DNA of 60,795 bases, from IMG/VR virus record IMGVR_UViG_3300032053_000075, positions 1 to 60,795 of that record; one strand, 5' to 3'. How positions within the stretch are numbered: position 1 is the first letter of the stretch; each line of letters begins with the position of its first letter. The position numbers and the translations under genes are program-made. Under the pieces are notes generated by a model that saw nothing but the letters and a program-made list of their open reading frames with translations, had not been told where the DNA came from and did no database searches. Origin of the DNA: a virus. This document shows, one piece after another, positions 1 through 60,795 of this stretch.

Positions 1-2
1 CA

Positions 3-182
3 CACCATCACGGAGGTTGGTCTTGTAACTTGTCAAGCCCGTACAGTTATATGAGTGATGGTAGTGGGATGACAAAGTTTTCAGCTTTGATACATGGCGC
101 GGATTTGATGTCCACACACATGTTTGGTAAGAAGGCTGAAAGTAAGGAACATAAGAAGGAAGTAAGGAAGGTGACACCATGA
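3..182 (+). CDS. 3' end of an unidentified gene (partial)
   Basis: An open frame runs in from the left edge and stops at TGA 180-182, overlapping the ATG of the next gene (ATGA). The 59 visible residues begin HHHGGWSCN and end in a Lys/Glu-rich tail. The overlap suggests co-transcription with the thioredoxin-like gene. No family is recognised from this fragment. Confidence 0.6.
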   Translation, partial: HHHGGWSCNLSSPYSYMSDGSGMTKFSALIHGADLMSTHMFGKKAESKEHKKEVRKVTP

Positions 183-517
183 GATTGTTGAAAGAGTTGC
201 AGTATGATGAGGTGATTCATGGTGAGGGTGTTGTGGCGGTGTTGTTTCATGCTGGATGGTGTGCCCCCTGCAATAGAATTCTTCCTCTGATAGAGAATTT
301 TGAAAAAGAGTTTCCTGCAATTCAATTCTGTAAAGTAAATGTAGAGGAGTATGAGGGTTTTTTTGAACAAGCCAAGCTACATAAGATTACAGCAGTACCT
401 ACATTGGTAATTTACAAAGAGGGTAGGCAAGTAGATAGGGTAATAGGTTATCACCCTGAAGAGTACATAAGGGAATGTTTGGCTGATGCTACGGTGGGGG
501 AAGGTAAGGGTAGATAG
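179..517 (+). CDS. Thioredoxin-like protein
   Basis: A 112-residue protein with the thioredoxin fold signature. The redox motif WCAPC is at residues 27-31, preceded by a hydrophobic strand, and the cis-proline is in TAVPTLV near residue 74. The length matches single-domain thioredoxins. Such proteins reduce protein disulfides in the cytosol; some phages use host thioredoxin as a polymerase processivity factor, but nothing here points to that. The ATG overlaps the stop of the previous gene. The active site WCAPC differs from the classic WCGPC, so its redox potential may differ. Confidence 0.9.
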   Translation: MRLLKELQYDEVIHGEGVVAVLFHAGWCAPCNRILPLIENFEKEFPAIQFCKVNVEEYEGFFEQAKLHKITAVPTLVIYKEGRQVDRVIGYHPEEYIRECLADATVGEGKGR

Positions 518-622
518 TTCTTTTAACTTTTCTTAAAAATATACTTGACGACTTACCCTATGGGGCCTGTTGGCGGGGGTCGTGAAAATGGTAGGGCGTC
601 TAGTGTCAAAAAATGTTGATTT

Positions 623-1006
623 TTGATAAAAACTACCGTCAATCAGATTACCGTCAATCAGATTACCGTCAATCAGATTACCGTTGATGTAGCGTTGATC
701 AGGTATCATAGGGGGGGTATTGTATGGGATGTAAGCGTGGGGGAAGTAGAGTATGCGAAGCGGGAGGCGTGTCACAGGTTTGACAAGTTGGTAGATGTAA
801 CGGGGTTTGTAGGGAGGCATACGGGGTATTACTATGAGATGTTGGGGTGTATAGAGGAGCCGTTGCCGGTGGAGGATTCAGATGATGTTATTTCAGATGT
901 AGAGGATGAGGATTTGGAGGGTGAGGATTTGGAGGGTGAGGATTTGGAGGGTGAGGATTTGGAGGATGTTATTAAGGAAGCTGATGGTGATGTAGACAAG
1001 AAGTAG
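623..1006 (+). CDS. Acidic hypothetical protein with repeats at both ends
   Basis: 127 codons from a TTG at 623. The N-terminal 20 residues are encoded by a 15-bp tandem repeat (TVNQI repeated). The middle (VEYAKREACHRFDKLVDV) looks like a normal folded segment, and the C-terminus is a repeated acidic pentapeptide (EDLEG). The start is uncertain: an ATG at 613 opens a different frame of 24 codons through the same repeat, and a G-rich stretch near 708-717 could be the ribosome site of a shorter protein. No family recognised. Confidence 0.5.
   Translation: MIKTTVNQITVNQITVNQITVDVALIRYHRGGIVWDVSVGEVEYAKREACHRFDKLVDVTGFVGRHTGYYYEMLGCIEEPLPVEDSDDVISDVEDEDLEGEDLEGEDLEGEDLEDVIKEADGDVDKK
635..684 (+). 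repeat. 15-bp tandem repeat, 3 copies plus 5 bp
   Basis: The unit ACCGTCAATCAGATT occurs at 635, 650 and 665, then decays after ACCGT. It lies at the extreme 5' end of the 623 gene. The length is a multiple of three, so copy number can change without a frameshift. Confidence 0.95.
908..967 (+). repeat. 15-bp tandem repeat, 4 copies
   Basis: The unit GAGGATTTGGAGGGT starts at 908, 923, 938 and 953 (the last copy slightly diverged) and encodes EDLEG repeats in the acidic tail of the 623 gene. Confidence 0.95.
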
Positions 1007-1169
1007 TAAGGGCAGTAATATGTGATGTAATGTAGGAAGATGGTGTAAGATCATTGGATATAGCTCAAAAATACGGGCAAAAACCACAAAAATAACCTCT
1101 GTAACCCATTGATGTTGTTGCTGTTTGCAGGAAATAGCAAGGATTACTTGCATTTTGATTAGAAATAAC

Positions 1170-1212
1170 TTGACTTTCCCGGCGAAATAGCGTATATTAT
1201 AGGTGTAAGACA
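1170..1212 (+). promoter_or_regulatory. Sigma70-type promoter with conserved downstream element
   Basis: TTGACT (1170-1175), a 17-bp spacer and TATATT (1193-1198) form a near-consensus promoter. The following bases AGGTGTAAGACA are repeated after an independent promoter at 2192, so the initial transcribed region appears conserved too. It would drive the genes from 1362 on. The rest of the 1007-1361 gap holds the 9-bp repeats listed next; the stretch 1007-1169 shows nothing else I can name. Confidence 0.8.
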
Positions 1213-1231
1213 GGGGAGAGAAAAAAGACAA

Positions 1232-1330
1232 GATAGGGTTGATAGGGTTGATAGGGTTGATAGGGTTGATAGGGTTGATAGGGTTGATAGGGTTGATAGG
1301 GTTGATAGGGTTGATAGGGTTGATAGGGTT
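1232..1330 (+). repeat. 9-bp tandem repeat, 11 copies
   Basis: Eleven perfect copies of GATAGGGTT lie between the 1170 promoter and the ribosome site of the 1362 gene, i.e. in the 5' leader of the transcript. A degenerate extension (AATGAGGTTGATT) follows. The array is non-coding on the + strand. Confidence 0.95.
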
Positions 1331-1361
1331 AATGAGGTTGATTAAACTAAGGAGGTAGAGA

Positions 1362-1550
1362 ATGAGCAAGAAAATCAATACATCAGAAAAAATCCGTGTC
1401 AGGGCTTGTTCGATAGAGTGTATTGATCACCCAGAGTGGGGAACGTGGGGCGTGATGGAAGACCGTGGCCTGTGGTTTGAGATTTTTGGTAAGAGCGGGG
1501 GACGTGTGTTGAGCAAGATGGAGGCAGACAAGTTTTGGAGGGTGCGGTAA
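1362..1550 (+). CDS. Small hypothetical protein
   Basis: 62 residues from an ATG with a strong AAGGAGG site 6 bases upstream. It is Trp-rich for its size (HPEWGTWGVMEDRGLWFEIF) and ends FWRVR, compatible with a small beta-rich fold. It is the first gene behind the 1170 promoter. No family recognised. Confidence 0.75.
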   Translation: MSKKINTSEKIRVRACSIECIDHPEWGTWGVMEDRGLWFEIFGKSGGRVLSKMEADKFWRVR

Positions 1551-1552
1551 GA

Positions 1553-1572
1553 CGGATTTTTCCAAAAATCCG
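1553..1572 (+). terminator. Perfect 9-bp palindromic hairpin between genes
   Basis: CGGATTTTT and AAAAATCCG are perfect complements separated by two bases, immediately after the 1362 gene's stop. There is no T-run after it, so it may be an RNA-processing or stability hairpin, or a bidirectional weak terminator. Confidence 0.5.
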
Positions 1573-1605
1573 GGTGAATAGAAACCTAAGACAGGAGATG
1601 CTGGT

Positions 1606-1755
1606 ATGGCAAAAGAAAAAGCCGTGATCTATCTGGATGATGTGCGAAGTTGCTGGAAGATTAAGACAAATGATGTGTGGATTGATGAGTTTGACAGTGA
1701 GGAAGAAGCAACTACCTATGCACTGAGAAACGGGTGCAAGGTCGAGGGGTGCTGA
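1606..1755 (+). CDS. Small hypothetical protein (49 aa)
   Basis: An ATG with an ACAGGAG site upstream opens 49 codons (starts MAKEKAVIYLDDV, ends CKVEGC). The stop at 1753-1755 directly abuts the next gene's ATG, typical of translational coupling. Function unknown. Confidence 0.65.
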   Translation: MAKEKAVIYLDDVRSCWKIKTNDVWIDEFDSEEEATTYALRNGCKVEGC

Positions 1756-1962
1756 ATGTTTGTTGAACATCAGATTGTAAAGACAAAGGATTTTATAGAG
1801 GTTGATGGAAGTCTTCTTCCAAAACAATCACGAGGGGCAGTTATTTCTATTCCTTGTGTTGGAGTGTATGTAGTTGAGTTCCCAACTTATTGGAAGACTA
1901 TTGAAGAAGAGGGCAAGCCGGTAATAGTTACGCTTTGTGAAGACGTAATTGAGGAGTGCTGA
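1756..1962 (+). CDS. Small hypothetical protein (68 aa)
   Basis: Begins at the base after the previous stop. Alternating hydrophobic residues (VISIPCVGVYVVEFP) suggest a beta-rich small domain. No family recognised. Confidence 0.65.
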   Translation: MFVEHQIVKTKDFIEVDGSLLPKQSRGAVISIPCVGVYVVEFPTYWKTIEEEGKPVIVTLCEDVIEEC

Positions 1963-1985
1963 AATTTTAGAGAAAGGCAGGTAAG

Positions 1986-2165
1986 ATGGACCCGTTTGTG
2001 AAGGAATGTCTGGATATGTTAGTAGTGAATGGTGAATGTGCGACGGCATGGAAGGTCTTGAGTTGGTGCCAAGCAACAATTCCTGATAGTGAGTATGACA
2101 GGTATAAGAGGATGATAATTGATCTGTCGGGTGTAGAGGCAACTGATACTGATAGGGTGTTGTAG
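1986..2165 (+). CDS. Small hypothetical protein (59 aa)
   Basis: ATG at 1986 preceded by AGGCAGG. The sequence MDPFVKECLDMLVVNGE followed by WKVLSWCQATIPDSEY looks helical. It is the last gene before the second promoter. Function unknown. Confidence 0.6.
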   Translation: MDPFVKECLDMLVVNGECATAWKVLSWCQATIPDSEYDRYKRMIIDLSGVEATDTDRVL

Positions 2166-2191
2166 CTTCGTAGATTTAATTTATTTTTCTG

Positions 2192-2234
2192 TTGACTTTG
2201 CTGATGATGTTTGGTATATTAGAGGTGTAAGACA
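2192..2234 (+). promoter_or_regulatory. Second sigma70-type promoter of the same family
   Basis: TTGACT (2192-2197), 17 bp, TATATT (2215-2220), then AGAGGTGTAAGACA. Hexamers, spacing and the downstream GGTGTAAGACA are all shared with the promoter at 1170. It serves the gene at 2319 and those after it. Confidence 0.8.
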
Positions 2235-2318
2235 AGATTTTTGATTTTGATGTTGTAGTAGTATAGTGGCACAGACCACACATAAACCGGGGCAAAGACC
2301 CCCAAAGGAGTACCGAGT

Positions 2319-2621
2319 ATGAAACCTGTATCAATGACTGAGATTATTGACCGCAAGAAGTACAGCACTGAATCTGCTACGTTGATTGCCGGGAATGATT
2401 ATTGGGACGGCCACAACTACGAACGTCACGGGCGGCAGACTTTCCTGTATCGTACATCCAAGGGTGGATACTTCGCGGTGCATCTGACGCAATGGCAGGG
2501 CGAACAGGACCGCATAGAGCCGTTGTGTGTAGATGAGGCGGTGACGTTCTGGGAAAATCTGACCGAGCGGCGCGTAGAATTTGTTGAGGCATTTCCTGGA
2601 GTTGAAGTTACGGATGCGTGA
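2319..2621 (+). CDS. Hypothetical phage/bacterial protein (100 aa)
   Basis: The layout (IDRKKYSTESATLIA near the N-terminus, then FLYRTSKGGYFAVHLTQW, then a helix around DEAVTFWENL) matches a widespread small protein type in phages and plasmids: a KYxTETAtLIa opening, a YrTkkGgyFl strand and a C-terminal AxxWle helix. That family has no known role. AAAGGAG lies before the ATG. G+C is higher here than in neighbouring genes. Confidence 0.75.
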   Translation: MKPVSMTEIIDRKKYSTESATLIAGNDYWDGHNYERHGRQTFLYRTSKGGYFAVHLTQWQGEQDRIEPLCVDEAVTFWENLTERRVEFVEAFPGVEVTDA

Positions 2622-2649
2622 TGGTATATGAGTAGGATGGGGTGTAAGT

Positions 2650-2997
2650 ATGATTTTCAAATTCAGGTATGTGAAGCCTGATTTGTCTGAGTGGCTTGAG
2701 TATGAAGGTACATCTGAGGTTGATGCAATACAATCACACCAGCTTCAATGGAGGACAGGATACCGGGTAAAACTGGACGTAGGGCATTTTGTGTATTTTG
2801 CACTGGTAGAAGGTGCATCGGGGGAGAAGTTTATTTCGAGGGTATTTAAGCATGGGTTGGAAAGACGTGGGGGTGTGCGGTACAGGCAAGATCAATACCC
2901 TTGGGGATACGAGGAAGCGGCTGAGGCGTTGGGTGTGGAGGAAAGTGAGTTGAGGTCTGAGGATGGATGGGAGCAGGATGAGAAGGATTATCATTGA
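2650..2997 (+). CDS. Hypothetical protein (115 aa)
   Basis: Starts MIFKFRYVKPDLSEWLEYEG, with an aromatic-rich N-terminal half and a charged C-terminus (EESELRSEDGWEQDEKDYH). No recognised motif. Standard spacing in the accessory operon. Confidence 0.65.
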   Translation: MIFKFRYVKPDLSEWLEYEGTSEVDAIQSHQLQWRTGYRVKLDVGHFVYFALVEGASGEKFISRVFKHGLERRGGVRYRQDQYPWGYEEAAEALGVEESELRSEDGWEQDEKDYH

Positions 2998-3040
2998 CAT
3001 ATAGGATGCTGTAAGTAAAACCAATGAAAGGCAGGGTTGT

Positions 3041-3298
3041 ATGAGCCGGATGACAAAAGAAGAGGCACTGTCTGTTATTACAACTTTGATTGAGCATCAC
3101 GCGCCAAACCCTATGTTGGAAGAGGCAAAATGTGTGATGCTTGAGTTGGTAGAAGACAAAGAGAATACCCTGAAACATCTACGAGATGAAATTGCCGCTT
3201 ACATGAATGAGCTTTCTGGTATTTATGAAAATGAGAGTGAAATTTTTATACCTTATGTAGTTAATAAGCTGCGGCAACTGTTAGCCGTTTCGTTGTAG
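3041..3298 (+). CDS. Hypothetical helical protein (85 aa)
   Basis: ATG after AAGGCAGG. The sequence is predicted helical throughout (MTKEEALSVITTLIEHH and later EDKENTLKHLRDEIAAY). Function unknown. Confidence 0.65.
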   Translation: MSRMTKEEALSVITTLIEHHAPNPMLEEAKCVMLELVEDKENTLKHLRDEIAAYMNELSGIYENESEIFIPYVVNKLRQLLAVSL

Positions 3299-3308
3299 TG
3301 TATAAAGT

Positions 3309-3482
3309 ATGATTGAAAAACGTAAAATAGGTTGGGAGGACGTGTCTTGTCCTGCTGGTCAGGGGTATAGAATAATGACGCGGGACGGGATCAAGGTTTT
3401 TGATTTGAGTGAGCGAGAAGAGTTTGAGGCTGAAAGGCGTGAAGTAGCTGAGTATTTATCTAAAAGTAAGATAAAAGGCTGA
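3309..3482 (+). CDS. Small hypothetical protein (57 aa)
   Basis: An ATG 10 bases after the previous stop opens 57 codons (MIEKRKIGWEDVSCPAG, then IMTRDGIKVFDLSEREEFE). The second half looks like one charged helix. Function unknown. Confidence 0.55.
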   Translation: MIEKRKIGWEDVSCPAGQGYRIMTRDGIKVFDLSEREEFEAERREVAEYLSKSKIKG

Positions 3483-3487
3483 TAGGT

Positions 3488-3670
3488 ATGGCTGAGTGTT
3501 TGCCGGGACAGTCAAAGGATACCAGAATTGAGAGTCTTGAACTTCAGGTTGATCAGCTTCTTAGGGATAATGCTGACTATAGAGTTTGGGTAGTGACCCA
3601 CAGGTGTCCTAAGTGTGACCATCTTGTAAAGAACGGGTACTGCTGTCATCATTGTCATTATGGTGGGTAG
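3488..3670 (+). CDS. Small zinc-ribbon protein (60 aa)
   Basis: An N-terminal coiled stretch (RIESLELQVDQLLRDN) followed by a compact zinc ribbon, CPKC then CCHHCH, at the C-terminus. It overlaps no other gene in frame. One of many tiny Cys-rich proteins in this phage; function unknown. Confidence 0.65.
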   Translation: MAECLPGQSKDTRIESLELQVDQLLRDNADYRVWVVTHRCPKCDHLVKNGYCCHHCHYGG

Positions 3671-3692
3671 TGTTTTATTTTGTGAGGTTGAA

Positions 3693-3911
3693 ATGTGGGA
3701 AGGTTTAATTAACGATAGAGACAAGAAGAAGTTACTTCCATGTCCTTTTTGTGGCGGGAAAGCGTATATAGATTGGGAGTCGATACAGAATGATGTAGGG
3801 AATGAGCAGGTTGTGAAGTGTAGTGGATGTGGGGTTGTTATGCATTATCCTGCCTTGACGCAATGGAATAAGAGAGTTGAATTGAAAGAGGTTTGTGGTG
3901 CGGGGCATTGA
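3693..3911 (+). CDS. Lar-like restriction-alleviation family zinc protein
   Basis: The pattern LLPCPFCGG, then VKCSGCG and finally TQWNKRV is the signature of the Lar family. The founding member from the Rac prophage alleviates type I restriction, but most phage members are untested. ATG 3693 is preferred over an in-frame start at 3660 because GAGG lies 5 bases upstream and the upstream start would overlap the previous gene. A second member is at 7236. Confidence 0.8.
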   Translation: MWEGLINDRDKKKLLPCPFCGGKAYIDWESIQNDVGNEQVVKCSGCGVVMHYPALTQWNKRVELKEVCGAGH

Positions 3912-4182
3912 TGTTGTTGTAAATTCGCGTGTGTATCTCAGGGATAACACTTGGTTACTCGGAATTGCAAAAAGACTTACAAGTGAGAATGAGAGTGAGA
4001 GTAAGGATAATAAGCGTAATGGTACTTCGGATGCGGTTGCTTGGTTAAGAAAAGAGATTGACAGGTTACAACAGAGGGTTACTTGGTTAGAGGTTGATAA
4101 TGCAAGTAAGTTTCGGGAAGTAAAGGAATTAAGGAGAGAAAAAGAGAAATGTCTACGGTTTGAGAGTGCGTTATTGAGGTAG
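3895..4182 (+). CDS. Hypothetical coiled-coil protein
   Basis: GTG at 3895 or 3898 follows AAAGAGG and overlaps the end of the Lar-like gene. The C-terminal half is strongly coiled-coil (AWLRKEIDRLQQRVTWLEV onward). The stop TAG (4180-4182) ends on the G of the first GTTG junction of the cassette array, so the array begins exactly at this gene's end. Confidence 0.55.
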   Translation: MVRGIDVVVNSRVYLRDNTWLLGIAKRLTSENESESKDNKRNGTSDAVAWLRKEIDRLQQRVTWLEVDNASKFREVKELRREKEKCLRFESALLR

Positions 4183-4233
4183 TTGTTTGCAATTGCCGTG
4201 CGACCATATTATAGGCGCGGCGGAAAGGAATGT

Positions 4234-4497
4234 ATGCGAGATAAATTGATTTCTGCGGCTATCCGCAATATGCGTGAGTTTGGATATCCTTATGTCAACG
4301 CCGAAAACATTATCACCGACCAAGTGTATTCTATGCTTTTCGACAGTATGTTAAAGGACAACCTTGGTCACGGCGTTGACAAAGCTATTGAATCGTTACG
4401 TAGCGAAATCGCCGCCGCGCAGAAAGCAGTTGAGCGCACGGCAACAACAAACAACAGCGCAAAGCCAAAACCGCGTAAGCGTAGCAAGGGGGCGTAG
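4234..4497 (+). CDS. Cassette 1 ORF, hypothetical
   Basis: 87 residues from ATG 4234, chosen because GGAAAGGA lies just upstream. Helical (MRDKLISAAIRNMREFGYPY) with a basic Lys/Pro-rich tail. The tail is encoded by the 5' arm of the attC-like site. Function unknown. Confidence 0.65.
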   Translation: MRDKLISAAIRNMREFGYPYVNAENIITDQVYSMLFDSMLKDNLGHGVDKAIESLRSEIAAAQKAVERTATTNNSAKPKPRKRSKGA

Positions 4498-4526
4498 CGG
4501 CTTCGGCTGTTGCGCAAACGTTGGTG
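4449..4526 (+). repeat. attC-like site 1
   Basis: R'' AAACAAC (4449-4455), L'' GCGCAAAGCC (4457-4466), L' GGCTGTTGCGC (4505-4515), R' GTTGGTG (4520-4526). L'' and L' pair with one extra C on the 3' arm. Confidence 0.75.
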
Positions 4527-4560
4527 GAAATAAACCTTTCTTTGGAATTGTAGGTGCGGC

Positions 4561-4773
4561 ATGGAAATGACATTTGAGCAGTGGTGGAGCAACGTTGGCG
4601 GCGGCGGAGATATGGAGAAGTATAGCAACGTCTGGAATGCCGCACAGAACGCTATGGTGGAAAGATTTACATCCACCAACAAAGCAAGTACGCAATGCTC
4701 TCTGTATGCGAGCTGCAAGTATCCTATCAAAAGTTGTTGCTGTACCGGAGTTCCGATTTGTCACAAGCAGTAG
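4561..4773 (+). CDS. Cassette 2 ORF, TFxxWW family
   Basis: 70 residues. The N-terminus MEMTFEQWWSN and the later NVWNAAQNAMVERF parallel cassette 7 (KTFREWW, then IGWSAANRVVV), so the array carries two diverged relatives. Similar TFexWw small proteins are common, unassigned phage proteins. The Cys-rich C-terminus lies inside the attC-like loop. Confidence 0.6.
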   Translation: MEMTFEQWWSNVGGGGDMEKYSNVWNAAQNAMVERFTSTNKASTQCSLYASCKYPIKSCCCTGVPICHKQ

Positions 4774-4801
4774 CACTGCGTACATTGCTCGGACGTTGGG
4801 A
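4674..4801 (+). repeat. attC-like site 2
   Basis: R'' CACCAAC (4674-4680), L'' AGCAAGTACGCAATGC (4683-4698), L' GCACTGCGTACATTGCT (4773-4789), spacer CGGAC, R' GTTGGGA (4795-4801). The 16-17 bp arms pair with one bulged T and one G.T-type mismatch, the longest pairing in the array. Confidence 0.8.
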
Positions 4802-4840
4802 TGCCATAGTTGACAAGTCGATATGCCGAGGAGGCGCAAA

Positions 4841-5065
4841 ATGAATGATAGCGTATTGCTCAACGGGTGGTGTCAGCACGGCATACCGGCAGGTTCGTGC
4901 GATCGCTGCGCCTCCAAACCGGAGGAATTGTCAACAACGGCACCCAACAGCGCTATAGATGCCATTGCTCTCGTGCGCAAACTGGCATTGTCTTCTTCTC
5001 GGTCTGATGCGCAAAAAATGAGGTTTTGTGATTTTCTGCGTGAGATCGAGCAACGGAACCAGTAG
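4841..5065 (+). CDS. Cassette 3 ORF, small Cys-containing protein
   Basis: 74 residues from ATG 4841, with GAGGAGG about 7 bases upstream (an in-frame ATG at 4823 lacks this). It contains CQHGIPAGSCDRC, a possible metal site, followed by a helical C-terminus. The APNS residues are encoded by R'' of the attC-like site. Confidence 0.65.
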   Translation: MNDSVLLNGWCQHGIPAGSCDRCASKPEELSTTAPNSAIDAIALVRKLALSSSRSDAQKMRFCDFLREIEQRNQ

Positions 5066-5080
5066 CGCGGATCGTTGGGA
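4942..5080 (+). repeat. attC-like site 3
   Basis: R'' ACCCAAC (4942-4948), L'' GCGCTA (4950-4955), L' TAGCGC (5063-5068), spacer GGATC, R' GTTGGGA (5074-5080). CCCAAC/GTTGGG and GCGCTA/TAGCGC are perfect complements. Confidence 0.8.
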
Positions 5081-5337
5081 TGCCATTCATTCGCTTGGAG
5101 GTTATAGGTGGCCACAAAAAACTTGATTGCATTAAGCGAGATGTATGCATAGTTCGGGACAGCAACTATTCTTTGTGCAGCGACTGTGGCCACTATCTGG
5201 CGGATGCTCATTCCACGGCACCCAACAGCGCTATTACGCCATGCGGAGAGTGCGTTTTTGTGCGGACCAAATCTCCGCGTTGTTCGGAGTGCTACCGTAA
5301 TAAGGTTGACAAGTGGTTGTCACGCACGTCGCAATAG
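5080..5337 (+). CDS. Cassette 4 ORF, zinc-ribbon protein
   Basis: Up to 85 residues. Cys pairs in CSDCGHY and in CGEC...CSEC suggest zinc binding. The only in-frame ATG (5080) lies on the junction itself without a good ribosome site, while TTGGAGG at 5095-5101 has no normal start codon at the right distance in this frame, so the true start is unclear. Confidence 0.5.
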   Translation: MPFIRLEVIGGHKKLDCIKRDVCIVRDSNYSLCSDCGHYLADAHSTAPNSAITPCGECVFVRTKSPRCSECYRNKVDKWLSRTSQ

Positions 5338-5352
5338 AGCAAAACGTTGTAT
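5220..5352 (+). repeat. attC-like site 4
   Basis: R'' ACCCAAC (5220-5226), L'' GCGCTATT (5228-5235), L' AATAGAGC (5333-5340), spacer AAAAC, R' GTTGTAT (5346-5352). Seven of eight L positions pair. Confidence 0.75.
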
Positions 5353-5389
5353 GCAATTTTTTGCGCTTTCAAATTATAGGAGGTTGGCT

Positions 5390-5614
5390 ATGTGGTACAA
5401 AAAAGGTGAAGGTGTTGTCCCGGATTACGATGGCCCGATATTAGTTCATTTTGACAACGGCAGTATCGAGACTATTCACGCACAGGATTTTATTGCTGGC
5501 CATTGCGAGTATAATTGCAAAATAACGCATTGGATGCTCGTTCCATCCCCGCCAACCTCTGAAAGCAGCGGTGGCGCAAAAAACAGCACACAACAGGCAA
5601 ATGCCAAAATGTGA
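5390..5614 (+). CDS. Cassette 5 ORF, DUF551-like
   Basis: 74 residues from ATG 5390 after ATAGGAGG. It ends with the ITHWMLVPSPP motif typical of DUF551, a small phage protein domain of unknown role. A second DUF551-like protein is at 10556 outside the array. Confidence 0.75.
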   Translation: MWYKKGEGVVPDYDGPILVHFDNGSIETIHAQDFIAGHCEYNCKITHWMLVPSPPTSESSGGAKNSTQQANAKM

Positions 5615-5647
5615 TGCACACTTCGGCAATTTGCCGGAACGTTGTTT
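5588..5647 (+). repeat. attC-like site 5 (shortest clear site, 60 bp)
   Basis: R'' ACACAAC (5588-5594), L'' GGCAAATGCC (5596-5605), a small TGTG/CACA stem-loop, L' GGCAATTTGCC (5625-5635), spacer GGAAC, R' GTTGTTT (5641-5647). L arms pair perfectly except one extra T, matching the extrahelical-base layout of attC. Its 60-bp length equals that of classical short attC sites. Confidence 0.85.
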
Positions 5648-5683
5648 GCAATTTCGCTCTAAAATTTATTATAGGAGTATGCC

Positions 5684-5899
5684 ATGACGCCAATCGAGGC
5701 TATTGATGCTATCGAGAAAAATTGTGCTATACATGTAGGTAATGTCGTTCTTGCGGATGAAGCATGGCAAACTCTGAAAACCGCTGTACTCGCTCAACAG
5801 ACAACCAACAGCAAAAGTGCGCCATGTCCGAACTGTGGTGAGCGTGCAGGGCGGTATTCGCTCGGCGAAGCGTGTATGGTGTGCCACTATAATCTGTAG
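5684..5899 (+). CDS. Cassette 6 ORF, zinc-ribbon protein
   Basis: 71 residues from an ATG after TATAGGAG. The helical N-terminus (MTPIEAIDAIEKNCAI) is followed by a C-terminal zinc ribbon, CPNCGE then CMVCHYN. Function unknown. Confidence 0.7.
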   Translation: MTPIEAIDAIEKNCAIHVGNVVLADEAWQTLKTAVLAQQTTNSKSAPCPNCGERAGRYSLGEACMVCHYNL

Positions 5900-5928
5900 C
5901 ACGGCGCACGTTTCGCAAGACGTTGGGA
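5803..5928 (+). repeat. attC-like site 6
   Basis: R'' AACCAAC (5803-5809), L'' GCAAAAGTGCGCC (5811-5823), L' GGCGCACGTTTCGC (5903-5916), spacer AAGAC, R' GTTGGGA (5922-5928). The arms pair over 12 positions with a single shifted base. Confidence 0.8.
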
Positions 5929-5955
5929 TGCCAGTTTGTCAACTTTGGAGGTGAT

Positions 5956-6192
5956 ATGGCCGCGAAGACATTCCGTGAGTGGTGGAAGACGCAAGGGCCT
6001 GGTGATTATCAGATAGATATGGTGAGTGCGGAGATCGGTTGGAGCGCGGCCAACCGCGTGGTGGTTGACAAACCGGCACCCAACACCGCAAGGGCCGAAA
6101 TTTGCCCTCATTATTTTGAGGACACCGATGGCATACATGTGGTCGTGGTAGGCCAGTGTAATTGTAGGGGCAAACTATCGCCCATTGCGTAG
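5956..6192 (+). CDS. Cassette 7 ORF, TFxxWW family
   Basis: 78 residues from ATG 5956 after TTTGGAGG. KTFREWWKTQGPGDYQ and a following WSAANR helix relate it to cassette 2. The C-terminal third overlaps the attC-like site. Function unknown. Confidence 0.65.
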   Translation: MAAKTFREWWKTQGPGDYQIDMVSAEIGWSAANRVVVDKPAPNTARAEICPHYFEDTDGIHVVVVGQCNCRGKLSPIA

Positions 6193-6201
6193 ACGTTGTA
6201 C
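6078..6201 (+). repeat. attC-like site 7
   Basis: R'' ACCCAAC (6078-6084), L'' CGCAAGGG (6087-6094), L' CCCATTGCG (6181-6189), spacer TAGAC, R' GTTGTAC (6195-6201). The arms pair with one extra T. Confidence 0.75.
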
Positions 6202-6251
6202 AAAATGGCGCAAAGCCTGAATTTATAGGCCGCGCCGGAAAGTAGAAGTTT

Positions 6252-6455
6252 ATGTGGAGAGGTTTCATTATTGAAAGTAAATCGTTCTGTAACTATCCGT
6301 ATTGCGGTAAGTGGCATTTCTGGTCAGGATTCCCGCGTGCATTCATAGTTTATCATTGGTACACGCTGTTGGATAAGGCGTGGCGGACACTGCGGAATTT
6401 GCGCCACTTCGTACAACAGCTAAAGCCCAAAACACGGCTTGACACTATAGGTTGA
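6252..6455 (+). CDS. Cassette 8 ORF, hypothetical aromatic-rich protein
   Basis: 67 residues from an ATG after GGAAAG. Rich in Trp, Phe and Tyr (SFCNYPYCGKWHFWSGF), with a possible CNYPYC metal pair. Last ORF of the array. Confidence 0.6.
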   Translation: MWRGFIIESKSFCNYPYCGKWHFWSGFPRAFIVYHWYTLLDKAWRTLRNLRHFVQQLKPKTRLDTIG

Positions 6456-6457
6456 GA
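6411..6457 (+). repeat. Possible terminal attC-like site 8 (weak)
   Basis: R'' GTACAAC (6411-6417), AAGCC/GGCTT pairing, and GTTGAGA (6451-6457). The L arms are shorter and the spacer does not follow the rule of the other seven sites, so this end is uncertain. Confidence 0.4.
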
Positions 6458-6474
6458 AATAATGGAGGAAGAAT

Positions 6475-6693
6475 ATGCAGGAGTATCTTGATGCTGTAGA
6501 TAAGGAAATTGAGTGGTGTAAAGCTAATATGGCCCCAAAGGGTATTGATCAGGACTCTTTCATTAAAGGTCTTGAGCAGGCAAAGTTTTTCATTCGTGAG
6601 GTTAGCAAGGCTAAGAGTCCTCTAAAAAGAAATTATTGGTACATGTTTGATAATCATACTTTGAAGCATTGCCAACAGACCCCGAAAAGTTGA
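6475..6693 (+). CDS. Hypothetical helical protein
   Basis: 72 residues from an ATG after GGAGGAAG. Helical N-terminus (MQEYLDAVDKEIEWCKANM). The last 15 codons may be frameshifted: the frame that continues in the next ORF reads EALPTDPEKLIKRVMELF across the same DNA. Confidence 0.6.
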   Translation: MQEYLDAVDKEIEWCKANMAPKGIDQDSFIKGLEQAKFFIREVSKAKSPLKRNYWYMFDNHTLKHCQQTPKS

Positions 6694-6704
6694 TTAAGAG
6701 AGTC

Positions 6705-6842
6705 ATGGAATTATTTGACGTTGACCCGTGGGGAGTGGTTTTTATTAACGGGACAGATGTTGCTTGTGGAAGAGGTAAAGATAAAAAAGAGGAATTCGTA
6801 GCTGCACTTGAGCGTTGGAGGAGAATGCTGTTAGATGCCTAA
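6705..6842 (+). CDS. Small hypothetical protein (45 aa)
   Basis: MELFDVDPWGVVFINGTD followed by a charged helix ending RWRRMLLDA. Its stop overlaps the next gene's start. The open frame extends upstream to 6654 without an ATG, so it could be the C-terminal part of a gene fused with 6475 by a frameshift. Confidence 0.5.
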   Translation: MELFDVDPWGVVFINGTDVACGRGKDKKEEFVAALERWRRMLLDA

Positions 6843-7077
6843 GCAGGAGTTTGAACGTCGCTATTTGCACATGAAAGCGGTGAGGTATACTCAGTGTGAG
6901 GTGAATGGTGTTCCTATACCAAAAGGTGAAAAGTATGGGGAGTTGCACATACCAAAGAAGATAAAACAGATAACAGAGTTTGATGGTAAGAAGTTCTGGC
7001 CGATATTTCGTTCTAAAGGATATAACTCAGTGTCTTATGTAAACTGCTTGTGTGCCTTTGAGAGAGAAAGAACGTAG
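6835..7077 (+). CDS. Hypothetical protein (80 aa)
   Basis: ATG overlaps the previous stop by 8 bases, with TTGGAGGAG upstream. Basic, beta-like sequence (CEVNGVPIPKGEKYGELHIP). No family recognised. Confidence 0.65.
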   Translation: MPKQEFERRYLHMKAVRYTQCEVNGVPIPKGEKYGELHIPKKIKQITEFDGKKFWPIFRSKGYNSVSYVNCLCAFERERT

Positions 7078-7080
7078 TAT

Positions 7081-7239
7081 ATGGGGTACGAGGATGACGA
7101 GAATTTTCTTCATGGGGCAGGTAAAGAGCCTGATATAAGAGAGAATGAAGACCAGGATGATGGTAGGTTAGAACATGAGAAGTGGAAGGTAGATCCTGAC
7201 ACAGAGAATCATGGTTATGTGTGGAAGGAGTTTCAATGA
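7081..7239 (+). CDS. Small acidic hypothetical protein (52 aa)
   Basis: Three bases after the previous stop an ATG opens 52 codons, very acidic (MGYEDDENFLHG, later ENEDQDDGRLEHEKW). Its stop overlaps the next ATG. Function unknown. Confidence 0.55.
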   Translation: MGYEDDENFLHGAGKEPDIRENEDQDDGRLEHEKWKVDPDTENHGYVWKEFQ

Positions 7240-7661
7240 GTGTTAAGACAGACCATCCAGTAGAGGGGTTACTGCCTTGTCCTTTTTGTGGCGGTACTCC
7301 TGAGATGTACGAGGAGCTTGACGATCTTGGTGATTTTCGAGTGCAGTGTGATTGTGGAGCTACGTGTGGTGGGTTGGTTTACTCTGAGAAGGAAGCGGTA
7401 GAGTATTGGAATAGAAGAGTTCGTTTAGTAGTTTCACCTTCACTTGTTTCTGATGTTGAAGCTGTTGTTAAGACAAAGATTTTTGATATGCAAAAGCAGA
7501 TTAACTATTCTGAGTATGAGTTACCAGAGAAGTTTTATGTTAAGTTCAAAGCTAAGTGGGTAGAACTTAAAGATGCTGTAGACCATCTTTTGCGTCTTTT
7601 TGTAGTTGTTGCTGACAGAGAGACAATGGATGATTTGTTGAAGGTAGTGGGTGAGAAATGA
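7236..7661 (+). CDS. Lar-like zinc-ribbon protein with helical extension
   Basis: LLPCPFCGG, then VQCDCGATCGG and EYWNRRV reproduce the Lar-family core at residues 10-60. An 80-residue helical C-terminal extension follows that the gene at 3693 lacks. Start 7236 is chosen because AAGGAG sits 6 bases upstream and gives the usual overlap with the preceding stop. An anti-restriction role is possible from the family but unproven. Confidence 0.75.
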   Translation: MSVKTDHPVEGLLPCPFCGGTPEMYEELDDLGDFRVQCDCGATCGGLVYSEKEAVEYWNRRVRLVVSPSLVSDVEAVVKTKIFDMQKQINYSEYELPEKFYVKFKAKWVELKDAVDHLLRLFVVVADRETMDDLLKVVGEK

Positions 7662-7945
7662 CTACAAACGCGCCACGATCCTTACCGTCACCAGAGAAAT
7701 TGGAGCGAATGAAGAAAGTTCCGGCACCTCCTCCACCACCTCCAGTTCGTCCAAGAGGTGAGATCATAGTGGAAGGAGAGGTGTGTGCGAAGCCAAAGAA
7801 GACTTGTCAGTGGATATACGACTCTACAACAGACTCTTATGATACTGAGTGTGGGGATAAGTGGTGTTTTTCTGAAGGTACAGCAACAGATAACGGTGTA
7901 AAATTCTGTCCTATGTGCGGAAAGCAGAGAGTGGGATCAAAGTAA
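7658..7945 (+). CDS. Proline-rich zinc-ribbon protein
   Basis: ATGA overlap with the preceding gene. The N-terminus has a polyproline run (residues 23-30). The C-terminal half carries CGDKWCF and a CPMCGK knuckle, a pattern common in phage Cys-rich proteins. Function unknown. Confidence 0.65.
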   Translation: MTTNAPRSLPSPEKLERMKKVPAPPPPPPVRPRGEIIVEGEVCAKPKKTCQWIYDSTTDSYDTECGDKWCFSEGTATDNGVKFCPMCGKQRVGSK

Positions 7946-7955
7946 GGGGATTTCT

Positions 7956-8210
7956 ATGATAGAAGTACGATTTGATCTTAATTGTGGTGCTTTAACGTGC
8001 GCCAGTGAGTCTAATAAGTTTTGTAAATTTTTTGGAACTAAGACTTTTGGACAGGTTCCTGTGTGCCGACTTTTCCCTTCTGAAGAAAAATCTTACACCG
8101 AGTTGAGGCAGTTAAATGGGTGGTCAATAAGATGTGACGCTTGTTTGGATGCTGAGAAAGATGTAGAGGATTTTAAGTTATGTAATGTTCTGTCTTGTGG
8201 TGTAAGGTAG
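7956..8210 (+). CDS. Cys-rich hypothetical protein
   Basis: 84 residues with nine Cys spread as C-x(4)-C, C-x(6)-C, C-x2-C and C-x(5)-C, suggesting more than one metal site. Preceded by AAGGGG. Function unknown. Confidence 0.6.
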   Translation: MIEVRFDLNCGALTCASESNKFCKFFGTKTFGQVPVCRLFPSEEKSYTELRQLNGWSIRCDACLDAEKDVEDFKLCNVLSCGVR

Positions 8211-8219
8211 AGTTGTGTT

Positions 8220-8459
8220 ATGTCAAGGATTGATGAGATAGTAAGTAAAGGACATAAGTACATAGACAAGTATTACACAGAAGAAACCAAAATACAGAGC
8301 AAAAGACGATATACTTCTATGAGGCGGTGTCAGTGGGAAGGGTGTACTGTTGAATTTCGTGTTGTACGAAGGAAGAAATATTGCCTTGACCATTCGTTGA
8401 TGAAGCCAGATAAGAATAAGGAAGGAAAGAACGGTGGTTATAGGAACGAAAATATCTAA
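8220..8459 (+). CDS. Small basic zinc-finger-like protein
   Basis: 79 residues with CQWEGCTVEFRVVRRKKYC then H, a C2CH-type arrangement, on a basic background. This could bind nucleic acid. Function unknown. Confidence 0.6.
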   Translation: MSRIDEIVSKGHKYIDKYYTEETKIQSKRRYTSMRRCQWEGCTVEFRVVRRKKYCLDHSLMKPDKNKEGKNGGYRNENI

Positions 8460-8721
8460 GAACTATGCTTGGGAGCTTGCGTTTTTCTATGTTATTCGTA
8501 AGTTTAAGGATGGGATCAATTTTGTAAACTTTGAATCTCAGATTGATCTTTACAAAAGTGACCATAATCCTCATATATCCGCACGTTTGATTGTCCTGAA
8601 TGTTCTTGTCTTCGAGTTTGGTATCTATAACGTCAATCATGTTGATAAGCCAGACACAAGAGAGTTTGTGGTTCAATGTCCTAAGTGTAATGGTAACTTG
8701 AGCGTAAGAGTGGAGAAGTAA
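8434..8721 (+). CDS. Hypothetical protein with C-terminal zinc knuckle
   Basis: GTG start after GGAAAGAAC, overlapping the previous gene. Hydrophobic beta-rich centre (ARLIVLNVLVFEFGIY) and a terminal CPKCNG. Only half a zinc ribbon is present, so it may dimerise around the metal or pair with another protein. Confidence 0.55.
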   Translation: MVIGTKISKNYAWELAFFYVIRKFKDGINFVNFESQIDLYKSDHNPHISARLIVLNVLVFEFGIYNVNHVDKPDTREFVVQCPKCNGNLSVRVEK

Positions 8722-8723
8722 TT

Positions 8724-8924
8724 ATGCCTGACAATACTTTCAAGTGTTGTGTCTGCGGAGGTACTTTTGAAAAAGCGTGGTCTGACGAAGAGGCGATTGC
8801 CGAGATGAAGCAAGAATTTGATAAGCCTGTAGAGGAGTGTGACGTGGTGTGTGATGATTGTTATGAGAAGTTAATGCAGGGTAAGCAAGAGAAGATGAAG
8901 GTGTTACTTTCAGAAATCAATTAA
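8724..8924 (+). CDS. Small zinc-ribbon protein
   Basis: 66 residues; FKCCVCGG and CDVVCDDCYEKL form a C4 ribbon around a helix. The spacing resembles phage proteins that pair CxxCG with CxxCy. Function unknown. Confidence 0.7.
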   Translation: MPDNTFKCCVCGGTFEKAWSDEEAIAEMKQEFDKPVEECDVVCDDCYEKLMQGKQEKMKVLLSEIN

Positions 8925-8939
8925 ACACAGGAGAAACTT

Positions 8940-9692
8940 ATGGCAGTAAAAGCTCTTCTTAGAGATATGTATGAAGACGATGTTAAGGATAATGAGATTA
9001 AAGAGAGCATAAACGATGCGAACTTGTTCAAGTGTGTGTTTATGGCGGGGGGACCGGGCAGTGGCAAGAGCTTCTACTCTAAGAAAATGTTTGCTGGATT
9101 TGCTAATTTTGTAAATTCTGATGTTGTATTTGAGAGAAACTTGAAAAAAGAGAATCTTCCGTTTGACATAGACCCTTCAAACAAAGAGATTCATGCAAAG
9201 CAGTTGTCAGCAAGGGAGGCTGCGAAGCGTCTTACTGATACTCGTATGGGTTATTGGGTGAATGGTATGTTACCTTTGGTGATTGACGGTACTGGTAAGG
9301 ATTTAGCGAAGATTACAAAGCAGAAAGAGACTATGGAGAGGATAGGGTATGATACATACATGGTTTTTGTAAATACCTCTTTGGAGGTAGCTATTGAGCG
9401 TAATGAAGAAAGGGAGAGAAGTGTTCCAGAGGATTTTGTAAAACAGGCATGGAATCAGGTTCAGGGAAATATAGGAGGATTTCAGACGTTGTTTGGAGGG
9501 GAAAACTTTTTGATTGTAGATAATAGTAAGAAATTGGATGGTAAAGAGCAGCAGAGGGTTGATATAGAGATGACTAAGGTTGCTTTCAAGTTTATAAAGT
9601 CACCCTTGAGAAACGTAATAGGAAAGAGGATACTTGAGTTGCTTGCTAAGAGTGGGAAGCTGTATTTGTCGGATATTGCTGGAATGGTATAG
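8940..9692 (+). CDS. P-loop kinase (zeta toxin / polynucleotide kinase-like) with head-type N-terminal tag
   Basis: 250 residues. Walker A GGPGSGKS is at residues 37-44 after a hydrophobic strand, followed by PLVIDGTGKDL and MVFVNTSLEVAIERNEER, the layout of zeta-toxin/PNK-type AAA-like kinases that phosphorylate nucleotides or nucleic-acid ends. Before the kinase domain the protein carries ALLRDMYEDD, the same short peptide found in the putative head proteins at 24745-32876. By comparison with those it may be packaged in the virion; this is inference. Start supported by AGGAGA. Confidence 0.75.
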   Translation: MAVKALLRDMYEDDVKDNEIKESINDANLFKCVFMAGGPGSGKSFYSKKMFAGFANFVNSDVVFERNLKKENLPFDIDPSNKEIHAKQLSAREAAKRLTDTRMGYWVNGMLPLVIDGTGKDLAKITKQKETMERIGYDTYMVFVNTSLEVAIERNEERERSVPEDFVKQAWNQVQGNIGGFQTLFGGENFLIVDNSKKLDGKEQQRVDIEMTKVAFKFIKSPLRNVIGKRILELLAKSGKLYLSDIAGMV

Positions 9693-9707
9693 TGATTGGA
9701 GGAGAGT

Positions 9708-10162
9708 ATGAGAATAAGTTTGTCTGATTGTATAGTTGATGTTGCACGTTGGCTTGTTTTTTCATGGAAGAACAGAGATAAGGGACAGGAAGTTATAGAG
9801 AAGAAAGTAAGTGATGTGGAATTGTCTTCTTTTTTGAATACGGTAAATCTTGTGCGGCCTTCACCCGTTAATCAGCGGGATCAGAGAGAGCAACAAGAGA
9901 AAATTGTCGGGGATGTAGTTTCTTTGACGCAGATTATCAATTCGGATCTTACGACGGATAGTGACTTGGTAAGGGAGTTGATCTTACGACGGATAGTGAC
10001 TTGGTAAGGGAGTTGAGTTTACACATGATAAGACTTATGACAATGTACTTTAATTTGACAGGGGAGAAGTTAAAGGTAGATTTGTTAGAAAGAACGCTTA
10101 CTTACGAGTTCCCTGATGGAACTAAGAGTTGTTGTTCTACGAAAACTGAAAAAAGAAAGTAG
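9708..10162 (+). pseudogene. Hypothetical gene frameshifted by a 35-bp tandem duplication
   Basis: ATG 9708 follows GGAGGAG. The frame stops at 10007, within the second copy of a 35-bp duplication. If one copy is removed, the original frame continues ELSLHMIRLMTMYFNLTGEK to a TAG at 10160-10162, giving a 139-residue protein. 35 is not a multiple of three, so the duplication is the cause of the break. The truncated product would be 99 residues. Function unknown; starts MRISLSDCIVDVARWLVFSW. Confidence 0.75.
9945..10014 (+). repeat. Perfect 35-bp tandem duplication
   Basis: Copies at 9945-9979 and 9980-10014, beginning GATCTTACGACGG and ending GGGAGTT, are identical, so the event is recent or an assembly artefact. 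Confidence 0.95.
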
Positions 10163-10165
10163 TGT

Positions 10166-10266
10166 AGCCCGTAGGGTTTGATCTACTGGAAGCCGGTTGC
10201 CGTAAGGTTCTGGTACGAGTTTAGTGGGGACTCGTTTTTCCTTCCAGTTATCCTACGGGCTTTTTT
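10166..10266 (+). ncRNA. Multi-stem structured RNA ending in an intrinsic terminator
   Basis: The outer stem AGCCCGTAGG (10166-10175) pairs perfectly with CCTACGGGCT (10252-10261) and is followed by a T-run. Inside it ACTGGAAG (10185-10192) pairs with CTTCCAGT (10241-10248). That second stem encloses two hairpins: CCGG...CTGG with a GTAA (GNRA-type) loop, and ACGAGT/ACTCGT (10215-10235) with a 9-base loop. A plain terminator needs only the outer stem, so the nested three-way-junction layout suggests a discrete RNA or a structured leader for the gene at 10285. Family unknown. Confidence 0.7.
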
Positions 10267-10284
10267 AATTACAGGAGGTGTCTA

Positions 10285-10551
10285 TTGAGGATTATCGTTG
10301 ACGTTGCTGAAGATTTGATTGATCATTGGGGATCTTTCTTACTTACCCCGGATATTTCAGACCCAAAGGATAAGAAGTGTGATGTGGCTCTTGTAGGGTT
10401 TAAGTACAGGGTTCCTAAAGATCCAGAGAATCATTATACATTTGTTGTAAGGTCATTTCACGACAACGAAGTTCCACCTGAGTATGCTTTAAGTAGTAAA
10501 GATGCTTCTTCGACTTTGAAGTTTCATAAAAGCAAGAGAGGTAGGAAGTAA
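10285..10551 (+). CDS. Hypothetical protein (88 aa)
   Basis: A TTG start after ACAGGAGG, immediately downstream of the structured RNA. Beta-rich (VALVGFKYRVPKDPENHYTF) with a basic Lys/Arg C-terminus. No family recognised. Confidence 0.6.
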   Translation: MRIIVDVAEDLIDHWGSFLLTPDISDPKDKKCDVALVGFKYRVPKDPENHYTFVVRSFHDNEVPPEYALSSKDASSTLKFHKSKRGRK

Positions 10552-10555
10552 GATT

Positions 10556-10780
10556 ATGCATACGTGGATAAAGGTAGAGGGTTGGTTGCCAGATGATAAT
10601 GTGTGGGTACTTGGATTATGTGAGGTTGGACTTCCAGAACACCGACAGAAGGTTGTTTTTCAGGTCAAGTATCAAAAAGAGGTTGGGTGGTCGGATTGGT
10701 GCGGGGACCGCGAAGACGATTCTTCATGGAAGGTCACGCATTGGATGTCTATTCCATCAACCATAGATTTCCATACATGA
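10556..10780 (+). CDS. DUF551-like protein
   Basis: 74 residues beginning WIKVEGWLPDDNVWVL and ending VTHWMSIPS, the two hallmarks of DUF551 (W-x-LP...V, then THWMxLP). Small phage protein of unknown function, related to cassette 5. Ends in an ATGA overlap with the next gene. Confidence 0.8.
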   Translation: MHTWIKVEGWLPDDNVWVLGLCEVGLPEHRQKVVFQVKYQKEVGWSDWCGDREDDSSWKVTHWMSIPSTIDFHT

Positions 10781-11358
10781 TCAATATTTTTTACAACCTG
10801 TATGTTGATCCTGACCCTGTTCGTGACGCAGAGTTGGTTTATTCTTACCAACAAACTCAGGTTGGTCTTCCAGATATTGCTTCAATACAGTTGATAGACG
10901 GAAGACCTACTTTTAGGGAGTATTTTGACTTGATAAAAGAGGTTTCTCTCCCAAACGATATAAATGTAATAATAAATTCAGATTGCTGGCTTGAACACAG
11001 TTCTTTGCCTTACATTTTTAACATCACTTATGATGAGGTTTGGTGTGTTTCGAGAAGGGATGTTTTGAGTGTTGTTCCATTTATTGCTGGTGATATTATG
11101 ACGGACAGGCAGGATTGTTGGATTTTCAGAGGGAATTTTTTGAAGGATGAGAAGAATTTGTTTTGTGACTTTACTCAAGGGATATTTGGGTGTGATCTAA
11201 GACTTGCTTATGAGTTTGTAAAGGTCGGGTATACTGTAAAGAACCCTTGTGATAAAGTGCTGTTGTATCATTACCATTTGTCGAACCTACGAAGATATTC
11301 TTTGATAGGACCGGAAAGAATACCCGCACCTTACCACAGGATTCCGTACATACGATGA
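10777..11358 (+). CDS. Glycosyltransferase-like protein
   Basis: 193 residues from ATG 10777 (ATGA overlap; an upstream in-frame ATG would bury most of the DUF551 gene). INIFYNLYVDPDPVRDAELV at the start and NDINVIINSDCWLE around residues 75-90 match the Rossmann-like half of small phage GT-A-type proteins. The next gene is a clear glycosyltransferase, supporting a pair that modifies a surface or DNA sugar. Acceptor unknown. Confidence 0.5.
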   Translation: MINIFYNLYVDPDPVRDAELVYSYQQTQVGLPDIASIQLIDGRPTFREYFDLIKEVSLPNDINVIINSDCWLEHSSLPYIFNITYDEVWCVSRRDVLSVVPFIAGDIMTDRQDCWIFRGNFLKDEKNLFCDFTQGIFGCDLRLAYEFVKVGYTVKNPCDKVLLYHYHLSNLRRYSLIGPERIPAPYHRIPYIR

Positions 11359-12011
11359 AAATTGCTGTTTTGACGATGCATACACATGAGATTAGTGATT
11401 ACGCATTGCAGACTCTTGGGAATAAGTTTGAGTATTGTGAAAGGAATAAATATAAACTAATATCTGTCGGTAGTAGTGTAGTTACCGATAGACCTTTGGT
11501 TTGGAGTAAAATACGACTTATACAAACTTATACCCCAATATACGATGGTATAGTGTGGATTGACGCTGATGCGGTGATTGTTGATATGGGTATGAGGTTG
11601 GAGCAGTTTTTTGAAAATGATTTTGTTATTACAAGAGATCGTGATAGTAGAGTAAGGGCTGATAATGGCAGTGTTAATGCAGGGGTTTTCTTTGTAAAGA
11701 GTTGTTCTTGGTCAGAGTCTTTTTTGAGGGATGTTTATGGGAAGGTTGGTTATTCTGATCCATGTAAGTTAAGATGTCCGGGTTGTTCTTACTTACATGA
11801 TGGCTGTGAGCAGAGAGCCATAGACTTTTTTTGTAATCAAGAAGAAAATAAGAGTCATGTTTGTGTGTGGAAGAACGATATTTTTAATAAACATTCAAGG
11901 GATTATGATGGTGATGTTTTGGATAATGCTTTCATAATTCATCCTTACGGGATACAAGGAGAAGCCAAGAAGGAGTTGTTAGAGAAGTTTCTTGGACTTG
12001 TCAAAAGGTAA
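11355..12011 (+). CDS. GT-A glycosyltransferase (GMA12/MNN10-like)
   Basis: 218 residues. A Rossmann start (MKIAVLTMHTHEI) leads to WSKIRLIQTY and the metal-binding DADA within IVWIDADAVIVDM at residues 67-77. NAGVFFVKSCSWS and a CEQRAIDFF segment follow; these are typical of the family that transfers galactosyl-type residues from UDP-sugars. ATGA overlap with the preceding gene indicates a joint role. Confidence 0.8.
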   Translation: MKIAVLTMHTHEISDYALQTLGNKFEYCERNKYKLISVGSSVVTDRPLVWSKIRLIQTYTPIYDGIVWIDADAVIVDMGMRLEQFFENDFVITRDRDSRVRADNGSVNAGVFFVKSCSWSESFLRDVYGKVGYSDPCKLRCPGCSYLHDGCEQRAIDFFCNQEENKSHVCVWKNDIFNKHSRDYDGDVLDNAFIIHPYGIQGEAKKELLEKFLGLVKR

Positions 12012-12022
12012 CAGGAGGATTT

Positions 12023-12859
12023 ATGGATAGTTTTGCAAAGTCGTGGATGTATGCAGAGGCAGCAAGTCATGGGATGCACGAGCGTCCTCCTATTGACAAG
12101 TTTCCAGAATTTGAAAATTCAATCTACACGGCGTTGGAGAATGATAAAGATTTTGCATACATAGCGGAGTTTCCAGATAAGATAGTTTTCTCTTTTCGAG
12201 GAACAAAGGATCTTGCTGCGTGGATAGGTGATTTTGATGCGTTCCCTCTACAAGATCCAAGTCCAGAGAAATATTTGGTGTATGTTGGTGATGGTAGTAC
12301 GAAGGCTGGCTATATTCACTGTGATTTTTACAAGTCTTGGCTGTACTATAAGCAGACCTTTCAAGAGTATCTTCAAAAATATGCTTATGATAAGACGCAC
12401 ATGATGGCAGACAAGAAGACACGTCTTGGGGAGATTTGGAGAGAAAATAATCTTCCTCCAATTCTCGATACTGGACATTCGCGGGGTGGAGCACTTACTA
12501 TTTTGTCAGCAAGGGATAAGGCTAAGAATCTGGGACTTCCTTGTGTTTGTGTAGCTCATGGTGCTCCTCGTGTTGGTACTAAGGAATTTTGTGATGAAGT
12601 AGACGGTCTTCCCATAAACTACATCAATATTCATCATGGGTATGAGTTTACACAGTATCTTCCACCAGAGTTTGCAGGGTTTCAACATGCTGGCAAGCCT
12701 ATGAAACTTGAGGAGCCTTTTTTTCATATTATGTTTAACAAGATTAAGGATCATTTTTACAGTACAACAACTGATGCTTGGATAAAGTATTGTAAGTCAA
12801 TCAAGGATGGTGAGGGTGTGCATTTTATGGGGATTGTGAGAAGTCGGGTGACGGTATGA
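12023..12859 (+). CDS. Class-3 lipase-like alpha/beta hydrolase
   Basis: 278 residues. FSFRGT (57-61) supplies the oxyanion region, and GHSRGGA places the nucleophile Ser at 153. APRVGTKEFCD continues the Lipase_3 pattern, with a later D and a C-terminal His (FFHIMFN region) as candidates for the triad. The usual nucleophile elbow is GHSLGG; Arg replaces Leu here. No signal peptide, so it acts in the cytosol or virion. Substrate unknown. Confidence 0.8.
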   Translation: MDSFAKSWMYAEAASHGMHERPPIDKFPEFENSIYTALENDKDFAYIAEFPDKIVFSFRGTKDLAAWIGDFDAFPLQDPSPEKYLVYVGDGSTKAGYIHCDFYKSWLYYKQTFQEYLQKYAYDKTHMMADKKTRLGEIWRENNLPPILDTGHSRGGALTILSARDKAKNLGLPCVCVAHGAPRVGTKEFCDEVDGLPINYINIHHGYEFTQYLPPEFAGFQHAGKPMKLEEPFFHIMFNKIKDHFYSTTTDAWIKYCKSIKDGEGVHFMGIVRSRVTV

Positions 12860-13065
12860 CATCGACTGCGTGTTTTTGTGACGAGTTTTGTGGTTATGTG
12901 TCACCTGAAGAGAGTGGCAGAGAGAGGTTTCCAAAGAACAAGAGTCTTCATATTTGTTTGAAATATGGTAAGCCTGTAAGTCACGGAACATACTACCCTA
13001 AATTGGTAAGATTACCGGAGTGCTCTTATGTATGTCAAAAAACTGAGAAGGAGGTGGTCTCTTGA
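12856..13065 (+). CDS. Small Cys-rich protein
   Basis: ATGA overlap with the lipase gene. Cys cluster CFCDEFCGY at the N-terminus, a lone C in the middle and CSYVC at the end, likely a zinc site. Function unknown. Confidence 0.55.
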   Translation: MTSTACFCDEFCGYVSPEESGRERFPKNKSLHICLKYGKPVSHGTYYPKLVRLPECSYVCQKTEKEVVS

Positions 13066-13423
13066 TGTTTTGGATAGGAGTGGTGTTTGGACTACAATCT
13101 ACCGTTCGGCATCTGAGCGGGGATGTGAAGAGTGTGTGGCGAGGGCAAAGATTTTCAAATGGAGTTCTGCACAAAAAGACCTTTGTTTTCGGGTGTATGA
13201 CAGGCATGGTAGGTTGATACGTTGTGGGGAGATGGATGAGAAGCAATTGCATCCGGTTAGAAAAGTTCCTATGATCCGTTGGACAGACGGGGATATGAAG
13301 TTGCGGTCTGGCGAGGCTTGGGTTCCAAGAGTCAGGGAAACACTTGACTCTGAGGTGTCTACTAAGAAGTTTGTAAAGGCGGGTGGGATTCCGTGGGTGG
13401 GAAAAAAGAGAGTTTATGAGTAA
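13028..13423 (+). CDS. Basic hypothetical protein (131 aa)
   Basis: Overlaps the end of the previous gene by 38 bases. Arg/Lys-rich N-terminus (MYVKKLRRRWSLDVLDR) and C-terminus (GGIPWVGKKRVYE). No recognised motif; last gene before the tRNA cluster. Confidence 0.55.
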   Translation: MYVKKLRRRWSLDVLDRSGVWTTIYRSASERGCEECVARAKIFKWSSAQKDLCFRVYDRHGRLIRCGEMDEKQLHPVRKVPMIRWTDGDMKLRSGEAWVPRVRETLDSEVSTKKFVKAGGIPWVGKKRVYE

Positions 13424-13428
13424 TACTT

Positions 13429-13508
13429 GCGGGTGTGATGGAATTGGTAGACATCTCAGATTCAAAATCTGATGCGAAAGCGTGGGGGTTCGAGTCCCTT
13501 CACCCGTA
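13429..13508 (+). tRNA. tRNA-Leu (CAA)
   Basis: Acceptor arm GCGGGTG/CACCCGT, D-loop TTGGTAGA, anticodon stem TCAGA/TCTGA with loop TTCAAAA (anticodon CAA, codon UUG), a short variable arm and T-loop GTTCGAGTC. CCA is not encoded. A long-looking ORF over this tRNA pair is a shadow. Confidence 0.92.
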
Positions 13509-13513
13509 TTTTT

Positions 13514-13601
13514 GCGGGGGTAGTCGAATTGGCATAGACGGCGAACTTAAAATTCGCTTTTCCCGAAAGGGAGCCTGTGGGTTCGAGTCCCATCCCCCGT
13601 A
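13514..13601 (+). tRNA. tRNA-Leu (UAA)
   Basis: Acceptor arm GCGGGGG/CCCCCGT, anticodon stem GCGAA/TTCGC with loop CTTAAAA (anticodon TAA, codon UUA), a long variable arm TCCCGAAAGGGA typical of class II tRNAs, and T-loop GTTCGAGTC. Five bases separate it from the previous tRNA. TTG and TTA leucine codons are frequent in this phage. Confidence 0.92.
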
Positions 13602-13608
13602 TTTACTT

Positions 13609-13675
13609 GGAGAGTTGGTCGAGTGGTTTACAGCATTGATCCTGAAAACCGAAGAGTTAGTAAACTGAAACCAAG
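13609..13675 (+). pseudogene. Truncated tRNA-Ser (UGA) remnant
   Basis: The 5' half reads as tRNA-Ser: GGAGAGTTGGTCGAGTGG, then an anticodon-like loop CCTGAAA (UGA). The T-arm and 3' acceptor strand are missing. Instead the DNA can form CTTGG/CCAAG (13606-13610 with 13671-13675) and GTTTAC/GTAAAC (13626-13631 with 13660-13665), so it may persist as a different RNA structure ahead of the 13692 gene. Confidence 0.6.
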
Positions 13676-13691
13676 AAAGGTAAAAATGTAA

Positions 13692-13994
13692 ATGAAGTAT
13701 CGAAAAAAGCCAGTTATTATTGAGGCGGTTCAGCTAACACAATATAGTCTTGATGAGTTATACGAGTTTCTTGGTATAACGAATAAGGGAAGTTTTTTGG
13801 ATTGCGGTTATGGTATTGATCCAACAGACGGTCAATTCAAAATAACTACACTTGAAGGTGTTTTTGTAGCTAATATTGGTGATTACATTATTCGTGATGT
13901 AAAAGGAGAATTTTATCCTTGCCGAAATGACATATTTTTAGCTACTTATGAAAAGGTAGAAGACGTGCAGAGAGATACTGATGAGGTGATGTAA
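13692..13994 (+). CDS. Conserved phage protein (PVIIEAVQ / EFYPC family)
   Basis: 100 residues matching a very common phage protein: KYRKKPVIIEAVQLT at the start, a middle TLEGVFVANIGDYIIRDVKG and the diagnostic EFYPCRNDIFLATYE near the end. The family's role is unknown. Preceded by AAGAAAGG. Confidence 0.85.
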   Translation: MKYRKKPVIIEAVQLTQYSLDELYEFLGITNKGSFLDCGYGIDPTDGQFKITTLEGVFVANIGDYIIRDVKGEFYPCRNDIFLATYEKVEDVQRDTDEVM

Positions 13995-14022
13995 TTGTGA
14001 GGGAAAACAAGGAGTTAGTAGT

Positions 14023-14205
14023 ATGAACAGAGACAATCCTTTGAGGACTCATGGGGGTGGGTTTGCGAAGCAGGGGCCAGTAGGGTGTTGCGGGGATAAG
14101 CCTCGTAGGAAGCCTCTAGTTGAGGATGTGCAGGTAGGAGAGGTACAGAGGCCGAGTGAGGAGATGCTGGCACTGGTGGATAAGCTGCGCGGAATTAAGA
14201 GGTAA
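14023..14205 (+). CDS. Small hypothetical protein (60 aa)
   Basis: ATG after AAGGAG. Gly-rich N-terminus (MNRDNPLRTHGGGFAKQGP) and a short C-terminal helix. The next gene starts 3 bases after the stop. Function unknown. Confidence 0.55.
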   Translation: MNRDNPLRTHGGGFAKQGPVGCCGDKPRRKPLVEDVQVGEVQRPSEEMLALVDKLRGIKR

Positions 14206-14207
14206 AG

Positions 14208-14870
14208 GTGATGTCTATTGAGATTGATAGAATGGACAAGAAGGATCGGCAGAAGTTCAACATAGAGTGCCGTCGTGATGCTGTGCTTTTTACAGATGTT
14301 TTCAAACAACGGTGTCCTTGGGTTTCTGTGGGGAGACACACATATATTGGACGCACGAGTATCTTGGGTAGGCTGGAGTACGGCGGTAGCTTGACCATAG
14401 GTTCTTTTTGTTCTATTTCTGATTGTTTAACTGTGATGATTGGTGGAGATCATAGAACTGATTGGGTGACTACCTACCCTTTCCCTGTTCTTTGGGATGC
14501 GGCAGAAGGGGTTAGTGGGCACGGTCGGGTGAAGGGTCCGGTGGTTATCGGAAATGATGTCTGGATATGTGACTCGGTGACTATACTTCCCGGTGTTACA
14601 GTAGGTGATGGTGCGGCTGTAGGAGCAAACTCAGTTGTTACCAAAGATGTTCCATCGTATGCAATTGTGGGTGGTAATCCTGCAAAGGTAATTCGGATGC
14701 GGTTTGATGAGAAGATTATTGAGAGGCTTCTTCAGGTTAAGTGGTGGGATTGGTCGGAGAAGAAAATCAAAAAGTTTCTTCCGTTGATGCTTCAGACAGA
14801 TATAAACAAGTTTCTTGACGCAGTAGAGAACTACAAAGATGTCAGAGATCCCAGAAAAAATCTCTCCTGA
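14208..14870 (+). CDS. Hexapeptide-repeat acetyltransferase (CatB/Vat-like)
   Basis: 220 residues of left-handed beta-helix sequence with hexapeptide turns (IGRTSILGRLEYGG, then VVIGNDVWICDSVTILPGV). GGDHRTDWVTTYPF holds the catalytic His (H82) of the xenobiotic/sugar O-acetyltransferase group. VGGNPAKVIRMRF is the usual coenzyme-A-side C-terminal signature. It likely acetylates a sugar or small molecule, consistent with nearby glycosyltransferases. Overlaps the terminase start by 32 bases. Confidence 0.88.
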   Translation: MMSIEIDRMDKKDRQKFNIECRRDAVLFTDVFKQRCPWVSVGRHTYIGRTSILGRLEYGGSLTIGSFCSISDCLTVMIGGDHRTDWVTTYPFPVLWDAAEGVSGHGRVKGPVVIGNDVWICDSVTILPGVTVGDGAAVGANSVVTKDVPSYAIVGGNPAKVIRMRFDEKIIERLLQVKWWDWSEKKIKKFLPLMLQTDINKFLDAVENYKDVRDPRKNLS

Positions 14871-17364
14871 AACCCTAAAGTTCTTTGAGGGTATAGGTGA
14901 TTCTCAATTTTCCGCTATTGAGAGCTTGTTGGGTCGTGCAATCTCTGAAGAGACTGGTGTATTAAAAGCTACTCAGGTAAAAGAGATTGTACCTGTTAAT
15001 AAGTGGGTAAATTACACATATTATTTGGGATCACTTGCGAAAGACTTGTATCCGTACTGGAAGGAAGCATTACCAACTTATATAGACTCTAAAAAACCTG
15101 AAACTATAATTACTGGATGTTTTGTTGGTTCTACTAAGATACGGTTATATGACCTTCGGGATAGAACAATAAAAGAGTTAGCTGAATCTGGTCATGTTTT
15201 TGATGTAGTATCTTGTTCTTTGGATGGTCATTATGGCATTGGTGTTGCAAGTAGATGTAGAAAAACAGGTTTGCAAAAAGATATTGTAGAGGTAGTTCTT
15301 AGTAATGGAGGTAAAGAACGATGTACTCCTGATCATTTGTGGATGTTGGATGATGGTTCTTATAGAAGTGCGGAAGAGCTTTTGGCGGGTGATGGTTTGA
15401 TGAGTTTTTTAACCTGTCCTGTAAGAGTAGTGGTGGTTAGAAAGTTGGAGGAAAAAGAGGATGTGTATGATTTTGAGGTAGAGAAATACCATAACTTTGC
15501 TCTTTCCTCTGGTGTTTTTGTTCATAATTCAATAGGTGCAGGTAAGACTACCTTCGCTTTCGTGTGTTGGCTTAGAAAACTTTATGAATTGTCTTGTTAT
15601 GACTATCCTCAGAGATTGTTTGGTTTGTCTGACATGACGGACATAGTGTTTGCATATTTGTCAATTAACATGACACATGCGGAGAGAGTTGGGTTTGGGC
15701 AGTTTAGGTCGATGGTGGATTCAATACCGTACTTCCGAAAAGAGTTCCCGCGTGACCGAACATACAAGTCCATCCTCAAATTTCCTCAACGTATAGCAAT
15801 CCTTCCGGGTTCTGATAATCTCTCTGTTATATCAACGAACTTGTTTGGGTGTATTATGGATGAGGCTGACTTCTACCGTAGGGGTGGTTCAGGTGCCTCA
15901 GTTGGTGATGCTGCAAAGGCGGCTAAGATTTACAGGGAAGTTACAGACCGTCGTATGTCTCGGTTTATGATGAAGGGTTATGACCCTGGATTTTCTGCTA
16001 TTATTTCGTCTGCTTCAATTCAGTCTTCATTTGTTTCTTCTCGAATTAGGCAAGCCAGACAGTACAACTCAGCGACGATTTTTATTACGACTCTTTGGGA
16101 TGTTAAGCCGGGGAACTACTCTAATGATAGGTTCTTTGTATTTCAGGGTTCTGAAAATGAAGATGCTTTTATTGTTACGTCTGTAAATGGTCTTATTCCT
16201 ATGAGTTCTGATGCTATAAGAGCCAAGATTATTGATATTAGGGATAAGATGATTGCAGATGGTAAGAGTGTGGACACGGATAAAGCTGTGTCTGATGTTA
16301 TGGTAAAGTTACCAGCTAAGTTTATAGATAATTTCGTAGCAGTTCCGATGGACTTTAAGCAAAACTTTATAGATGATGTGTATGGAGCTTTGAGGAATAT
16401 TGCTGGTGTGTCTATATCACCGTCTGGTAAGTTGTTTTCCTCGAAGTATGCTTGGCAGAAGTGTATTTCTTCAGAGATAAGACATCCTTTTACAAAAGAG
16501 ACTTTTACAATATCCCTGAAAACAACACAGCATCTTATAGATTATTTTCTACCAGAATTGATGTTTAACAAAGTGATTGAGAGTGGGAAGGCGAGTTACA
16601 AGGGGCTAATACGTCACCCTGAAGCATTGAGGTATGTTCACCTTGACTATGCAACAACACATGATACTTTGGGTCTTGCTATTGTTCACATAGCGGAGAT
16701 GATCGAAGACCCGAATACGATGTTGAGAATACCAAAATTGGAGACTGATATTGTTTTGTCTGTGATGGCCCCCAAGAGTCCTGATAGGATTTCATTCACT
16801 AAAATCCGTAAGTTTATCTTTGAACTTCGGCAGATGGGTATGAGGTTTGGGAAGATTTCGTTAGATCAGTACCAATCAGAAGATACAATTCAGATATTTA
16901 CAGCAAACTCTTTTAATGCTGCGAGAAGGTCTGTTGATAAGGATGACTCTGCTTATCTTCAAGTAGTGGATTTGATCTATGAAGATAGACTTATTATGTA
17001 CAACTACTCCATTTTGGAGCGGGAGTTTTTTAACCTTAATCATTTCGTAGAATCTAAGAAGGTAGATCACCCTGATGTAAATGATGATGGTACAAGAGGG
17101 GACAAGGGTTGTAGTGATGCTCTTGTTGCCGCTTGTGCGAACGCTGTTGAAGCTGATCCTTCTTATTTTGCTGGCCGTACTAATGCTGAGGTTGTTGGGG
17201 ATATAGTGTTTACACTTGGGTTGAGACAGGAAGCTCAGTCTGATGATAGTTGGGTTATGCCTAAGAGGATTGATCCAAAGACAGGGAAAGAGTTGAAGTT
17301 GGTGAAGGTTTTAGAGTCGGGTGATTATGGTGGGATAGACCACGGTTTGTTTTCTTCTATATAG
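14839..17364 (+). CDS. Terminase large subunit with an in-frame intein
   Basis: 841 codons, of which residues 94-230 are an intein; the spliced protein would be about 704 residues. Exteins join as TIITG|SIGAGKTTFAF, i.e. the Walker A loop is only made by splicing. Walker B is NLFGCIMDEADFY. The C-terminal nuclease domain shows RYVHLDYATTHDTLGLA, then ISLDQYQSEDT and GDKGCSDALVAAC, the acidic residues of the RNase H-like headful nuclease in T4 gp17-type terminases. The protein pumps DNA through the portal and cuts it. No small subunit was recognised. Confidence 0.93.
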   Translation: MSEIPEKISPETLKFFEGIGDSQFSAIESLLGRAISEETGVLKATQVKEIVPVNKWVNYTYYLGSLAKDLYPYWKEALPTYIDSKKPETIITGCFVGSTKIRLYDLRDRTIKELAESGHVFDVVSCSLDGHYGIGVASRCRKTGLQKDIVEVVLSNGGKERCTPDHLWMLDDGSYRSAEELLAGDGLMSFLTCPVRVVVVRKLEEKEDVYDFEVEKYHNFALSSGVFVHNSIGAGKTTFAFVCWLRKLYELSCYDYPQRLFGLSDMTDIVFAYLSINMTHAERVGFGQFRSMVDSIPYFRKEFPRDRTYKSILKFPQRIAILPGSDNLSVISTNLFGCIMDEADFYRRGGSGASVGDAAKAAKIYREVTDRRMSRFMMKGYDPGFSAIISSASIQSSFVSSRIRQARQYNSATIFITTLWDVKPGNYSNDRFFVFQGSENEDAFIVTSVNGLIPMSSDAIRAKIIDIRDKMIADGKSVDTDKAVSDVMVKLPAKFIDNFVAVPMDFKQNFIDDVYGALRNIAGVSISPSGKLFSSKYAWQKCISSEIRHPFTKETFTISLKTTQHLIDYFLPELMFNKVIESGKASYKGLIRHPEALRYVHLDYATTHDTLGLAIVHIAEMIEDPNTMLRIPKLETDIVLSVMAPKSPDRISFTKIRKFIFELRQMGMRFGKISLDQYQSEDTIQIFTANSFNAARRSVDKDDSAYLQVVDLIYEDRLIMYNYSILEREFFNLNHFVESKKVDHPDVNDDGTRGDKGCSDALVAACANAVEADPSYFAGRTNAEVVGDIVFTLGLRQEAQSDDSWVMPKRIDPKTGKELKLVKVLESGDYGGIDHGLFSSI
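15118..15528 (+). other. Mini-intein in the terminase P-loop
   Basis: 137 residues from C94 to N230. Block A begins CFVGSTKIRLYD, block B contains TPDHLWMLDDG, and blocks F/G read YHNFALSSGVFVHN followed by extein Ser. All splicing residues (Cys1, block B Thr/His, terminal His-Asn, +1 Ser) are present. There is no endonuclease domain, so it cannot home by itself. Confidence 0.93.
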
Positions 17365-17374
17365 AGGAGTTTTT

Positions 17375-17608
17375 ATGTCACGTTATGTAAGGATTGTTAC
17401 AGATAATCAAAGTGCTCAAGATATTACAGCAGGAGTCAGATTTGACATAGACGGGATTGATGATTACAAGGTCTTGGACGGGCTTAGTCTAAAGATCGTT
17501 AGTGTTAGTGGTATAGCGAATACTTTTGTGTTTTCAAATAAGGATAACATGTTAAAGCTGTTGAATTATCTTGATACTCAGTTGAGTGTGAATCTTAGTC
17601 CTCTGTGA
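17375..17608 (+). CDS. Small hypothetical protein (77 aa)
   Basis: AGAGGAG precedes the ATG. Beta-rich sequence (YVRIVTDNQSAQDITAGV) between terminase and portal; in related phages this slot often holds a small structural or packaging factor, but no similarity is evident. Confidence 0.65.
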   Translation: MSRYVRIVTDNQSAQDITAGVRFDIDGIDDYKVLDGLSLKIVSVSGIANTFVFSNKDNMLKLLNYLDTQLSVNLSPL

Positions 17609-17653
17609 CAGTGGTTGTCTCTTGTAAGTGTTAATTAACAAAAAGGGAATTCT

Positions 17654-20600
17654 ATGTCTGTTCGTCTGTTTGAAAAGGGTGGGTTAAGAGTCAACGAGAA
17701 TATTGTTCTTGAGGCTCTTCAGGCTGATGCAAAAAATGGTCAGTCAAATGAGGTGTATGTTGTTGATGATAAGGCAACGAATACTGTAAAAGTTTTGATG
17801 AATGAGGGTCGTGTTTGGGAGTTGTTTTCTGCTGCTACGAAACTGGAAAAAGATCGTGAATCTCGGTATTCTGATTATGATCAGATGGAAGAAGATCCAA
17901 TTATTTCATCTGCTTTGGAGTTAGTTGTTGATGATGCTACACAATACTCCAATGAAATGAATGGTACTTTATGGATTGGTGGAAAGCATAAGTACGGCCA
18001 CGAACTTCAAGAGTTTCTTTCAACAATTGATTTTGAGAATAAGGTTTGGGGGTGGACCTATAATATTGCGAAGTATGGTGATTTCATGTTAAGGGTTTAC
18101 CCTAAGAAGGGTGAAGGGATCACTAATATTCGTGAGTCGGAACATCCAAAAAGTGTTTATCGTATTGACATAGACGGAAAACTTGCTTGTTTTATCAAGA
18201 AGGATATTTCTGCCCGTAAGGAAGAGATAATGGACTCTTCAGGGTATGTGCATTTCATCAACAACTTCAAACCCAATTTTGAGTCTGTAAAGGTCAAGAT
18301 GTGGGAAGATGAAATGCAAAAGTCTGTGGAGGGGGAGGATAAGACAGGGGAGGCCGAGGATGAGCCTGCTGAGTATGGAGATAAGACAAAGGATACAAAA
18401 CCTTTTGATAAGTCAACTTGGGATGTTGATAGCGGTGATCCTCAGAAATCTCCTTCCCGTAGGATGATTGATGCAAATAGACGTGGGGATGTTCCGAAGG
18501 GTGAGCGTAAGTTAGTTGAAAAGATTCTTACTTCGATGTATGGTACGTCAATTTTGCAGAACGCAAGATTGATTTATCGTATCCTGAATTTGCTTGAAGT
18601 CTCTCTTGCTCTTGCTCGTCTTGCCCGATCTCCCCTTATACGTGTGTTTTATGTAAATACTGAGGGTATGACAAAGGATGAGCGTAGGGATTTGATTCAG
18701 GATCTTGAGCAGAAATTTATGCAGAAGAAGGCAATAGATATTCCTGTGAATTTCTATCGTATGAAGTACAATCCTTTGCAGTATAATGACGAGGTTTTTA
18801 TTCCCTATACAGGTACAAAAGGGGATATGCGAGTTGAGACGGTTGGTGGTGATGTAAACATAAAAGACATAGTTGATATTGAGTATATTCGGGATAAGCT
18901 ACTTGCAGCTATCCGCATCCCCGGCGCATTTTTAGGAATGTGTTTGAGAGGAAACACTGGTATTCGGTTATGTGATGGAACTACACCTACTATTAGGGAG
19001 ATGTTTGAGAATAAGGAATATTTCAGGGGCAAGACAATTTTTACAAGTGATAAGGATGGCAGGGTTCACGCCACGAATATCTCTGATATTAACAAGACGC
19101 GACTTAATGCGAAGTATGTTAGGGTGCATCTTGATAACGGAGAATATTTTGACGTTACCCCTGACCATAGGTGTATGTTAAGAGATGGGTCTTACAAAGA
19201 GGCAGAGAAACTTGTCTCTGGGGAATCTTTAATGCCTCTATATTACTTTGAGTTGTCTGGGGCAGAGAAGGGATATTATGGAATTATTGATAATAAGGAT
19301 CGGCATTATGTTCGGGTACACCGTCTTGTTGCAGAAGATTTGTTGAATGGTGGGAAGGTTCTATCTTCTGAGCAAGTTGTTCATCATAGAGATAAAGTCA
19401 AGAGTAATAATGATGCCTTAAATCTGGCAATTTGTGAGAATAGGCGAGAGCATTTTGTTAAGTATCATCCAGAGATGGCAAGTGTTTTAGATATGGGCAG
19501 GTCTTTGGGAAGTGTTTCAGCAAGGAAGAGACGGGAGGCTATGTCTTCAGAGGAGAGGCTTGAGTATTCCAAAAGAATGTCTGTTTTGGGAAAAGGGAGA
19601 AAGAAGCCGGATGGGTTTGGTGCAAAAGTATCAAAGTCTTTGATGGGTATTAACAGGGATTACCAGAAGGGTGAGAATAACCCGATGGCTAATCCTGAGT
19701 ATAGAGAGAAAGCAAGGCAGGGAATAATTAAGGCTATTCAGGAGGGGAGAAGAAAATCCTTTAATTATATGAAGACTATTTCCCCTGATAGTCCTGAGTT
19801 TGCTTCTTGGAAGGGTAAGATGGTTCAGGGTAGGTGGGGTGATTATCACCCACAGGAGTTTGAGATTTGTTGTGATGAGTGTGGGAAGATGTTTATGAAG
19901 AAGGTTCCTTACAACGACATTTCTTCATACTTACAGACACCAAGGTTTTGCTGTGTTAGATGCCAGAGGGTTTGTCGAGCTAAAGCAAATAGTAAGATGA
20001 TTTCTGAAAGGAAGATGGCAGCAAATTGTTACAATCATAGAGTTGTAAATGTAGAATATCTTGATGTTGTTGAAGATGCTTATGATTTAACTGTTGAAAG
20101 TGACAACCACAACTTCTCTCTCTCTTGTGGTGTGTTTGTTCACAATTCTGAAAGTATACCGGGGTTTTCTGGTTCACAGACTCTTACTCGTTTGGATATT
20201 CGATATGCTCGTATGGTCAAGAAGGTGCAGAGGGCACTTATTGAGGGGATGTATCGGCTATTTCAAATTCACCTGTCTTACAAGTACAGTCAGGATATAA
20301 GTGTTGAAGATTTGTCTATTGGGATGGTTCCAATTTCTTCGGCAGAGGAAGATTCTCGTTTGGAGTACACGGAAAGAAAGATTGGTATTGCTACGTCTAT
20401 GCTTGGTTTGTCTGGGGAGATGGAAGGAATTATCAACAAGAAGATGTATGTTGAGTACATATTCAAGCAGATATTTGCATTTCCCGATCTTGATATTGAT
20501 AAGTTGTTAGGAAATAAGTCTTCTTCCTCGAAGTCTGATGCTCTTGGTTCTCGTGGTTCTGTTCCGGTTCCAAGAAGGAAGGGAAAGCCAAGCGGCGATG

Positions 20601-20887
20601 ATGAAGGGGATGAGGAGGGTAAGGGTGGAGGAAAAGGTGGGAGTGGCGAGGAGGGTGAAGGTGAAGAAGAGGGTGTTGAGTCAGAACTTGATATACTTCA
20701 AGAAGAAGGTGATGGCTCCAACGGTAGCGGTACTACCAAAGTAAGAGCCGAAAAAATCCGAAATTTAGTGGGTTCTGGGTTTTGGATTAAAGAGAGGGTC
20801 AATAAACCTTCTCACAGTGACCTTCGAGTTCCTGCAATACAGGAAAGGGCAAAATTACTCCATGTTAGGTCAACAGAATGCATTTGA
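17654..20887 (+). CDS. Portal protein (T4 gp20-like) with an HNH-bearing intein
   Basis: 1077 codons; without the intein (430-831) the portal is 675 residues, somewhat longer than T4 gp20. Portal signatures include EEDPIISSALELVVDDAT near residue 80, a long helix IYRILNLLEVSLALARLARS, FYVNTEGMTKDERRDLIQDL and, at the splice junction, AIRIPGAFLGM|SESIPGFSG. It forms the dodecameric ring at the DNA entry vertex and docks terminase. The C-terminus is unusually long, Gly/Glu/Lys-rich and low-complexity. The N-terminus MSVRLFEKGG weakly resembles the tag peptide of the small head proteins. Confidence 0.9.
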   Translation: MSVRLFEKGGLRVNENIVLEALQADAKNGQSNEVYVVDDKATNTVKVLMNEGRVWELFSAATKLEKDRESRYSDYDQMEEDPIISSALELVVDDATQYSNEMNGTLWIGGKHKYGHELQEFLSTIDFENKVWGWTYNIAKYGDFMLRVYPKKGEGITNIRESEHPKSVYRIDIDGKLACFIKKDISARKEEIMDSSGYVHFINNFKPNFESVKVKMWEDEMQKSVEGEDKTGEAEDEPAEYGDKTKDTKPFDKSTWDVDSGDPQKSPSRRMIDANRRGDVPKGERKLVEKILTSMYGTSILQNARLIYRILNLLEVSLALARLARSPLIRVFYVNTEGMTKDERRDLIQDLEQKFMQKKAIDIPVNFYRMKYNPLQYNDEVFIPYTGTKGDMRVETVGGDVNIKDIVDIEYIRDKLLAAIRIPGAFLGMCLRGNTGIRLCDGTTPTIREMFENKEYFRGKTIFTSDKDGRVHATNISDINKTRLNAKYVRVHLDNGEYFDVTPDHRCMLRDGSYKEAEKLVSGESLMPLYYFELSGAEKGYYGIIDNKDRHYVRVHRLVAEDLLNGGKVLSSEQVVHHRDKVKSNNDALNLAICENRREHFVKYHPEMASVLDMGRSLGSVSARKRREAMSSEERLEYSKRMSVLGKGRKKPDGFGAKVSKSLMGINRDYQKGENNPMANPEYREKARQGIIKAIQEGRRKSFNYMKTISPDSPEFASWKGKMVQGRWGDYHPQEFEICCDECGKMFMKKVPYNDISSYLQTPRFCCVRCQRVCRAKANSKMISERKMAANCYNHRVVNVEYLDVVEDAYDLTVESDNHNFSLSCGVFVHNSESIPGFSGSQTLTRLDIRYARMVKKVQRALIEGMYRLFQIHLSYKYSQDISVEDLSIGMVPISSAEEDSRLEYTERKIGIATSMLGLSGEMEGIINKKMYVEYIFKQIFAFPDLDIDKLLGNKSSSSKSDALGSRGSVPVPRRKGKPSGDDEGDEEGKGGGKGGSGEEGEGEEEGVESELDILQEEGDGSNGSGTTKVRAEKIRNLVGSGFWIKERVNKPSHSDLRVPAIQERAKLLHVRSTECI
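18941..20146 (+). other. Intein with HNH endonuclease in portal
   Basis: 402 residues, C430 to N831. The splicing domain has CLRGNTGIRLCDG, TPDHRCMLRDGS and NHNFSLSCGVFVHN before extein Ser. The central insert carries an HNH_3-type nuclease (VHRLVAEDLL, VVHHRDKVKSNNDALNL, ENRREH), a NUMOD3-like DNA-binding stretch (KGENNPMANPEYREKAR) and a CCDEC...CCVRC zinc finger. It could home into intein-less portal genes. Confidence 0.93.
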
Positions 20888-23807
20888 AGATGCCGTTTCT
20901 AAGTCGGTTCCTTCGCAGTATGTGAAGTCAATTTCTGATCTCGAAAAGGGAGCCGAGTTCCTGAAGGCTCTTGGAGATTTTGTTGTTGACTTCCCTTCCG
21001 ATGTAAAATCCCAAGCAAAAGAAGTTTCTAAGAGTATACTTGACTTAATGAAAAAAGTCAAGGGTGTAGATAAGGATTCCATATCAGGAATTTCTGATTT
21101 GGGAATATTTCTTGATTCTCTTTTTCGTAAGTACATGGAATCAGTAATTACAACAAAGGAAGCAGCAACAATCTGTACTGTTGCCAGTGTTGTTTTGGAT
21201 AAATTGAATGAGCAGATGACTCCGGGTATGGGAAAGGCTGTTTACGGAAGTGTTTCTAAGGGTAATGTTTGGAAGAAGTGTGACAGTTGCGGGTTTGTGG
21301 TTCCTACTTACCCAGGCAGGTATCCTAAGTTTTGTCCTGAGTGTGGGGAGCACTTGGTACAGCCGGAGGCTTCTGTGGTGGGTGAGAGTAAGGTAGACGA
21401 GGAAGAGCTTGATAAGTACATTACTGAGTACAATACAGCTTTCAAGGCTACTCTTGAGAGAAGCAATATTGATAAGGTTGGAAAGGTAGCTCTTTTCAAA
21501 GGAACAAGAAAGATATTTGATGGGTATGCTGTTAAGGCTATAGATTTTTTGAAAGACGTGCTTAAATCACAGACTAAGAAAGAGGGAGTTAGTGAGCAGG
21601 TAGTGGTAGAGCGGGTAGCTAGTACAGACTTGCAAGGTATTTTGGTGTCTTTAGAGAGTGCTATTGTTAAGATCGGAAGTGAGAAAGACCTGAAACAGTT
21701 TATTGGTAAGGTTCCCCAAGATACTCATGCGTTTCAAGAAAAGAACGGGGATAAGACTTGGTATTTGGTGAGAGGTGAGTTGCCTGATTGGGCTACGAAT
21801 GTAAAGAAGATGTCAGAGATAAAAGAGGATGTAATAATTGAGGATACAGATGATTTAGAGAAGATGATAAAGAATATCATGGATGGTGGGACATATTTGG
21901 TGACATACAAGGCTGTAAAATCGTATGCTGGTAAATTGCCAAAGGGTGTTATTGCGTGGCAGGGGAAGGACAGAGATAGTTGGTTTATATCGAAAAGAGA
22001 AAAGCCCCCTTCCGGGGTAAGGACTGATGCAGCTATACCGATGGATAAAAAGTTTGATGAGCAGGTAGTAGAAGTAACTCTTAAAGTGTCAGTTGCTTTG
22101 GTAAACAAGGAAACAACTGATACTGGAAAAGCGAAGGTAATTGCCTCAGATATTACTTTGAAAGAGTTTGATGCACTTGCTAAGAAGATGGGATATGAGA
22201 GTAGGGTAAAAGATAGTACGTTGGCTGGTTATTACATGGTCAACAAAGAAGGTGATGCTCTGGTGACGTATCCTCCTTTTCATAAGAAAGGCAGTGTTAT
22301 TGACCAGAATGAGCAGGTAAATGAGTCTGGTGTGAATATCACACGAAAGATGTTTGATTGGTTTAAGGATCATTCTGACTTGAAAGATACTGGTAAGACT
22401 CTTACTCAGTTTTCACAACAGTTTGGTATTAAGGATATGAAGGTAGTAAATGATCTTCATGCTCAGTATCTCGCAAATAATATGAATTGGGAGCAGATAG
22501 AAGAAGGATCTTCTAAGAAAACAGGTAAATGTGCGAGGTGTGGTAAAGAAGGTGAACTTTCTAATAAGGCGTTTGGTCTTTTCTGTGCTGAGTGTGCAAA
22601 GAAAGAAGAGAGGATGTTGAATGCAATAGAAAAGGTTGCTAAGAGATTTGGGGAGCAGACGGATGAGCAGACAAATGAGCAAGGCATGACTCCGGGGATG
22701 CAGACTGCTTTTGACAAGATCAAGTACAAGGGCCAGTGTCCTTCGTGCGGGATGTTGATTCCGAAGTATCGTGGGCGTTATCCAAAGCACTGTACGGATT
22801 GTGGGTACGATCTTGAGCAGGTTCTTTCCTCTGGGGTGGGGGTAAAGAGTATGATTTGCCCAAGGTGTGCTTGTGAAGGGTTTGGTGGTAAGTGTGGCCG
22901 ATGCGGTTTCTCTGCTTTGGAAGTGGAAGAGAGCTTGTCTTATGATTCCGCAATTGTGGAAGTTTTTCATCTTTTGAACAACTCCCATATAAACGAGGAT
23001 AATCAAGAGAAGCGAATTGAGAAGCTGACTGAATCTTGTAAGCGTTTTGGTGTTGAGTTTAGGGGTATAGAGATAGCGGATTCTTTGTTAGGAAACTCTA
23101 ATATTCCTGCTATTGTAGAGAATGTTCTTGTGTATAAGTTTGGGGATGCAGATAAAGGTGTGATTGTAGCAAACATCAAAAAGTATTCAGAAAACTTAGA
23201 GGTTGATACAGATGCTTTGCAGGAGTTTTCAAAACTTGATGATGCTACTCTTTGTGCTATAAGCCCGTTGCTTGTTGAGTTTGATAAGTTGACAGACAGC
23301 AAGGTTTGTGAGGGTTTGTATGATCGGTTTGTTGAAATTTACCCCGAGTTCTATTCTGCTTTGAATGTGATGAGGGCAAAGAATTTGTCCCTGTCTCATA
23401 AGGATCACGAAGAGATTTCTGCTTTTATGACTGAGATGTATGATCGAAGTTTGACACCAATTGATGCTTATGAGAAGGCAACACCAGAGTATTATGAGGG
23501 TGTGGCAAAGAAGGTTTTGTCTGAGGAAATCTTGGGTAATCTTCGAGCGGAGGTTTTGAAGCGGACTGATTTGCATAGAAATATCCGAAAACTTTTGCCG
23601 GAAAATATGGACTTCAACAAAGCGGTTCTTGCTTTTAGTTCCTGCCTCAGTAGGGTGGTCAAAGAGAATGACCTCAGAAGGGTTCCGTCTCTCAATGTTT
23701 TCAGGTCACTAACCTATGAGAAGATGGGTAATCTTTTTGAAGGAAAGAAGGTAAGTGCTGTGAATTTCTTGAAGGGTGTGTTCTTGTCTCCTGAAGATCG
23801 AAAGTAA
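20862..23807 (+). CDS. Large head-region protein with four zinc ribbons
   Basis: 981 residues from ATG 20862, chosen over an upstream in-frame start at 20817 because AGGAAAGGG precedes it; it overlaps the portal end by 26 bases. Four Cys4 clusters are visible (about 21279, 22531, 22737 and 22858). Two lie in a repeated module: MTPGM..., then CxSCG, a YPGRYPKFC or YRGRYPKHC turn and a second CxxCG. The segments between are helical and acidic. Position after portal is where T4-like phages keep prohead core and protease genes, but no protease motif is seen. Near the C-terminus AFMTEMYDRSL resembles the tag peptide. Confidence 0.7.
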   Translation: MLGQQNAFEDAVSKSVPSQYVKSISDLEKGAEFLKALGDFVVDFPSDVKSQAKEVSKSILDLMKKVKGVDKDSISGISDLGIFLDSLFRKYMESVITTKEAATICTVASVVLDKLNEQMTPGMGKAVYGSVSKGNVWKKCDSCGFVVPTYPGRYPKFCPECGEHLVQPEASVVGESKVDEEELDKYITEYNTAFKATLERSNIDKVGKVALFKGTRKIFDGYAVKAIDFLKDVLKSQTKKEGVSEQVVVERVASTDLQGILVSLESAIVKIGSEKDLKQFIGKVPQDTHAFQEKNGDKTWYLVRGELPDWATNVKKMSEIKEDVIIEDTDDLEKMIKNIMDGGTYLVTYKAVKSYAGKLPKGVIAWQGKDRDSWFISKREKPPSGVRTDAAIPMDKKFDEQVVEVTLKVSVALVNKETTDTGKAKVIASDITLKEFDALAKKMGYESRVKDSTLAGYYMVNKEGDALVTYPPFHKKGSVIDQNEQVNESGVNITRKMFDWFKDHSDLKDTGKTLTQFSQQFGIKDMKVVNDLHAQYLANNMNWEQIEEGSSKKTGKCARCGKEGELSNKAFGLFCAECAKKEERMLNAIEKVAKRFGEQTDEQTNEQGMTPGMQTAFDKIKYKGQCPSCGMLIPKYRGRYPKHCTDCGYDLEQVLSSGVGVKSMICPRCACEGFGGKCGRCGFSALEVEESLSYDSAIVEVFHLLNNSHINEDNQEKRIEKLTESCKRFGVEFRGIEIADSLLGNSNIPAIVENVLVYKFGDADKGVIVANIKKYSENLEVDTDALQEFSKLDDATLCAISPLLVEFDKLTDSKVCEGLYDRFVEIYPEFYSALNVMRAKNLSLSHKDHEEISAFMTEMYDRSLTPIDAYEKATPEYYEGVAKKVLSEEILGNLRAEVLKRTDLHRNIRKLLPENMDFNKAVLAFSSCLSRVVKENDLRRVPSLNVFRSLTYEKMGNLFEGKKVSAVNFLKGVFLSPEDRK

Positions 23808-23839
23808 TTTTCAAAACTTTTTACATGGAGGGTACTGTT

Positions 23840-24490
23840 ATGAGTGGAAAGTCTACCGAAGCGGCGATCCTTGAGTCGATCATGGCGGGTCGAGGGTCAA
23901 AGCCTGCTGCTCCTGCTGCCCCGGAACCTGTTCTTGAGGGTAGTGATGGGCTTGATGAGGCTTCGCGTAAGCCTACTGCGTCGGAGCGTCGGAAGCGTCG
24001 TCTTGCGGCTCGTCGTCGTTCGCATGGTGTGTACAAGAGTCGTGCTCTTGCCCGTGCTATGAAGAAGGCAATGCGGCGTACTCCGAAGTCGAAACTTCGT
24101 CTTCGTGCGAAGCGTGCTCTGAAGACCCGTAAGCGTCGGTATGGTGAGAGTGCTATTGATAATGTTCGTGCAGTTCTTGAGACGGTTCTCTCTGATGAGA
24201 AGAATCCGAAGCTCACAGACGAGAGTTATGAGGAGATTAAGGAATCTCTGATGACACATCTGAATGAGTGTGTGGCAGAGGGTCTTGAGAATGACGAACT
24301 GTATTCGATTGTTCTCAACGACATTGCTCCTGTGATGCAGGTTGTTGAGTCTGTGATAGCACATGAGGGTAAGATTGACGAACGGGATCAGGAGTACCTT
24401 GATTCGTATTGTGAGTATCTTGATGAGGTTTCGGAAGACCTTGAGGGTGAAGGTGACGAGGGTACTGAGGGTACTGAAGACAAGCAGTAG
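23840..24490 (+). CDS. Basic/acidic two-part protein, putative head core or DNA-associated protein
   Basis: 216 residues from ATG 23840 (ATGGAGGG upstream). Residues 45-105 are extremely Arg/Lys-rich (SERRKRRLAARRRSHGVYKS), followed by an acidic helical C-terminal half ending in Glu/Gly repeats. Codon use is strongly biased to GGT, CGT and CTT, and a strong terminator follows, both suggesting high expression. A scaffold or DNA-condensing internal protein is plausible; no family match. Confidence 0.6.
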   Translation: MSGKSTEAAILESIMAGRGSKPAAPAAPEPVLEGSDGLDEASRKPTASERRKRRLAARRRSHGVYKSRALARAMKKAMRRTPKSKLRLRAKRALKTRKRRYGESAIDNVRAVLETVLSDEKNPKLTDESYEEIKESLMTHLNECVAEGLENDELYSIVLNDIAPVMQVVESVIAHEGKIDERDQEYLDSYCEYLDEVSEDLEGEGDEGTEGTEDKQ

Positions 24491-24500
24491 TCGGGTATTA

Positions 24501-24543
24501 GGGAAGGTTTTGGGTTTTAATAAGCCCAAGCCTTCCCTTTTTT
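24501..24543 (+). terminator. Intrinsic terminator
   Basis: GGGAAGG (24501-24507) pairs with CCTTCCC (24531-24537), with an inner TTGGG/CCCAA, followed by six or more T. Confidence 0.9.
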
Positions 24544-24560
24544 GCTTGTAGGGAGATTGC

Positions 24561-24719
24561 GTGAGTTTTTTAACAAAACGTGCAAAGATTATTGCAAGCC
24601 GGAAGGGTAATCCCAAGTCAGACGAAGATTCGTGGATTATGGGAGAAAAGAAGTCTCCTTCTGCTTCTGTCTCTTTGCACGCTAAATCAGGAGCAGACAA
24701 AGTGAGTACCACAAAGTAA
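24561..24719 (+). CDS. Small basic hypothetical protein (52 aa)
   Basis: GTG start after TAGGGAG. MSFLTKRAKIIASRKG then a Ser/Lys-rich remainder. The N-terminal MSFLTKR is only loosely like the tag peptide. Function unknown. Confidence 0.5.
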   Translation: MSFLTKRAKIIASRKGNPKSDEDSWIMGEKKSPSASVSLHAKSGADKVSTTK

Positions 24720-24744
24720 CTCGTACCTGTATCTTGGAGGCACT

Positions 24745-25278
24745 ATGTCAGTATTTATTGATATATATGAGGACATAAAGCAAGGCGGTGTTGCTGTCCT
24801 CGATGAAGCAAAAGGAAAAAAGAAGAAGGGTGTAGAAGACCCTTCTGGTGATGACCCCGGAAGTGGTGATGACTCTGGTGATGATTCTGGTGATGGATCG
24901 GGCGATACTGCATCTGCTTGTGAGCAGCTTGAGACTGATGACGTGACTGCTTGGTTTGATACTGTTGAGTCTTTGGCGAAGGAAAGTGGCTGGTCAGTGT
25001 CAGACCGTGATGACAGTGATGAGCCTTTTCTTGTTCTTTCTTCTGATGAATCTGAAGACGTGTCTATCATCATTGAGGCGTATGATGGTGCGATGGATGT
25101 CTATGCCGTTGATGCAAACAATGGTGATGACGTTGACGAGGGTGTGACTGTGGAGTCTACAGAGGAAGCGGAAGAGGCTCTTGTGGAGATGATGGATAAG
25201 TACGTTGAGTGGACTTCTGATGCTGAAGCGGAAGATGATGAGGGTGATGATGAGGGCGATGATGAGGGTGACGAGTAA
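24745..25278 (+). CDS. Tagged acidic protein
   Basis: 177 residues. The N-terminus MSVFIDIYEDIK is a variant of the shared tag. A KGKKKKG linker leads into an Asp/Gly/Ser-rich stretch, then a folded segment (TDDVTAWFDTVESLAKES) and an acidic DDEGDDEGDE tail. TTGGAGG precedes the ATG and a strong terminator follows. High negative charge resembles internal or scaffold-like head proteins; function inferred only. Confidence 0.6.
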   Translation: MSVFIDIYEDIKQGGVAVLDEAKGKKKKGVEDPSGDDPGSGDDSGDDSGDGSGDTASACEQLETDDVTAWFDTVESLAKESGWSVSDRDDSDEPFLVLSSDESEDVSIIIEAYDGAMDVYAVDANNGDDVDEGVTVESTEEAEEALVEMMDKYVEWTSDAEAEDDEGDDEGDDEGDE

Positions 25279-25302
25279 GTGATACAAGGGGTGGGTGCTT
25301 GG

Positions 25303-25346
25303 AAAAGGCTGTCAGGGTTTGGGAATATTCCTTGACAGCCTTTTTT
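25303..25346 (+). terminator. Intrinsic terminator
   Basis: AAGGCTGTCA pairs with TGACAGCCTT (25333-25342) around a 16-18 base loop, with six T in a row. Confidence 0.92.
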
Positions 25347-25365
25347 CAAGTTGGAGAGAATAGTT

Positions 25366-25758
25366 ATGGTGAATTTTTCAAAAAGATCAAAGGCGATAGA
25401 GTCTTGTGGGTCAGGCTATATCAAGAAACTTCTTGAAGCGGCTAACGACTTCGTTGATGCTTGGGGTCAGTTTGAAGTCTCTGAGGAGCTAACTCTTTCT
25501 GAAAAGGTTATGGTGAAGGCGAAGTTTCCGGGTATCACGAAGTTGCCAGCAAACTCTTGGTCTGAGTGGCCGGTTAAAGACCTTGTTTCTCATTTTATCA
25601 AGATAGCAAAGAAAAAGGGTAAACCGGCAATGACAAGAGCGATCTCCAACATAGAACGCTGGAATTCCAGGCAAAACCCGGAACTTTCCCAGAAGGCCCG
25701 TTCTGTTATGGATGCTTTGATGAAGTCAAAAGAGTGGGGAGAGATACCTGCCTCTTAG
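25366..25758 (+). CDS. Hypothetical basic helical protein
   Basis: 130 residues from ATG 25366 (TTGGAGAG upstream). Begins MVNFSKRSKAIESCGS and has an Arg/Lys-rich C-terminal half (MTRAISNIERWNSRQNPEL). It lacks the tag though it lies among tagged genes. Function unknown. Confidence 0.65.
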   Translation: MVNFSKRSKAIESCGSGYIKKLLEAANDFVDAWGQFEVSEELTLSEKVMVKAKFPGITKLPANSWSEWPVKDLVSHFIKIAKKKGKPAMTRAISNIERWNSRQNPELSQKARSVMDALMKSKEWGEIPAS

Positions 25759-25798
25759 TGTTCTCGTGTCTGGAATAATTTCAAATTTGGAGGTAGTT

Positions 25799-26002
25799 AT
25801 GAGTTTGTATGAATCGCGTAAGGATTTAGAGGCACATGTTCCTCAAATTCTGAATGCCGGAGCGGTGGGTGTTGATGCTGTGTCAATTACGATCAGCACG
25901 CTTACTCTTGGTGGGGTACAGACTTTGGCATCTGATGTTTCGAGTGCTTTGAACACACTTCAGGCGGCTCTTGCTGTGCAGAGTGTTGTCAAGATCAATT
26001 AG
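25799..26002 (+). CDS. Tagged small protein
   Basis: 67 residues from ATG 25799 (TTTGGAGG upstream). MSLYESRKDLEAH carries a shortened tag. The remainder (AVSITISTLTLGGVQTLASD) is hydrophobic and small-residue-rich. Followed by a terminator, so probably well expressed. Confidence 0.65.
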   Translation: MSLYESRKDLEAHVPQILNAGAVGVDAVSITISTLTLGGVQTLASDVSSALNTLQAALAVQSVVKIN

Positions 26003-26017
26003 GTTGGGTGGGGGTGG

Positions 26018-26044
26018 GGGGGTACGAAAGTGCCCCCATCTTTT
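26018..26044 (+). terminator. Intrinsic terminator with GAAA loop
   Basis: GGGGGTAC (26018-26025), loop GAAA, GTGCCCCC (26030-26037), then ATCTTTT. Confidence 0.85.
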
Positions 26045-26062
26045 CAAAAGTTGAGGTGATGT

Positions 26063-26317
26063 ATGCATGAGCCTAAAGAAAAAGAGATGTTGAAGTACAT
26101 TAGTAGGATCAAAAATGTTGCTAAAAAGGATTATGCAACCCGAAGATGGCAGTGGGAAAAGTTAGGAAGAAAAGGGGAGGCACCAGACAAGGGTGATCTT
26201 GGTAGTATGGGGGGACAGGCTGTGAGGTGGGAAATCAACAAGATTTTGTATGGAAATATGTACGGTCCAAAAGACGAGTCTTTTGTAAGTCTTTTGGTTA
26301 GTATTTATGAGAATTGA
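26063..26317 (+). CDS. Small protein with the tag at its C-terminus
   Basis: 84 residues, basic helical body (LKYISRIKNVAKKDYATRRW), then SLLVSIYEN as the last residues. This is the first case where the peptide sits at the end rather than the start of the protein. The stop overlaps the next gene region. Confidence 0.65.
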   Translation: MHEPKEKEMLKYISRIKNVAKKDYATRRWQWEKLGRKGEAPDKGDLGSMGGQAVRWEINKILYGNMYGPKDESFVSLLVSIYEN

Positions 26318-26318
26318 A

Positions 26319-26915
26319 ATGACTTTACTTGTTGACATATACGAATCTGGTTCTGAACTTTTCTTGACAGGGTTCAAGAGAAAAGTGGATGCTGATGCTA
26401 AGGCAAAAGAGTCAAGTACAGGATTTGTTAAGGATGTGTATACTTATGAGTTTCAAGATGGGACTTATGTGGTGTCTTCGGCAAAAGGTAAAGAGGGTAA
26501 GATAGTATCGGCTTACAGGGATGGTAAACGATTTCAGATGAAGGGTAGTGTTGCTGGATTTGATTATTCAGGTGCTACGAGTGACCGGAGAGGTTTTGTA
26601 GGTACAAGTCCTACAGCGTCAGGGGTTGGGTCTTCTGCTTACGCACCTTACGGGAAGACAACAGTTGAGTCTTGTCATTTTATCACAGAAGAACAGCTAC
26701 CTGATGACTTGAAAAAAGAAGGTCAGAGTATAGCTGATAGGCTTGGGGTTTTGTTTAATGGTTGGTGGGAAGACCTAAAGGAATTTGCATTTACAGATAA
26801 GAAAACAAGGTCTACGTTTGCGGCTAAGACTTATGAGGATGCTAAGAGAAAACTGGAAAAAATGCGACAGGCTTTTGCAGATGGACAGGCACGAAGGGGT
26901 CTTGCCATAGCATAA
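26319..26915 (+). CDS. Tagged protein with internal Gly/Ser linker
   Basis: 198 residues. ATG 26319 is preferred to 26307 because it aligns the tag (MTLLVDIYESGS) with its relatives. A beta-like domain (FKRKVDADAKAKESSTGFV) is followed by a flexible SPTASGVGSSAYAPYG stretch and a helical C-terminus. Function unknown. Confidence 0.65.
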   Translation: MTLLVDIYESGSELFLTGFKRKVDADAKAKESSTGFVKDVYTYEFQDGTYVVSSAKGKEGKIVSAYRDGKRFQMKGSVAGFDYSGATSDRRGFVGTSPTASGVGSSAYAPYGKTTVESCHFITEEQLPDDLKKEGQSIADRLGVLFNGWWEDLKEFAFTDKKTRSTFAAKTYEDAKRKLEKMRQAFADGQARRGLAIA

Positions 26916-26940
26916 CAAAAGGATAAGTAAAGGAGTAACT

Positions 26941-27285
26941 ATGTCAGGTCTTTTTGCAGAAATGTACACAAAGAGTAAGAAAGTAGTTGATGAGACTGTG
27001 AAGTCTGGTTCTAAGGTCATGGATCTTGATGCTATTGTGAAAAAGATTGCGAAGGCAACGGATCAGAATATGCACACCGAGAGCTTGAAGATTCTCGCAA
27101 AAGAGATCCTGAAAGATACTAAGATGGTGAAGGCTCTTGACGCAATAGAGACAATTTCTGATTATTTTGGTCACTTGTCTGAGGGTGCAAAAAGAGCCAG
27201 AGAAGAGTTTATGATAGTTGCAATGGATCAGGCAAAGAAGATTTTGTCCCCAGAGGATTATGCTAAGATTCACGGGGCGTTTTGA
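26941..27285 (+). CDS. Helical protein with degenerate tag
   Basis: 114 residues after AAGGAG. MSGLFAEMYTKSKKV keeps the tag's hydrophobic pattern, but Glu after Tyr is replaced by Thr, so it would not fit the proposed cleavage rule. The rest is helical (LKILAKEILKDTKMVKALDA). ATGA overlap with the next gene. Confidence 0.65.
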   Translation: MSGLFAEMYTKSKKVVDETVKSGSKVMDLDAIVKKIAKATDQNMHTESLKILAKEILKDTKMVKALDAIETISDYFGHLSEGAKRAREEFMIVAMDQAKKILSPEDYAKIHGAF

Positions 27286-27734
27286 TGAAGATTAAGGATA
27301 TTTGGGGTAATATGGTTGAAGCCCCAAAAGGGAAGCCGTTGTATAAGAAAGGTGATAAGTTAGTATTTCCCCGTGCTGTGGATAAATCCCCTGTTACTGT
27401 TGACAGAGTAACAACAGATGCGATTGGTTCCGAGTGGTATTATATTTTCAAAGAGATTCCTAAAAATCCAATGTCCGAGTTGAGGCTTTGGAATTCAAGA
27501 GTTCAAAAGGTAGAGGCAGTTGATACTGGATTACTTGTCAAGATGTACGAAGGTTTTGGTGATGTTCCTACAGGGAAGTCTACTCTTTATGTGAGTAGTT
27601 TACCTCGTAGTGACGGTAAATATGCTGTGACTTATGTGTTTCCGATTTCTGGTAAGTCAATTAAGAAGGTTATTACAAAAGACAAGTTGGATCAAGAGAA
27701 GAAGTCTGGAAAGTACGAGATAATTGAGAAATAA
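27285..27734 (+). CDS. Two-domain protein with an internal tag
   Basis: 149 residues. An SH3-like beta domain (KGDKLVFPRAVDKSPVTVDR) is followed by TGLLVKMYEGFGD near residue 83-95 and a second beta-rich domain. The tag therefore sits between two domains, like a cleavable linker. Confidence 0.65.
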   Translation: MKIKDIWGNMVEAPKGKPLYKKGDKLVFPRAVDKSPVTVDRVTTDAIGSEWYYIFKEIPKNPMSELRLWNSRVQKVEAVDTGLLVKMYEGFGDVPTGKSTLYVSSLPRSDGKYAVTYVFPISGKSIKKVITKDKLDQEKKSGKYEIIEK

Positions 27735-27746
27735 GAAGGAGTTGTT

Positions 27747-28052
27747 ATGGGTTTACTTGTGAAGATTTATGAGGATTACATTGATCCAATTATTCCTGAT
27801 GTTGTAAAACTTCTTTCAGCTAATTCTAAGGTAGTGAAGTTTACAGATAGAAAGAAGTTTGACGACTTTCTTGAAAAGCAGAAGTATTTCTCTGCTTCTG
27901 AGTCACATTGCTTTTATTCCAAGAAAGACTTAGATCGGTTTCATAAGGGTGAAATAAAGTCTGAGGAAAAGTGTTATATGCTTTCAAATGTGGGTGAGAA
28001 GGTTGCAGTTTGGGATGATAAGAAGAAGGTAGGGTATATCATACCCGCATAA
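27747..28052 (+). CDS. Tagged small protein
   Basis: 101 residues; MGLLVKIYEDYIDP followed by a Lys-rich folded segment (FTDRKKFDDFLEKQKYF). AAGGAG before the ATG. Function unknown. Confidence 0.65.
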   Translation: MGLLVKIYEDYIDPIIPDVVKLLSANSKVVKFTDRKKFDDFLEKQKYFSASESHCFYSKKDLDRFHKGEIKSEEKCYMLSNVGEKVAVWDDKKKVGYIIPA

Positions 28053-28064
28053 GAAGGAGTTTTC

Positions 28065-28616
28065 ATGCCTCGTGGTTTTGTAAATTATCATTCAGCAACG
28101 ATAGATAACACGAAGTTTAAGGGCTATCGTTGGAAGACGGATGCTTTTAAGCCGGGGATAAGTGTGCTGTATGGTCTAAGGGCAAAGAAGGGTGAGAAGG
28201 GTGGGAGGACAACGGTAGCGTCTATTAGGTTCTCAGCAGACAAGTTTACTCCGGCAGAGGCTAAGTCATGGCTCAAGACACATGATTACTCTCCGGTTGC
28301 TTTTGAGAAGGCAAGAGGAGAAAAGAACGAAAGATCCATTTTCCCATTGATTGTGGCGATGTATGAGTTGACTACTGCGGGGTCAGTTGGTTCTGCTGGA
28401 AAGCAGTTTTATTACCCTTCAACAGATTCTATTGACCCCGAGTATAAGAAAAAGAAGCGTGGTAAGGGTGGTAGGGTTATTGAAGCCGTGAGTAGTAAAT
28501 CTGAAAAAGTTGCTCGTGCGAGGGCTTCTGTGGTGAAGGCGAGGATGTCCGGGGATGCTGAAAGGGTTAAGAAGTCGAATGATAGGTTGAATAAGATTCA
28601 GAGAAGTAAGGTGTAG
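28065..28616 (+). CDS. Head-region protein with internal tag
   Basis: 183 residues. The N-terminal domain includes IRFSADKFTPAEAKSWLKTH, a pattern seen in phage head-morphogenesis (XkdF-like) proteins. FPLIVAMYELTTAG follows near residue 95, then a Lys/Arg-rich C-terminus (KKKKRGKGGRV). Role inferred from position only. Confidence 0.6.
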   Translation: MPRGFVNYHSATIDNTKFKGYRWKTDAFKPGISVLYGLRAKKGEKGGRTTVASIRFSADKFTPAEAKSWLKTHDYSPVAFEKARGEKNERSIFPLIVAMYELTTAGSVGSAGKQFYYPSTDSIDPEYKKKKRGKGGRVIEAVSSKSEKVARARASVVKARMSGDAERVKKSNDRLNKIQRSKV

Positions 28617-28618
28617 TC

Positions 28619-28900
28619 ATGGCTCTTTTGAAAAGGATGTATGAGGTAAGCACATTCCCTAAGAGGGACAAGGCAGTTGTTGTGTTGGAGCTTCCTTCGG
28701 GTGCTTCTATTTCAAAGAAAATAGCGTCTAACTCTAAGGATTGGGAGAAGGAGTTTGTGGATCGTGTTGAGCGTCAAAAGGAAGATCCCAAGGTTGTTGC
28801 CAAAGACTTAGAGGATAGAATCAAGGACAATATCAAGACCTTGACAGATAAGATGGAAGTGTTCTTTCAGTATAAGGGTAAAAATGTTTTCGGGAGATAA
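28619..28900 (+). CDS. Tagged small protein
   Basis: 93 residues; MALLKRMYEVSTFPKRD, then a beta strand pair and a helical, Lys-rich C-terminal half. Starts two bases after the previous stop. Function unknown. Confidence 0.65.
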   Translation: MALLKRMYEVSTFPKRDKAVVVLELPSGASISKKIASNSKDWEKEFVDRVERQKEDPKVVAKDLEDRIKDNIKTLTDKMEVFFQYKGKNVFGR

Positions 28901-28901
28901 T

Positions 28902-29228
28902 ATGAGCTTGCTTCAGCAGATGTATGAGGAAGTTTCTTCAAAAGAAAAGAAGGTTTATACTGACTTTTCTAAGGAGTTGAAGCAGTGGTTAAAGAAGAAT
29001 TTTGGTGGTTACTCTTGGTCCGCACAAATTTCTGGAAGTATAACAACCGATCCTTACATACGAATTTTTAATAATCAAGGAGGGGTTCCTAATGAGTTAA
29101 GGAAGTTGATTATTAAAAAAGTAAGGCCAAACGCTAATATTCGGAATTGGGATGATATTGATTTTGGTGCTGTTGAGAAGAGTGGGGTAACATTACTTTA
29201 CTCTGAATGGAAAGAGGTTTTAGAGTGA
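28902..29228 (+). CDS. Tagged small protein
   Basis: 108 residues from ATG 28902, aligned with the tag (MSLLQQMYEEVSSKEK) and following CGGGAG. The body (FSKELKQWLKKNFGGYSW, later NIRNWDDIDFGAVE) looks like a compact alpha/beta domain. GTGA overlap with the next gene. Confidence 0.65.
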   Translation: MSLLQQMYEEVSSKEKKVYTDFSKELKQWLKKNFGGYSWSAQISGSITTDPYIRIFNNQGGVPNELRKLIIKKVRPNANIRNWDDIDFGAVEKSGVTLLYSEWKEVLE

Positions 29229-29626
29229 GTCTTCTTACACGAATGTACGAGGGCATGTCCTTGATGGGCAGTGGTGAGACTGTCCATATAGAGGGGTCTG
29301 AGTCTCTTCCGTCTCGGATTCGTAGGCAGTATTCTAATCTTGTAAAAGAGTCTTATTATAAGTCTTTGGGCGATATTACGACTACTGTGTTGGCAGCGTT
29401 AGAGGAGTTGGGTCTTGTTCCTGTGGTTGGTGATGAGAAGTGGGTAGGGACGTTTAATGGGGCGATGTCTTCTGGTGAAACGGTACGGTTGCGGATTGAC
29501 TTAGTGCGGCGGCTTTGGAAGGATGCGCCTACTTGTGCAGAGATTAAGAATAGTGTTTTGGTTCTTGATATTTACAAGAACAGTCAGGCACCTAAGCCTT
29601 ATGAATTAAATTCATACTTGTCATAG
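29225..29626 (+). CDS. Tagged small protein
   Basis: 133 residues from a GTG that overlaps the previous stop, giving MSLLTRMYEGMSLMGSGE. The rest is alpha/beta-like (RIRRQYSNLVKESYYKSLGD, then DLVRRLWKDAPTCAEI). Function unknown. Confidence 0.65.
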   Translation: MSLLTRMYEGMSLMGSGETVHIEGSESLPSRIRRQYSNLVKESYYKSLGDITTTVLAALEELGLVPVVGDEKWVGTFNGAMSSGETVRLRIDLVRRLWKDAPTCAEIKNSVLVLDIYKNSQAPKPYELNSYLS

Positions 29627-29634
29627 GAGTTGTT

Positions 29635-29892
29635 ATGGATAGTCTTTTTACCAAGATGTACGAGAAGGAAATTTCTAAGAAGAAGTATGCTCTTATTGGT
29701 GCATCACAAGAAGTACACGATCCTGACGATGAAAAGGAGTTCAAAGAAAAGCGTGGTCATACAAGGGATTTTACAGATAGTTTTGATGATCTTATAACGA
29801 AGTTTGCTAAGTATATTCAAGGAATGGACACAGGGTTTGTTGGGATTTATGAATTGAAATCAAAGAAGTTATTAGGTCATCTTTACATGTAG
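29635..29892 (+). CDS. Tagged small protein
   Basis: 85 residues; MDSLFTKMYEKEISKKK, a charged middle, then GFVGIYELKSKKLLG. AGGAG 8 bases upstream. Function unknown. Confidence 0.65.
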   Translation: MDSLFTKMYEKEISKKKYALIGASQEVHDPDDEKEFKEKRGHTRDFTDSFDDLITKFAKYIQGMDTGFVGIYELKSKKLLGHLYM

Positions 29893-29902
29893 GAGTGTGT
29901 TT

Positions 29903-30295
29903 ATGAGCTTACTTGAAGAGATGTATGAAAACAGGAAGGTAAGTGAAGGAATAGAAGTAAAGAAATCGGATTGGGGATTTGCTGGTGCTGTTATTAGAGG
30001 TGTACCAGAAGAAGTAAATCCTCAAGATGATATTGCGTATAATGTAAATTATGAGCAACAAGAGCCAAAATATGATAAGCTGTTTAGTAAGGTTGGTGAT
30101 GCAAGAGTTGATTGTGTGCGTAGAGGTGCAAATGTAGAATTAAGATTTACAATGGAAGTTTATAAGATAATGAAGAAGGGTGGGCCGCAGGCAAAGGCTT
30201 TAATGAAGGCGTATCAGGAGATTTTGACAAAAGTTCTTAAAGAGTTGAAGATTACCGAAGGTAAAGTAGAAGAGGGTGTTCCTGAAGGGCATTAA
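29903..30295 (+). CDS. Tagged protein ending at an in-frame TAA
   Basis: 130 residues from ATG 29903 (TAGGAG upstream), starting MSLLEEMYENRKVSEG. After the TAA at 30293-30295 the same frame stays open for 61 codons to 30481, so the protein may once have been, or may by readthrough be, about 60 residues longer. Helical C-terminus (LMKAYQEILTKVLKELK). Confidence 0.6.
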   Translation: MSLLEEMYENRKVSEGIEVKKSDWGFAGAVIRGVPEEVNPQDDIAYNVNYEQQEPKYDKLFSKVGDARVDCVRRGANVELRFTMEVYKIMKKGGPQAKALMKAYQEILTKVLKELKITEGKVEEGVPEGH

Positions 30296-30322
30296 AAGAA
30301 GATTGCGCTCAAGACTTTGAAG

Positions 30323-30481
30323 ATGAGTAAGATGGCGGCGAATATTATGGGTGGGATGGACTTGAAGGCTGCTTACTTGTTCATGTTGAATAAGGGTGGT
30401 TGGTCTGAGAAGAAGATTCAGGATTACATGAAGGCTGCTGGACATTCTCAGGATGAAATTCAGGATTTGCTGAAGGACTAA
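30323..30481 (+). CDS. Possible small ORF in frame with the preceding gene
   Basis: ATG 30323 opens 52 codons (MSKMAANIMGGMDLKAAYLF, then WSEKKIQDYMKAAGHSQDE), a well-formed helical domain resembling a helix-turn-helix or UBA-like bundle. There is no clear ribosome site, which favours a broken C-terminal domain of the 29903 gene. Confidence 0.45.
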   Translation: MSKMAANIMGGMDLKAAYLFMLNKGGWSEKKIQDYMKAAGHSQDEIQDLLKD

Positions 30482-30506
30482 AGTAAGGGGTGTTGTGATA
30501 AATTAT

Positions 30507-31649
30507 ACATAGATAATTATGTTAAGATCAACCAAACACATTTTGAAGTATCAAACTGGTACTAAGTCTAAGCAATTAGACCAGTTATTTCAAGACTATA
30601 AGGTTGACTTACAGTTTTATATAGATCAAATTTGGGATAAGAAACTTCCACTGAAGAAGTTTCTCAGTTCTAAGGATTGTCCTTCAAATCTTTTTACTTA
30701 TTCTGCTTGGAAACAAATTTTATATAAGCAAGCATCTGAGATTATCAGGTCCAATCAGAAGAAACAGAAAAAATCAAAGCCAGAGATACAAAATACTTCA
30801 ATCTCGTTGGATGACCGGATGTTTGATATTGAAGTACAAGAAGATGGTCATTTTGATGAGTTTATTCATATTCGATTGCCCTATTTTCAGGATGGTAAGC
30901 ATCGAGCAGTCACAATAAACTTACCAATCAAGTATCACAAGCATTATTTGAAGTATGCTGATTGGAAGCGTAAGAAGAACATCAAATTAACCAAAGACGA
31001 ATCCGGCAAGTATTTTGTGTTTTTGACTTTTGAGAAAGAGGCACCTGTAATAAAATCTACAGGTAAGTCTTTGGGAGTTGATATTGGCTACAAGAAATTG
31101 CTTTCAACTTCCGATGGTCAGTTTTTAGGGACCGATATTGAGCAAGTTTGTACAGACATATCAAAGAAGGTAAGGAACTCTAAGAATTTTAAGCAGAGTT
31201 TGAGATTCCGGGACAATGAAATTAACCGAGTTGTGAACGAGTTAGACCTGTCAAACGTAAACAGTCTTGCTATAGAAGACCTAAAGAACGTCAAAAGAAA
31301 TTCTAAGAAGGATCATCGAATTTCGACAAAGTTTATGAACAAGTTGCAGTATTGGGTCTATTTATCGGCAATAGGTAAGCTGGTGAGAACTTGTGAGGAG
31401 AACGGTGTTCTTCTTACAAAGGTCAATCCAGCTTACACTTCCCAGACTTGTTCAGTGTGTGGATCAATACACAAGGAGTCTCGTGTGGGCGAGCGGTACA
31501 AGTGTATTGATTGTAAAGTGGAGATGGACGCGGATTATAACGCAGCCATTAACATTTTGCACAGGGCGGCTAAAGAACCCTGCCAGAAAAGTCTGTCCAC
31601 TATAAACTGTGGAGGATAGGCATTTGGCCGGATAGGGTACACACCTCAA
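30507..31649 (+). mobile_element. tnpB-only IS605-like element (boundaries tentative)
   Basis: If the DNA before 30507 (ending AATTAT) is joined to that after 31649 (beginning GTAAAGG), an uninterrupted small ORF appears: GTG ATA AAT TAT GTA AAG GTG ATT, continuing to TAA 31764-31766, with AAGGGG before the GTG. The right boundary would end in CTCAA, similar to IS605-type right ends. The left end would be only 12 bases from the tnpB start, shorter than usual, so the boundaries are uncertain. Confidence 0.35.
30519..31619 (+). CDS. tnpB: TnpB, IS200/IS605-family RNA-guided nuclease
   Basis: 366 residues. The RuvC-like catalytic acids are D188 (GVDIGYKK), E253 (AIEDLKNVK) and the DADYNAA motif around 337-343. 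The zinc finger is CSVC (311-314) and CIDC (329-332), inserted at the usual place. TnpB proteins are RNA-guided DNA endonucleases that help IS200/IS605 elements persist. No TnpA transposase is present, so the element would be mobile only in trans. It separates two groups of tagged head-protein genes and its codon use resembles IS elements more than the phage. Confidence 0.92.
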   Translation: MLRSTKHILKYQTGTKSKQLDQLFQDYKVDLQFYIDQIWDKKLPLKKFLSSKDCPSNLFTYSAWKQILYKQASEIIRSNQKKQKKSKPEIQNTSISLDDRMFDIEVQEDGHFDEFIHIRLPYFQDGKHRAVTINLPIKYHKHYLKYADWKRKKNIKLTKDESGKYFVFLTFEKEAPVIKSTGKSLGVDIGYKKLLSTSDGQFLGTDIEQVCTDISKKVRNSKNFKQSLRFRDNEINRVVNELDLSNVNSLAIEDLKNVKRNSKKDHRISTKFMNKLQYWVYLSAIGKLVRTCEENGVLLTKVNPAYTSQTCSVCGSIHKESRVGERYKCIDCKVEMDADYNAAINILHRAAKEPCQKSLSTINCGG

Positions 31650-31652
31650 GTA

Positions 31653-31766
31653 AAGGTGATTGCTGAGGGGGAAGATCAGAGAGGTGTGGAGAGTAAGGCA
31701 TTGGCTAAGTGTATGAGGAAAATATCAGATGGATACTCTGATATTACACAAGAACTAAAACAGTAA
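31653..31766 (+). pseudogene. Gene fragment downstream of tnpB
   Basis: An open frame reads VIAEGEDQRGVESKALAKCM and ends at TAA 31764-31766. It is continuous and in frame with tnpB after its TAG but has no convincing start, consistent with the 3' part of a small gene split by the tnpB insertion. Confidence 0.4.
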
Positions 31767-31780
31767 GTGTGGAAGTAGTT

Positions 31781-32146
31781 ATGAGCATAGTTATTCCAAT
31801 TGAGGTAGGGGATACGATTTTTACTGGAAAGTTCAAAAATCGTCGTGTTACTGTTAAGGAAATTGGTAAGGATGTGCATGGACAGCCTATAGTAAATGGA
31901 AAGAACATTCTGAAAATACGAATAGCAAACTTGGCGTACAAGTCTGAGAACGAAGGTGTTGACGTGTCGTTGCTTCAGAAGATGTACGACACTCAGCCGG
32001 ACACAGGTGAGTTTTATGATTCCAAAGAAAGTAAGAAGATTCTAAAGAAGAAGCCGGATATTCAATTTGACTATACTAACTTAGATCAGTCACCAAAGAG
32101 GTCGTCAGCGGCGTATGCTGCATCACATAACCCCGGAGGTTTCTAA
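31781..32146 (+). CDS. Two-part protein with internal tag
   Basis: 121 residues from ATG 31781. An SH3-like N-terminal domain (IEVGDTIFTGKFKNRRVTV) is followed by VSLLQKMYDTQPDTG near residue 62-76 and a Lys/Ser-rich C-terminus. Domain order mirrors the 27285 protein. In the tag, Asp replaces Glu after Tyr. Confidence 0.65.
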   Translation: MSIVIPIEVGDTIFTGKFKNRRVTVKEIGKDVHGQPIVNGKNILKIRIANLAYKSENEGVDVSLLQKMYDTQPDTGEFYDSKESKKILKKKPDIQFDYTNLDQSPKRSSAAYAASHNPGGF

Positions 32147-32679
32147 TGAATGTGTCCCTGACCCCAAAAGAGAATAACGTACTTCACACGTTGCTTAGTG
32201 TTGTTACTGAGAGAATGACCCAGAAGAGGGCAGATGATAGTATTCCTTTTGAGTTGCTTTCCAATATAATGACAAAGTTGGAGCAGCCGGATAAGGAAGA
32301 TCCTAAGACGCTTGCTGTTTTGAAAAAGTCTTTGGGGGCGGCGGCAATGCCAACTAAGACAGAATCTTTCAAGGGGGTTTTGATGGTTAAGATGTACGAG
32401 GAGTCAAAGGAGAAGCCTAAAGAGCAGGTCAATGAGCAAGGCAATAATCCTGTTGAGGTCTACAAGCAGGATAAGGTGTGGTATCTTCGAGGGTTGACTA
32501 ATGTTGAAGCTAAGATGGAAGCGAAGGGTATAGATGCTCTCTGGAAGCGTGGGGCCGATAAAGAGGGAGCAGTTTTCACGACAGAGAGTGATGATGTGGC
32601 TATGGGTGTTGTGAAGAGTCTTGAGTTGAGTAAGAAGGAGTCTACGCGGACAGGGGCAACTGATTACTACTCGAAGTAG
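32146..32679 (+). CDS. Protein with internal tag
   Basis: 177 residues. Helical N-terminal domain (ENNVLHTLLSVVTERMTQKR), then GVLMVKMYEESKEKPKEQ near residues 80-97, then a second domain (DKVWYLRGLTNVEAKMEAKG) similar in style to Rho-N/translation-like folds but unassigned. CGGAGG upstream. Confidence 0.65.
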   Translation: MNVSLTPKENNVLHTLLSVVTERMTQKRADDSIPFELLSNIMTKLEQPDKEDPKTLAVLKKSLGAAAMPTKTESFKGVLMVKMYEESKEKPKEQVNEQGNNPVEVYKQDKVWYLRGLTNVEAKMEAKGIDALWKRGADKEGAVFTTESDDVAMGVVKSLELSKKESTRTGATDYYSK

Positions 32680-32693
32680 TGGGAGTTTAGTCT

Positions 32694-32876
32694 ATGAATC
32701 TCTTATCAAGGATATACGAGAAGAGTCTACCAGAGGAGCAACAACCCCCTGTAGTTGTACTTAAAGAGGTTGTTGCGGAAGAAAAGAAAGATAAAAAGGA
32801 TGTTGTTGCTTCTGATCCAGTAAAGTCTTTGCCAGCAGGGTCTTTGAAGATTGTTAAAGGTCTTCATAAGTCTTAA
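32694..32876 (+). CDS. Tagged small protein
   Basis: 60 residues; MNLLSRIYEKSLPEEQQPP followed by a Lys/Val-rich low-complexity remainder. If the tag were cleaved, a short basic peptide would be left, like the small internal head peptides of T4. That comparison is inference. Confidence 0.6.
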   Translation: MNLLSRIYEKSLPEEQQPPVVVLKEVVAEEKKDKKDVVASDPVKSLPAGSLKIVKGLHKS

Positions 32877-32903
32877 TAGTTTCTAATGTTATGGGAGGTA
32901 TCT

Positions 32904-33446
32904 ATGGTTATTCTTAGTGCTCATTTGGATAAGGTTCGTAATGACGGAAATTTGACGTTTGAGGGCGGCGTACATCAAGGTCTTTTGGATAATTTTCTTG
33001 GGGTTTTGGTTTCGTACTTGACGGTGTATGATAATCCTGCTTTGAGGTTGTTGTGTAAGAGTGGGTCTTTGAAGGTTGTGCATTCTCAGGGCGAAGAGTT
33101 TGGGGTTGATGATCTTCCTTCTGTTTCTAAGAATGACGTTGTTATAGTTATTGATTTGGGCAGGTCAGACGGAAAAGACTTTTCTATTGAGAATTTCTAC
33201 AATTGGGATGAGCTTTCGATAAAGCAGTTTTGTGATTTTTTGGATTCTGAGGATTTACAGTACGAGTATAAGCCTGTAGCGGTGGATGATGATGAGTCGT
33301 GTGTTTGGAGTAAAAGAGGGTGTAGGGTTTTTAGTTTGTGTATTCCGGTTGTTGGCAAGTATCACGCCAACATAAACTTAGATATGGAGAGTTTGGTTAA
33401 GGTTCGTGAGGCATTGAAAAGGATAATTACTTACTTTGTTACATAA
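32904..33446 (+). CDS. M28/M42-like zinc aminopeptidase domain (short)
   Basis: 180 residues from ATG 32904 (GGGAGG upstream). AHLDKV (H7, D9), GLLDNFLG (D29), HSQGEEFG (E64, E65), VIVIDLGR (D84) and a C-terminal GKYHANINL reproduce, in order, the two-zinc ligand set of M20/M28/M42 aminopeptidases. It is shorter than free-standing family members and lacks a lid domain. It could trim peptides, for example head-protein propeptides, but the substrate is unknown. Confidence 0.7.
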   Translation: MVILSAHLDKVRNDGNLTFEGGVHQGLLDNFLGVLVSYLTVYDNPALRLLCKSGSLKVVHSQGEEFGVDDLPSVSKNDVVIVIDLGRSDGKDFSIENFYNWDELSIKQFCDFLDSEDLQYEYKPVAVDDDESCVWSKRGCRVFSLCIPVVGKYHANINLDMESLVKVREALKRIITYFVT

Positions 33447-33453
33447 GGATTTA

Positions 33454-34752
33454 GTGGTGGACAATCTTAAAGACAAAAAAGTTCTTGTAGTAGATACAGG
33501 GGTTTTTACATTTGTTGCTGAAAGGTTGGCGAGGGATTTTGGTAAGGTGTTTTATTGGGTTCCTAATTACTCCTCATTTCCAGATGTTAAAAAGTCGATG
33601 ATTGGAGAGGGGTTGTCTGGAATTACTGTTATTGATCAGATGTTTTACAAGTGTCCAGATAAGGGGTATGACTTTAATGAGGTAGATTTGTTTGTTTTTC
33701 CAGATGTGTATATGGGGGATTTGCAGGAACATCTTATTTCCCTTGGGAAGCGGGTTTGGGGGAGTCGTGATGGAGAGAAGTTAGAACTACTCCGAATAGA
33801 GACAAGAGAACAGGTATTCAAGAAAATAGGGTTGCCTGTATCTGAAGCAGAGTATTTTACTAATTTTGACGATGTTGTTGACCATATAAAGAATGGAAAT
33901 TCAGACCTATACTTGAAGGTGTCGTGGTGGAGGGGTCTTTTTGAGACACACCACATAGAGAGTCATAAAAAGTCAGAGGATTTCTTATTGAAAGTTGCGT
34001 CTGATCTTGGGGTTGCTCGTAAGTTAGATGGTAAGGTTGATTACATACTTGAGTCTCCTATAAAGTCAAAAGTTGAGTGTGGTGTTGATGCTTTTGTGGT
34101 AGATGGTGAGTATGCTTCACAGATGGGTATGGGTTTTGAGATAAAGGATAAGGCTTACATAACGACGCATGTTTCTTATGATAAGCTGCATGAGTCCATG
34201 AAGGAAAGTATGGACAAGTTGAAGCCTGTCTTTTCCGATTATGGGTATAGGGGGTGGTTTGCTACTGAGGTTAGAATGGGTGAAGATGGAAATAATTACC
34301 TGATAGATTGTACTTGTCGTTGTGGTTCTCCAAATTCTGAGATTCAGTGTGAGTGGGTGGAGAACCTTGCGGAGATTATTTGGTATGGTTCAAAGGGAAT
34401 TGTTACAGAGCCAAAGTACAGAAGTAAATATGCCATGCAGGTAGCAGTATTTACTAATTCCTCTGAGCTTGTTTGGAATCCTATATACTTTGAAGATGAG
34501 ACAATAAGAAAAATTGTTAAATTGAAGATGAGGTGTCGGGTAAACGGACTTGATTATGTGATACCTGGGACAGGACCAACTGATCCTGTTGGGTTTATGA
34601 TTGTTTTAGGTGATACTGTTGAGGAATGTATTAGTAAGATAAAAGAAAATAGTGGTTTGGTTAAAGGTTACTGTGTTGGGTCAAACATAGACTCTGTGGA
34701 CGAGATTTTGGAAGTAGTAGAAAATGTCCGTAAAAATGGAATTGAGTTTTAA
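33454..34752 (+). CDS. ATP-grasp enzyme (PurD-like fold)
   Basis: About 432 residues; GTG at 33454 or 33457 follows AAGGA. An N-terminal Rossmann-like part (KKVLVVDTGVFTFVAERLAR) leads to the ATP-grasp region: LYLKVSWWRGLFETHHIES (Lys for ATP), YILESPIKSKVECGVDAFV, and the metal/phosphate site EVRMGEDGNNYLIDCTCRCG. The layout resembles phosphoribosylamine-glycine ligase and carboxylate-amine ligases. Cys residues near the active site (CTCRCG) are odd. Substrate unknown; adjacency to a peptidase-like gene hints at peptide chemistry. Confidence 0.75.
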   Translation: MVDNLKDKKVLVVDTGVFTFVAERLARDFGKVFYWVPNYSSFPDVKKSMIGEGLSGITVIDQMFYKCPDKGYDFNEVDLFVFPDVYMGDLQEHLISLGKRVWGSRDGEKLELLRIETREQVFKKIGLPVSEAEYFTNFDDVVDHIKNGNSDLYLKVSWWRGLFETHHIESHKKSEDFLLKVASDLGVARKLDGKVDYILESPIKSKVECGVDAFVVDGEYASQMGMGFEIKDKAYITTHVSYDKLHESMKESMDKLKPVFSDYGYRGWFATEVRMGEDGNNYLIDCTCRCGSPNSEIQCEWVENLAEIIWYGSKGIVTEPKYRSKYAMQVAVFTNSSELVWNPIYFEDETIRKIVKLKMRCRVNGLDYVIPGTGPTDPVGFMIVLGDTVEECISKIKENSGLVKGYCVGSNIDSVDEILEVVENVRKNGIEF

Positions 34753-34767
34753 CAAATAGGAGGACTT

Positions 34768-35157
34768 ATGCCAAATACTATAGTTGTTTCTCAGAACACG
34801 CAGATTCTCGGAGATTCTTCTCTTTCGGAACAGAAGAACATTACATGTGAGGCTATTGACAAGGTTGAGGTGTCAGTTCCTCACGGAAGTTCTGACATGG
34901 AAGTGGATCTTTTTACAGGTCTTGTGACTGCTGTTCATGTTCTTGCTATCAAGGCTAATCAGTATCCCGTAGGTCTTTCTTACAAAGTGCATACTGCTGG
35001 TGGTTCTCCGATTGTTCTTGACTCTATGCAGTTGCTTGTTGGTGAGGGAGAAGTAGGACTTCTCGGGGACGATCCTGATAAGTTGTATTTTTCAAATAGC
35101 CACATATCTGTTGATGCGATTGTGACTATTTTTGTTGGTCGTGATGCTACTCCGTGA
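34768..35157 (+). CDS. Probable virion structural protein
   Basis: 129 residues after TAGGAGG; beta-rich with conserved-looking Gly turns (VEVSVPHGSSDMEVDLFTGL) and phage-typical high-expression codons. No tag and no named family. Confidence 0.55.
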   Translation: MPNTIVVSQNTQILGDSSLSEQKNITCEAIDKVEVSVPHGSSDMEVDLFTGLVTAVHVLAIKANQYPVGLSYKVHTAGGSPIVLDSMQLLVGEGEVGLLGDDPDKLYFSNSHISVDAIVTIFVGRDATP

Positions 35158-35212
35158 TTTGCGTATTTAGATTTGATACAGCATCTTTGGGATTACATCT
35201 AAAAGGAATATT

Positions 35213-35524
35213 ATGGATGCATCATATCTTGGGCAAGTAGGGGCAGGGGTAGGTGCTTTACTTGCTGGAGGAGGAATAGGTGCTGTGAAACTTGTTGAGG
35301 CTTTTAGGAAAGGGAAAAGAGAGGATTCTTCTGAAAAGCCAAGTAAGAAGATGAATGGTTTTGTGTGTGGTTCCCATGCAGCACTTGTTGAGAGTATTAC
35401 TGTTGTTACAACAGATGTGAAGTGGATACGTGAAAAAATAGAAGATAATGAGCGAAGAAAGCAAGAGGAGGAAGGGTTTGGGGCGGTGATTAAGAAGCTG
35501 GATGAGTTGATAAAGAAGTCGTGA
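35213..35524 (+). CDS. Small membrane protein with coiled coil (holin-like?)
   Basis: 103 residues. A Gly/Ala-rich membrane segment (residues 8-27, GAGVGALLAGGGIGAVKLV) is followed by a basic stretch and a coiled coil (VKWIREKIEDNERRKQEEE). One transmembrane helix plus a charged tail is compatible with a holin or a membrane-anchored accessory protein; evidence is topological only. Confidence 0.5.
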   Translation: MDASYLGQVGAGVGALLAGGGIGAVKLVEAFRKGKREDSSEKPSKKMNGFVCGSHAALVESITVVTTDVKWIREKIEDNERRKQEEEGFGAVIKKLDELIKKS

Positions 35525-35581
35525 CTGCTTTGTGTATGACAACAAGATGAACTGATAAACTATTTATGGAAGATGACTTGA

Positions 35582-36067
35582 ATGTGTGGTTCTTTGCTGG
35601 AATTTACTTACGGGGATTTGAGGGGTGCAGTTCAGCCTAAGATACGAGCACGATCTAAGAAGTTGCCTTCGGGAACTAAGTTTGTAAAGTTTGATAAGAA
35701 GAGTAGTTCTTTGATTTTTTCTACTGAGTCCCAGACCTATCCGGGTACTGGATTAAAGTGGAAACAGAAGATAAAACTGGTTGATTTGCAGGTTGCTTTA
35801 GATATACCAGATGATAAGTTGAGGTTGGTTGATCGGGTGAGGTTGGCGATATATGGGGATTTGAAGGTTGAGTGTACTTGTCCATCTTTTCTTTACTACG
35901 GGTACAGGTACATCTTGACTCAACTTGATTCGGTGGTTGGTAAGAAAGAAAAGAGAATACCCAAGATAAGAAATCCGAATCTTGAAGGAACAGTTTGCAA
36001 GCATCTTGATAATGCATTGTATACGTTGCCTTTCATAGTTTCGAGTGTAGTTAAAGCACTGAAATAA
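35582..36067 (+). CDS. SWIM-type zinc-finger phage protein
   Basis: 161 residues. CTCPSFLYYGYRYILTQLD followed by IPKIRNPNLEGTVCKHLDNAL gives the CxC...CxH zinc pattern of SWIM domains in the form found in large T4-like phages. It probably binds DNA or protein; no experimental role is known to me. Confidence 0.75.
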   Translation: MCGSLLEFTYGDLRGAVQPKIRARSKKLPSGTKFVKFDKKSSSLIFSTESQTYPGTGLKWKQKIKLVDLQVALDIPDDKLRLVDRVRLAIYGDLKVECTCPSFLYYGYRYILTQLDSVVGKKEKRIPKIRNPNLEGTVCKHLDNALYTLPFIVSSVVKALK

Positions 36068-36088
36068 CTTAACTTTTAGGAGGAAGAT

Positions 36089-37057
36089 ATGGTATCCGTT
36101 ATTCGCAAGATTATTCAGGCTCCTGTGGTTACTGGTGTTAAGGCGTATGGTGAGTTTCCTCTTATCAACATTATGAGCATTACTGCTATTGATGTTGGTG
36201 AGATGCAGAATGATTTTGGTGTGGAGGTTCTTAATTCGGTGTTGCAGGGAAATGAGACGATTGTTTGGACACCGAATCGTTGCACGATCAATGTGCAGGG
36301 TGGTGTGTCAACGATTACTCAGGTTCTTGCTGCTACTGTAACTGGAACTCCTTGGGGAACTATTGCTGCTATTGCTGCTGGTGGTACTGCTGTTGTTGCT
36401 CAGGCTTTGACTGCTATCCGTATGATGCCGGATGCGGTTGTTGGTGTTGCCCCTTCTTCGATTGACCTTAATCTTGAAAAAGAGGGTGGAAAGGGTTTTC
36501 CTGTAAATCCTGTCCTGATGTTTAAGCATCTTTTTGGTGGTGTTGTTTCTCTTGTTCTTGCTCAAAGCAATAACAATTTCAATCCTTCTAAGGCTTATGG
36601 TGAGAAGAACAAAGTTTCGGTTACTGCTCTTCTTGGTGGTCAAGTTTACAATGAGTATACTGTGGTTATGCAGAACACAGTTGCAGCGGGTTCTGAGACA
36701 ATTGCGTGGGCTAAGAATAGTGTGACTATTTCCAAGGCTGCTACGTCAACAGTGGCTCAAGTGATTGCTGGTGTAGCGTCAGGGACAGCGTGGGGTACGG
36801 TTGGTAAGGCAGCTTCTGCTGCTCTTACTGATGTTTCGGCTGGTGTTGTTAATGCTGCTATTAGTGCTCTTGATAATTTTGTGGGTGGTGCGGATGCTGG
36901 TGTTCTTGTTTCTTCTGGAGTTTCTGTTCAGGGTGAAGGTGAAAAGAATGTGTCTATTGATGGTCGTGTTTTTGGTACTCTTAGGATTTCGGCTCTTGCA
37001 GCTACTACACCTGCCGAGCTTGAGTTGAATGTGGTTTCAAATTCGATGTTGAGTTAG
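36089..37057 (+). CDS. Abundant virion protein with internal duplication
   Basis: 322 residues after TTAGGAGG. Two halves share KAYGE..., then a strand set ending ETIVWTPNRCTINV or ETIAWAKNSVTISK, then a VxGTxWGT motif, so it arose by duplication. Codons are strongly biased (GTT, GCT, GGT), suggesting a highly expressed decoration or tube-like protein. It does not show HK97-fold capsid motifs I can recognise. Confidence 0.65.
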   Translation: MVSVIRKIIQAPVVTGVKAYGEFPLINIMSITAIDVGEMQNDFGVEVLNSVLQGNETIVWTPNRCTINVQGGVSTITQVLAATVTGTPWGTIAAIAAGGTAVVAQALTAIRMMPDAVVGVAPSSIDLNLEKEGGKGFPVNPVLMFKHLFGGVVSLVLAQSNNNFNPSKAYGEKNKVSVTALLGGQVYNEYTVVMQNTVAAGSETIAWAKNSVTISKAATSTVAQVIAGVASGTAWGTVGKAASAALTDVSAGVVNAAISALDNFVGGADAGVLVSSGVSVQGEGEKNVSIDGRVFGTLRISALAATTPAELELNVVSNSMLS

Positions 37058-37124
37058 TTTAGCAGATGGTAAATCTGTAAACAGTATCCGATATTGACAG
37101 ACACATTTTTTTGAAGGAGTTAGT

Positions 37125-37607
37125 ATGGCAAAGAAGAGAAGTGTAAGTTCTAACATCAAGGTACATGGTTTTTTCCGTGTTGCTATTGGAGAAGTTAAGA
37201 ACGGAAAAACTGTGATTGTTGGTGACTCTGGTTGGCAGGAGAATCAGGTTGTCAATGACGGGTTTCAGACCTACATTGTAGGTTCTGTTGGTAATGTTGG
37301 GGCAAGTAAGCAGATCAGTTATATGGGTATTGGAACCGGCACTGCCCCTAATGCCTCTCATACCTCATTGCAGGGTGAGACGGGAACACGTAAGACTACT
37401 TCCAATTCTCTTGTATCAACGGGTACTCTTCAGTGTACTGCTTCGTGGGCAAGCGGTGACAACCCCGGTGGTACTCCGAGCGTTCAGAATCTCGGTTTGT
37501 TTAACACAAGTTCTGGTGGAACCCTGTGTTGTGGTCAGACGTTCAACTCAAGTGCATGGAATAGTAACCAAGCTATCAGTGCGACTTACCAGTTGAGGTT
37601 CTCCTAA
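37125..37607 (+). CDS. Virion structural protein
   Basis: 160 residues after GAAGGAG. DSGWQENQVVNDGFQTYIVG then MGIGTGTAPNASHTSLQGE is a pattern shared by many phage minor structural proteins of unknown place in the particle. Biased codons and a following terminator suggest high expression. The C-terminal AISATYQLRFS is a beta end typical of these proteins. Confidence 0.7.
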   Translation: MAKKRSVSSNIKVHGFFRVAIGEVKNGKTVIVGDSGWQENQVVNDGFQTYIVGSVGNVGASKQISYMGIGTGTAPNASHTSLQGETGTRKTTSNSLVSTGTLQCTASWASGDNPGGTPSVQNLGLFNTSSGGTLCCGQTFNSSAWNSNQAISATYQLRFS

Positions 37608-37619
37608 GATTGGACGGTT

Positions 37620-37919
37620 ATGAGTGACAGTTTGAATGTTCGTGAAAGCGGAGAGAAATCTCCGTTTTCTTTTTTGGAAAGCCCGTTTTCTCCAATTAAG
37701 CAGTTTACCTATAAGGGTAAGCCTTGGGGGAAGAAGTTTTGTTTGTCGAGTAAGGATACATCTGTCTTTACAGAAATGATGAACGAAGCGTATAATATAG
37801 GGATGGGTGGGCCTGTGCAGTATCCTGTACAGGAAGAAGTCTCTAAACAGTTTGATTCGTCTGGAGGGTTATCTATCAATGTCTGCGAAAAAATCAGGAC
37901 TAAGGAAACTCTTAGTTAA
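37620..37919 (+). CDS. Hypothetical protein overlapping a terminator (doubtful)
   Basis: 99 codons from an ATG with only a weak ribosome site. The first part overlies a strong terminator hairpin and the end overlaps the methyltransferase start. The frame is open and its composition normal (FLESPFSPIKQFTYKGKPWG), so it may be a real, low-level gene. Confidence 0.4.
   Translation: MSDSLNVRESGEKSPFSFLESPFSPIKQFTYKGKPWGKKFCLSSKDTSVFTEMMNEAYNIGMGGPVQYPVQEEVSKQFDSSGGLSINVCEKIRTKETLS
37644..37675 (+). terminator. Intrinsic terminator
   Basis: CGGAGA (37649-37654), loop GAAA, TCTCCG (37659-37664), with flanking GAAA/TTTC and a T-rich tail; it ends the transcript of the 37125 gene. Confidence 0.88.
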
Positions 37920-38364
37920 GCAGAAGTTACGGCTTGATGTTGGCTGTGGATTCAATAAGCAAAAAGGATTCACAGGGATGGACAAGCGTAAGGTTGATGG
38001 TGTTGACATAGTGCATGATGTAGAGGTATTTCCGTGGCCTTTGCCAGATTGTAGTTGTGCTGTTGTTGTGATGAGTCATTTGGTGGAGCACATTAAACCG
38101 TGGCTTCAGATTGACTTAATGAATGAGTGTTGGAGGGTTCTTGTTCCTGACGGGTTGTTAATGATAGCGACCCCTTATGCAACAAGTTTTGGGTATTATC
38201 AAGACCCAACTCATATTTCTCCCTGGAATGAAGCTACACCTACATATTTCATAAAAGATCAACCTCTTTATCAGATTTATAGACCTAAGCCTTGGAAGGG
38301 TGAGAAGGTTTCGTGGGATAAGCACGCGACCCTTGAGATTGCACTTCGCAAGATTGAGGAGTAG
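37879..38364 (+). CDS. Class I SAM-dependent methyltransferase
   Basis: 161 residues from ATG 37879 (GGAGGG upstream; an in-frame start at 37807 would overlap more). RLDVGCGFNKQKGFTGMD is motif I; PWPLPDCSCAVVVMSHLVEH gives the post-motif and acidic loop; ECWRVLVPDGLLMIATP is the hallmark of methyltransferase type-11 proteins. In phages such short enzymes modify sugars, lipids or other small acceptors. Substrate unknown. Confidence 0.85.
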   Translation: MSAKKSGLRKLLVKQKLRLDVGCGFNKQKGFTGMDKRKVDGVDIVHDVEVFPWPLPDCSCAVVVMSHLVEHIKPWLQIDLMNECWRVLVPDGLLMIATPYATSFGYYQDPTHISPWNEATPTYFIKDQPLYQIYRPKPWKGEKVSWDKHATLEIALRKIEE

Positions 38365-38367
38365 GAT

Positions 38368-38610
38368 ATGCCAAGTATTAAATGTCAGTTTTGTAGAAAG
38401 AGTGTTGATGTTGGTCCGGTGTTAGTGAATTCTGTTTACACTTGTTCATCCTGTTTAAGCAAGAATCCATTGCTTGAGCAGGTAGTTTTATTAGCTATCG
38501 GAAGGATAACTAGGGATGAAAGAGACAAAAAAGACAACCGGGACAAGAGAGATTCTGTCATATTGCAAGAAGAAGTGGAAGAAAAGGACTCTTATAGCTA
38601 CTCCCACTGA
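38368..38610 (+). CDS. Small zinc-ribbon protein
   Basis: 80 residues; CQFCRKS and CSSCLSK form a C4 ribbon at the N-terminus, then a charged Asp/Lys/Arg tail. The 3' third overlaps the next gene. Confidence 0.6.
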   Translation: MPSIKCQFCRKSVDVGPVLVNSVYTCSSCLSKNPLLEQVVLLAIGRITRDERDKKDNRDKRDSVILQEEVEEKDSYSYSH

Positions 38611-39295
38611 AGGATGGGTGCGTTACGAGTGGTGTCACAACAGATTTGCCCAGATCATTCCGATGAATTGGGAAGCGTCTGGGTTTGATTTGGCATATAC
38701 GGCTATAGGTTATAACATTGATGATGCCTACAATTGCATCACTAAGAAAGCCTTGGAATCAGGGGTTGATTGGTTGATAACTATTGAAGATGATGTACTA
38801 ATACCGCCCGATCTTTTTTTAAGGTTTTTTGAATATACTAAGAAGGAGACTATTCCGGTAGTTTCTGGTTTGTATTACTTGAAGGCTTCTCCTACGCTTC
38901 CTTTAACTTTTAGAGGGCGTGGTAACGGAGCATACACAGATTGGAAAATAGGGGATAAGGTTTGGTGTGATGGTCTTCCAATGGGCTGTTTGCTCATTCA
39001 TACTTCGATTTTGAAGTGGATGTGGGAGCATACAGCCGAGTATAAGGCATGTGATGGGACCGTTCTTCATAAGGTGTTTGAGACACCTCAGCAGGTATTT
39101 TTAGATCCTGAGAGTATGTCTTTTTCGAGAAAAGCCGGGACTCAGGATCTTTATTTCTTTGATCAGTTGCTTGAGAACAAGGTTCTTGAAAAGACAGGAT
39201 GGAAGAAAGTTGCAAAACGGGAGCATCCATTTCTTTGTGATACTTCTATTTTCTGTAGGCATATTGACAGGCAGACGGGAAGGCAGTACCCGTAG
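38516..39295 (+). CDS. GT-A-type glycosyltransferase
   Basis: Up to 259 residues. GVDWLITIEDDVLIPPDLF carries the acidic EDD motif of GT-A enzymes. VVSGLYYLKASPTLPLTFRG and VDGLPMGCLLIHTSI-like segments (CDGLPMGCLLIHTS) match phage glycosyltransferase-2-like proteins. The first 30 residues are very basic and overlap the previous gene, so the true start may lie downstream. Third glycosyltransferase in the window; likely modifies a virion or cell-surface glycan. Confidence 0.75.
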   Translation: MKETKKTTGTREILSYCKKKWKKRTLIATPTEGWVRYEWCHNRFAQIIPMNWEASGFDLAYTAIGYNIDDAYNCITKKALESGVDWLITIEDDVLIPPDLFLRFFEYTKKETIPVVSGLYYLKASPTLPLTFRGRGNGAYTDWKIGDKVWCDGLPMGCLLIHTSILKWMWEHTAEYKACDGTVLHKVFETPQQVFLDPESMSFSRKAGTQDLYFFDQLLENKVLEKTGWKKVAKREHPFLCDTSIFCRHIDRQTGRQYP

Positions 39296-39298
39296 TGA

Positions 39299-39502
39299 AT
39301 GACAAAGTTTAGATGTTCTTATTACAGAAAATGTACTGATACAGCACAGTGTTATCATAGAAAAAAGCACAATGTTGTGTATGGTGTTTGTAATTTAGAA
39401 AGACGGGATTGTTGGTATGCGGGTGATCATGGTGGAAAGGTTATCTGCATGAGAGTGTGGGATATTTCTGATCTTAAATTTAAGAAGAAAATTATTAAAT
39501 AG
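39299..39502 (+). CDS. Small Cys-rich protein
   Basis: 67 residues starting 3 bases after the previous stop. Six Cys in the first 51 residues (RCSYYRKCTDTAQC, VCNLERRDCW) suggest metal binding or disulfides. Function unknown. Confidence 0.6.
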   Translation: MTKFRCSYYRKCTDTAQCYHRKKHNVVYGVCNLERRDCWYAGDHGGKVICMRVWDISDLKFKKKIIK

Positions 39503-39511
39503 AGGTGTAGT

Positions 39512-40960
39512 ATGCCGAGTAAAAAGTATATAACTAGACAGATGAGTCAAGATATACAAACTATATCTAACTCAGTAAACACTTTAGAAAAGCAAGAGGC
39601 TTCTCCAAAGAATCTCTTGATTTATTATGGCTATCTAAATAGCTTTAATAGTGCTCAAAATGCTTGGTATAACGAAGCTGTGGCGCAGGATTTTGCTAAG
39701 TATGATCTTATTGTTTTTGGCGACACTATACAATCCCCAACGCACCCGGACTATGCTAATACGCAGATCATAATTCCAAGGATCAAGGTACTGAATCCAA
39801 AATGTCTGATTTTTGGTTATGTCATTGCGAATCAAATTTTGGTAAATTTTCAGACAAAAGTAGTCCAGTGGAATACGCTGCAAGTTGATGGTATATTCAT
39901 GGATGAGTCGGGGTATGACTATACTGTAACTAGAGCACAGTTTAACACAATGTTAGACTATGTGCATAGTCGGGCTTATTCAAAATTGGCATTTGCTAAT
40001 GCTTGGAACACCGATCATTTGTTAGGAATAGCGAATGATGTAAGTTATCCAAACTCTACTTATAATCCGACATTGGTTTCTTCACATTTGCGATCAACTG
40101 ATTGGGTTCTTCTGGAAAGTTTTGCAATAAACACAGCATCTTACTCTGGTTCTGGGGGATATGAGACCAAGACTAACTGGTATGCTCGCGGGGTGAAGGC
40201 TGTTAGTCTTAGATGTTTATATCCGATAAATGTAGCTGGTGGAGGAATTATTTCTAATGCTAGTGTTGTAGGACAAGAACTTGCCAATTTTGGGTATCTG
40301 TCTTCCTTGATGTGGTCATTGGATGCTTGGGGAACCTCTGATGAAAATTATGGATCTGGTGCCTCAGTCAACAGGTGGAAAAGATTGAAGTTGAATACTG
40401 AGGCGTGTTGGTCCTTATCTCCGTCAGTAATAAATGATGCAACTAATACTAACCTGTACCACAGAGTTACGGATCGTTTTGAATTTGTTCTTGATTTTAC
40501 GGCAAGTGCGCAAACCTGGAAAATAAATTACAAAGAGGTTGCACAGGCGATAGCAGTTTCTACTATATCTTCAACTGCGACGGGTGCCGGGTTTCAAATA
40601 CTGAAAACAATGACTGTTCCAGCTTATACTTTAGTAGATAACAGGATACTGAGATTACAGGCTGGTGTACGAAGGACAACAGGTAGTGCGAACGGAATTT
40701 TTAGGCTGTGCTGGAACGGTACATCTGTAGTGGCACTTGCAGCAACGGGTAATACACCAATAGTTCTCTGTGGTCATATTTATCTTGCCAATGCAAATGT
40801 GAGTGGGTATCTGTGGCACGATGCTGACCGTGCTTATGGTTCTGGGGGTGCCCTATCTACAAATAAAGATCAGGCATTCACATTGCAAGTGGATCTGGCT
40901 ACGGATTCTGATGTGTTTACATGCGATTGGGTAACAGTAGAGTTAATTTCAAAAATATAA
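39512..40960 (+). CDS. Tail protein with TIM-barrel glycosidase-like domain
   Basis: 482 residues. After a coiled N-terminal stretch (MSQDIQTISNSVNTLEKQE), the sequence reads NLLIYYGYLNSFNSAQNAW, YDLIVFGDTIQ, IPRIKVLNPKCLIFGYV and DGIFMDESGYDY, the strand order of GH114-type (spherulin-4-like) barrels with an acidic catalytic site. The C-terminal 150 residues are a beta-rich, probably carbohydrate-binding domain. It probably sits on the tail and degrades or binds a surface glycan. Confidence 0.7.
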   Translation: MPSKKYITRQMSQDIQTISNSVNTLEKQEASPKNLLIYYGYLNSFNSAQNAWYNEAVAQDFAKYDLIVFGDTIQSPTHPDYANTQIIIPRIKVLNPKCLIFGYVIANQILVNFQTKVVQWNTLQVDGIFMDESGYDYTVTRAQFNTMLDYVHSRAYSKLAFANAWNTDHLLGIANDVSYPNSTYNPTLVSSHLRSTDWVLLESFAINTASYSGSGGYETKTNWYARGVKAVSLRCLYPINVAGGGIISNASVVGQELANFGYLSSLMWSLDAWGTSDENYGSGASVNRWKRLKLNTEACWSLSPSVINDATNTNLYHRVTDRFEFVLDFTASAQTWKINYKEVAQAIAVSTISSTATGAGFQILKTMTVPAYTLVDNRILRLQAGVRRTTGSANGIFRLCWNGTSVVALAATGNTPIVLCGHIYLANANVSGYLWHDADRAYGSGGALSTNKDQAFTLQVDLATDSDVFTCDWVTVELISKI

Positions 40961-40975
40961 TGAAAGGTAGAGGTT

Positions 40976-41545
40976 ATGACTAAAGCTGCACTGCTAGCTC
41001 AACTATCTGGAAAATATCTTGTAGTTAGTACCCCTGAAGTGCAGCAAGTGGCAACGGATGGAGTCACTTGGTATCGGGTTAGTTTCTTTGAGGTCGGGAA
41101 AGATTCTGACGAGTCTAGACCAACAGGGTTGTGGAATAGCGTTGGTTTTTATGTCTACCATGAAGGACTTGGAGATGAAGCAGCATATTACATGCGGACG
41201 GTGGAAACCCCTGAAGCAAACCACTCACTGGTCATAACATCGACCTTAGATAATATAGCGAAGTTATACGCTTCTGGGCCGTTGCGCAGCAGAGCCAAAG
41301 GGGCTATGCTGAAGGCGTCTTACGACATCCGCAATGAAACTGTGGACACGACAAATCATAGTCAAAGATCGAAACTTTCCTCAGACCTCGCAAACAGTCT
41401 TGATGATTACATCGGGTACTTCATGGCCTTGATATGTCAAGATGCCACGATCCAATCTACAGGAGGGGCAGTCGCGGATTCCGTAATCCAAAATCTAGTT
41501 AACTCGAACATTGATTGGCTGGCTACTACACTCTTTACCGTGTAG
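40976..41545 (+). CDS. Tail-region structural protein
   Basis: 189 residues after GAAAGGTAGAGG. Beta-rich N-terminus (WYRVSFFEVGKDSDE) and helical C-terminus (SKLSSDLANSLDDYIGYF). Position between tail receptor-type genes suggests a connector; no family recognised. Confidence 0.55.
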   Translation: MTKAALLAQLSGKYLVVSTPEVQQVATDGVTWYRVSFFEVGKDSDESRPTGLWNSVGFYVYHEGLGDEAAYYMRTVETPEANHSLVITSTLDNIAKLYASGPLRSRAKGAMLKASYDIRNETVDTTNHSQRSKLSSDLANSLDDYIGYFMALICQDATIQSTGGAVADSVIQNLVNSNIDWLATTLFTV

Positions 41546-41553
41546 GATAGATA

Positions 41554-42672
41554 ATGGCTTTTCCTACCGGATGGAACCGCAAATGCTCATTAACAATTGA
41601 TCACACTAAAGTAAGTGCAGATCAATCTAACTTACCCGTTTTATTTACTGTAGGTAATCTTCCTTCCGAGATGTTCGATGCTGATGGCAGCTATCCTGCC
41701 AACTCAGACGGCGGTGATATTAGGTTTTCTTCAGACTCTGCTGGTGTTACCCAACTCCCCGTTGAAGTCGTAGCTTTCACTAGTAATAACAACCCCGCGC
41801 TAGGTACGGGTGAAATATGGGTGAAGGTCACAAGCGTATCGTCCACTGTCAATACAGTCGTCTATGTTTGGTACAATAATTCTTCCGCCACGATGCCAGC
41901 AGTCACAGATACCTACGGTAGAAATGCTGTATGGTCAAATAGTTTTTTATTGGTATGGCATGGGAATGGTACAACGACATTAACCGATGCAACAGGCAAT
42001 GGACATACAGGAACTGAGTTTGGAACGGGGTCAACTGAAGAAGATGGCAAAATAGGTAAATGTCAGAATACTACAACATATTTTTACAATTCTGGGTTTG
42101 CGAGTAATTCCTTTGCAAATCCTTCTACAATAACCGTTGAAGTATGGCAAAGCATTACATATTATGATATTCAACGTGGACTTGTGGGTGGTGGCACTGG
42201 CGGAAATAACTGTGATTTTGTTCTCTGGGGTAACGGGGATGATGACCAGTTCAAGGTCTATGGCGACAGCAATATTACTTCATTTAATACGGGGGTGTTT
42301 TATACACCATCTTCCGATTGGGGACATATAACTGTATCGTATGATAATGCGTCAACTACCATAAAATCATACGGAAATGGGGCGTATGTCGCCCAGGATA
42401 CTTCTTGGTCAAGGGACATTACACAGAATCGTTATGCGTGGAAACAATCTGTAGATGGTTTTGATACAGGTTGGCCGGGAAGAATTGATGAGCACAGGGT
42501 ATCCTCAGTAGTCAGATCCGCTAGTTGGATAAGTACATCATACAACTCACAAGATTCTCCTTCCACTTTTATTACTGTGGGTACACCTGTCCCCGCAAGT
42601 TCTGCTAAATGGCCTTTATTGCAGATGAGAAATGAATTAGCATATCCTACAGGAACAACAGGATTGAGGTGA
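41554..42672 (+). CDS. DUF2341 plus LamG-type tail protein
   Basis: 372 residues. Residues 1-110 match DUF2341: GWNRKCSLTIDHTKV, ADGSYPANSDGGDIRFSSD and VYVWYNNSSATMP. This is followed by a concanavalin/LamG jelly roll (LVWHGNGTTTLTDATGNG, later GRIDEHRVSSVVRSASWI). Such proteins bind glycans on phage tails and bacterial surfaces. Confidence 0.8.
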   Translation: MAFPTGWNRKCSLTIDHTKVSADQSNLPVLFTVGNLPSEMFDADGSYPANSDGGDIRFSSDSAGVTQLPVEVVAFTSNNNPALGTGEIWVKVTSVSSTVNTVVYVWYNNSSATMPAVTDTYGRNAVWSNSFLLVWHGNGTTTLTDATGNGHTGTEFGTGSTEEDGKIGKCQNTTTYFYNSGFASNSFANPSTITVEVWQSITYYDIQRGLVGGGTGGNNCDFVLWGNGDDDQFKVYGDSNITSFNTGVFYTPSSDWGHITVSYDNASTTIKSYGNGAYVAQDTSWSRDITQNRYAWKQSVDGFDTGWPGRIDEHRVSSVVRSASWISTSYNSQDSPSTFITVGTPVPASSAKWPLLQMRNELAYPTGTTGLR

Positions 42673-42676
42673 ACTT

Positions 42677-45600
42677 ATGGCAAAGCTCTGTTATGGTGTA
42701 TCACCTACGAGTGTAGTATTAAGAGTCAAGTTAATGGACTCTTCAGTATCTACAGGTGCAGGTCTTACGGGATTGTCAAGTTCCTCAGCCGGACTAATAA
42801 TTAGTACAATTCAGATAGCTGAAGCGTCTGCCACAACCTATACGCAAGCAGGATCTACAATAGAAACAATTGCAACTCTTGGAACTTATGCTGCTCCAAC
42901 TGCTACCAAATGCAGATTCAAAGAAGTAGATGCAACCAATCATAAAGGTGTGTATGAGATTCATATTGCAGATGCTCGATTTGCTTCAACAAACTCACTT
43001 CTCATATCAGTATCTGGGGCTACAAATTTAGCTCAAGCAGATTTTGAGGTACAGTGTAATCTACTTGCGGACGGTGCTGCGGGATCGGCTACCCTTAAAC
43101 AGATGACTATAAGTAATTCGGGTGGGGATGCACTTGTACTTACATCATCTGGATCGAATGGTAATGGATTGAATGCTACCGGAAACGGTACAGGAGCAGG
43201 ATTTAAGATAACGGGAGGAGCTACAGGCAATGGAGAGACTATATCTGCTGGAGCTACTTCAGGTCATGGGATTAGTGTAACAGGAGTAGGTACTTCTTAT
43301 AATGGTATTTATGCAGTAGGATCAGCAACAACCGGAAACGGTATTCTCGCAATTGGTGGAGGGACTTCAGGTGATGGTATAAAAGCAACGTCAACTTCTG
43401 GTAATGGAATGACTTTGACAGGTGGTACTGCCGGTCATGGGTTGTCAGCTACAGGAGCAGCCGCAGGTAATGGGATTATTGCAACAGGAGGAAATTCAGC
43501 AACCACAGCAGGTCTAAAATGTACTGGAGGTACTACACTAGCTTGTGGAATTTATGCACTTGGAAATACAGCGGGTCATGGTATATCTGCGGTTGGTGGT
43601 GCGACAGATGGAGCTTCGGGAATTAGTGCATCTACATCAGCAACTAACTCAAGTGCTATCCTTGCCATTGGTACTGGTACTGGTCATGGTGTTAGTGCTA
43701 CTGGAGGTGCCAACGTAGCCTCTGGTGGTATAGCTGCATTAGGAGGGACAGGTGGGCAGGGGCTTATCTGTACTGGTAATGGTGCAGGTAACGGAATAAA
43801 GGCAGTTGGTGGAAACAGTGCTATAACTGGAGGTATTTATGCGGCTGGTGGAGCAGCTTTAGCAAACGGAATATATGCACTTGGGAATACTGCCGGAGGT
43901 GGTATAGCGGCTACTGGTGGTAATTCATCAACAACAGCCGGATTGATATGCAGTGGAGGTGCCTCTGGCGCTCATGGTATCTACACTGTAGGTAACGTAG
44001 CAGGTTCGGGGGTGTATAGCATCGGTGGTACTACTGGTGGAGGGATGAAAATTACTGCTGGTGCTACATCTGGTGCAGGTCTATCTTGTACAGGAGTTGG
44101 TGCCGGTGGGCATGGAATTTATGCAATTTCTGGAACCACAGCATCAACCGCTGGAATTTATGCAATTGGTGGTGCTACAAACGCGACTAATGGAATGACT
44201 ATAGCAGGTGGATCTACTTCAGGTACGGGACTTGTTGTATCTGCAACTTCTGGATCTGCTGCAACCTTTACAGCCGGTACAGCGGGAGCAGGAATTTCAG
44301 CAACTGGTGTTGGTACTGGTGGGCATGGGATAGTAGGTACTTCTGGAACTACAGCATCCACAGCAGGAATAGCGGCAGTTGGAGGTGCTACAAATGCTAC
44401 TTACGGTATGCTTATTTCAGGTGGTTCAACTTCTGGAGCAGGATTGTATGTAAGTACAACTTCAGGCAATGGAATAACCGTATCTGCCGGTGGTGGTAAT
44501 GGTGTGGGGATGTCACTTGCTGGTAATGGCTCTGGTGCCGGTATCTTATCTACAGGTGGAGCAACTGGTATCGGAGTATCTTGTGTAGGCGGCGCAACAT
44601 CTGGATCTGGTATATCTGGTACGTCAACTTCAGGGGATGGGCTTACTGCTACAGGAGGCACTGCCGGTCACGGTATAAATGCCACTGGTGCCGGTGCTGG
44701 AAATGGTATGCTTCTTACAAAAGGCTCTACTGGATTTGACTTGAAGTGTGCCACACCTTACTCACAGCTTGCAGCAGGATACCAAGACGGATGTATTTGG
44801 GTAGATACTGTTAATGGTATCGCAGGTTCTACATCTTATGTGCATGGTACAGTAGATAAACCTACTAATCTCTGGTCTAGTGCCTTAACCCTTGCTGCTG
44901 CATTAAATATCAAGAACTTTAGAATAGCAAATGGGTCAGCTATTCAACTGACAGCTTCTTCTGCTAATTACACTATAAAAGGGGATAACTATACTATTGA
45001 CTTGAATGGACAGAGTATTTCCAATATTGCAATTTACGGGTCTTCGAGTATCACAGGAGTAAGTTCTGGAACAGGAGCCAACATTTATGACTCATTGGTA
45101 GGCACATGTACGATGGATAGTGCATGGTTCTTCCGGTGTAGCTTTACCGGAACCTTTACCATGATTGCTTCTGCAACTTATTGGCCTTTGGATTGCAGTG
45201 ATGGCGATCCTACAGACACAAATCCTGTATTTGTCTATGCTGCTTCAGCAAGGATTGGATTCAGGGATTGGCATGGTGGAGTAAATCTTAACTCTATGGC
45301 TACTGGTAATTATACCATTGTTGAGGGTAATTGTAGAGTTATTGTTGATTCAAATTGTACCGGAGGGTCAATTAAGCTCAGAGGGTGTATGGATTATATT
45401 GACAATGTAGGGGGTGGATTTGCAGGAACACTCACACAGACCGCGAGATACAATGTGTCTCAGGCAGTTGGTTCAGTGACGGCTCGTGTCACTGCTAATA
45501 CGGATCAAATAGCAGGAAGTGCTACTGCCGCAAGTAGGTTATCTGAATCAGCAGCAACTATGCAAGCAGGTACAGTTGACACAGCCGGATTTTCACCTAC

Positions 45601-45802
45601 TTCTACTGAGTTTGAGACTTCGAGTTTGACAAATGCAACTGCAAATTATTGGAAAGATAGAACAATAGTTTGGAGGAGCGGTAATCTCTCAGGTCAGGCA
45701 AAGGCTATTACTGCTTATAGTCTTACAGGAGGTAGAGGCCATTTTACTTGCGACGCATTCACAGGTGCTCCTGCTAATACTGATGCTTTTGAGGTAGTGT
45801 AA
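42677..45802 (+). CDS. Gly-rich repetitive tail fibre
   Basis: 1041 residues. An N-terminal attachment domain (residues 1-140) is followed by about 550 residues of imperfect Gly/Ala/Thr repeats of the form GNGI.A.GG.TSG, consistent with a right-handed beta-helical or triple-stranded shaft. A C-terminal beta domain follows (ASATYWPLDCSDGDPTDTNP). It is most likely a trimeric receptor-binding fibre. The repeat DNA is diverged enough to remain stable. Confidence 0.8.
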   Translation: MAKLCYGVSPTSVVLRVKLMDSSVSTGAGLTGLSSSSAGLIISTIQIAEASATTYTQAGSTIETIATLGTYAAPTATKCRFKEVDATNHKGVYEIHIADARFASTNSLLISVSGATNLAQADFEVQCNLLADGAAGSATLKQMTISNSGGDALVLTSSGSNGNGLNATGNGTGAGFKITGGATGNGETISAGATSGHGISVTGVGTSYNGIYAVGSATTGNGILAIGGGTSGDGIKATSTSGNGMTLTGGTAGHGLSATGAAAGNGIIATGGNSATTAGLKCTGGTTLACGIYALGNTAGHGISAVGGATDGASGISASTSATNSSAILAIGTGTGHGVSATGGANVASGGIAALGGTGGQGLICTGNGAGNGIKAVGGNSAITGGIYAAGGAALANGIYALGNTAGGGIAATGGNSSTTAGLICSGGASGAHGIYTVGNVAGSGVYSIGGTTGGGMKITAGATSGAGLSCTGVGAGGHGIYAISGTTASTAGIYAIGGATNATNGMTIAGGSTSGTGLVVSATSGSAATFTAGTAGAGISATGVGTGGHGIVGTSGTTASTAGIAAVGGATNATYGMLISGGSTSGAGLYVSTTSGNGITVSAGGGNGVGMSLAGNGSGAGILSTGGATGIGVSCVGGATSGSGISGTSTSGDGLTATGGTAGHGINATGAGAGNGMLLTKGSTGFDLKCATPYSQLAAGYQDGCIWVDTVNGIAGSTSYVHGTVDKPTNLWSSALTLAAALNIKNFRIANGSAIQLTASSANYTIKGDNYTIDLNGQSISNIAIYGSSSITGVSSGTGANIYDSLVGTCTMDSAWFFRCSFTGTFTMIASATYWPLDCSDGDPTDTNPVFVYAASARIGFRDWHGGVNLNSMATGNYTIVEGNCRVIVDSNCTGGSIKLRGCMDYIDNVGGGFAGTLTQTARYNVSQAVGSVTARVTANTDQIAGSATAASRLSESAATMQAGTVDTAGFSPTSTEFETSSLTNATANYWKDRTIVWRSGNLSGQAKAITAYSLTGGRGHFTCDAFTGAPANTDAFEVV

Positions 45803-48800
45803 ATGGGTTCTACTGCCGTTACAAAAGTAACGGTACTTGGCGTACCCTTTGTTGGTTTACGTCCTTCAAGACGTGTTTCTATTTCTGACTCTGTTTCCCT
45901 AACAGAGTCTTTGTCTGTTTCAATTCCCCTTTTGGTGTCAGTTTCTGACACTGTTTCAACTTCAGAATTATTGACGGTAAGAGAAGACCTTGGTGCAATA
46001 AGCATATCTGATGCTATTGCTACTAACGAAACACTGTCTATTAGTCTTAATCCAATTCTTTTGTCTGTTTCTGACACAGTTACTACGTCTGAATTGGTGA
46101 CAATTCAAGAGAATCTTGGAAATATTTCTGTTTCAGACGCAGTTACTGTTTCTGAGTTAGTATCAGTACAAGAAACTCTTGGTAATATTTCGATTTTTGA
46201 TACTGTGGCTGCCTTTGAGCAGTTGATAGTTCAGGAGAGTCTTGGTTTAATTTCAATTTCAGATACGGTAACTTCTTCTGAATTGGTAACAGTCCAAGAG
46301 GTTCTTGGTAGTATTTCTGTCTCTGACATAGTTACCACATCTGAATTGTTGATCGGGCAAGAAACTCTTGGTAATATCTTAGTTTCTGATACGGTAACTT
46401 CTTCTGAGCTTCTTAGTGTTAGTTCTCCATTGCCTTCTGTCTCTGTCTCTGAGACAGTAAGTGTTTCTGAGGTATTGTCTGTAAAGGAAGACCTTGGGGC
46501 AGTTAGTGTAAGTGATACTATTACTGTTTCTGATGTAGTGAGTTTAAGTGTTCTTAATCTTGGAAGTATAGGTGTATCTGACTCGGTATCTGTTTTTGAT
46601 GTTTTGAGTGTGCAGGAGGATCTTGGTTCTATAAGCATAAATGACTCTGTTTCTGTATTTGATGCTGTTAGTGTTTCTGTTCTTAATCTTGGGAGTATCT
46701 CTGTTTCTGATTCTATAGCTGTGTCGGAATTGTTGACTTTGTTTGAGAGTCTTGGGGGTGTTTCGGTATCTGAGGCTGTGTCTGTTTTTGAAAATATAGA
46801 TGCCCGTGAGGATTTAGGAAGAATAGGTATATCTGAGGATGTCAATGTTTCTGAAAATCTAAGTGTCTCTAATCCTGTTATTTACATATCTGTAGTTGAT
46901 ACTGTTTCTGTCTTTGATGTGGTTGAAGAATCTGAAAATATCACTGTTGTTGTTTATGAGTTAGTACATGTTTTGGAGAATACAGATGTAGATATACCTC
47001 CAACTTCAATAGTAGTATTCGATGGTGTTACCACTTTTGAGCAGCTATCAGTTCAAGAGAATCTTGGAAATGTTTCGATCTTTGATACAGTTACCACTTT
47101 TGAGCAGCTATCAGTTCAAGAGAATCTTGGAAATGTTTCGATCTTTGATACAGTTACCACTTTTGAGCAGCTATCAGTTCAAGAGAATCTTGGAAATGTT
47201 TCGATCTTTGATACAGTTACCACGTTTGAGCAGTTGACTGTCCAAGAAAACCTTGGATTTGTGAGTGTTTTTGATCAAGTTCTTGTTAGTGAGGTTCTAA
47301 GTGTTGTTGAAAATCTGGGAGATGTAGCTGCTTCTGATTCTGTTTTTGTTAATGAGTTTGTTTTAGGCAAGGAGAATTTAGGAGTAAGTGTAACCGATTC
47401 GGTGTTTGTAGGCGATGCTTTATCTGTGGTTGAGAGTTTAGGTGTTATATCGGTTAATGACTCTATTGCCGCAGAAGAGTTTCTGTCTCTTGTTGAAAAT
47501 CTTGGAGATGTTTCTGTAAGTGATGGTGTTCATTTGGCAGAGAGTTTGTATGGCATAGAGTCTACCGAGGGTATTTTTGTTTTTGATGATATTACCATTT
47601 ATGAGGAATTGTCAGTAAGAGAAGACCTTGGAAATATTTCAATATTTGATTTGGTTGACCTGTTTGAGTTATTGGAAGTAAAAGAAAATCTCGGTGATGT
47701 GTCTGTCTTTGATTTGGTGTATTCTTCTGAGTTAGTTGTAGTAGGTGTTTTGGATCTTGGGGATATTTTTGTTTATGATGATTTATCTGTAGACGAGTCG
47801 TTAGTAGCAGAAGAAGAACTTGGTTACGTTAGTATTTTTGATAGTGTTTATGTGTCTGAAGTTCTTGACTTGGCAGAAAATCTTGGAGATGTTTCAGTAT
47901 TTGATAATGTGTTAGTCTATGAGTTTTCGGATGTAGTAGAGGGTCTTGGTTATATATCTGTTTCTGATGATATTTCTGTGATGGAGTTGTTGGAGGCAAA
48001 TGAGGATCTTGGGTATGTTGAGATACTTGATTCTGTGTTTGTTGGTGAGTTTTTGGATGTGGAAGAAAATCTTGGTGATATTTCAATATTTGAGATACTA
48101 AATACTGATGAATATGCAGACGTTATAGAAGACCTTGGAGAGATTAGCGTATTTGATTTTGTTTATGTGAGTGAGTTTGTAAGTGTTCAGGAGCATCTTG
48201 GGTTTGTTGATATTTTTGATGTTGTGTTAGTAGAAGAATTTTTGAATTTGACGGAGAGTTTGGGCGATATTTTTGTTTATGATGGTGTTTTTGTAGGCGA
48301 ACAGATAACAAACATAGAAAATCTTGGAAAGATTAACATATCCGACTCTGTATTTGTTGATGAATTTTCAGATGTACGAGAAGACCTTGGAAGTGTGTTG
48401 GTATTTGATGAGATACACCATTCAGAAATTTTGTTTTTAGAAGAAGAGCTTGGATTAGTAAGTGTCTTTGATGGTATTTTAGTGACGGAGATGACTAGTG
48501 TTGCTGTAGGAGGGATAGTAATTGATAATGTAGGTGTTGGAGATGTTTCTTTTGTAATTATCGAGATTCCCCCTGTTATTATTCAAGATACTATTTCTGT
48601 GGTAGATGCTGTTGATGTTTATGTTTCTGTTAATATTTATGTTAGCGACTCTGTGAGTTTGATTGATAATGCTGTTTGTTCTAATCCTTTTATTTACATG
48701 TCTGTTTTTGATGTTATTTTCTTTTACGAGTACATACAGCATGAGTTACCGCTGGTTGGTATAAGTACATCTGATTATATGGCTGTAAGTGAGAGTTTGT

Positions 48801-50134
48801 TTGTTGACAGTCCTTTGCATGGGATTAGTGTCTTTGATGCTGTTCATGTGATTGATTTTATTTCTGCTAAGATTCTTTTGTCTTTGGGAGTGGTTTTTGA
48901 TGATGTTTCTTTGATGGAGTTTGTGGATGCGAAGTCTTTGTTGCCCGGAGTGGCTGTAGTTGATTTTGTTGGGGTTTTTGATCAGATATATGTTGATAAT
49001 CTAATTCCCGGTGTTAGTGTTTTTGATATTGTTCATGTCTCCGATTTACTTACTGTAAACCCAATTGTACTCCCCGCAAATTCCGCCGACTCTATTACTG
49101 TTCAAGAGTCTGTGTTCTCTAATCTGCCCTTATATGGTGTAAGTGTTTTTGATGTTGTTTCTGTACATGAGTATGTGAATGTTGATGCTCCTTTGCAAAG
49201 TGTGTTTGTCTTTGATATTATTCATGTTTCGGAAGTTGTTTCTATTAAGAATCCGTTGAGTGGTGCTTATGTTATAGATGATGTGTCTGTTATTGAGTTT
49301 GTTGGAATGCAGTTGCCTTTGCCTAGTGTGTTTGTTTTTGATTTTGTTTATGTTTCAGAAGTTGTATCTGCTAAGAATCCGTTGAGTGGGGTAAGCGTAT
49401 TTGATGCAGTACATATTGGGGAGTTATTACTAACTCGGTGCGTGCTTCCTTCGGTGTTTGTTACGGATGATGTTTACCTTTCGGAGTTTGTTGAGGCAGA
49501 AATTCTTCTTGGTAAAGTTAGTGTTCGTGATAGTGTTCTTGTAAGAGATTATATTTCAGTAAGTAATCCTTTACCTACAGTATTTTCTTATGAAGATATT
49601 TCAGTTAATGATTACTGTAATTCACGGATTCGCTTGCCTGCTATATTTGTTTCTGATATAGTTACTATTACCGATCAGGATAATGTAGAAGTTCCTCTTG
49701 CTGGTGTTGTCTATGAGAGAGTTTCAGTCTTTGAGTTGCTTACTTCGTTAATGACAACTGGTGATATATCAGTATTTGATGATATATCTACACAAGATAA
49801 CTTGTTTGTTAGTTTGTCAATAAATACTTCGGTGTTTGAGATAATTAGTCTGTCTGATTCTTCTGATGTCTACTTGACATTTAATGTCTCTGTGTTCGAT
49901 GATGTCTTGGTGCAGGAATTTGTAAAAGGGTTCGGTCCAGTTCTTAATCCGTTCGCAGAAGACTCTATATTTGTTGATGAGTTTTCAAGAGCGGAAGTAC
50001 GAAAAGAAGCGTTTTGTTTCTCAGGAACAATTGATAGCCTGTCCTTTGACGGGGCTGACGTGGATAAAACAGAGTGGAAGAGTTCTGTTGATGCTGTAAG
50101 CATCTTTGGTGAGGTCCACGATATTTGTACTTAA
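45803..50134 (+). CDS. Giant 21-residue-repeat acidic protein
   Basis: 1443 residues starting at the base after the previous stop. After about 30 residues the protein is almost entirely a 21-residue repeat, roughly (V/I)SV(S/F)DxVxxxExLxVxExLG, up to about 60 copies that become more irregular toward the C-terminus (residues 1000-1400). The last 40 residues (FCFSGTIDSLSFDGADVDKT) look like a separate cap. Strongly acidic and free of Cys in the repeats. A long fibre or tether at the tail is likely; no enzymatic motif. Confidence 0.8.
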   Translation: MGSTAVTKVTVLGVPFVGLRPSRRVSISDSVSLTESLSVSIPLLVSVSDTVSTSELLTVREDLGAISISDAIATNETLSISLNPILLSVSDTVTTSELVTIQENLGNISVSDAVTVSELVSVQETLGNISIFDTVAAFEQLIVQESLGLISISDTVTSSELVTVQEVLGSISVSDIVTTSELLIGQETLGNILVSDTVTSSELLSVSSPLPSVSVSETVSVSEVLSVKEDLGAVSVSDTITVSDVVSLSVLNLGSIGVSDSVSVFDVLSVQEDLGSISINDSVSVFDAVSVSVLNLGSISVSDSIAVSELLTLFESLGGVSVSEAVSVFENIDAREDLGRIGISEDVNVSENLSVSNPVIYISVVDTVSVFDVVEESENITVVVYELVHVLENTDVDIPPTSIVVFDGVTTFEQLSVQENLGNVSIFDTVTTFEQLSVQENLGNVSIFDTVTTFEQLSVQENLGNVSIFDTVTTFEQLTVQENLGFVSVFDQVLVSEVLSVVENLGDVAASDSVFVNEFVLGKENLGVSVTDSVFVGDALSVVESLGVISVNDSIAAEEFLSLVENLGDVSVSDGVHLAESLYGIESTEGIFVFDDITIYEELSVREDLGNISIFDLVDLFELLEVKENLGDVSVFDLVYSSELVVVGVLDLGDIFVYDDLSVDESLVAEEELGYVSIFDSVYVSEVLDLAENLGDVSVFDNVLVYEFSDVVEGLGYISVSDDISVMELLEANEDLGYVEILDSVFVGEFLDVEENLGDISIFEILNTDEYADVIEDLGEISVFDFVYVSEFVSVQEHLGFVDIFDVVLVEEFLNLTESLGDIFVYDGVFVGEQITNIENLGKINISDSVFVDEFSDVREDLGSVLVFDEIHHSEILFLEEELGLVSVFDGILVTEMTSVAVGGIVIDNVGVGDVSFVIIEIPPVIIQDTISVVDAVDVYVSVNIYVSDSVSLIDNAVCSNPFIYMSVFDVIFFYEYIQHELPLVGISTSDYMAVSESLFVDSPLHGISVFDAVHVIDFISAKILLSLGVVFDDVSLMEFVDAKSLLPGVAVVDFVGVFDQIYVDNLIPGVSVFDIVHVSDLLTVNPIVLPANSADSITVQESVFSNLPLYGVSVFDVVSVHEYVNVDAPLQSVFVFDIIHVSEVVSIKNPLSGAYVIDDVSVIEFVGMQLPLPSVFVFDFVYVSEVVSAKNPLSGVSVFDAVHIGELLLTRCVLPSVFVTDDVYLSEFVEAEILLGKVSVRDSVLVRDYISVSNPLPTVFSYEDISVNDYCNSRIRLPAIFVSDIVTITDQDNVEVPLAGVVYERVSVFELLTSLMTTGDISVFDDISTQDNLFVSLSINTSVFEIISLSDSSDVYLTFNVSVFDDVLVQEFVKGFGPVLNPFAEDSIFVDEFSRAEVRKEAFCFSGTIDSLSFDGADVDKTEWKSSVDAVSIFGEVHDICT
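47028..47219 (+). repeat. Near-identical 63-bp tandem repeats
   Basis: Three consecutive 63-bp units begin at about 47031, 47094 and 47157 and are virtually identical over their length (encoding TFEQLSVQENLGNVSIFDTV), in contrast to the diverged flanking repeats. Recent expansion by slippage or recombination. Confidence 0.92.
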
Positions 50135-50161
50135 TATACTTGTATTATAGAGGTATGTGCG

Positions 50162-50494
50162 ATGTCTATAGCGCGAGATTTAGTTGTTATTAAAGGAGAT
50201 TCTTCGGACGTATCATTTTCTGTCCTTGATTCTTCTGGGAATCCTTTTGACTTGAATGGGTGGACTGTGATGTTTTCCAGCGGAAGTGTTTCTAAGTCTT
50301 CTTATGATCCTACTCAGGTAGATATAACTGATACCATGAATGGTAAGGGTATATTACATCTTCTGAAAGAGGATACCCTGACTTTTATTTCAAGTCAGAA
50401 ATTTAGTCTTTGGGTTGAGAATGGTGGTGATCCTATCAATAAGAAGCACACGATTGTTTGTGGTAGGGTGAAGTTCAAGTGTCCTAACTATTAG
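50162..50494 (+). CDS. BppU-like baseplate/fibre N-terminal-type protein
   Basis: 110 residues. DLVVIKGDSSDVSFSVLDSSGNPFDLNGWTV-type opening (RDLVVIKGDSSDVSF, then FDLNGWTVMF) is typical of small beta proteins related to the N-terminus of BppU baseplate proteins. Likely a tail/baseplate attachment protein; medium confidence. Confidence 0.55.
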   Translation: MSIARDLVVIKGDSSDVSFSVLDSSGNPFDLNGWTVMFSSGSVSKSSYDPTQVDITDTMNGKGILHLLKEDTLTFISSQKFSLWVENGGDPINKKHTIVCGRVKFKCPNY

Positions 50495-50521
50495 TAGGAA
50501 ATCATACTTAGGGGATAGAGT

Positions 50522-52351
50522 ATGTTCAAAGGCGAAGTTGGAGTAGACCAGTTTTTCCCTGTAGCTCTTATTGATGAAACAGATTTTAAGACTTCTGTGC
50601 TAGGGTTGTTTCCTTTGGAGACAAGACTGCTTCTTCATTTCGAGGATATTCTCGGAAGTACAAATATTACTGATTCCTCTTTAAGAAGTAATGTTGTATA
50701 TGCTTCAAATTCCCCGACTATTGATACTGCCCAATATAAGTTTGGTTCCTCCTCTTTGAGGATGAACAATAAATATTTTGTTTATCCAGTTTCGATTGAT
50801 TGGGAGCTTGGGAATAAAACAAAGCCCCAAGCAAATGCAATACAGTATGATTTTACTCTTGATTTTTGGATAATGTTTGATACGGTTCCTTCTGCAATAA
50901 GGCATCTTGCTGGAACTGCTATTATTAGTGACCGTATTATATCAATAACTGTAGATGCTTCTGGGCATCTTAATTTGTCTGTGCTAGGGATGATGGGTGG
51001 TAGTTCTATAAACATAAATGATTCTGGTTTTGTTGTTAATACTGGAGTTTGGTATCATGTAGCTTATGTTAAGAGTGGAACAACACATTATTTTTTCAGA
51101 GACGGAACATTGGTTGGGAGTGATGTTTTAGCCTGTTCTTCTGGAAGTGGGTATTTGAACTTTTATTCTGTTACCACACATTTGTTTTTCGGTGCTTATG
51201 GGTCTGGCAGTCCTGTTGGCTTTGATGGTTGGATTGATGAGGTCCATGTTGATAGGTATGCTCGGTGGGTTTCTGGGTTTACACCTCCAAGTAGTCCTTA
51301 TTCTCCTTATTCTCAGTATTGTGTATCTGCATATTTATCTAAGCAGTATATTTGGGGTAGGTTGTCTTTGACTGAGGTTATGATTCCAAGGTTAAATCTT
51401 CAGGATTGGCAATGCGACTTACAGGAGTCTGGTAAGGGCAATTATTGGATTCAGTTTGGTAATCCTGAATTTGAACAGCCTGTTCTGTATCAGTGTGTTG
51501 TAGAGGCAGTTGGTTGTTTACCTTACCGTTTTCCTGTCGATGCTACTGTTTCATCATCTTCTATAAATCAGCAGCAGGTAAGGGACGCAATGAAACTTGC
51601 TCCTTCTGTTGGTGCTCCTGTTTCTGGTTCCGTGGATGATCTTCTTGGTGGTATTGGTACAAAGACAACCAATCTTCCCTCTGATCCTGCTTCACAGTCT
51701 GTTATTCTGAATGCAATTTCCAATATTCAGAATAGTACGAATTTTGTAGGTATTGTTGATAGTCCTATGATTATTCCTGATGCTGGATCTAATACCTACA
51801 ATGTTTATGTTAGGTTGTTTGATCTTACAGGATTGCCTATGGACCCGGATGCGAATAATGTCCATATAACAATAATAACTTCTACTGGAACTGTTCTTAT
51901 TCCATCAAGTCCTATGACAAGGACAGGTGTTGGTAGGTATGTGTACATCTATTCTGTTCTTAGTACCGATGCAAAGGCCTCAATAAATGTGTTTTTTGAT
52001 TATTTGTTGAGTGCAGTTTCAGTTCAGCAGGTGCGGTCTTCTGAGAAGATAACTGAGGCTGATGCGGTTGATATTCATAACATACTTTCAAATACTGTTG
52101 ATATTAAGGCAAAGACAGACTTACTAAACTTTACAGGGAGTGATGTTAAGTCAACTCTTGATGGTGAGACAGTTGATATAAGTGCTAATTCAAAGACGTT
52201 TATGAAGGATGTTATCTATAGTCGAGAGGTTACTGACAGGCATACCAACCAGAAACCAAAGACAATTTTGATGGGTACTGGTGGGAATCAAGTTACTGTA
52301 AATACGACTGTGGATGTTAATGGGAATATCTCTAAAGAAGCAATAGCATAG
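50522..52351 (+). CDS. LamG-containing tail protein
   Basis: 609 residues. Residues 35-265 form a LamG/concanavalin fold: LLLHFEDILGSTNITDSS, FGSSSLRMNN, YDFTLDFWIMFDT, WYHVAYVKSGTTHYFFRDG and GWIDEVHVDRYARWV are in canonical order. The C-terminal part contains beta segments (YNVYVRLFDLTGLPMDP) and a helix. Probably binds surface polysaccharide. Confidence 0.8.
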   Translation: MFKGEVGVDQFFPVALIDETDFKTSVLGLFPLETRLLLHFEDILGSTNITDSSLRSNVVYASNSPTIDTAQYKFGSSSLRMNNKYFVYPVSIDWELGNKTKPQANAIQYDFTLDFWIMFDTVPSAIRHLAGTAIISDRIISITVDASGHLNLSVLGMMGGSSININDSGFVVNTGVWYHVAYVKSGTTHYFFRDGTLVGSDVLACSSGSGYLNFYSVTTHLFFGAYGSGSPVGFDGWIDEVHVDRYARWVSGFTPPSSPYSPYSQYCVSAYLSKQYIWGRLSLTEVMIPRLNLQDWQCDLQESGKGNYWIQFGNPEFEQPVLYQCVVEAVGCLPYRFPVDATVSSSSINQQQVRDAMKLAPSVGAPVSGSVDDLLGGIGTKTTNLPSDPASQSVILNAISNIQNSTNFVGIVDSPMIIPDAGSNTYNVYVRLFDLTGLPMDPDANNVHITIITSTGTVLIPSSPMTRTGVGRYVYIYSVLSTDAKASINVFFDYLLSAVSVQQVRSSEKITEADAVDIHNILSNTVDIKAKTDLLNFTGSDVKSTLDGETVDISANSKTFMKDVIYSREVTDRHTNQKPKTILMGTGGNQVTVNTTVDVNGNISKEAIA

Positions 52352-52352
52352 C

Positions 52353-52601
52353 ATGGGCGACGTGAATAAGAAAAAAGCATGGGAAGAGGCGAAGGCTTCA
52401 GTTGGAAGAGATTATCCTGACATTGAGGAGAACTCTGATAAGTGGAGTCAGCTTTGTATGTTGGCTTACAAGAAGTCTTTGGGAGGGGTTTCGGGTGTTG
52501 TTAAGGAGCAGAGGTCGTTGAGGGACACTTTACTTTTACGGGAATCTTCGGAGTTTGGAATCCTTAGAAGAATCTACGAGGCAAAAAATGCTAAGTTATG
52601 A
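52353..52601 (+). CDS. Small protein with the tag at its C-terminus
   Basis: 82 residues. Helical acidic body (KKKAWEEAKASVGRDYPDIE) and a terminal FGILRRIYEAKNAKL, the tag peptide again placed at the end. It overlaps the next gene by 14 bases and opens the second tagged gene group. Confidence 0.65.
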   Translation: MGDVNKKKAWEEAKASVGRDYPDIEENSDKWSQLCMLAYKKSLGGVSGVVKEQRSLRDTLLLRESSEFGILRRIYEAKNAKL

Positions 52602-53304
52602 TACTGTTGCTATAAAGTCTTTTTATGATGTTTTGGGGCAGTGGGTAGCCATTACACCTGTTAGGTCGTTTTTTGCTACATGGAAGAAGCAAGATCCTAT
52701 AACACATAGGATTATATTTGATGCCGGATTTGGTAGTTCTGGGGTTAATTTTGATACCACTTGGGCAAGTGTGCGAACAACATTTGAGTTGTTGAATAAG
52801 GTTGAGTTACCAAAACTTTATGGTGGTACTCTTGAAGCAACTATTGATAGTCTTGTTACTACATTGAATGATGTTTTTACTAATAATACCTTATTTGTGA
52901 AGAATAGGTTGCTTTCAGACAGGTCAGGAATCAGGGTGCATCTTGAGGATATGGTTGATGCGGACCCTTCTGTGATGAAGCCGGGAAGTAAGGTTGGTAA
53001 TGTCTTAAAGAGCTTTGTATACTCTTATTATTTAGCATTTCCTTTGGCTGTGAGTTACAACTATAATAAGACAAGAGTTGGTGGGTTTTCTGGTTTTGTT
53101 ACAAAAGAAAACCTAGCTGCGGAGCTTTACTCTTGTGCTGACATTAGAGTAAAAACATCGAGGTTATATAAGGCGTTGTTTACTAAGTTGAAAGATAAGA
53201 AGAAGTTTGATGAGTTTGTAAACTCATTTGAAGACACTGATTCAAATAAGTTATTTCTGTCTTTCTCTACTATTGTTCGTGGTATAAACAACATGTCTTC
53301 TTGA
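52588..53304 (+). CDS. Hypothetical helical protein
   Basis: 238 residues from ATG 52588, overlapping the previous gene. Aromatic-rich helical sequence (VLGQWVAITPVRSFFATWKK). No motif recognised; upstream partner of the AAA/metallopeptidase group. Confidence 0.6.
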   Translation: MLSYDTVAIKSFYDVLGQWVAITPVRSFFATWKKQDPITHRIIFDAGFGSSGVNFDTTWASVRTTFELLNKVELPKLYGGTLEATIDSLVTTLNDVFTNNTLFVKNRLLSDRSGIRVHLEDMVDADPSVMKPGSKVGNVLKSFVYSYYLAFPLAVSYNYNKTRVGGFSGFVTKENLAAELYSCADIRVKTSRLYKALFTKLKDKKKFDEFVNSFEDTDSNKLFLSFSTIVRGINNMSS

Positions 53305-53321
53305 TAGATAGGTTTTTGATA

Positions 53322-54485
53322 ATGAGAAAAGTTGTATCAGTATATACAAGAAGTGACCCTGACAAAAGGTTTGATACGTGGTTATCTCCTGAAGTGGAGC
53401 TTGACCAGTTTACTACGTTTGCTTATCAAGGGATAGACTCATTACCGTCTGGTTATCCTATCGAGAGGTATACCTGTTCAGCTTTGACTGCCAGTGGTAG
53501 AACGGTTCCTTTTGGTAGCTTGCGGTGGTTTGAGGATGAGGCTTGTCTTTGTTTTTGTTTTTGTGGGAATCCTCGGCTTGGACTTGTTGCTTTTGACTTT
53601 GCAGAGTTACTTCCTACTAAAGAGGGAAGGGAAAGAGTATCTGAGGGACTTAAAGGGGTTTTGGCAGGGAAAATGGTCATGAATTGGAATTTGGGTGGAA
53701 ACACTGCTGTAGAGTATGCAAAACACCCTCTTTTTCTTATGTTTGTTAACAAGTTTAGTGATCCTTCGGGCAAGAAGGATCTTGGAGCAGATTTTGACAG
53801 ATACATGAAGATGCTTGTTGAGCAGGAGAGTTCTATTGTTTATCAGTTTGCGAAAGGAAAGTGGGAGATTAACCTAAGTGATACTCAGGGGAATAGTTTT
53901 GTTACCTCTACTTTTGCATTAAGTAAAGAGTCAAAGATTATTTCCGGTAAAGAGATGCATGATTCTATAGAAGAGGCGTATGATAAGACTAGTAAGAATG
54001 TAAGAAAGCTAACACCAGGAACGAATACGGGAAGAGGTTATGATGTAGCCAGTATTTTGATTGCTACAAGTGCTCAGTATAATGCAAGTTATCACGAGAG
54101 TTTCCCGCAGGTAGCAACAGAGCCGGATTTTTACAGAAGAGTTGTTACGGATATAATGGATGGCGACCCTGATTTTGTGTCTGTTGTTGATCCTACTACT
54201 TTAGAGGGTATGTATGAGGGGAAAGTAAAGGAAGCAGAGTTGTGGAGTATGCATACAGCTATTATGAATGATATTTACAATAACCTGTTTTCTATTAGTT
54301 CGGGTTCTGTGCAGGTTCTTATGAAGGGCGCGACATTGAGAGGGATGACTTCAGGACAGCTTGATGCCCTTATTGGTAGGGTTGCAAAAGAGTCAGATAA
54401 GATGCCTAATGTGGAAGAATCAAGAAATATCAAGTACCTCGACGTTATTATTCGTATTATGTTGGTCAAGGCTGCAAAGTTATAG
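53322..54485 (+). CDS. Hypothetical protein of the MoxR-associated group
   Basis: 387 residues from ATG 53322; the ribosome site is weak. Mixed alpha/beta, with TLEGMYEGKVKEAEL near residue 297, a weak internal match to the tag. Lies 9 bases before the AAA gene, so probably in the same functional unit. Family unknown. Confidence 0.6.
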   Translation: MRKVVSVYTRSDPDKRFDTWLSPEVELDQFTTFAYQGIDSLPSGYPIERYTCSALTASGRTVPFGSLRWFEDEACLCFCFCGNPRLGLVAFDFAELLPTKEGRERVSEGLKGVLAGKMVMNWNLGGNTAVEYAKHPLFLMFVNKFSDPSGKKDLGADFDRYMKMLVEQESSIVYQFAKGKWEINLSDTQGNSFVTSTFALSKESKIISGKEMHDSIEEAYDKTSKNVRKLTPGTNTGRGYDVASILIATSAQYNASYHESFPQVATEPDFYRRVVTDIMDGDPDFVSVVDPTTLEGMYEGKVKEAELWSMHTAIMNDIYNNLFSISSGSVQVLMKGATLRGMTSGQLDALIGRVAKESDKMPNVEESRNIKYLDVIIRIMLVKAAKL

Positions 54486-54494
54486 GAGTCTGAA

Positions 54495-57400
54495 ATGCTT
54501 TTGGACATTGAGAGTATCTTCCCTTTTGTTCGTTCTGCCCAAAGATTCACAGGAAGTTATACCCGGATGTTGTCAAAGAAGGAGTTGATTGCTCCTTTTT
54601 ATGGGTATGATACTTACCCTGTATTTGGGGGTTTTCCGGCAAAGGCTTCTTTTCGTTTCTACAAGCTACACCCTTTGAATTTGTATGTGTTTGCAGAGGA
54701 GAATTTGTATGATGTTAAGGAACTGAATAGGCAGCTTTATTCTGAGGGTTCTAAGATAGAGGCTTTGATTGATGTTGTTGACTATGCCGAGATATTAAGG
54801 TATGTCACGTTGGATGAAGACAATCTGATGGCGAAACTCAATATTTCAGACTTTTCAGATTCTATTTCCATTGTGAAAGAGGCTGGTGAGATTGTTTCTT
54901 TGTGGTATACGAAGAGTTCAGATGAGATAAAAGGACTTGTAAACTCGTTGCTTACTGCAAGTGTTTTGGGTGCTTTTGCTGAGAGAGATAAGGCTGGTCT
55001 TGAGTATCATGGACCGGGAGTGTCCCCTGTAATTGCCCCTGTGAATCCAGAAGCTAAGGATGCCACTGTTCCTACCCCTGCTATTCCTACTCCAACTACT
55101 GAGGCTATCGGGCAGTTTACAGAGCAGCTACGGAAGTTTCGAGGACAGGGTGAAGAGTTGTACGAGGCTCCTCTTCCGAATGCCGGTAGTGGGGCTTCCC
55201 CAGGTATTTCAGGAGGAACACTTGATCCTGTTGAGACGTGGCTAAGACAGTATTTGTTGAAAAGGTCTGATGATGCGAAGCAAGTTGCTACACTTATTGG
55301 GCCTACTGCCGTAGCTAAATCTGCACTTGTAAAGAAATTAGCAAAAGAGCTTGGGTATAGACTTGTGGACTTCAGGTGCTTACACGGGGACACAGAAATA
55401 AAGTTGATTGACGGTACTTCTAAAAAGATCAAAGATATTCCTGCTGGTGATAAGGTGTGGGTTTATTCATGTAAGAAAGATGGGACTATTTTTCCTGCTC
55501 TTGCCACAGCACTTGGAGTAACAAGAGAGAATGCTTCTTTTGTTGAAGTTGAGATTGATAACGGAGAAAAGGTAAGGGTAACGCCGGACCACAAATTTAT
55601 TCTTCGAGATGGTTCTGAGTGTGAGGCAAAAGACCTAATTTCTGGAATTTTGTTAATGTCAGGCAGAGAAAATAGGGACTGTAAGGTTGTGTCTGCTTGG
55701 GTAGTTGAGGAAATTTCTAATGCGTATTGTTTGAATGTCCCTGAATACCATAATTTCGCTCTTAGTTCTGGTGTTTTCGTGAGAAACTGTGCATTTGTTG
55801 AAAGAAGTGACTTTGAAGGTATGAAGAAGTTTGCTACTGATGATGAGACACAGAGGATGATGTCTTATTCTGCTTCAATGGACAAGATGATAACGGCGAC
55901 GGATGATTTTCAGGAATTTGCGACTCAGAAGTATGTTCAGATTGAGAAGTATCTTACAGATACCCCAGATATTCCTAAAGATGAAAAGGATACTATAGAG
56001 GCTCTTAGGAAGAAGTTTGAAGAATGGAAAAAGCCAGTATTGTTGTTTCTTGATGAGATAAATCGGGCACCTCAGTCTGTTATTGCAACACTTACTGCTA
56101 TTCTTAATCAGAAGATATATAATAATCATTCGATGAAGCAGTGTAGTATAGTGTGTGCTGCTAATGCCCCTATAGGGTTAGATCCTTCGATACATGATAT
56201 ATATGCAACTACTATGATCAATGATCCGGCAGCAGCGCAAAGGTTTGAGTCTATAAATGTTAATCCTAAAGATGTTTATGGTAGGTGGAAGAAATATATT
56301 CAGGGTGCAGGATGGCATAAATCTGTTGTTGATTTTGTAGATACTCCCGAAAAGGCGTATAGTATTGATGTCTTGGCTGACATCTACAAGAAGTACGGTG
56401 ATGGTCAGGAGAAAAGAGCGGCATTAGACCCGTTTCCTCATTACAGGTCTTGGGAGTTTGTGAGTAACCATGTTAATGCTGTAGAGGAAAAGAAGGACTT
56501 CTTTAATCCTGTTTTTATTACTAACTTGATAGGTGAGAATGCTGTGTCTTCGGAGTATTTGAAGTACCTCAAGACTAATTATAAGAGTATAGTTAAGCAT
56601 GTAGATGATTCTCCCGGTAAAGAAGAAGATGAGTTTAAGAAGGGAATAAGGAATTGTGTTGGTAGTGGTAATGCTATGATGATGATTACCCCGACATCTT
56701 ATGGGAAAACCTCAAGAGTTAATGAAGTATGTAAGGATATGGCTTTGGACCCTCCATTTGTTATCAATATGTCTCAAAAAGACAGAGTTGATGTAATGGG
56801 GGCACCGAAGACTATTAACACTATTGATTATGCGTTAGAGGATCTTAAAGGGAAGTTACCAGAAACTCATCCTTTGTATGCTCAGTTGAAAGATCCGGCA
56901 ATTTTGGGGCAGCTTAGTCTACCGGAAGAGGTAACTGTTTTTGCCCCTGATATTGAGTTTACAAAAAGAATTAGGAAGCTCAAGAAGGGGCAGAAGTTAG
57001 TTGTCTTTTTTGATGAGTTGAATAGGGCACAACAAACAGCGATGTCCTCAGTTTTTGAAGCAATTTCGGACCAAAAATTATTTGGCGTCCAATTTGAACC
57101 CGGACAGGTAGTTGTACTTCAGGCTATGAATTATGGTGATAGATATGAGGGGGCAAACACCATAGACTCTGCTTTTTCTGGCCGTTCTGCTATGTATGTA
57201 AAACTTAGTTATACTGATAAGGATGCCACGGATTATCTGGCAGGTATAAAGTCAGAAGGGTATTCCTCTGTTATTTTAGATTACTTGGCAAGTAAGACCC
57301 CAGATGAACTTGTTAAGATGTTTATGCATGTAGAAGCTCCTATAGGTGAAGCTGATGATGTAGGATTTGGTCATGGTGCTCCGACATTTCGAGGTTGGAG

Positions 57401-58238
57401 TACGTTGAACAAGTCGATTAAGCACATGGACAATATTTCATTTTGTGGTGCTGTTCTTGATTATGATGGGTCAGTCGAGTCGCGGATGATTCAACCACTT
57501 CCGAGGGATATGGCTGGTCTTACGGATAGGGCAAAATTTTTACTTGACTTGGTTCCTCAAAATTGGGCAGGGTATGATCCAACGATAGACCCTGTGGAGT
57601 ATGGTGGGGTTAAGTATTCTGTGAAAGATTTTGTGCAGAGTATCTATGATACCATTGATGCTGCCGTAAAAGGGGACTACAAGGATGCCGCATCTCTTGG
57701 GAATACTCTTAGCGCCTGTCTTTCAAAGTTGCTAAGTATAGATAATCAAGTTAAGATTTTCAGAACCAAAGGTATTACTTCTATACTTGGAGAAAAGTAT
57801 GCCCCTGAATTTCTTACCTTCTTTAATGGGGCAATGGGGAGAAGTTCACTGGAGTTGTCGGATGTTATTGATGAGGTGACTGCTACTAAGTACATCAGGA
57901 AGTTGTTTTCCTTGCAGACAGACCAGTTGAAAGTTACTGAGAAGATTGCTAGTGATGCGGTAGCACATGCGGAAATTTTCAAAGCAAATGTGTTAAATCA
58001 GCAATACTTCTTCCGTGGTATTGTTGATGTTGTTATGGATGAGCGACATGCTGTAGATTTCTTTTTTAACTTGGTAACTTCTGCTGAGGGTAATAATGAT
58101 TTTTATGAGTGGTTTAACAGGTTGTTTTTGGATAGTACCTTTGCTACTTACGTTATGTCAAAGTTTGGGATGAAAGATCCAGACATGGTGAATGCTGTTC
58201 TTACCTATAACAAACAAAAGGCTGGACGGGATAAATGA
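54495..58238 (+). CDS. Double-AAA MoxR-like ATPase with an intein
   Basis: 1247 codons; the spliced protein would be about 1110 residues. After a 200-residue helical N-terminus and a Pro-rich linker, AAA domain 1 has IGPTAVAKSALVKKL (Walker A with Ala where Gly is usual) and LLFLDEINRAPQS (Walker B). Domain 2 has MITPTSYGKTSRV (Walker A) and LVVFFDELNRAQQT (Walker B), then VVLQAMNYGDRYEG (sensor). The MoxR family remodels or activates partner proteins, usually VWA or metallopeptidase-like ones, as found two genes downstream. ATGA overlap with the next gene. Confidence 0.85.
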   Translation: MLLDIESIFPFVRSAQRFTGSYTRMLSKKELIAPFYGYDTYPVFGGFPAKASFRFYKLHPLNLYVFAEENLYDVKELNRQLYSEGSKIEALIDVVDYAEILRYVTLDEDNLMAKLNISDFSDSISIVKEAGEIVSLWYTKSSDEIKGLVNSLLTASVLGAFAERDKAGLEYHGPGVSPVIAPVNPEAKDATVPTPAIPTPTTEAIGQFTEQLRKFRGQGEELYEAPLPNAGSGASPGISGGTLDPVETWLRQYLLKRSDDAKQVATLIGPTAVAKSALVKKLAKELGYRLVDFRCLHGDTEIKLIDGTSKKIKDIPAGDKVWVYSCKKDGTIFPALATALGVTRENASFVEVEIDNGEKVRVTPDHKFILRDGSECEAKDLISGILLMSGRENRDCKVVSAWVVEEISNAYCLNVPEYHNFALSSGVFVRNCAFVERSDFEGMKKFATDDETQRMMSYSASMDKMITATDDFQEFATQKYVQIEKYLTDTPDIPKDEKDTIEALRKKFEEWKKPVLLFLDEINRAPQSVIATLTAILNQKIYNNHSMKQCSIVCAANAPIGLDPSIHDIYATTMINDPAAAQRFESINVNPKDVYGRWKKYIQGAGWHKSVVDFVDTPEKAYSIDVLADIYKKYGDGQEKRAALDPFPHYRSWEFVSNHVNAVEEKKDFFNPVFITNLIGENAVSSEYLKYLKTNYKSIVKHVDDSPGKEEDEFKKGIRNCVGSGNAMMMITPTSYGKTSRVNEVCKDMALDPPFVINMSQKDRVDVMGAPKTINTIDYALEDLKGKLPETHPLYAQLKDPAILGQLSLPEEVTVFAPDIEFTKRIRKLKKGQKLVVFFDELNRAQQTAMSSVFEAISDQKLFGVQFEPGQVVVLQAMNYGDRYEGANTIDSAFSGRSAMYVKLSYTDKDATDYLAGIKSEGYSSVILDYLASKTPDELVKMFMHVEAPIGEADDVGFGHGAPTFRGWSTLNKSIKHMDNISFCGAVLDYDGSVESRMIQPLPRDMAGLTDRAKFLLDLVPQNWAGYDPTIDPVEYGGVKYSVKDFVQSIYDTIDAAVKGDYKDAASLGNTLSACLSKLLSIDNQVKIFRTKGITSILGEKYAPEFLTFFNGAMGRSSLELSDVIDEVTATKYIRKLFSLQTDQLKVTEKIASDAVAHAEIFKANVLNQQYFFRGIVDVVMDERHAVDFFFNLVTSAEGNNDFYEWFNRLFLDSTFATYVMSKFGMKDPDMVNAVLTYNKQKAGRDK
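55377..55787 (+). other. Mini-intein in the MoxR-like ATPase
   Basis: 137 residues, C295 to N431, inserted just after the domain 1 Walker A helix (LVDFR|CAFVERSD). Blocks: CLHGDTEIKLIDG, TPDHKFILRDGS, YHNFALSSGVFVRN, with extein Cys next. The penultimate residue is Arg instead of the usual His. Same length as the terminase intein and similar C-terminus, so the two share ancestry. Confidence 0.9.
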
Positions 58239-58663
58239 TAGAACTTCAAGATAAGCTGAGTGATGTTATGGATACCATTGGTATTACTTGTCAAGAGTAC
58301 CTACCCGGAGAAGGGGATATTGTGTCTTGTAGGTTGTTAGAATATCCTTCTTATTTCAATACTCTTGAAAAGATAAGCAGGTCTTTGTATGCAGATAAGA
58401 TGATTATGCAGAAGAACGAGATTCTGATATACCTTTCAACTGTTTGGGTGAAGGGTCAGAGGTACAAGATTCGGGCTTTTGTACATTTTGTATTTTCCAA
58501 GGGTTTTTTGAGTATGGTGTATATAAAGGCTACTACTTATGTTTACACAGGTTTTGATGGAGTAACACGTAATTTTGTGGCTGTTGAAGACTTGATGAAC
58601 ACTATGCGGGATGACCGGAAAATGAAAATCGTAGACTCTATGGGGGCACTAAGTAATGTCTAA
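58235..58663 (+). CDS. Hypothetical protein of the MoxR group
   Basis: 142 residues between the ATPase and the metallopeptidase with overlaps on both sides. Alpha/beta sequence (CQEYLPGEGDIVSCRLLEY, then YKIRAFVHFVFSKGFLSMVY). May be an adaptor of the pair. Family unknown. Confidence 0.65.
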   Translation: MIELQDKLSDVMDTIGITCQEYLPGEGDIVSCRLLEYPSYFNTLEKISRSLYADKMIMQKNEILIYLSTVWVKGQRYKIRAFVHFVFSKGFLSMVYIKATTYVYTGFDGVTRNFVAVEDLMNTMRDDRKMKIVDSMGALSNV

Positions 58664-60795
58664 GCTATATGAACAATCTGGTGTTGTTGTTAAGGGTGTT
58701 TATTCTGAGCCTATAAATACTATTGACGACTATGCTAAATTTATCCAGTGGTATATAGATAGTTCGAGTAGGGCGACTGAAGAAACTTATCTTACCTATG
58801 AAGAGTTGAATGCTATAAATTATCAGGCTATTGTAGCTGTTCGAGGGATTCCTACTGGTTTAACTTTGACTTTTCCACAGCACGGAAGAGCTATTTCTTA
58901 TGGTTTTTGTGACACGAAGAAGTTTTTTGAGGTAACGAAGAAGTATCAAGGGATGGTACAGAAGTTTGACACTAATTTTGTAGATGCTCTTAGGTCTACC
59001 AAAATCAATATTGATAGTCTTTCTTCTGAGCTTTTAGCTGCTGGTGAGAAGGTTCTTGCTACTACTCATACATATAGTAACGTATACCAGACTATGAAGA
59101 AGGTGTACGACAATCCTAATGTTCCTACTCTTGGTGTTGGGTATAATGAGGTTTTAGAGTCTTTTACACTTTCAATTAACCGAGAGTTTCTTGTTAAGTT
59201 TGTTGCTCAGTATTTGGTGATGGGTTCTAATGGTACTACGAGTACGCAAATGGATATGGGAAAAGAAGGCAAACTTGATATGTCTTCAAAGATAGCTCAT
59301 ATTGTTGCGTATGCTTTGAGACATGAAGTGGATCACGTTAATAATTTACATGCTCATAAGCGTGGATTTAATGTTGTTCAGGGTTTCAATTTTGGTGAGA
59401 ATAATATTTGGGCAGATTGTATCATTAACTATAACTTAACGAGAAAGGTTCCGGGTAAGAATGAGAATCGTTATCATGATGAATTGATGCCGGACAAGGA
59501 TCTTTTGCCTATAAATGGGATGGGTAGGTTGTTAGTATCCCATGCTGTTGTTGATGGTTCTAAGCTAACTGCTTTTGGATCTACAAAGATGGTTGATATA
59601 GGAAAAATTGGTTATGTTACGACGACTAAAGCCTCTGGCTCTGAAATTAGTGGTTTCTTTGGTAAGATTAAGGATAAAGAAAAGTATCCTATTGTGTTGA
59701 GTATGAATCCGGCATTTATTCAGGAAAGTATGACAAATGTTTCTACGTCTCAGATTATGCAACTCTACGGAATATTGAAAGATTACTTCCACTTTAGATT
59801 GTTTAATACTGACAAGACAAAGGTACAGGCTAAGAAGAACCCTGTTAGGAAAGATCCAAAACAGCAGAAGGAGAGGCCGAGAGTTCGTGTTGGGGATATT
59901 GTTAGTAGTAAATCTACCAGGGAGTATGGGGTTGTGGGTTCTGTTTCCCCTGATACAAATAAGGCAGGGGTTAGAACTTTTGATAAAGATTATTTAGATA
60001 AGATTATGGCTGGTGCAGGTGAAGACAATCTTCCAAAAGAATCTGAACCAATAAAGGAATTTGACATAGATGATTTGACTGTTCTTGGAACAGTTAGTGA
60101 GCCTTCTAAAGAGCCGGAGCCGTCTGAAGAGCCAGAACAGCCCGGAGGGGAGCCACAGCCCGGAGGGGAGCCACAGCCCGGAGGGGAGCCACAGCCCGGA
60201 GGGGAGCCACAGCCCGGAGGGGAGCCACAGCCCGGAGGGGAGCCACAGCCCGGAGGGGAGCCACAGCCCGGAGGGGATGACGAGGGAGACGACGAGGGTG
60301 ATGAGAAGGGTGATGATGAGGGTGGTGATAAGGGTGACGATAAGGGAGATGATGAAGGTGATGATGAAGGTGATGGTGAGGGTGGGTGGTCAGTTGGTGA
60401 CTCTTGTACTGTTAAGGCGACCGGAGAGGTTGCTCAGATTGTAAAGGTAGGGGATGTTGATAAGAATGGGAAAAGAAAGATCACCATAACAGTATTACCT
60501 GAAGTTGTCGGAAAGGTAATCAAGTCTAAGTTAAGTAAAACCAAGATAGACCTTGGAAAAGTATTTTCATCCAAGATAGAGTCTGCCAATGATACTTATG
60601 ATGTTACTGAGGATGATATAGAGCCTTTAAGTGGGGATGAGGATGATCCGGGTGGTAAGAAAGGGAAGAAAGGTAAGAAAGGAAAGAAGGGCGAACCGGG
60701 AGATGATTCGGGGGATGATTCGGGAGATGATTCGGGGGATGATTCGGGAGATGATTCGGGGGATGATTCGGGAGATGATTCGGGAGATGATGAGG
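58656..60795 (+). CDS. Metallopeptidase-like protein with tag and low-complexity tail (partial)
   Basis: At least 713 residues; the frame runs off the window. It opens MSKLYEQSGVVVKG, a tag variant. ALRHEVDHVNNLHAHK near residue 225 gives a HExxH zinc motif, with a downstream ENNIWADCIIN supplying possible Glu/Asp ligands, the arrangement of DUF2201-type peptidase domains paired with MoxR ATPases. From about residue 490 it becomes (QPGGEP)n, Asp/Glu/Gly/Lys runs, a small beta domain (WSVGDSCTVKATGEVAQIV), then GKK and GDDS repeats. No VWA MIDAS motif is visible before the end. Confidence 0.7.
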   Translation, partial: MSKLYEQSGVVVKGVYSEPINTIDDYAKFIQWYIDSSSRATEETYLTYEELNAINYQAIVAVRGIPTGLTLTFPQHGRAISYGFCDTKKFFEVTKKYQGMVQKFDTNFVDALRSTKINIDSLSSELLAAGEKVLATTHTYSNVYQTMKKVYDNPNVPTLGVGYNEVLESFTLSINREFLVKFVAQYLVMGSNGTTSTQMDMGKEGKLDMSSKIAHIVAYALRHEVDHVNNLHAHKRGFNVVQGFNFGENNIWADCIINYNLTRKVPGKNENRYHDELMPDKDLLPINGMGRLLVSHAVVDGSKLTAFGSTKMVDIGKIGYVTTTKASGSEISGFFGKIKDKEKYPIVLSMNPAFIQESMTNVSTSQIMQLYGILKDYFHFRLFNTDKTKVQAKKNPVRKDPKQQKERPRVRVGDIVSSKSTREYGVVGSVSPDTNKAGVRTFDKDYLDKIMAGAGEDNLPKESEPIKEFDIDDLTVLGTVSEPSKEPEPSEEPEQPGGEPQPGGEPQPGGEPQPGGEPQPGGEPQPGGEPQPGGEPQPGGDDEGDDEGDEKGDDEGGDKGDDKGDDEGDDEGDGEGGWSVGDSCTVKATGEVAQIVKVGDVDKNGKRKITITVLPEVVGKVIKSKLSKTKIDLGKVFSSKIESANDTYDVTEDDIEPLSGDEDDPGGKKGKKGKKGKKGEPGDDSGDDSGDDSGDDSGDDSGDDSGDDSGDDE
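60138..60278 (+). repeat. 18-bp tandem repeat, 7.8 copies
   Basis: CAGCCCGGAGGGGAGCCA is repeated at 60138, 60156 and every 18 bp to 60264, encoding QPGGEP. Copies are virtually identical and far more G+C-rich than the flanking gene. Confidence 0.95.
60698..60795 (+). repeat. 12-bp tandem repeat running off the window
   Basis: GGAGATGATTCG and GGGGATGATTCG alternate to the right edge, encoding GDDS repeats in the acidic tail of the metallopeptidase-like protein. Confidence 0.9.

Follow-up and report, generated by a model that had tools for sequence, protein, structure and literature searches.

What a perfect array of short repeats is doing in the presumed 5' leader of a viral gene, whether serving as a control site or merely surviving there as the trace of a copying slip, is the question raised by a stretch of 60,795 bases, a linear IMG/VR record that was analysed whole and is called the window here. 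It represents part of the genome of a phage whose portal is T4-like (portal ORF to Pfam model Portal_T4, 2.8e-39). Portal relatives were found by tblastn in 13 records of a phage collection, all below 60% identity, and the same collection returned no DNA relative to megablast with window 1-20000 or to blastn with window 1000-4000. The features around the array are as follows.

1170-1198, + strand: predicted sigma-70-type promoter, TTGACT-17-TATATT, 10/12 in a consensus scan; kept in the sister phage introduced below (L005 from 7168)
1199-1231, + strand: conserved first part of the leader (ATAGGTGTAAGACAGGGGAGAGAAAAAAGACAA), from the sister comparison
1232-1330, + strand: 9-bp array, 11 perfect head-to-tail GATAGGGTT units
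1331-1348, + strand: two degenerate units, AATGAGGTT (1331-1339) and GATTAAACT (1340-1348), partly within the Tandem Repeats Finder call
1349-1356, + strand: predicted ribosome-binding site AAGGAGGT, kept in the sister
1362-1550, + strand: P0001, putative ORF of 62 aa, with homologues at L002, L003 and L004

An earlier, sequence-only reading had reported eleven perfect 9-bp repeats at 1232-1330, lying between a promoter and a ribosome site. The count and register are exact: the window contains 11 copies of GATAGGGTT, all on the + strand, in register, and inside the array. Dinucleotide-preserving shuffles never produced 11 copies (0 of 100; mean 0.62, largest 4). When window 1-4000 was base-shuffled 300 times, no 9-mer formed a perfect tandem run longer than two copies. 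Tandem Repeats Finder carries the array on to 1342, with 12.3 copies and 96% matches, because the degenerate units AATGAGGTT and GATTAAACT adjoin it on the 3' side. Three exact tandem copies of the unit (27 bases), used as a query, matched no viral contig.

The placement between promoter and ribosome site also holds, as far as sequence can say (TTGACT-17-TATATT at 1170-1198, AAGGAGGT from 1349, ATG at 1362). The consensus match alone is weak evidence for the promoter, since window 1-6000 contains 14 promoter-like sites where 10.8 are expected. Better evidence is that the 43 bases starting at 1170 have a second copy at 2192, 77% identical, and that both are kept in the sister. Transcription would be driven from the predicted promoter at 1170-1198 and presumably start near 1205. 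No terminator-like hairpin was found on the + strand from 1152 to 1977, and window 1-4000 has no match to a known RNA family at E values up to 1. Of the three reading frames through the array, one meets a stop codon in each unit, another stays open but without a start codon, and the third contains TTG codons only. This last frame, running from TTG at 1239 to TAG at 1356-1358, is the only one with a possible start; considered as a leader peptide, it was rejected, having no supported ribosome site and following from the repeat sequence itself.

The array was compared with its counterpart in a sister phage, contig IMGVR_UViG_3300031772_000001 (167,660 bp), found through P0002 (96%). The two are 99.43% identical over window 2126-7169, 99.50% over 7170-27136, 96.87% over 27137-47153, and 99.96% over 47097-54756; beyond 54756, identity is 92.7% up to 60359. 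At the left end, identity is 88% over 1-1244, followed by 1245-2125 with no DNA match, so that the array marks the edge of a locally replaced segment. The sister contig breaks at either end in a 63-bp repeat of a tail-like ORF, and window 47027-47257 bridges the two ends; the sister genome is therefore circular or circularly permuted. In a more distant relative, G005 (156,609 bp; portal 84%), P0002 was unmatched, as was the promoter pattern at up to 2 mismatches, and tblastn matched 3 of 11 window proteins, P0001 and thioredoxin not among them.

Aligned with the sister's first 62 bases, window 1170-1231 is identical at 59 of them, and the promoter, the leader start and the ribosome site are all kept in the sister. 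From TTGAC to just past the ORF start, however, there are 195 bases in the window and 96 in the sister, a difference of exactly 99, or 11 units; the -10 box lies 163 nt from the start codon in the window and 64 nt in the sister. In the array's place the sister has only GATAGAGTT GATAAGACT, two degenerate copies, the second of which, read from the sequences, is the counterpart of the window's second degenerate unit, GATTAAACT. The slippage part of the earlier suggestion of a slippage-tunable leader is thereby supported, in that close relatives differ by whole units (11 units, 99 bp), the pattern that slippage would produce, although the copy-number comparison at this array covers two genomes only, the window and one sister.

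We consider it probable that the array is a strain-specific minisatellite (variable-number tandem repeat), expanded by slippage or recombination and tolerated in the leader; it looks like a copying slip, not a conserved control site. The reading fits the whole-unit difference at an orthologous leader, the degenerate units at the array's edge and in the sister, and the other length-variable arrays described below, and the 11 perfect units have the near-identical head-to-tail order of the class. Two 9-bp units similar to each other would originally have lain in the purine-rich spacer between the conserved leader start and the ribosome site, where the sister still shows its two copies. Replication slippage or unequal recombination would then have added 11 units in the window lineage, taking the spacing from 64 to 163 nt, and the array would persist in a tolerant leader while the conserved transcript start and ribosome site do the work. 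We infer slippage as the mechanism of growth, near-neutrality of the array, and gain in the window lineage rather than loss in the sister; loss is possible, but so many perfect copies fit a recent gain better.

The sequence-only reading had also proposed that the repeats bind a protein, either as a regulator sponge or as a replication iteron-like site, and perfect repeats of a single period in a noncoding region would suit such a role. The sister, however, lacks the array although its promoter and leader are the same, which makes a needed binding array unlikely. The motif is not dispersed: every one of its 11 occurrences in the window belongs to the array, and the sister shows 2 isolated occurrences, compared with 1 for a reversed control pattern. 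The three distant loci with P0001 homologues likewise have no array in front of that gene. An iteron would be conserved along with an origin and an initiator gene, whereas this array is absent at the same place in the sister. GC skew shows no switch, being positive in 15 of 15 windows here and in 34 of 34 for the sister; as most genes are on the same strand, it is not informative. On these sequence comparisons a sponge or an iteron would be ruled out by the absence of the array in the sister and the lack of dispersed copies, and we regard either as most improbable.

Repeats are frequent points at which metagenome contigs break or collapse. At its right end the window stops inside a 12-bp array, and the sister contig stops in one of 63 bp, as might be expected if short-read assembly had distorted the 1232 array or its copy number. 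Yet unique sequence lies on both sides of this array, the sister differs by whole units, and two degenerate units follow on the 3' side that do not occur in that form in the sister; an assembly distortion thus seems extremely unlikely.

If the array is a minisatellite, other arrays may show how common such length changes are between the two phages. Fifteen window arrays with a score of 50 or more, overlapping rows merged, were compared. Six had equal lengths (9945, 24864, 25234, 46064, 48609, 49190), among them one perfect array, 9945-10016. Six differed (634 by 15 bp, 902 by 45, 1232 by 99, 60137, 60271, 60657 by 9), with the lengths at 60137 and 60271 unreliable in a region that is repeat upon repeat, and three (47027, 60099, 60697) gave no verdict. 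Two of those that differ lie just upstream of the leader.

634-684, + strand: 15-bp array TACCGTCAATCAGAT, 3.4 copies; 2.4 in the sister
902-965, + strand: 15-bp array GAGGGTGAGGATTTG, 4.3 copies; sister 45 bp shorter, with a left flank only 77% identical

All six differing arrays sit in more diverged segments (1-1244 at 88%; beyond 54.8 kb at 92-93%), so that time or recombination, beside instability, may explain their lengths. One exception to this link was seen, a 9-bp array CACCTCCTC that measures 52 bp in the sister and 19 bp in the window between flanks 100% and 98.6% identical. The six arrays of equal length, and the confinement of the differing ones to diverged segments, count against the minisatellite reading, as does its reliance on two genomes for the copy-number difference. 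The last ORF of the window (60099-60795) is dense with 18-, 12- and 9-bp arrays, the sister's differ, and the window end falls in one of them. A 9-bp array of another sequence, CCATACCCA, occurs with 8.6 copies at 2926-3002 of L004, an unrelated viral contig.

The gene behind the leader, P0001, has no match in Pfam, PHROGs or the phage collection. Its AlphaFold2 model, from 3 sequences, has a mean pLDDT of 85.2, with two of the five models near 57. Distant homologues occur at three loci of viral contigs, two of them alike. A tandem repeat search found no array in L002 or L003 and two in L004, neither of them 5' of the P0001 homologue, and the absence of an upstream array at all three loci favors a strain-specific minisatellite. 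The ORF that follows the same leader in the sister is different from P0001. By eye, 18 bases inside P0001 (window 1401-1418) recur with one mismatch at L005 7466-7483, behind the sister's ORF, and this match may be a remnant of P0001.

That difference between the genes matters for another proposal, the slippage-tunable leader, in which copy number would adjust expression of the downstream gene by degrees, whether by way of leader length, the stability of the RNA or access for the ribosome, with variability kept by selection. The array is well placed for this between promoter and ribosome site, leader length does change (163 against 64 nt), and the sister has repeats of unrelated sequence in other leaders of this promoter family. 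Because the gene after the leader differs between window and sister, though, there is no conserved target being tuned. Nor can a 9-bp unit shift the reading frame: a phase-variable switch would have a unit that is not a multiple of 3 inside a translated leader, so an on/off switch by frame change is excluded, and any effect on expression would be graded. The predicted fold of the leader (1205-1400; -25.7 kcal/mol) is not unusual: its z is -1.79, its stability is equalled or exceeded by 10 of 200 shuffles, and its centroid is nearly unpaired; the sister leader gives -7.8 and a z of -0.63. The predicted array stem, at about 1237-1343, leaves the ribosome site outside, part of that site lying in a separate weak hairpin. 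On balance, we think a tunable leader rather unlikely.

Another candidate is a G-quadruplex, in the non-template DNA strand or in the mRNA, that would modulate transcription or translation. The array's eleven GGG tracts, separated by 6-nt loops (TTGATA), match the G3+N1-7 pattern and supply the four or more G3 tracts with short loops that such a structure takes. The G4Hunter score, however, is a borderline 1.11 for the array and 1.2 for its best 25-nt window, a level of at least 1.2 being reached by 589 windows on the + strand. The pattern is also missing from the orthologous sister leader, with its single GGG run, whereas the window's other four pattern clusters have sister counterparts. We judge a functional quadruplex very unlikely. 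For the C-rich strand of the array, no fold was predicted.

The minisatellite reading leaves a modest question, which is why leaders of this promoter family carry repeats. The family has a second member in the window.

2192-2234, + strand: another promoter of this family, sharing the transcript start (AGGTGTAAGACA); kept in the sister; leader without a tandem array

Directly 5' of the ribosome site of this next promoter-family gene, at 2287-2305, is a GGGGCAAAGACCCC hairpin, also kept in the sister. The pattern TTGAC-N18-TATATTANAGGTGTAAGA with at most 1 mismatch occurs at 2 sites in the window and 5 in the sister, where a sixth site has 4 mismatches; block-shuffling the sister five times yielded 0, 0, 0, 1 and 0 sites at 4 or fewer mismatches. 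Three of the six sister leaders overlap a tandem array (score 40). Two of these, which are paralogous, share the 11-bp units GAGACAGGGGA and GAGACGGGAAA but in the orders A-B-B and A-A-B, a difference that again favors a minisatellite, and the third has a 16-bp unit; the repeats of these leaders are unrelated in sequence to the window's array. At least three of six leaders with an array arose in 36 of 20,000 random placements, and in 262 of 20,000 when placements started in noncoding gaps as left by a crude calling of genes (ORFs of 40 aa or more). This excess over neutral placement counts against simple tolerance, although it is weaker evidence than those numbers suggest because two of the three leaders are paralogues. 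One might speculate that leaders with TTGAC-N18-TATATTANAGGTGTAAG are recurrent birthplaces of differing repeats (9, 11 and 16 bp, an AGGG-type core being present in most), enclosed by a transcript start and a ribosome site that are both fixed, and that these repeats serve as an evolvable spacer or as standby sites governing how strongly small early-type genes are expressed, with strains differing in expression by repeat number; we give this idea little credence. Exact matches to TTGAC-N18-TATATTANAGGTGTAAG, which includes the transcript start, occur in 6 other viral contigs (L020-L024, L027) and 8 bacterial ones (L028-L035), raw counts from which we draw no conclusion; at least four of the bacterial contigs are alike in their leaders.

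The nearest published parallel is the tandem repeats of Borgs (PLoS Biol 2023, PMC9879509). Those repeats are perfect and head-to-tail, scattered in genes and intergenic regions, and flanked by partial repeats; they differ between close relatives, some being present in one only, and the intergenic ones are proposed to be regulatory RNA. The array shares the perfect head-to-tail units, the partial-repeat flanks and the differences between close relatives. Borgs, however, are archaeal elements, whereas the array belongs to a phage with a T4-like portal and sits in the leader of a recognisable promoter with a degenerate seed visible in the sister genome. The pil1 operon leader of Streptococcus gallolyticus (PLoS Pathog 2014, PMC3894217) likewise has repeats between promoter and first gene; these are 5-bp units (GCAGA) that belong to a leader peptide gene, where a change of frame shifts the position of the stop codon with respect to a terminator hairpin. 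The array differs in its 9-bp unit, in having no supported leader peptide, and in having no terminator-like hairpin found on the + strand at 1152-1977. For nadA, porA and hifA/hifB, a review (PMC3899988) describes noncoding repeats near the promoter whose copy number can alter expression; these change promoter spacing or binding sites, whereas the array sits downstream of the -10 box. Searches of the open PMC library brought up nothing that we recognised as a description of tandem arrays in a phage mRNA leader.

We thus take the array to be an ordinary but clean case of a known kind, a two-allele leader minisatellite in a phage, with the same promoter and ribosome site accompanied or not by 99 bp of repeats. 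If copy number affected expression, phages would possess a repeat-based dial of a kind known in bacteria. If it does not, the locus shows the tolerance of phage leaders and cautions against taking such arrays for binding sites before a sister genome has been compared.

Several other features of the window were observed in passing. At about 711-743, two G runs each have one base more than their sister counterparts, and the second shifts the frame of the sister's ORF (MGCKRGEVEYAK...) in the window, representing either a frameshift or a sequence error. Three ORFs match Pfam Intein_splicing (14839-17364, 17654-20887 and 54495-58238), one of them, whose insert has an HNH match, within the T4-like portal and one beside AAA ATPase matches. 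The ORF at 30519-31619 has a Cas12f1-like TNB domain, which we take to be of the kind known from transposon-associated TnpB proteins.
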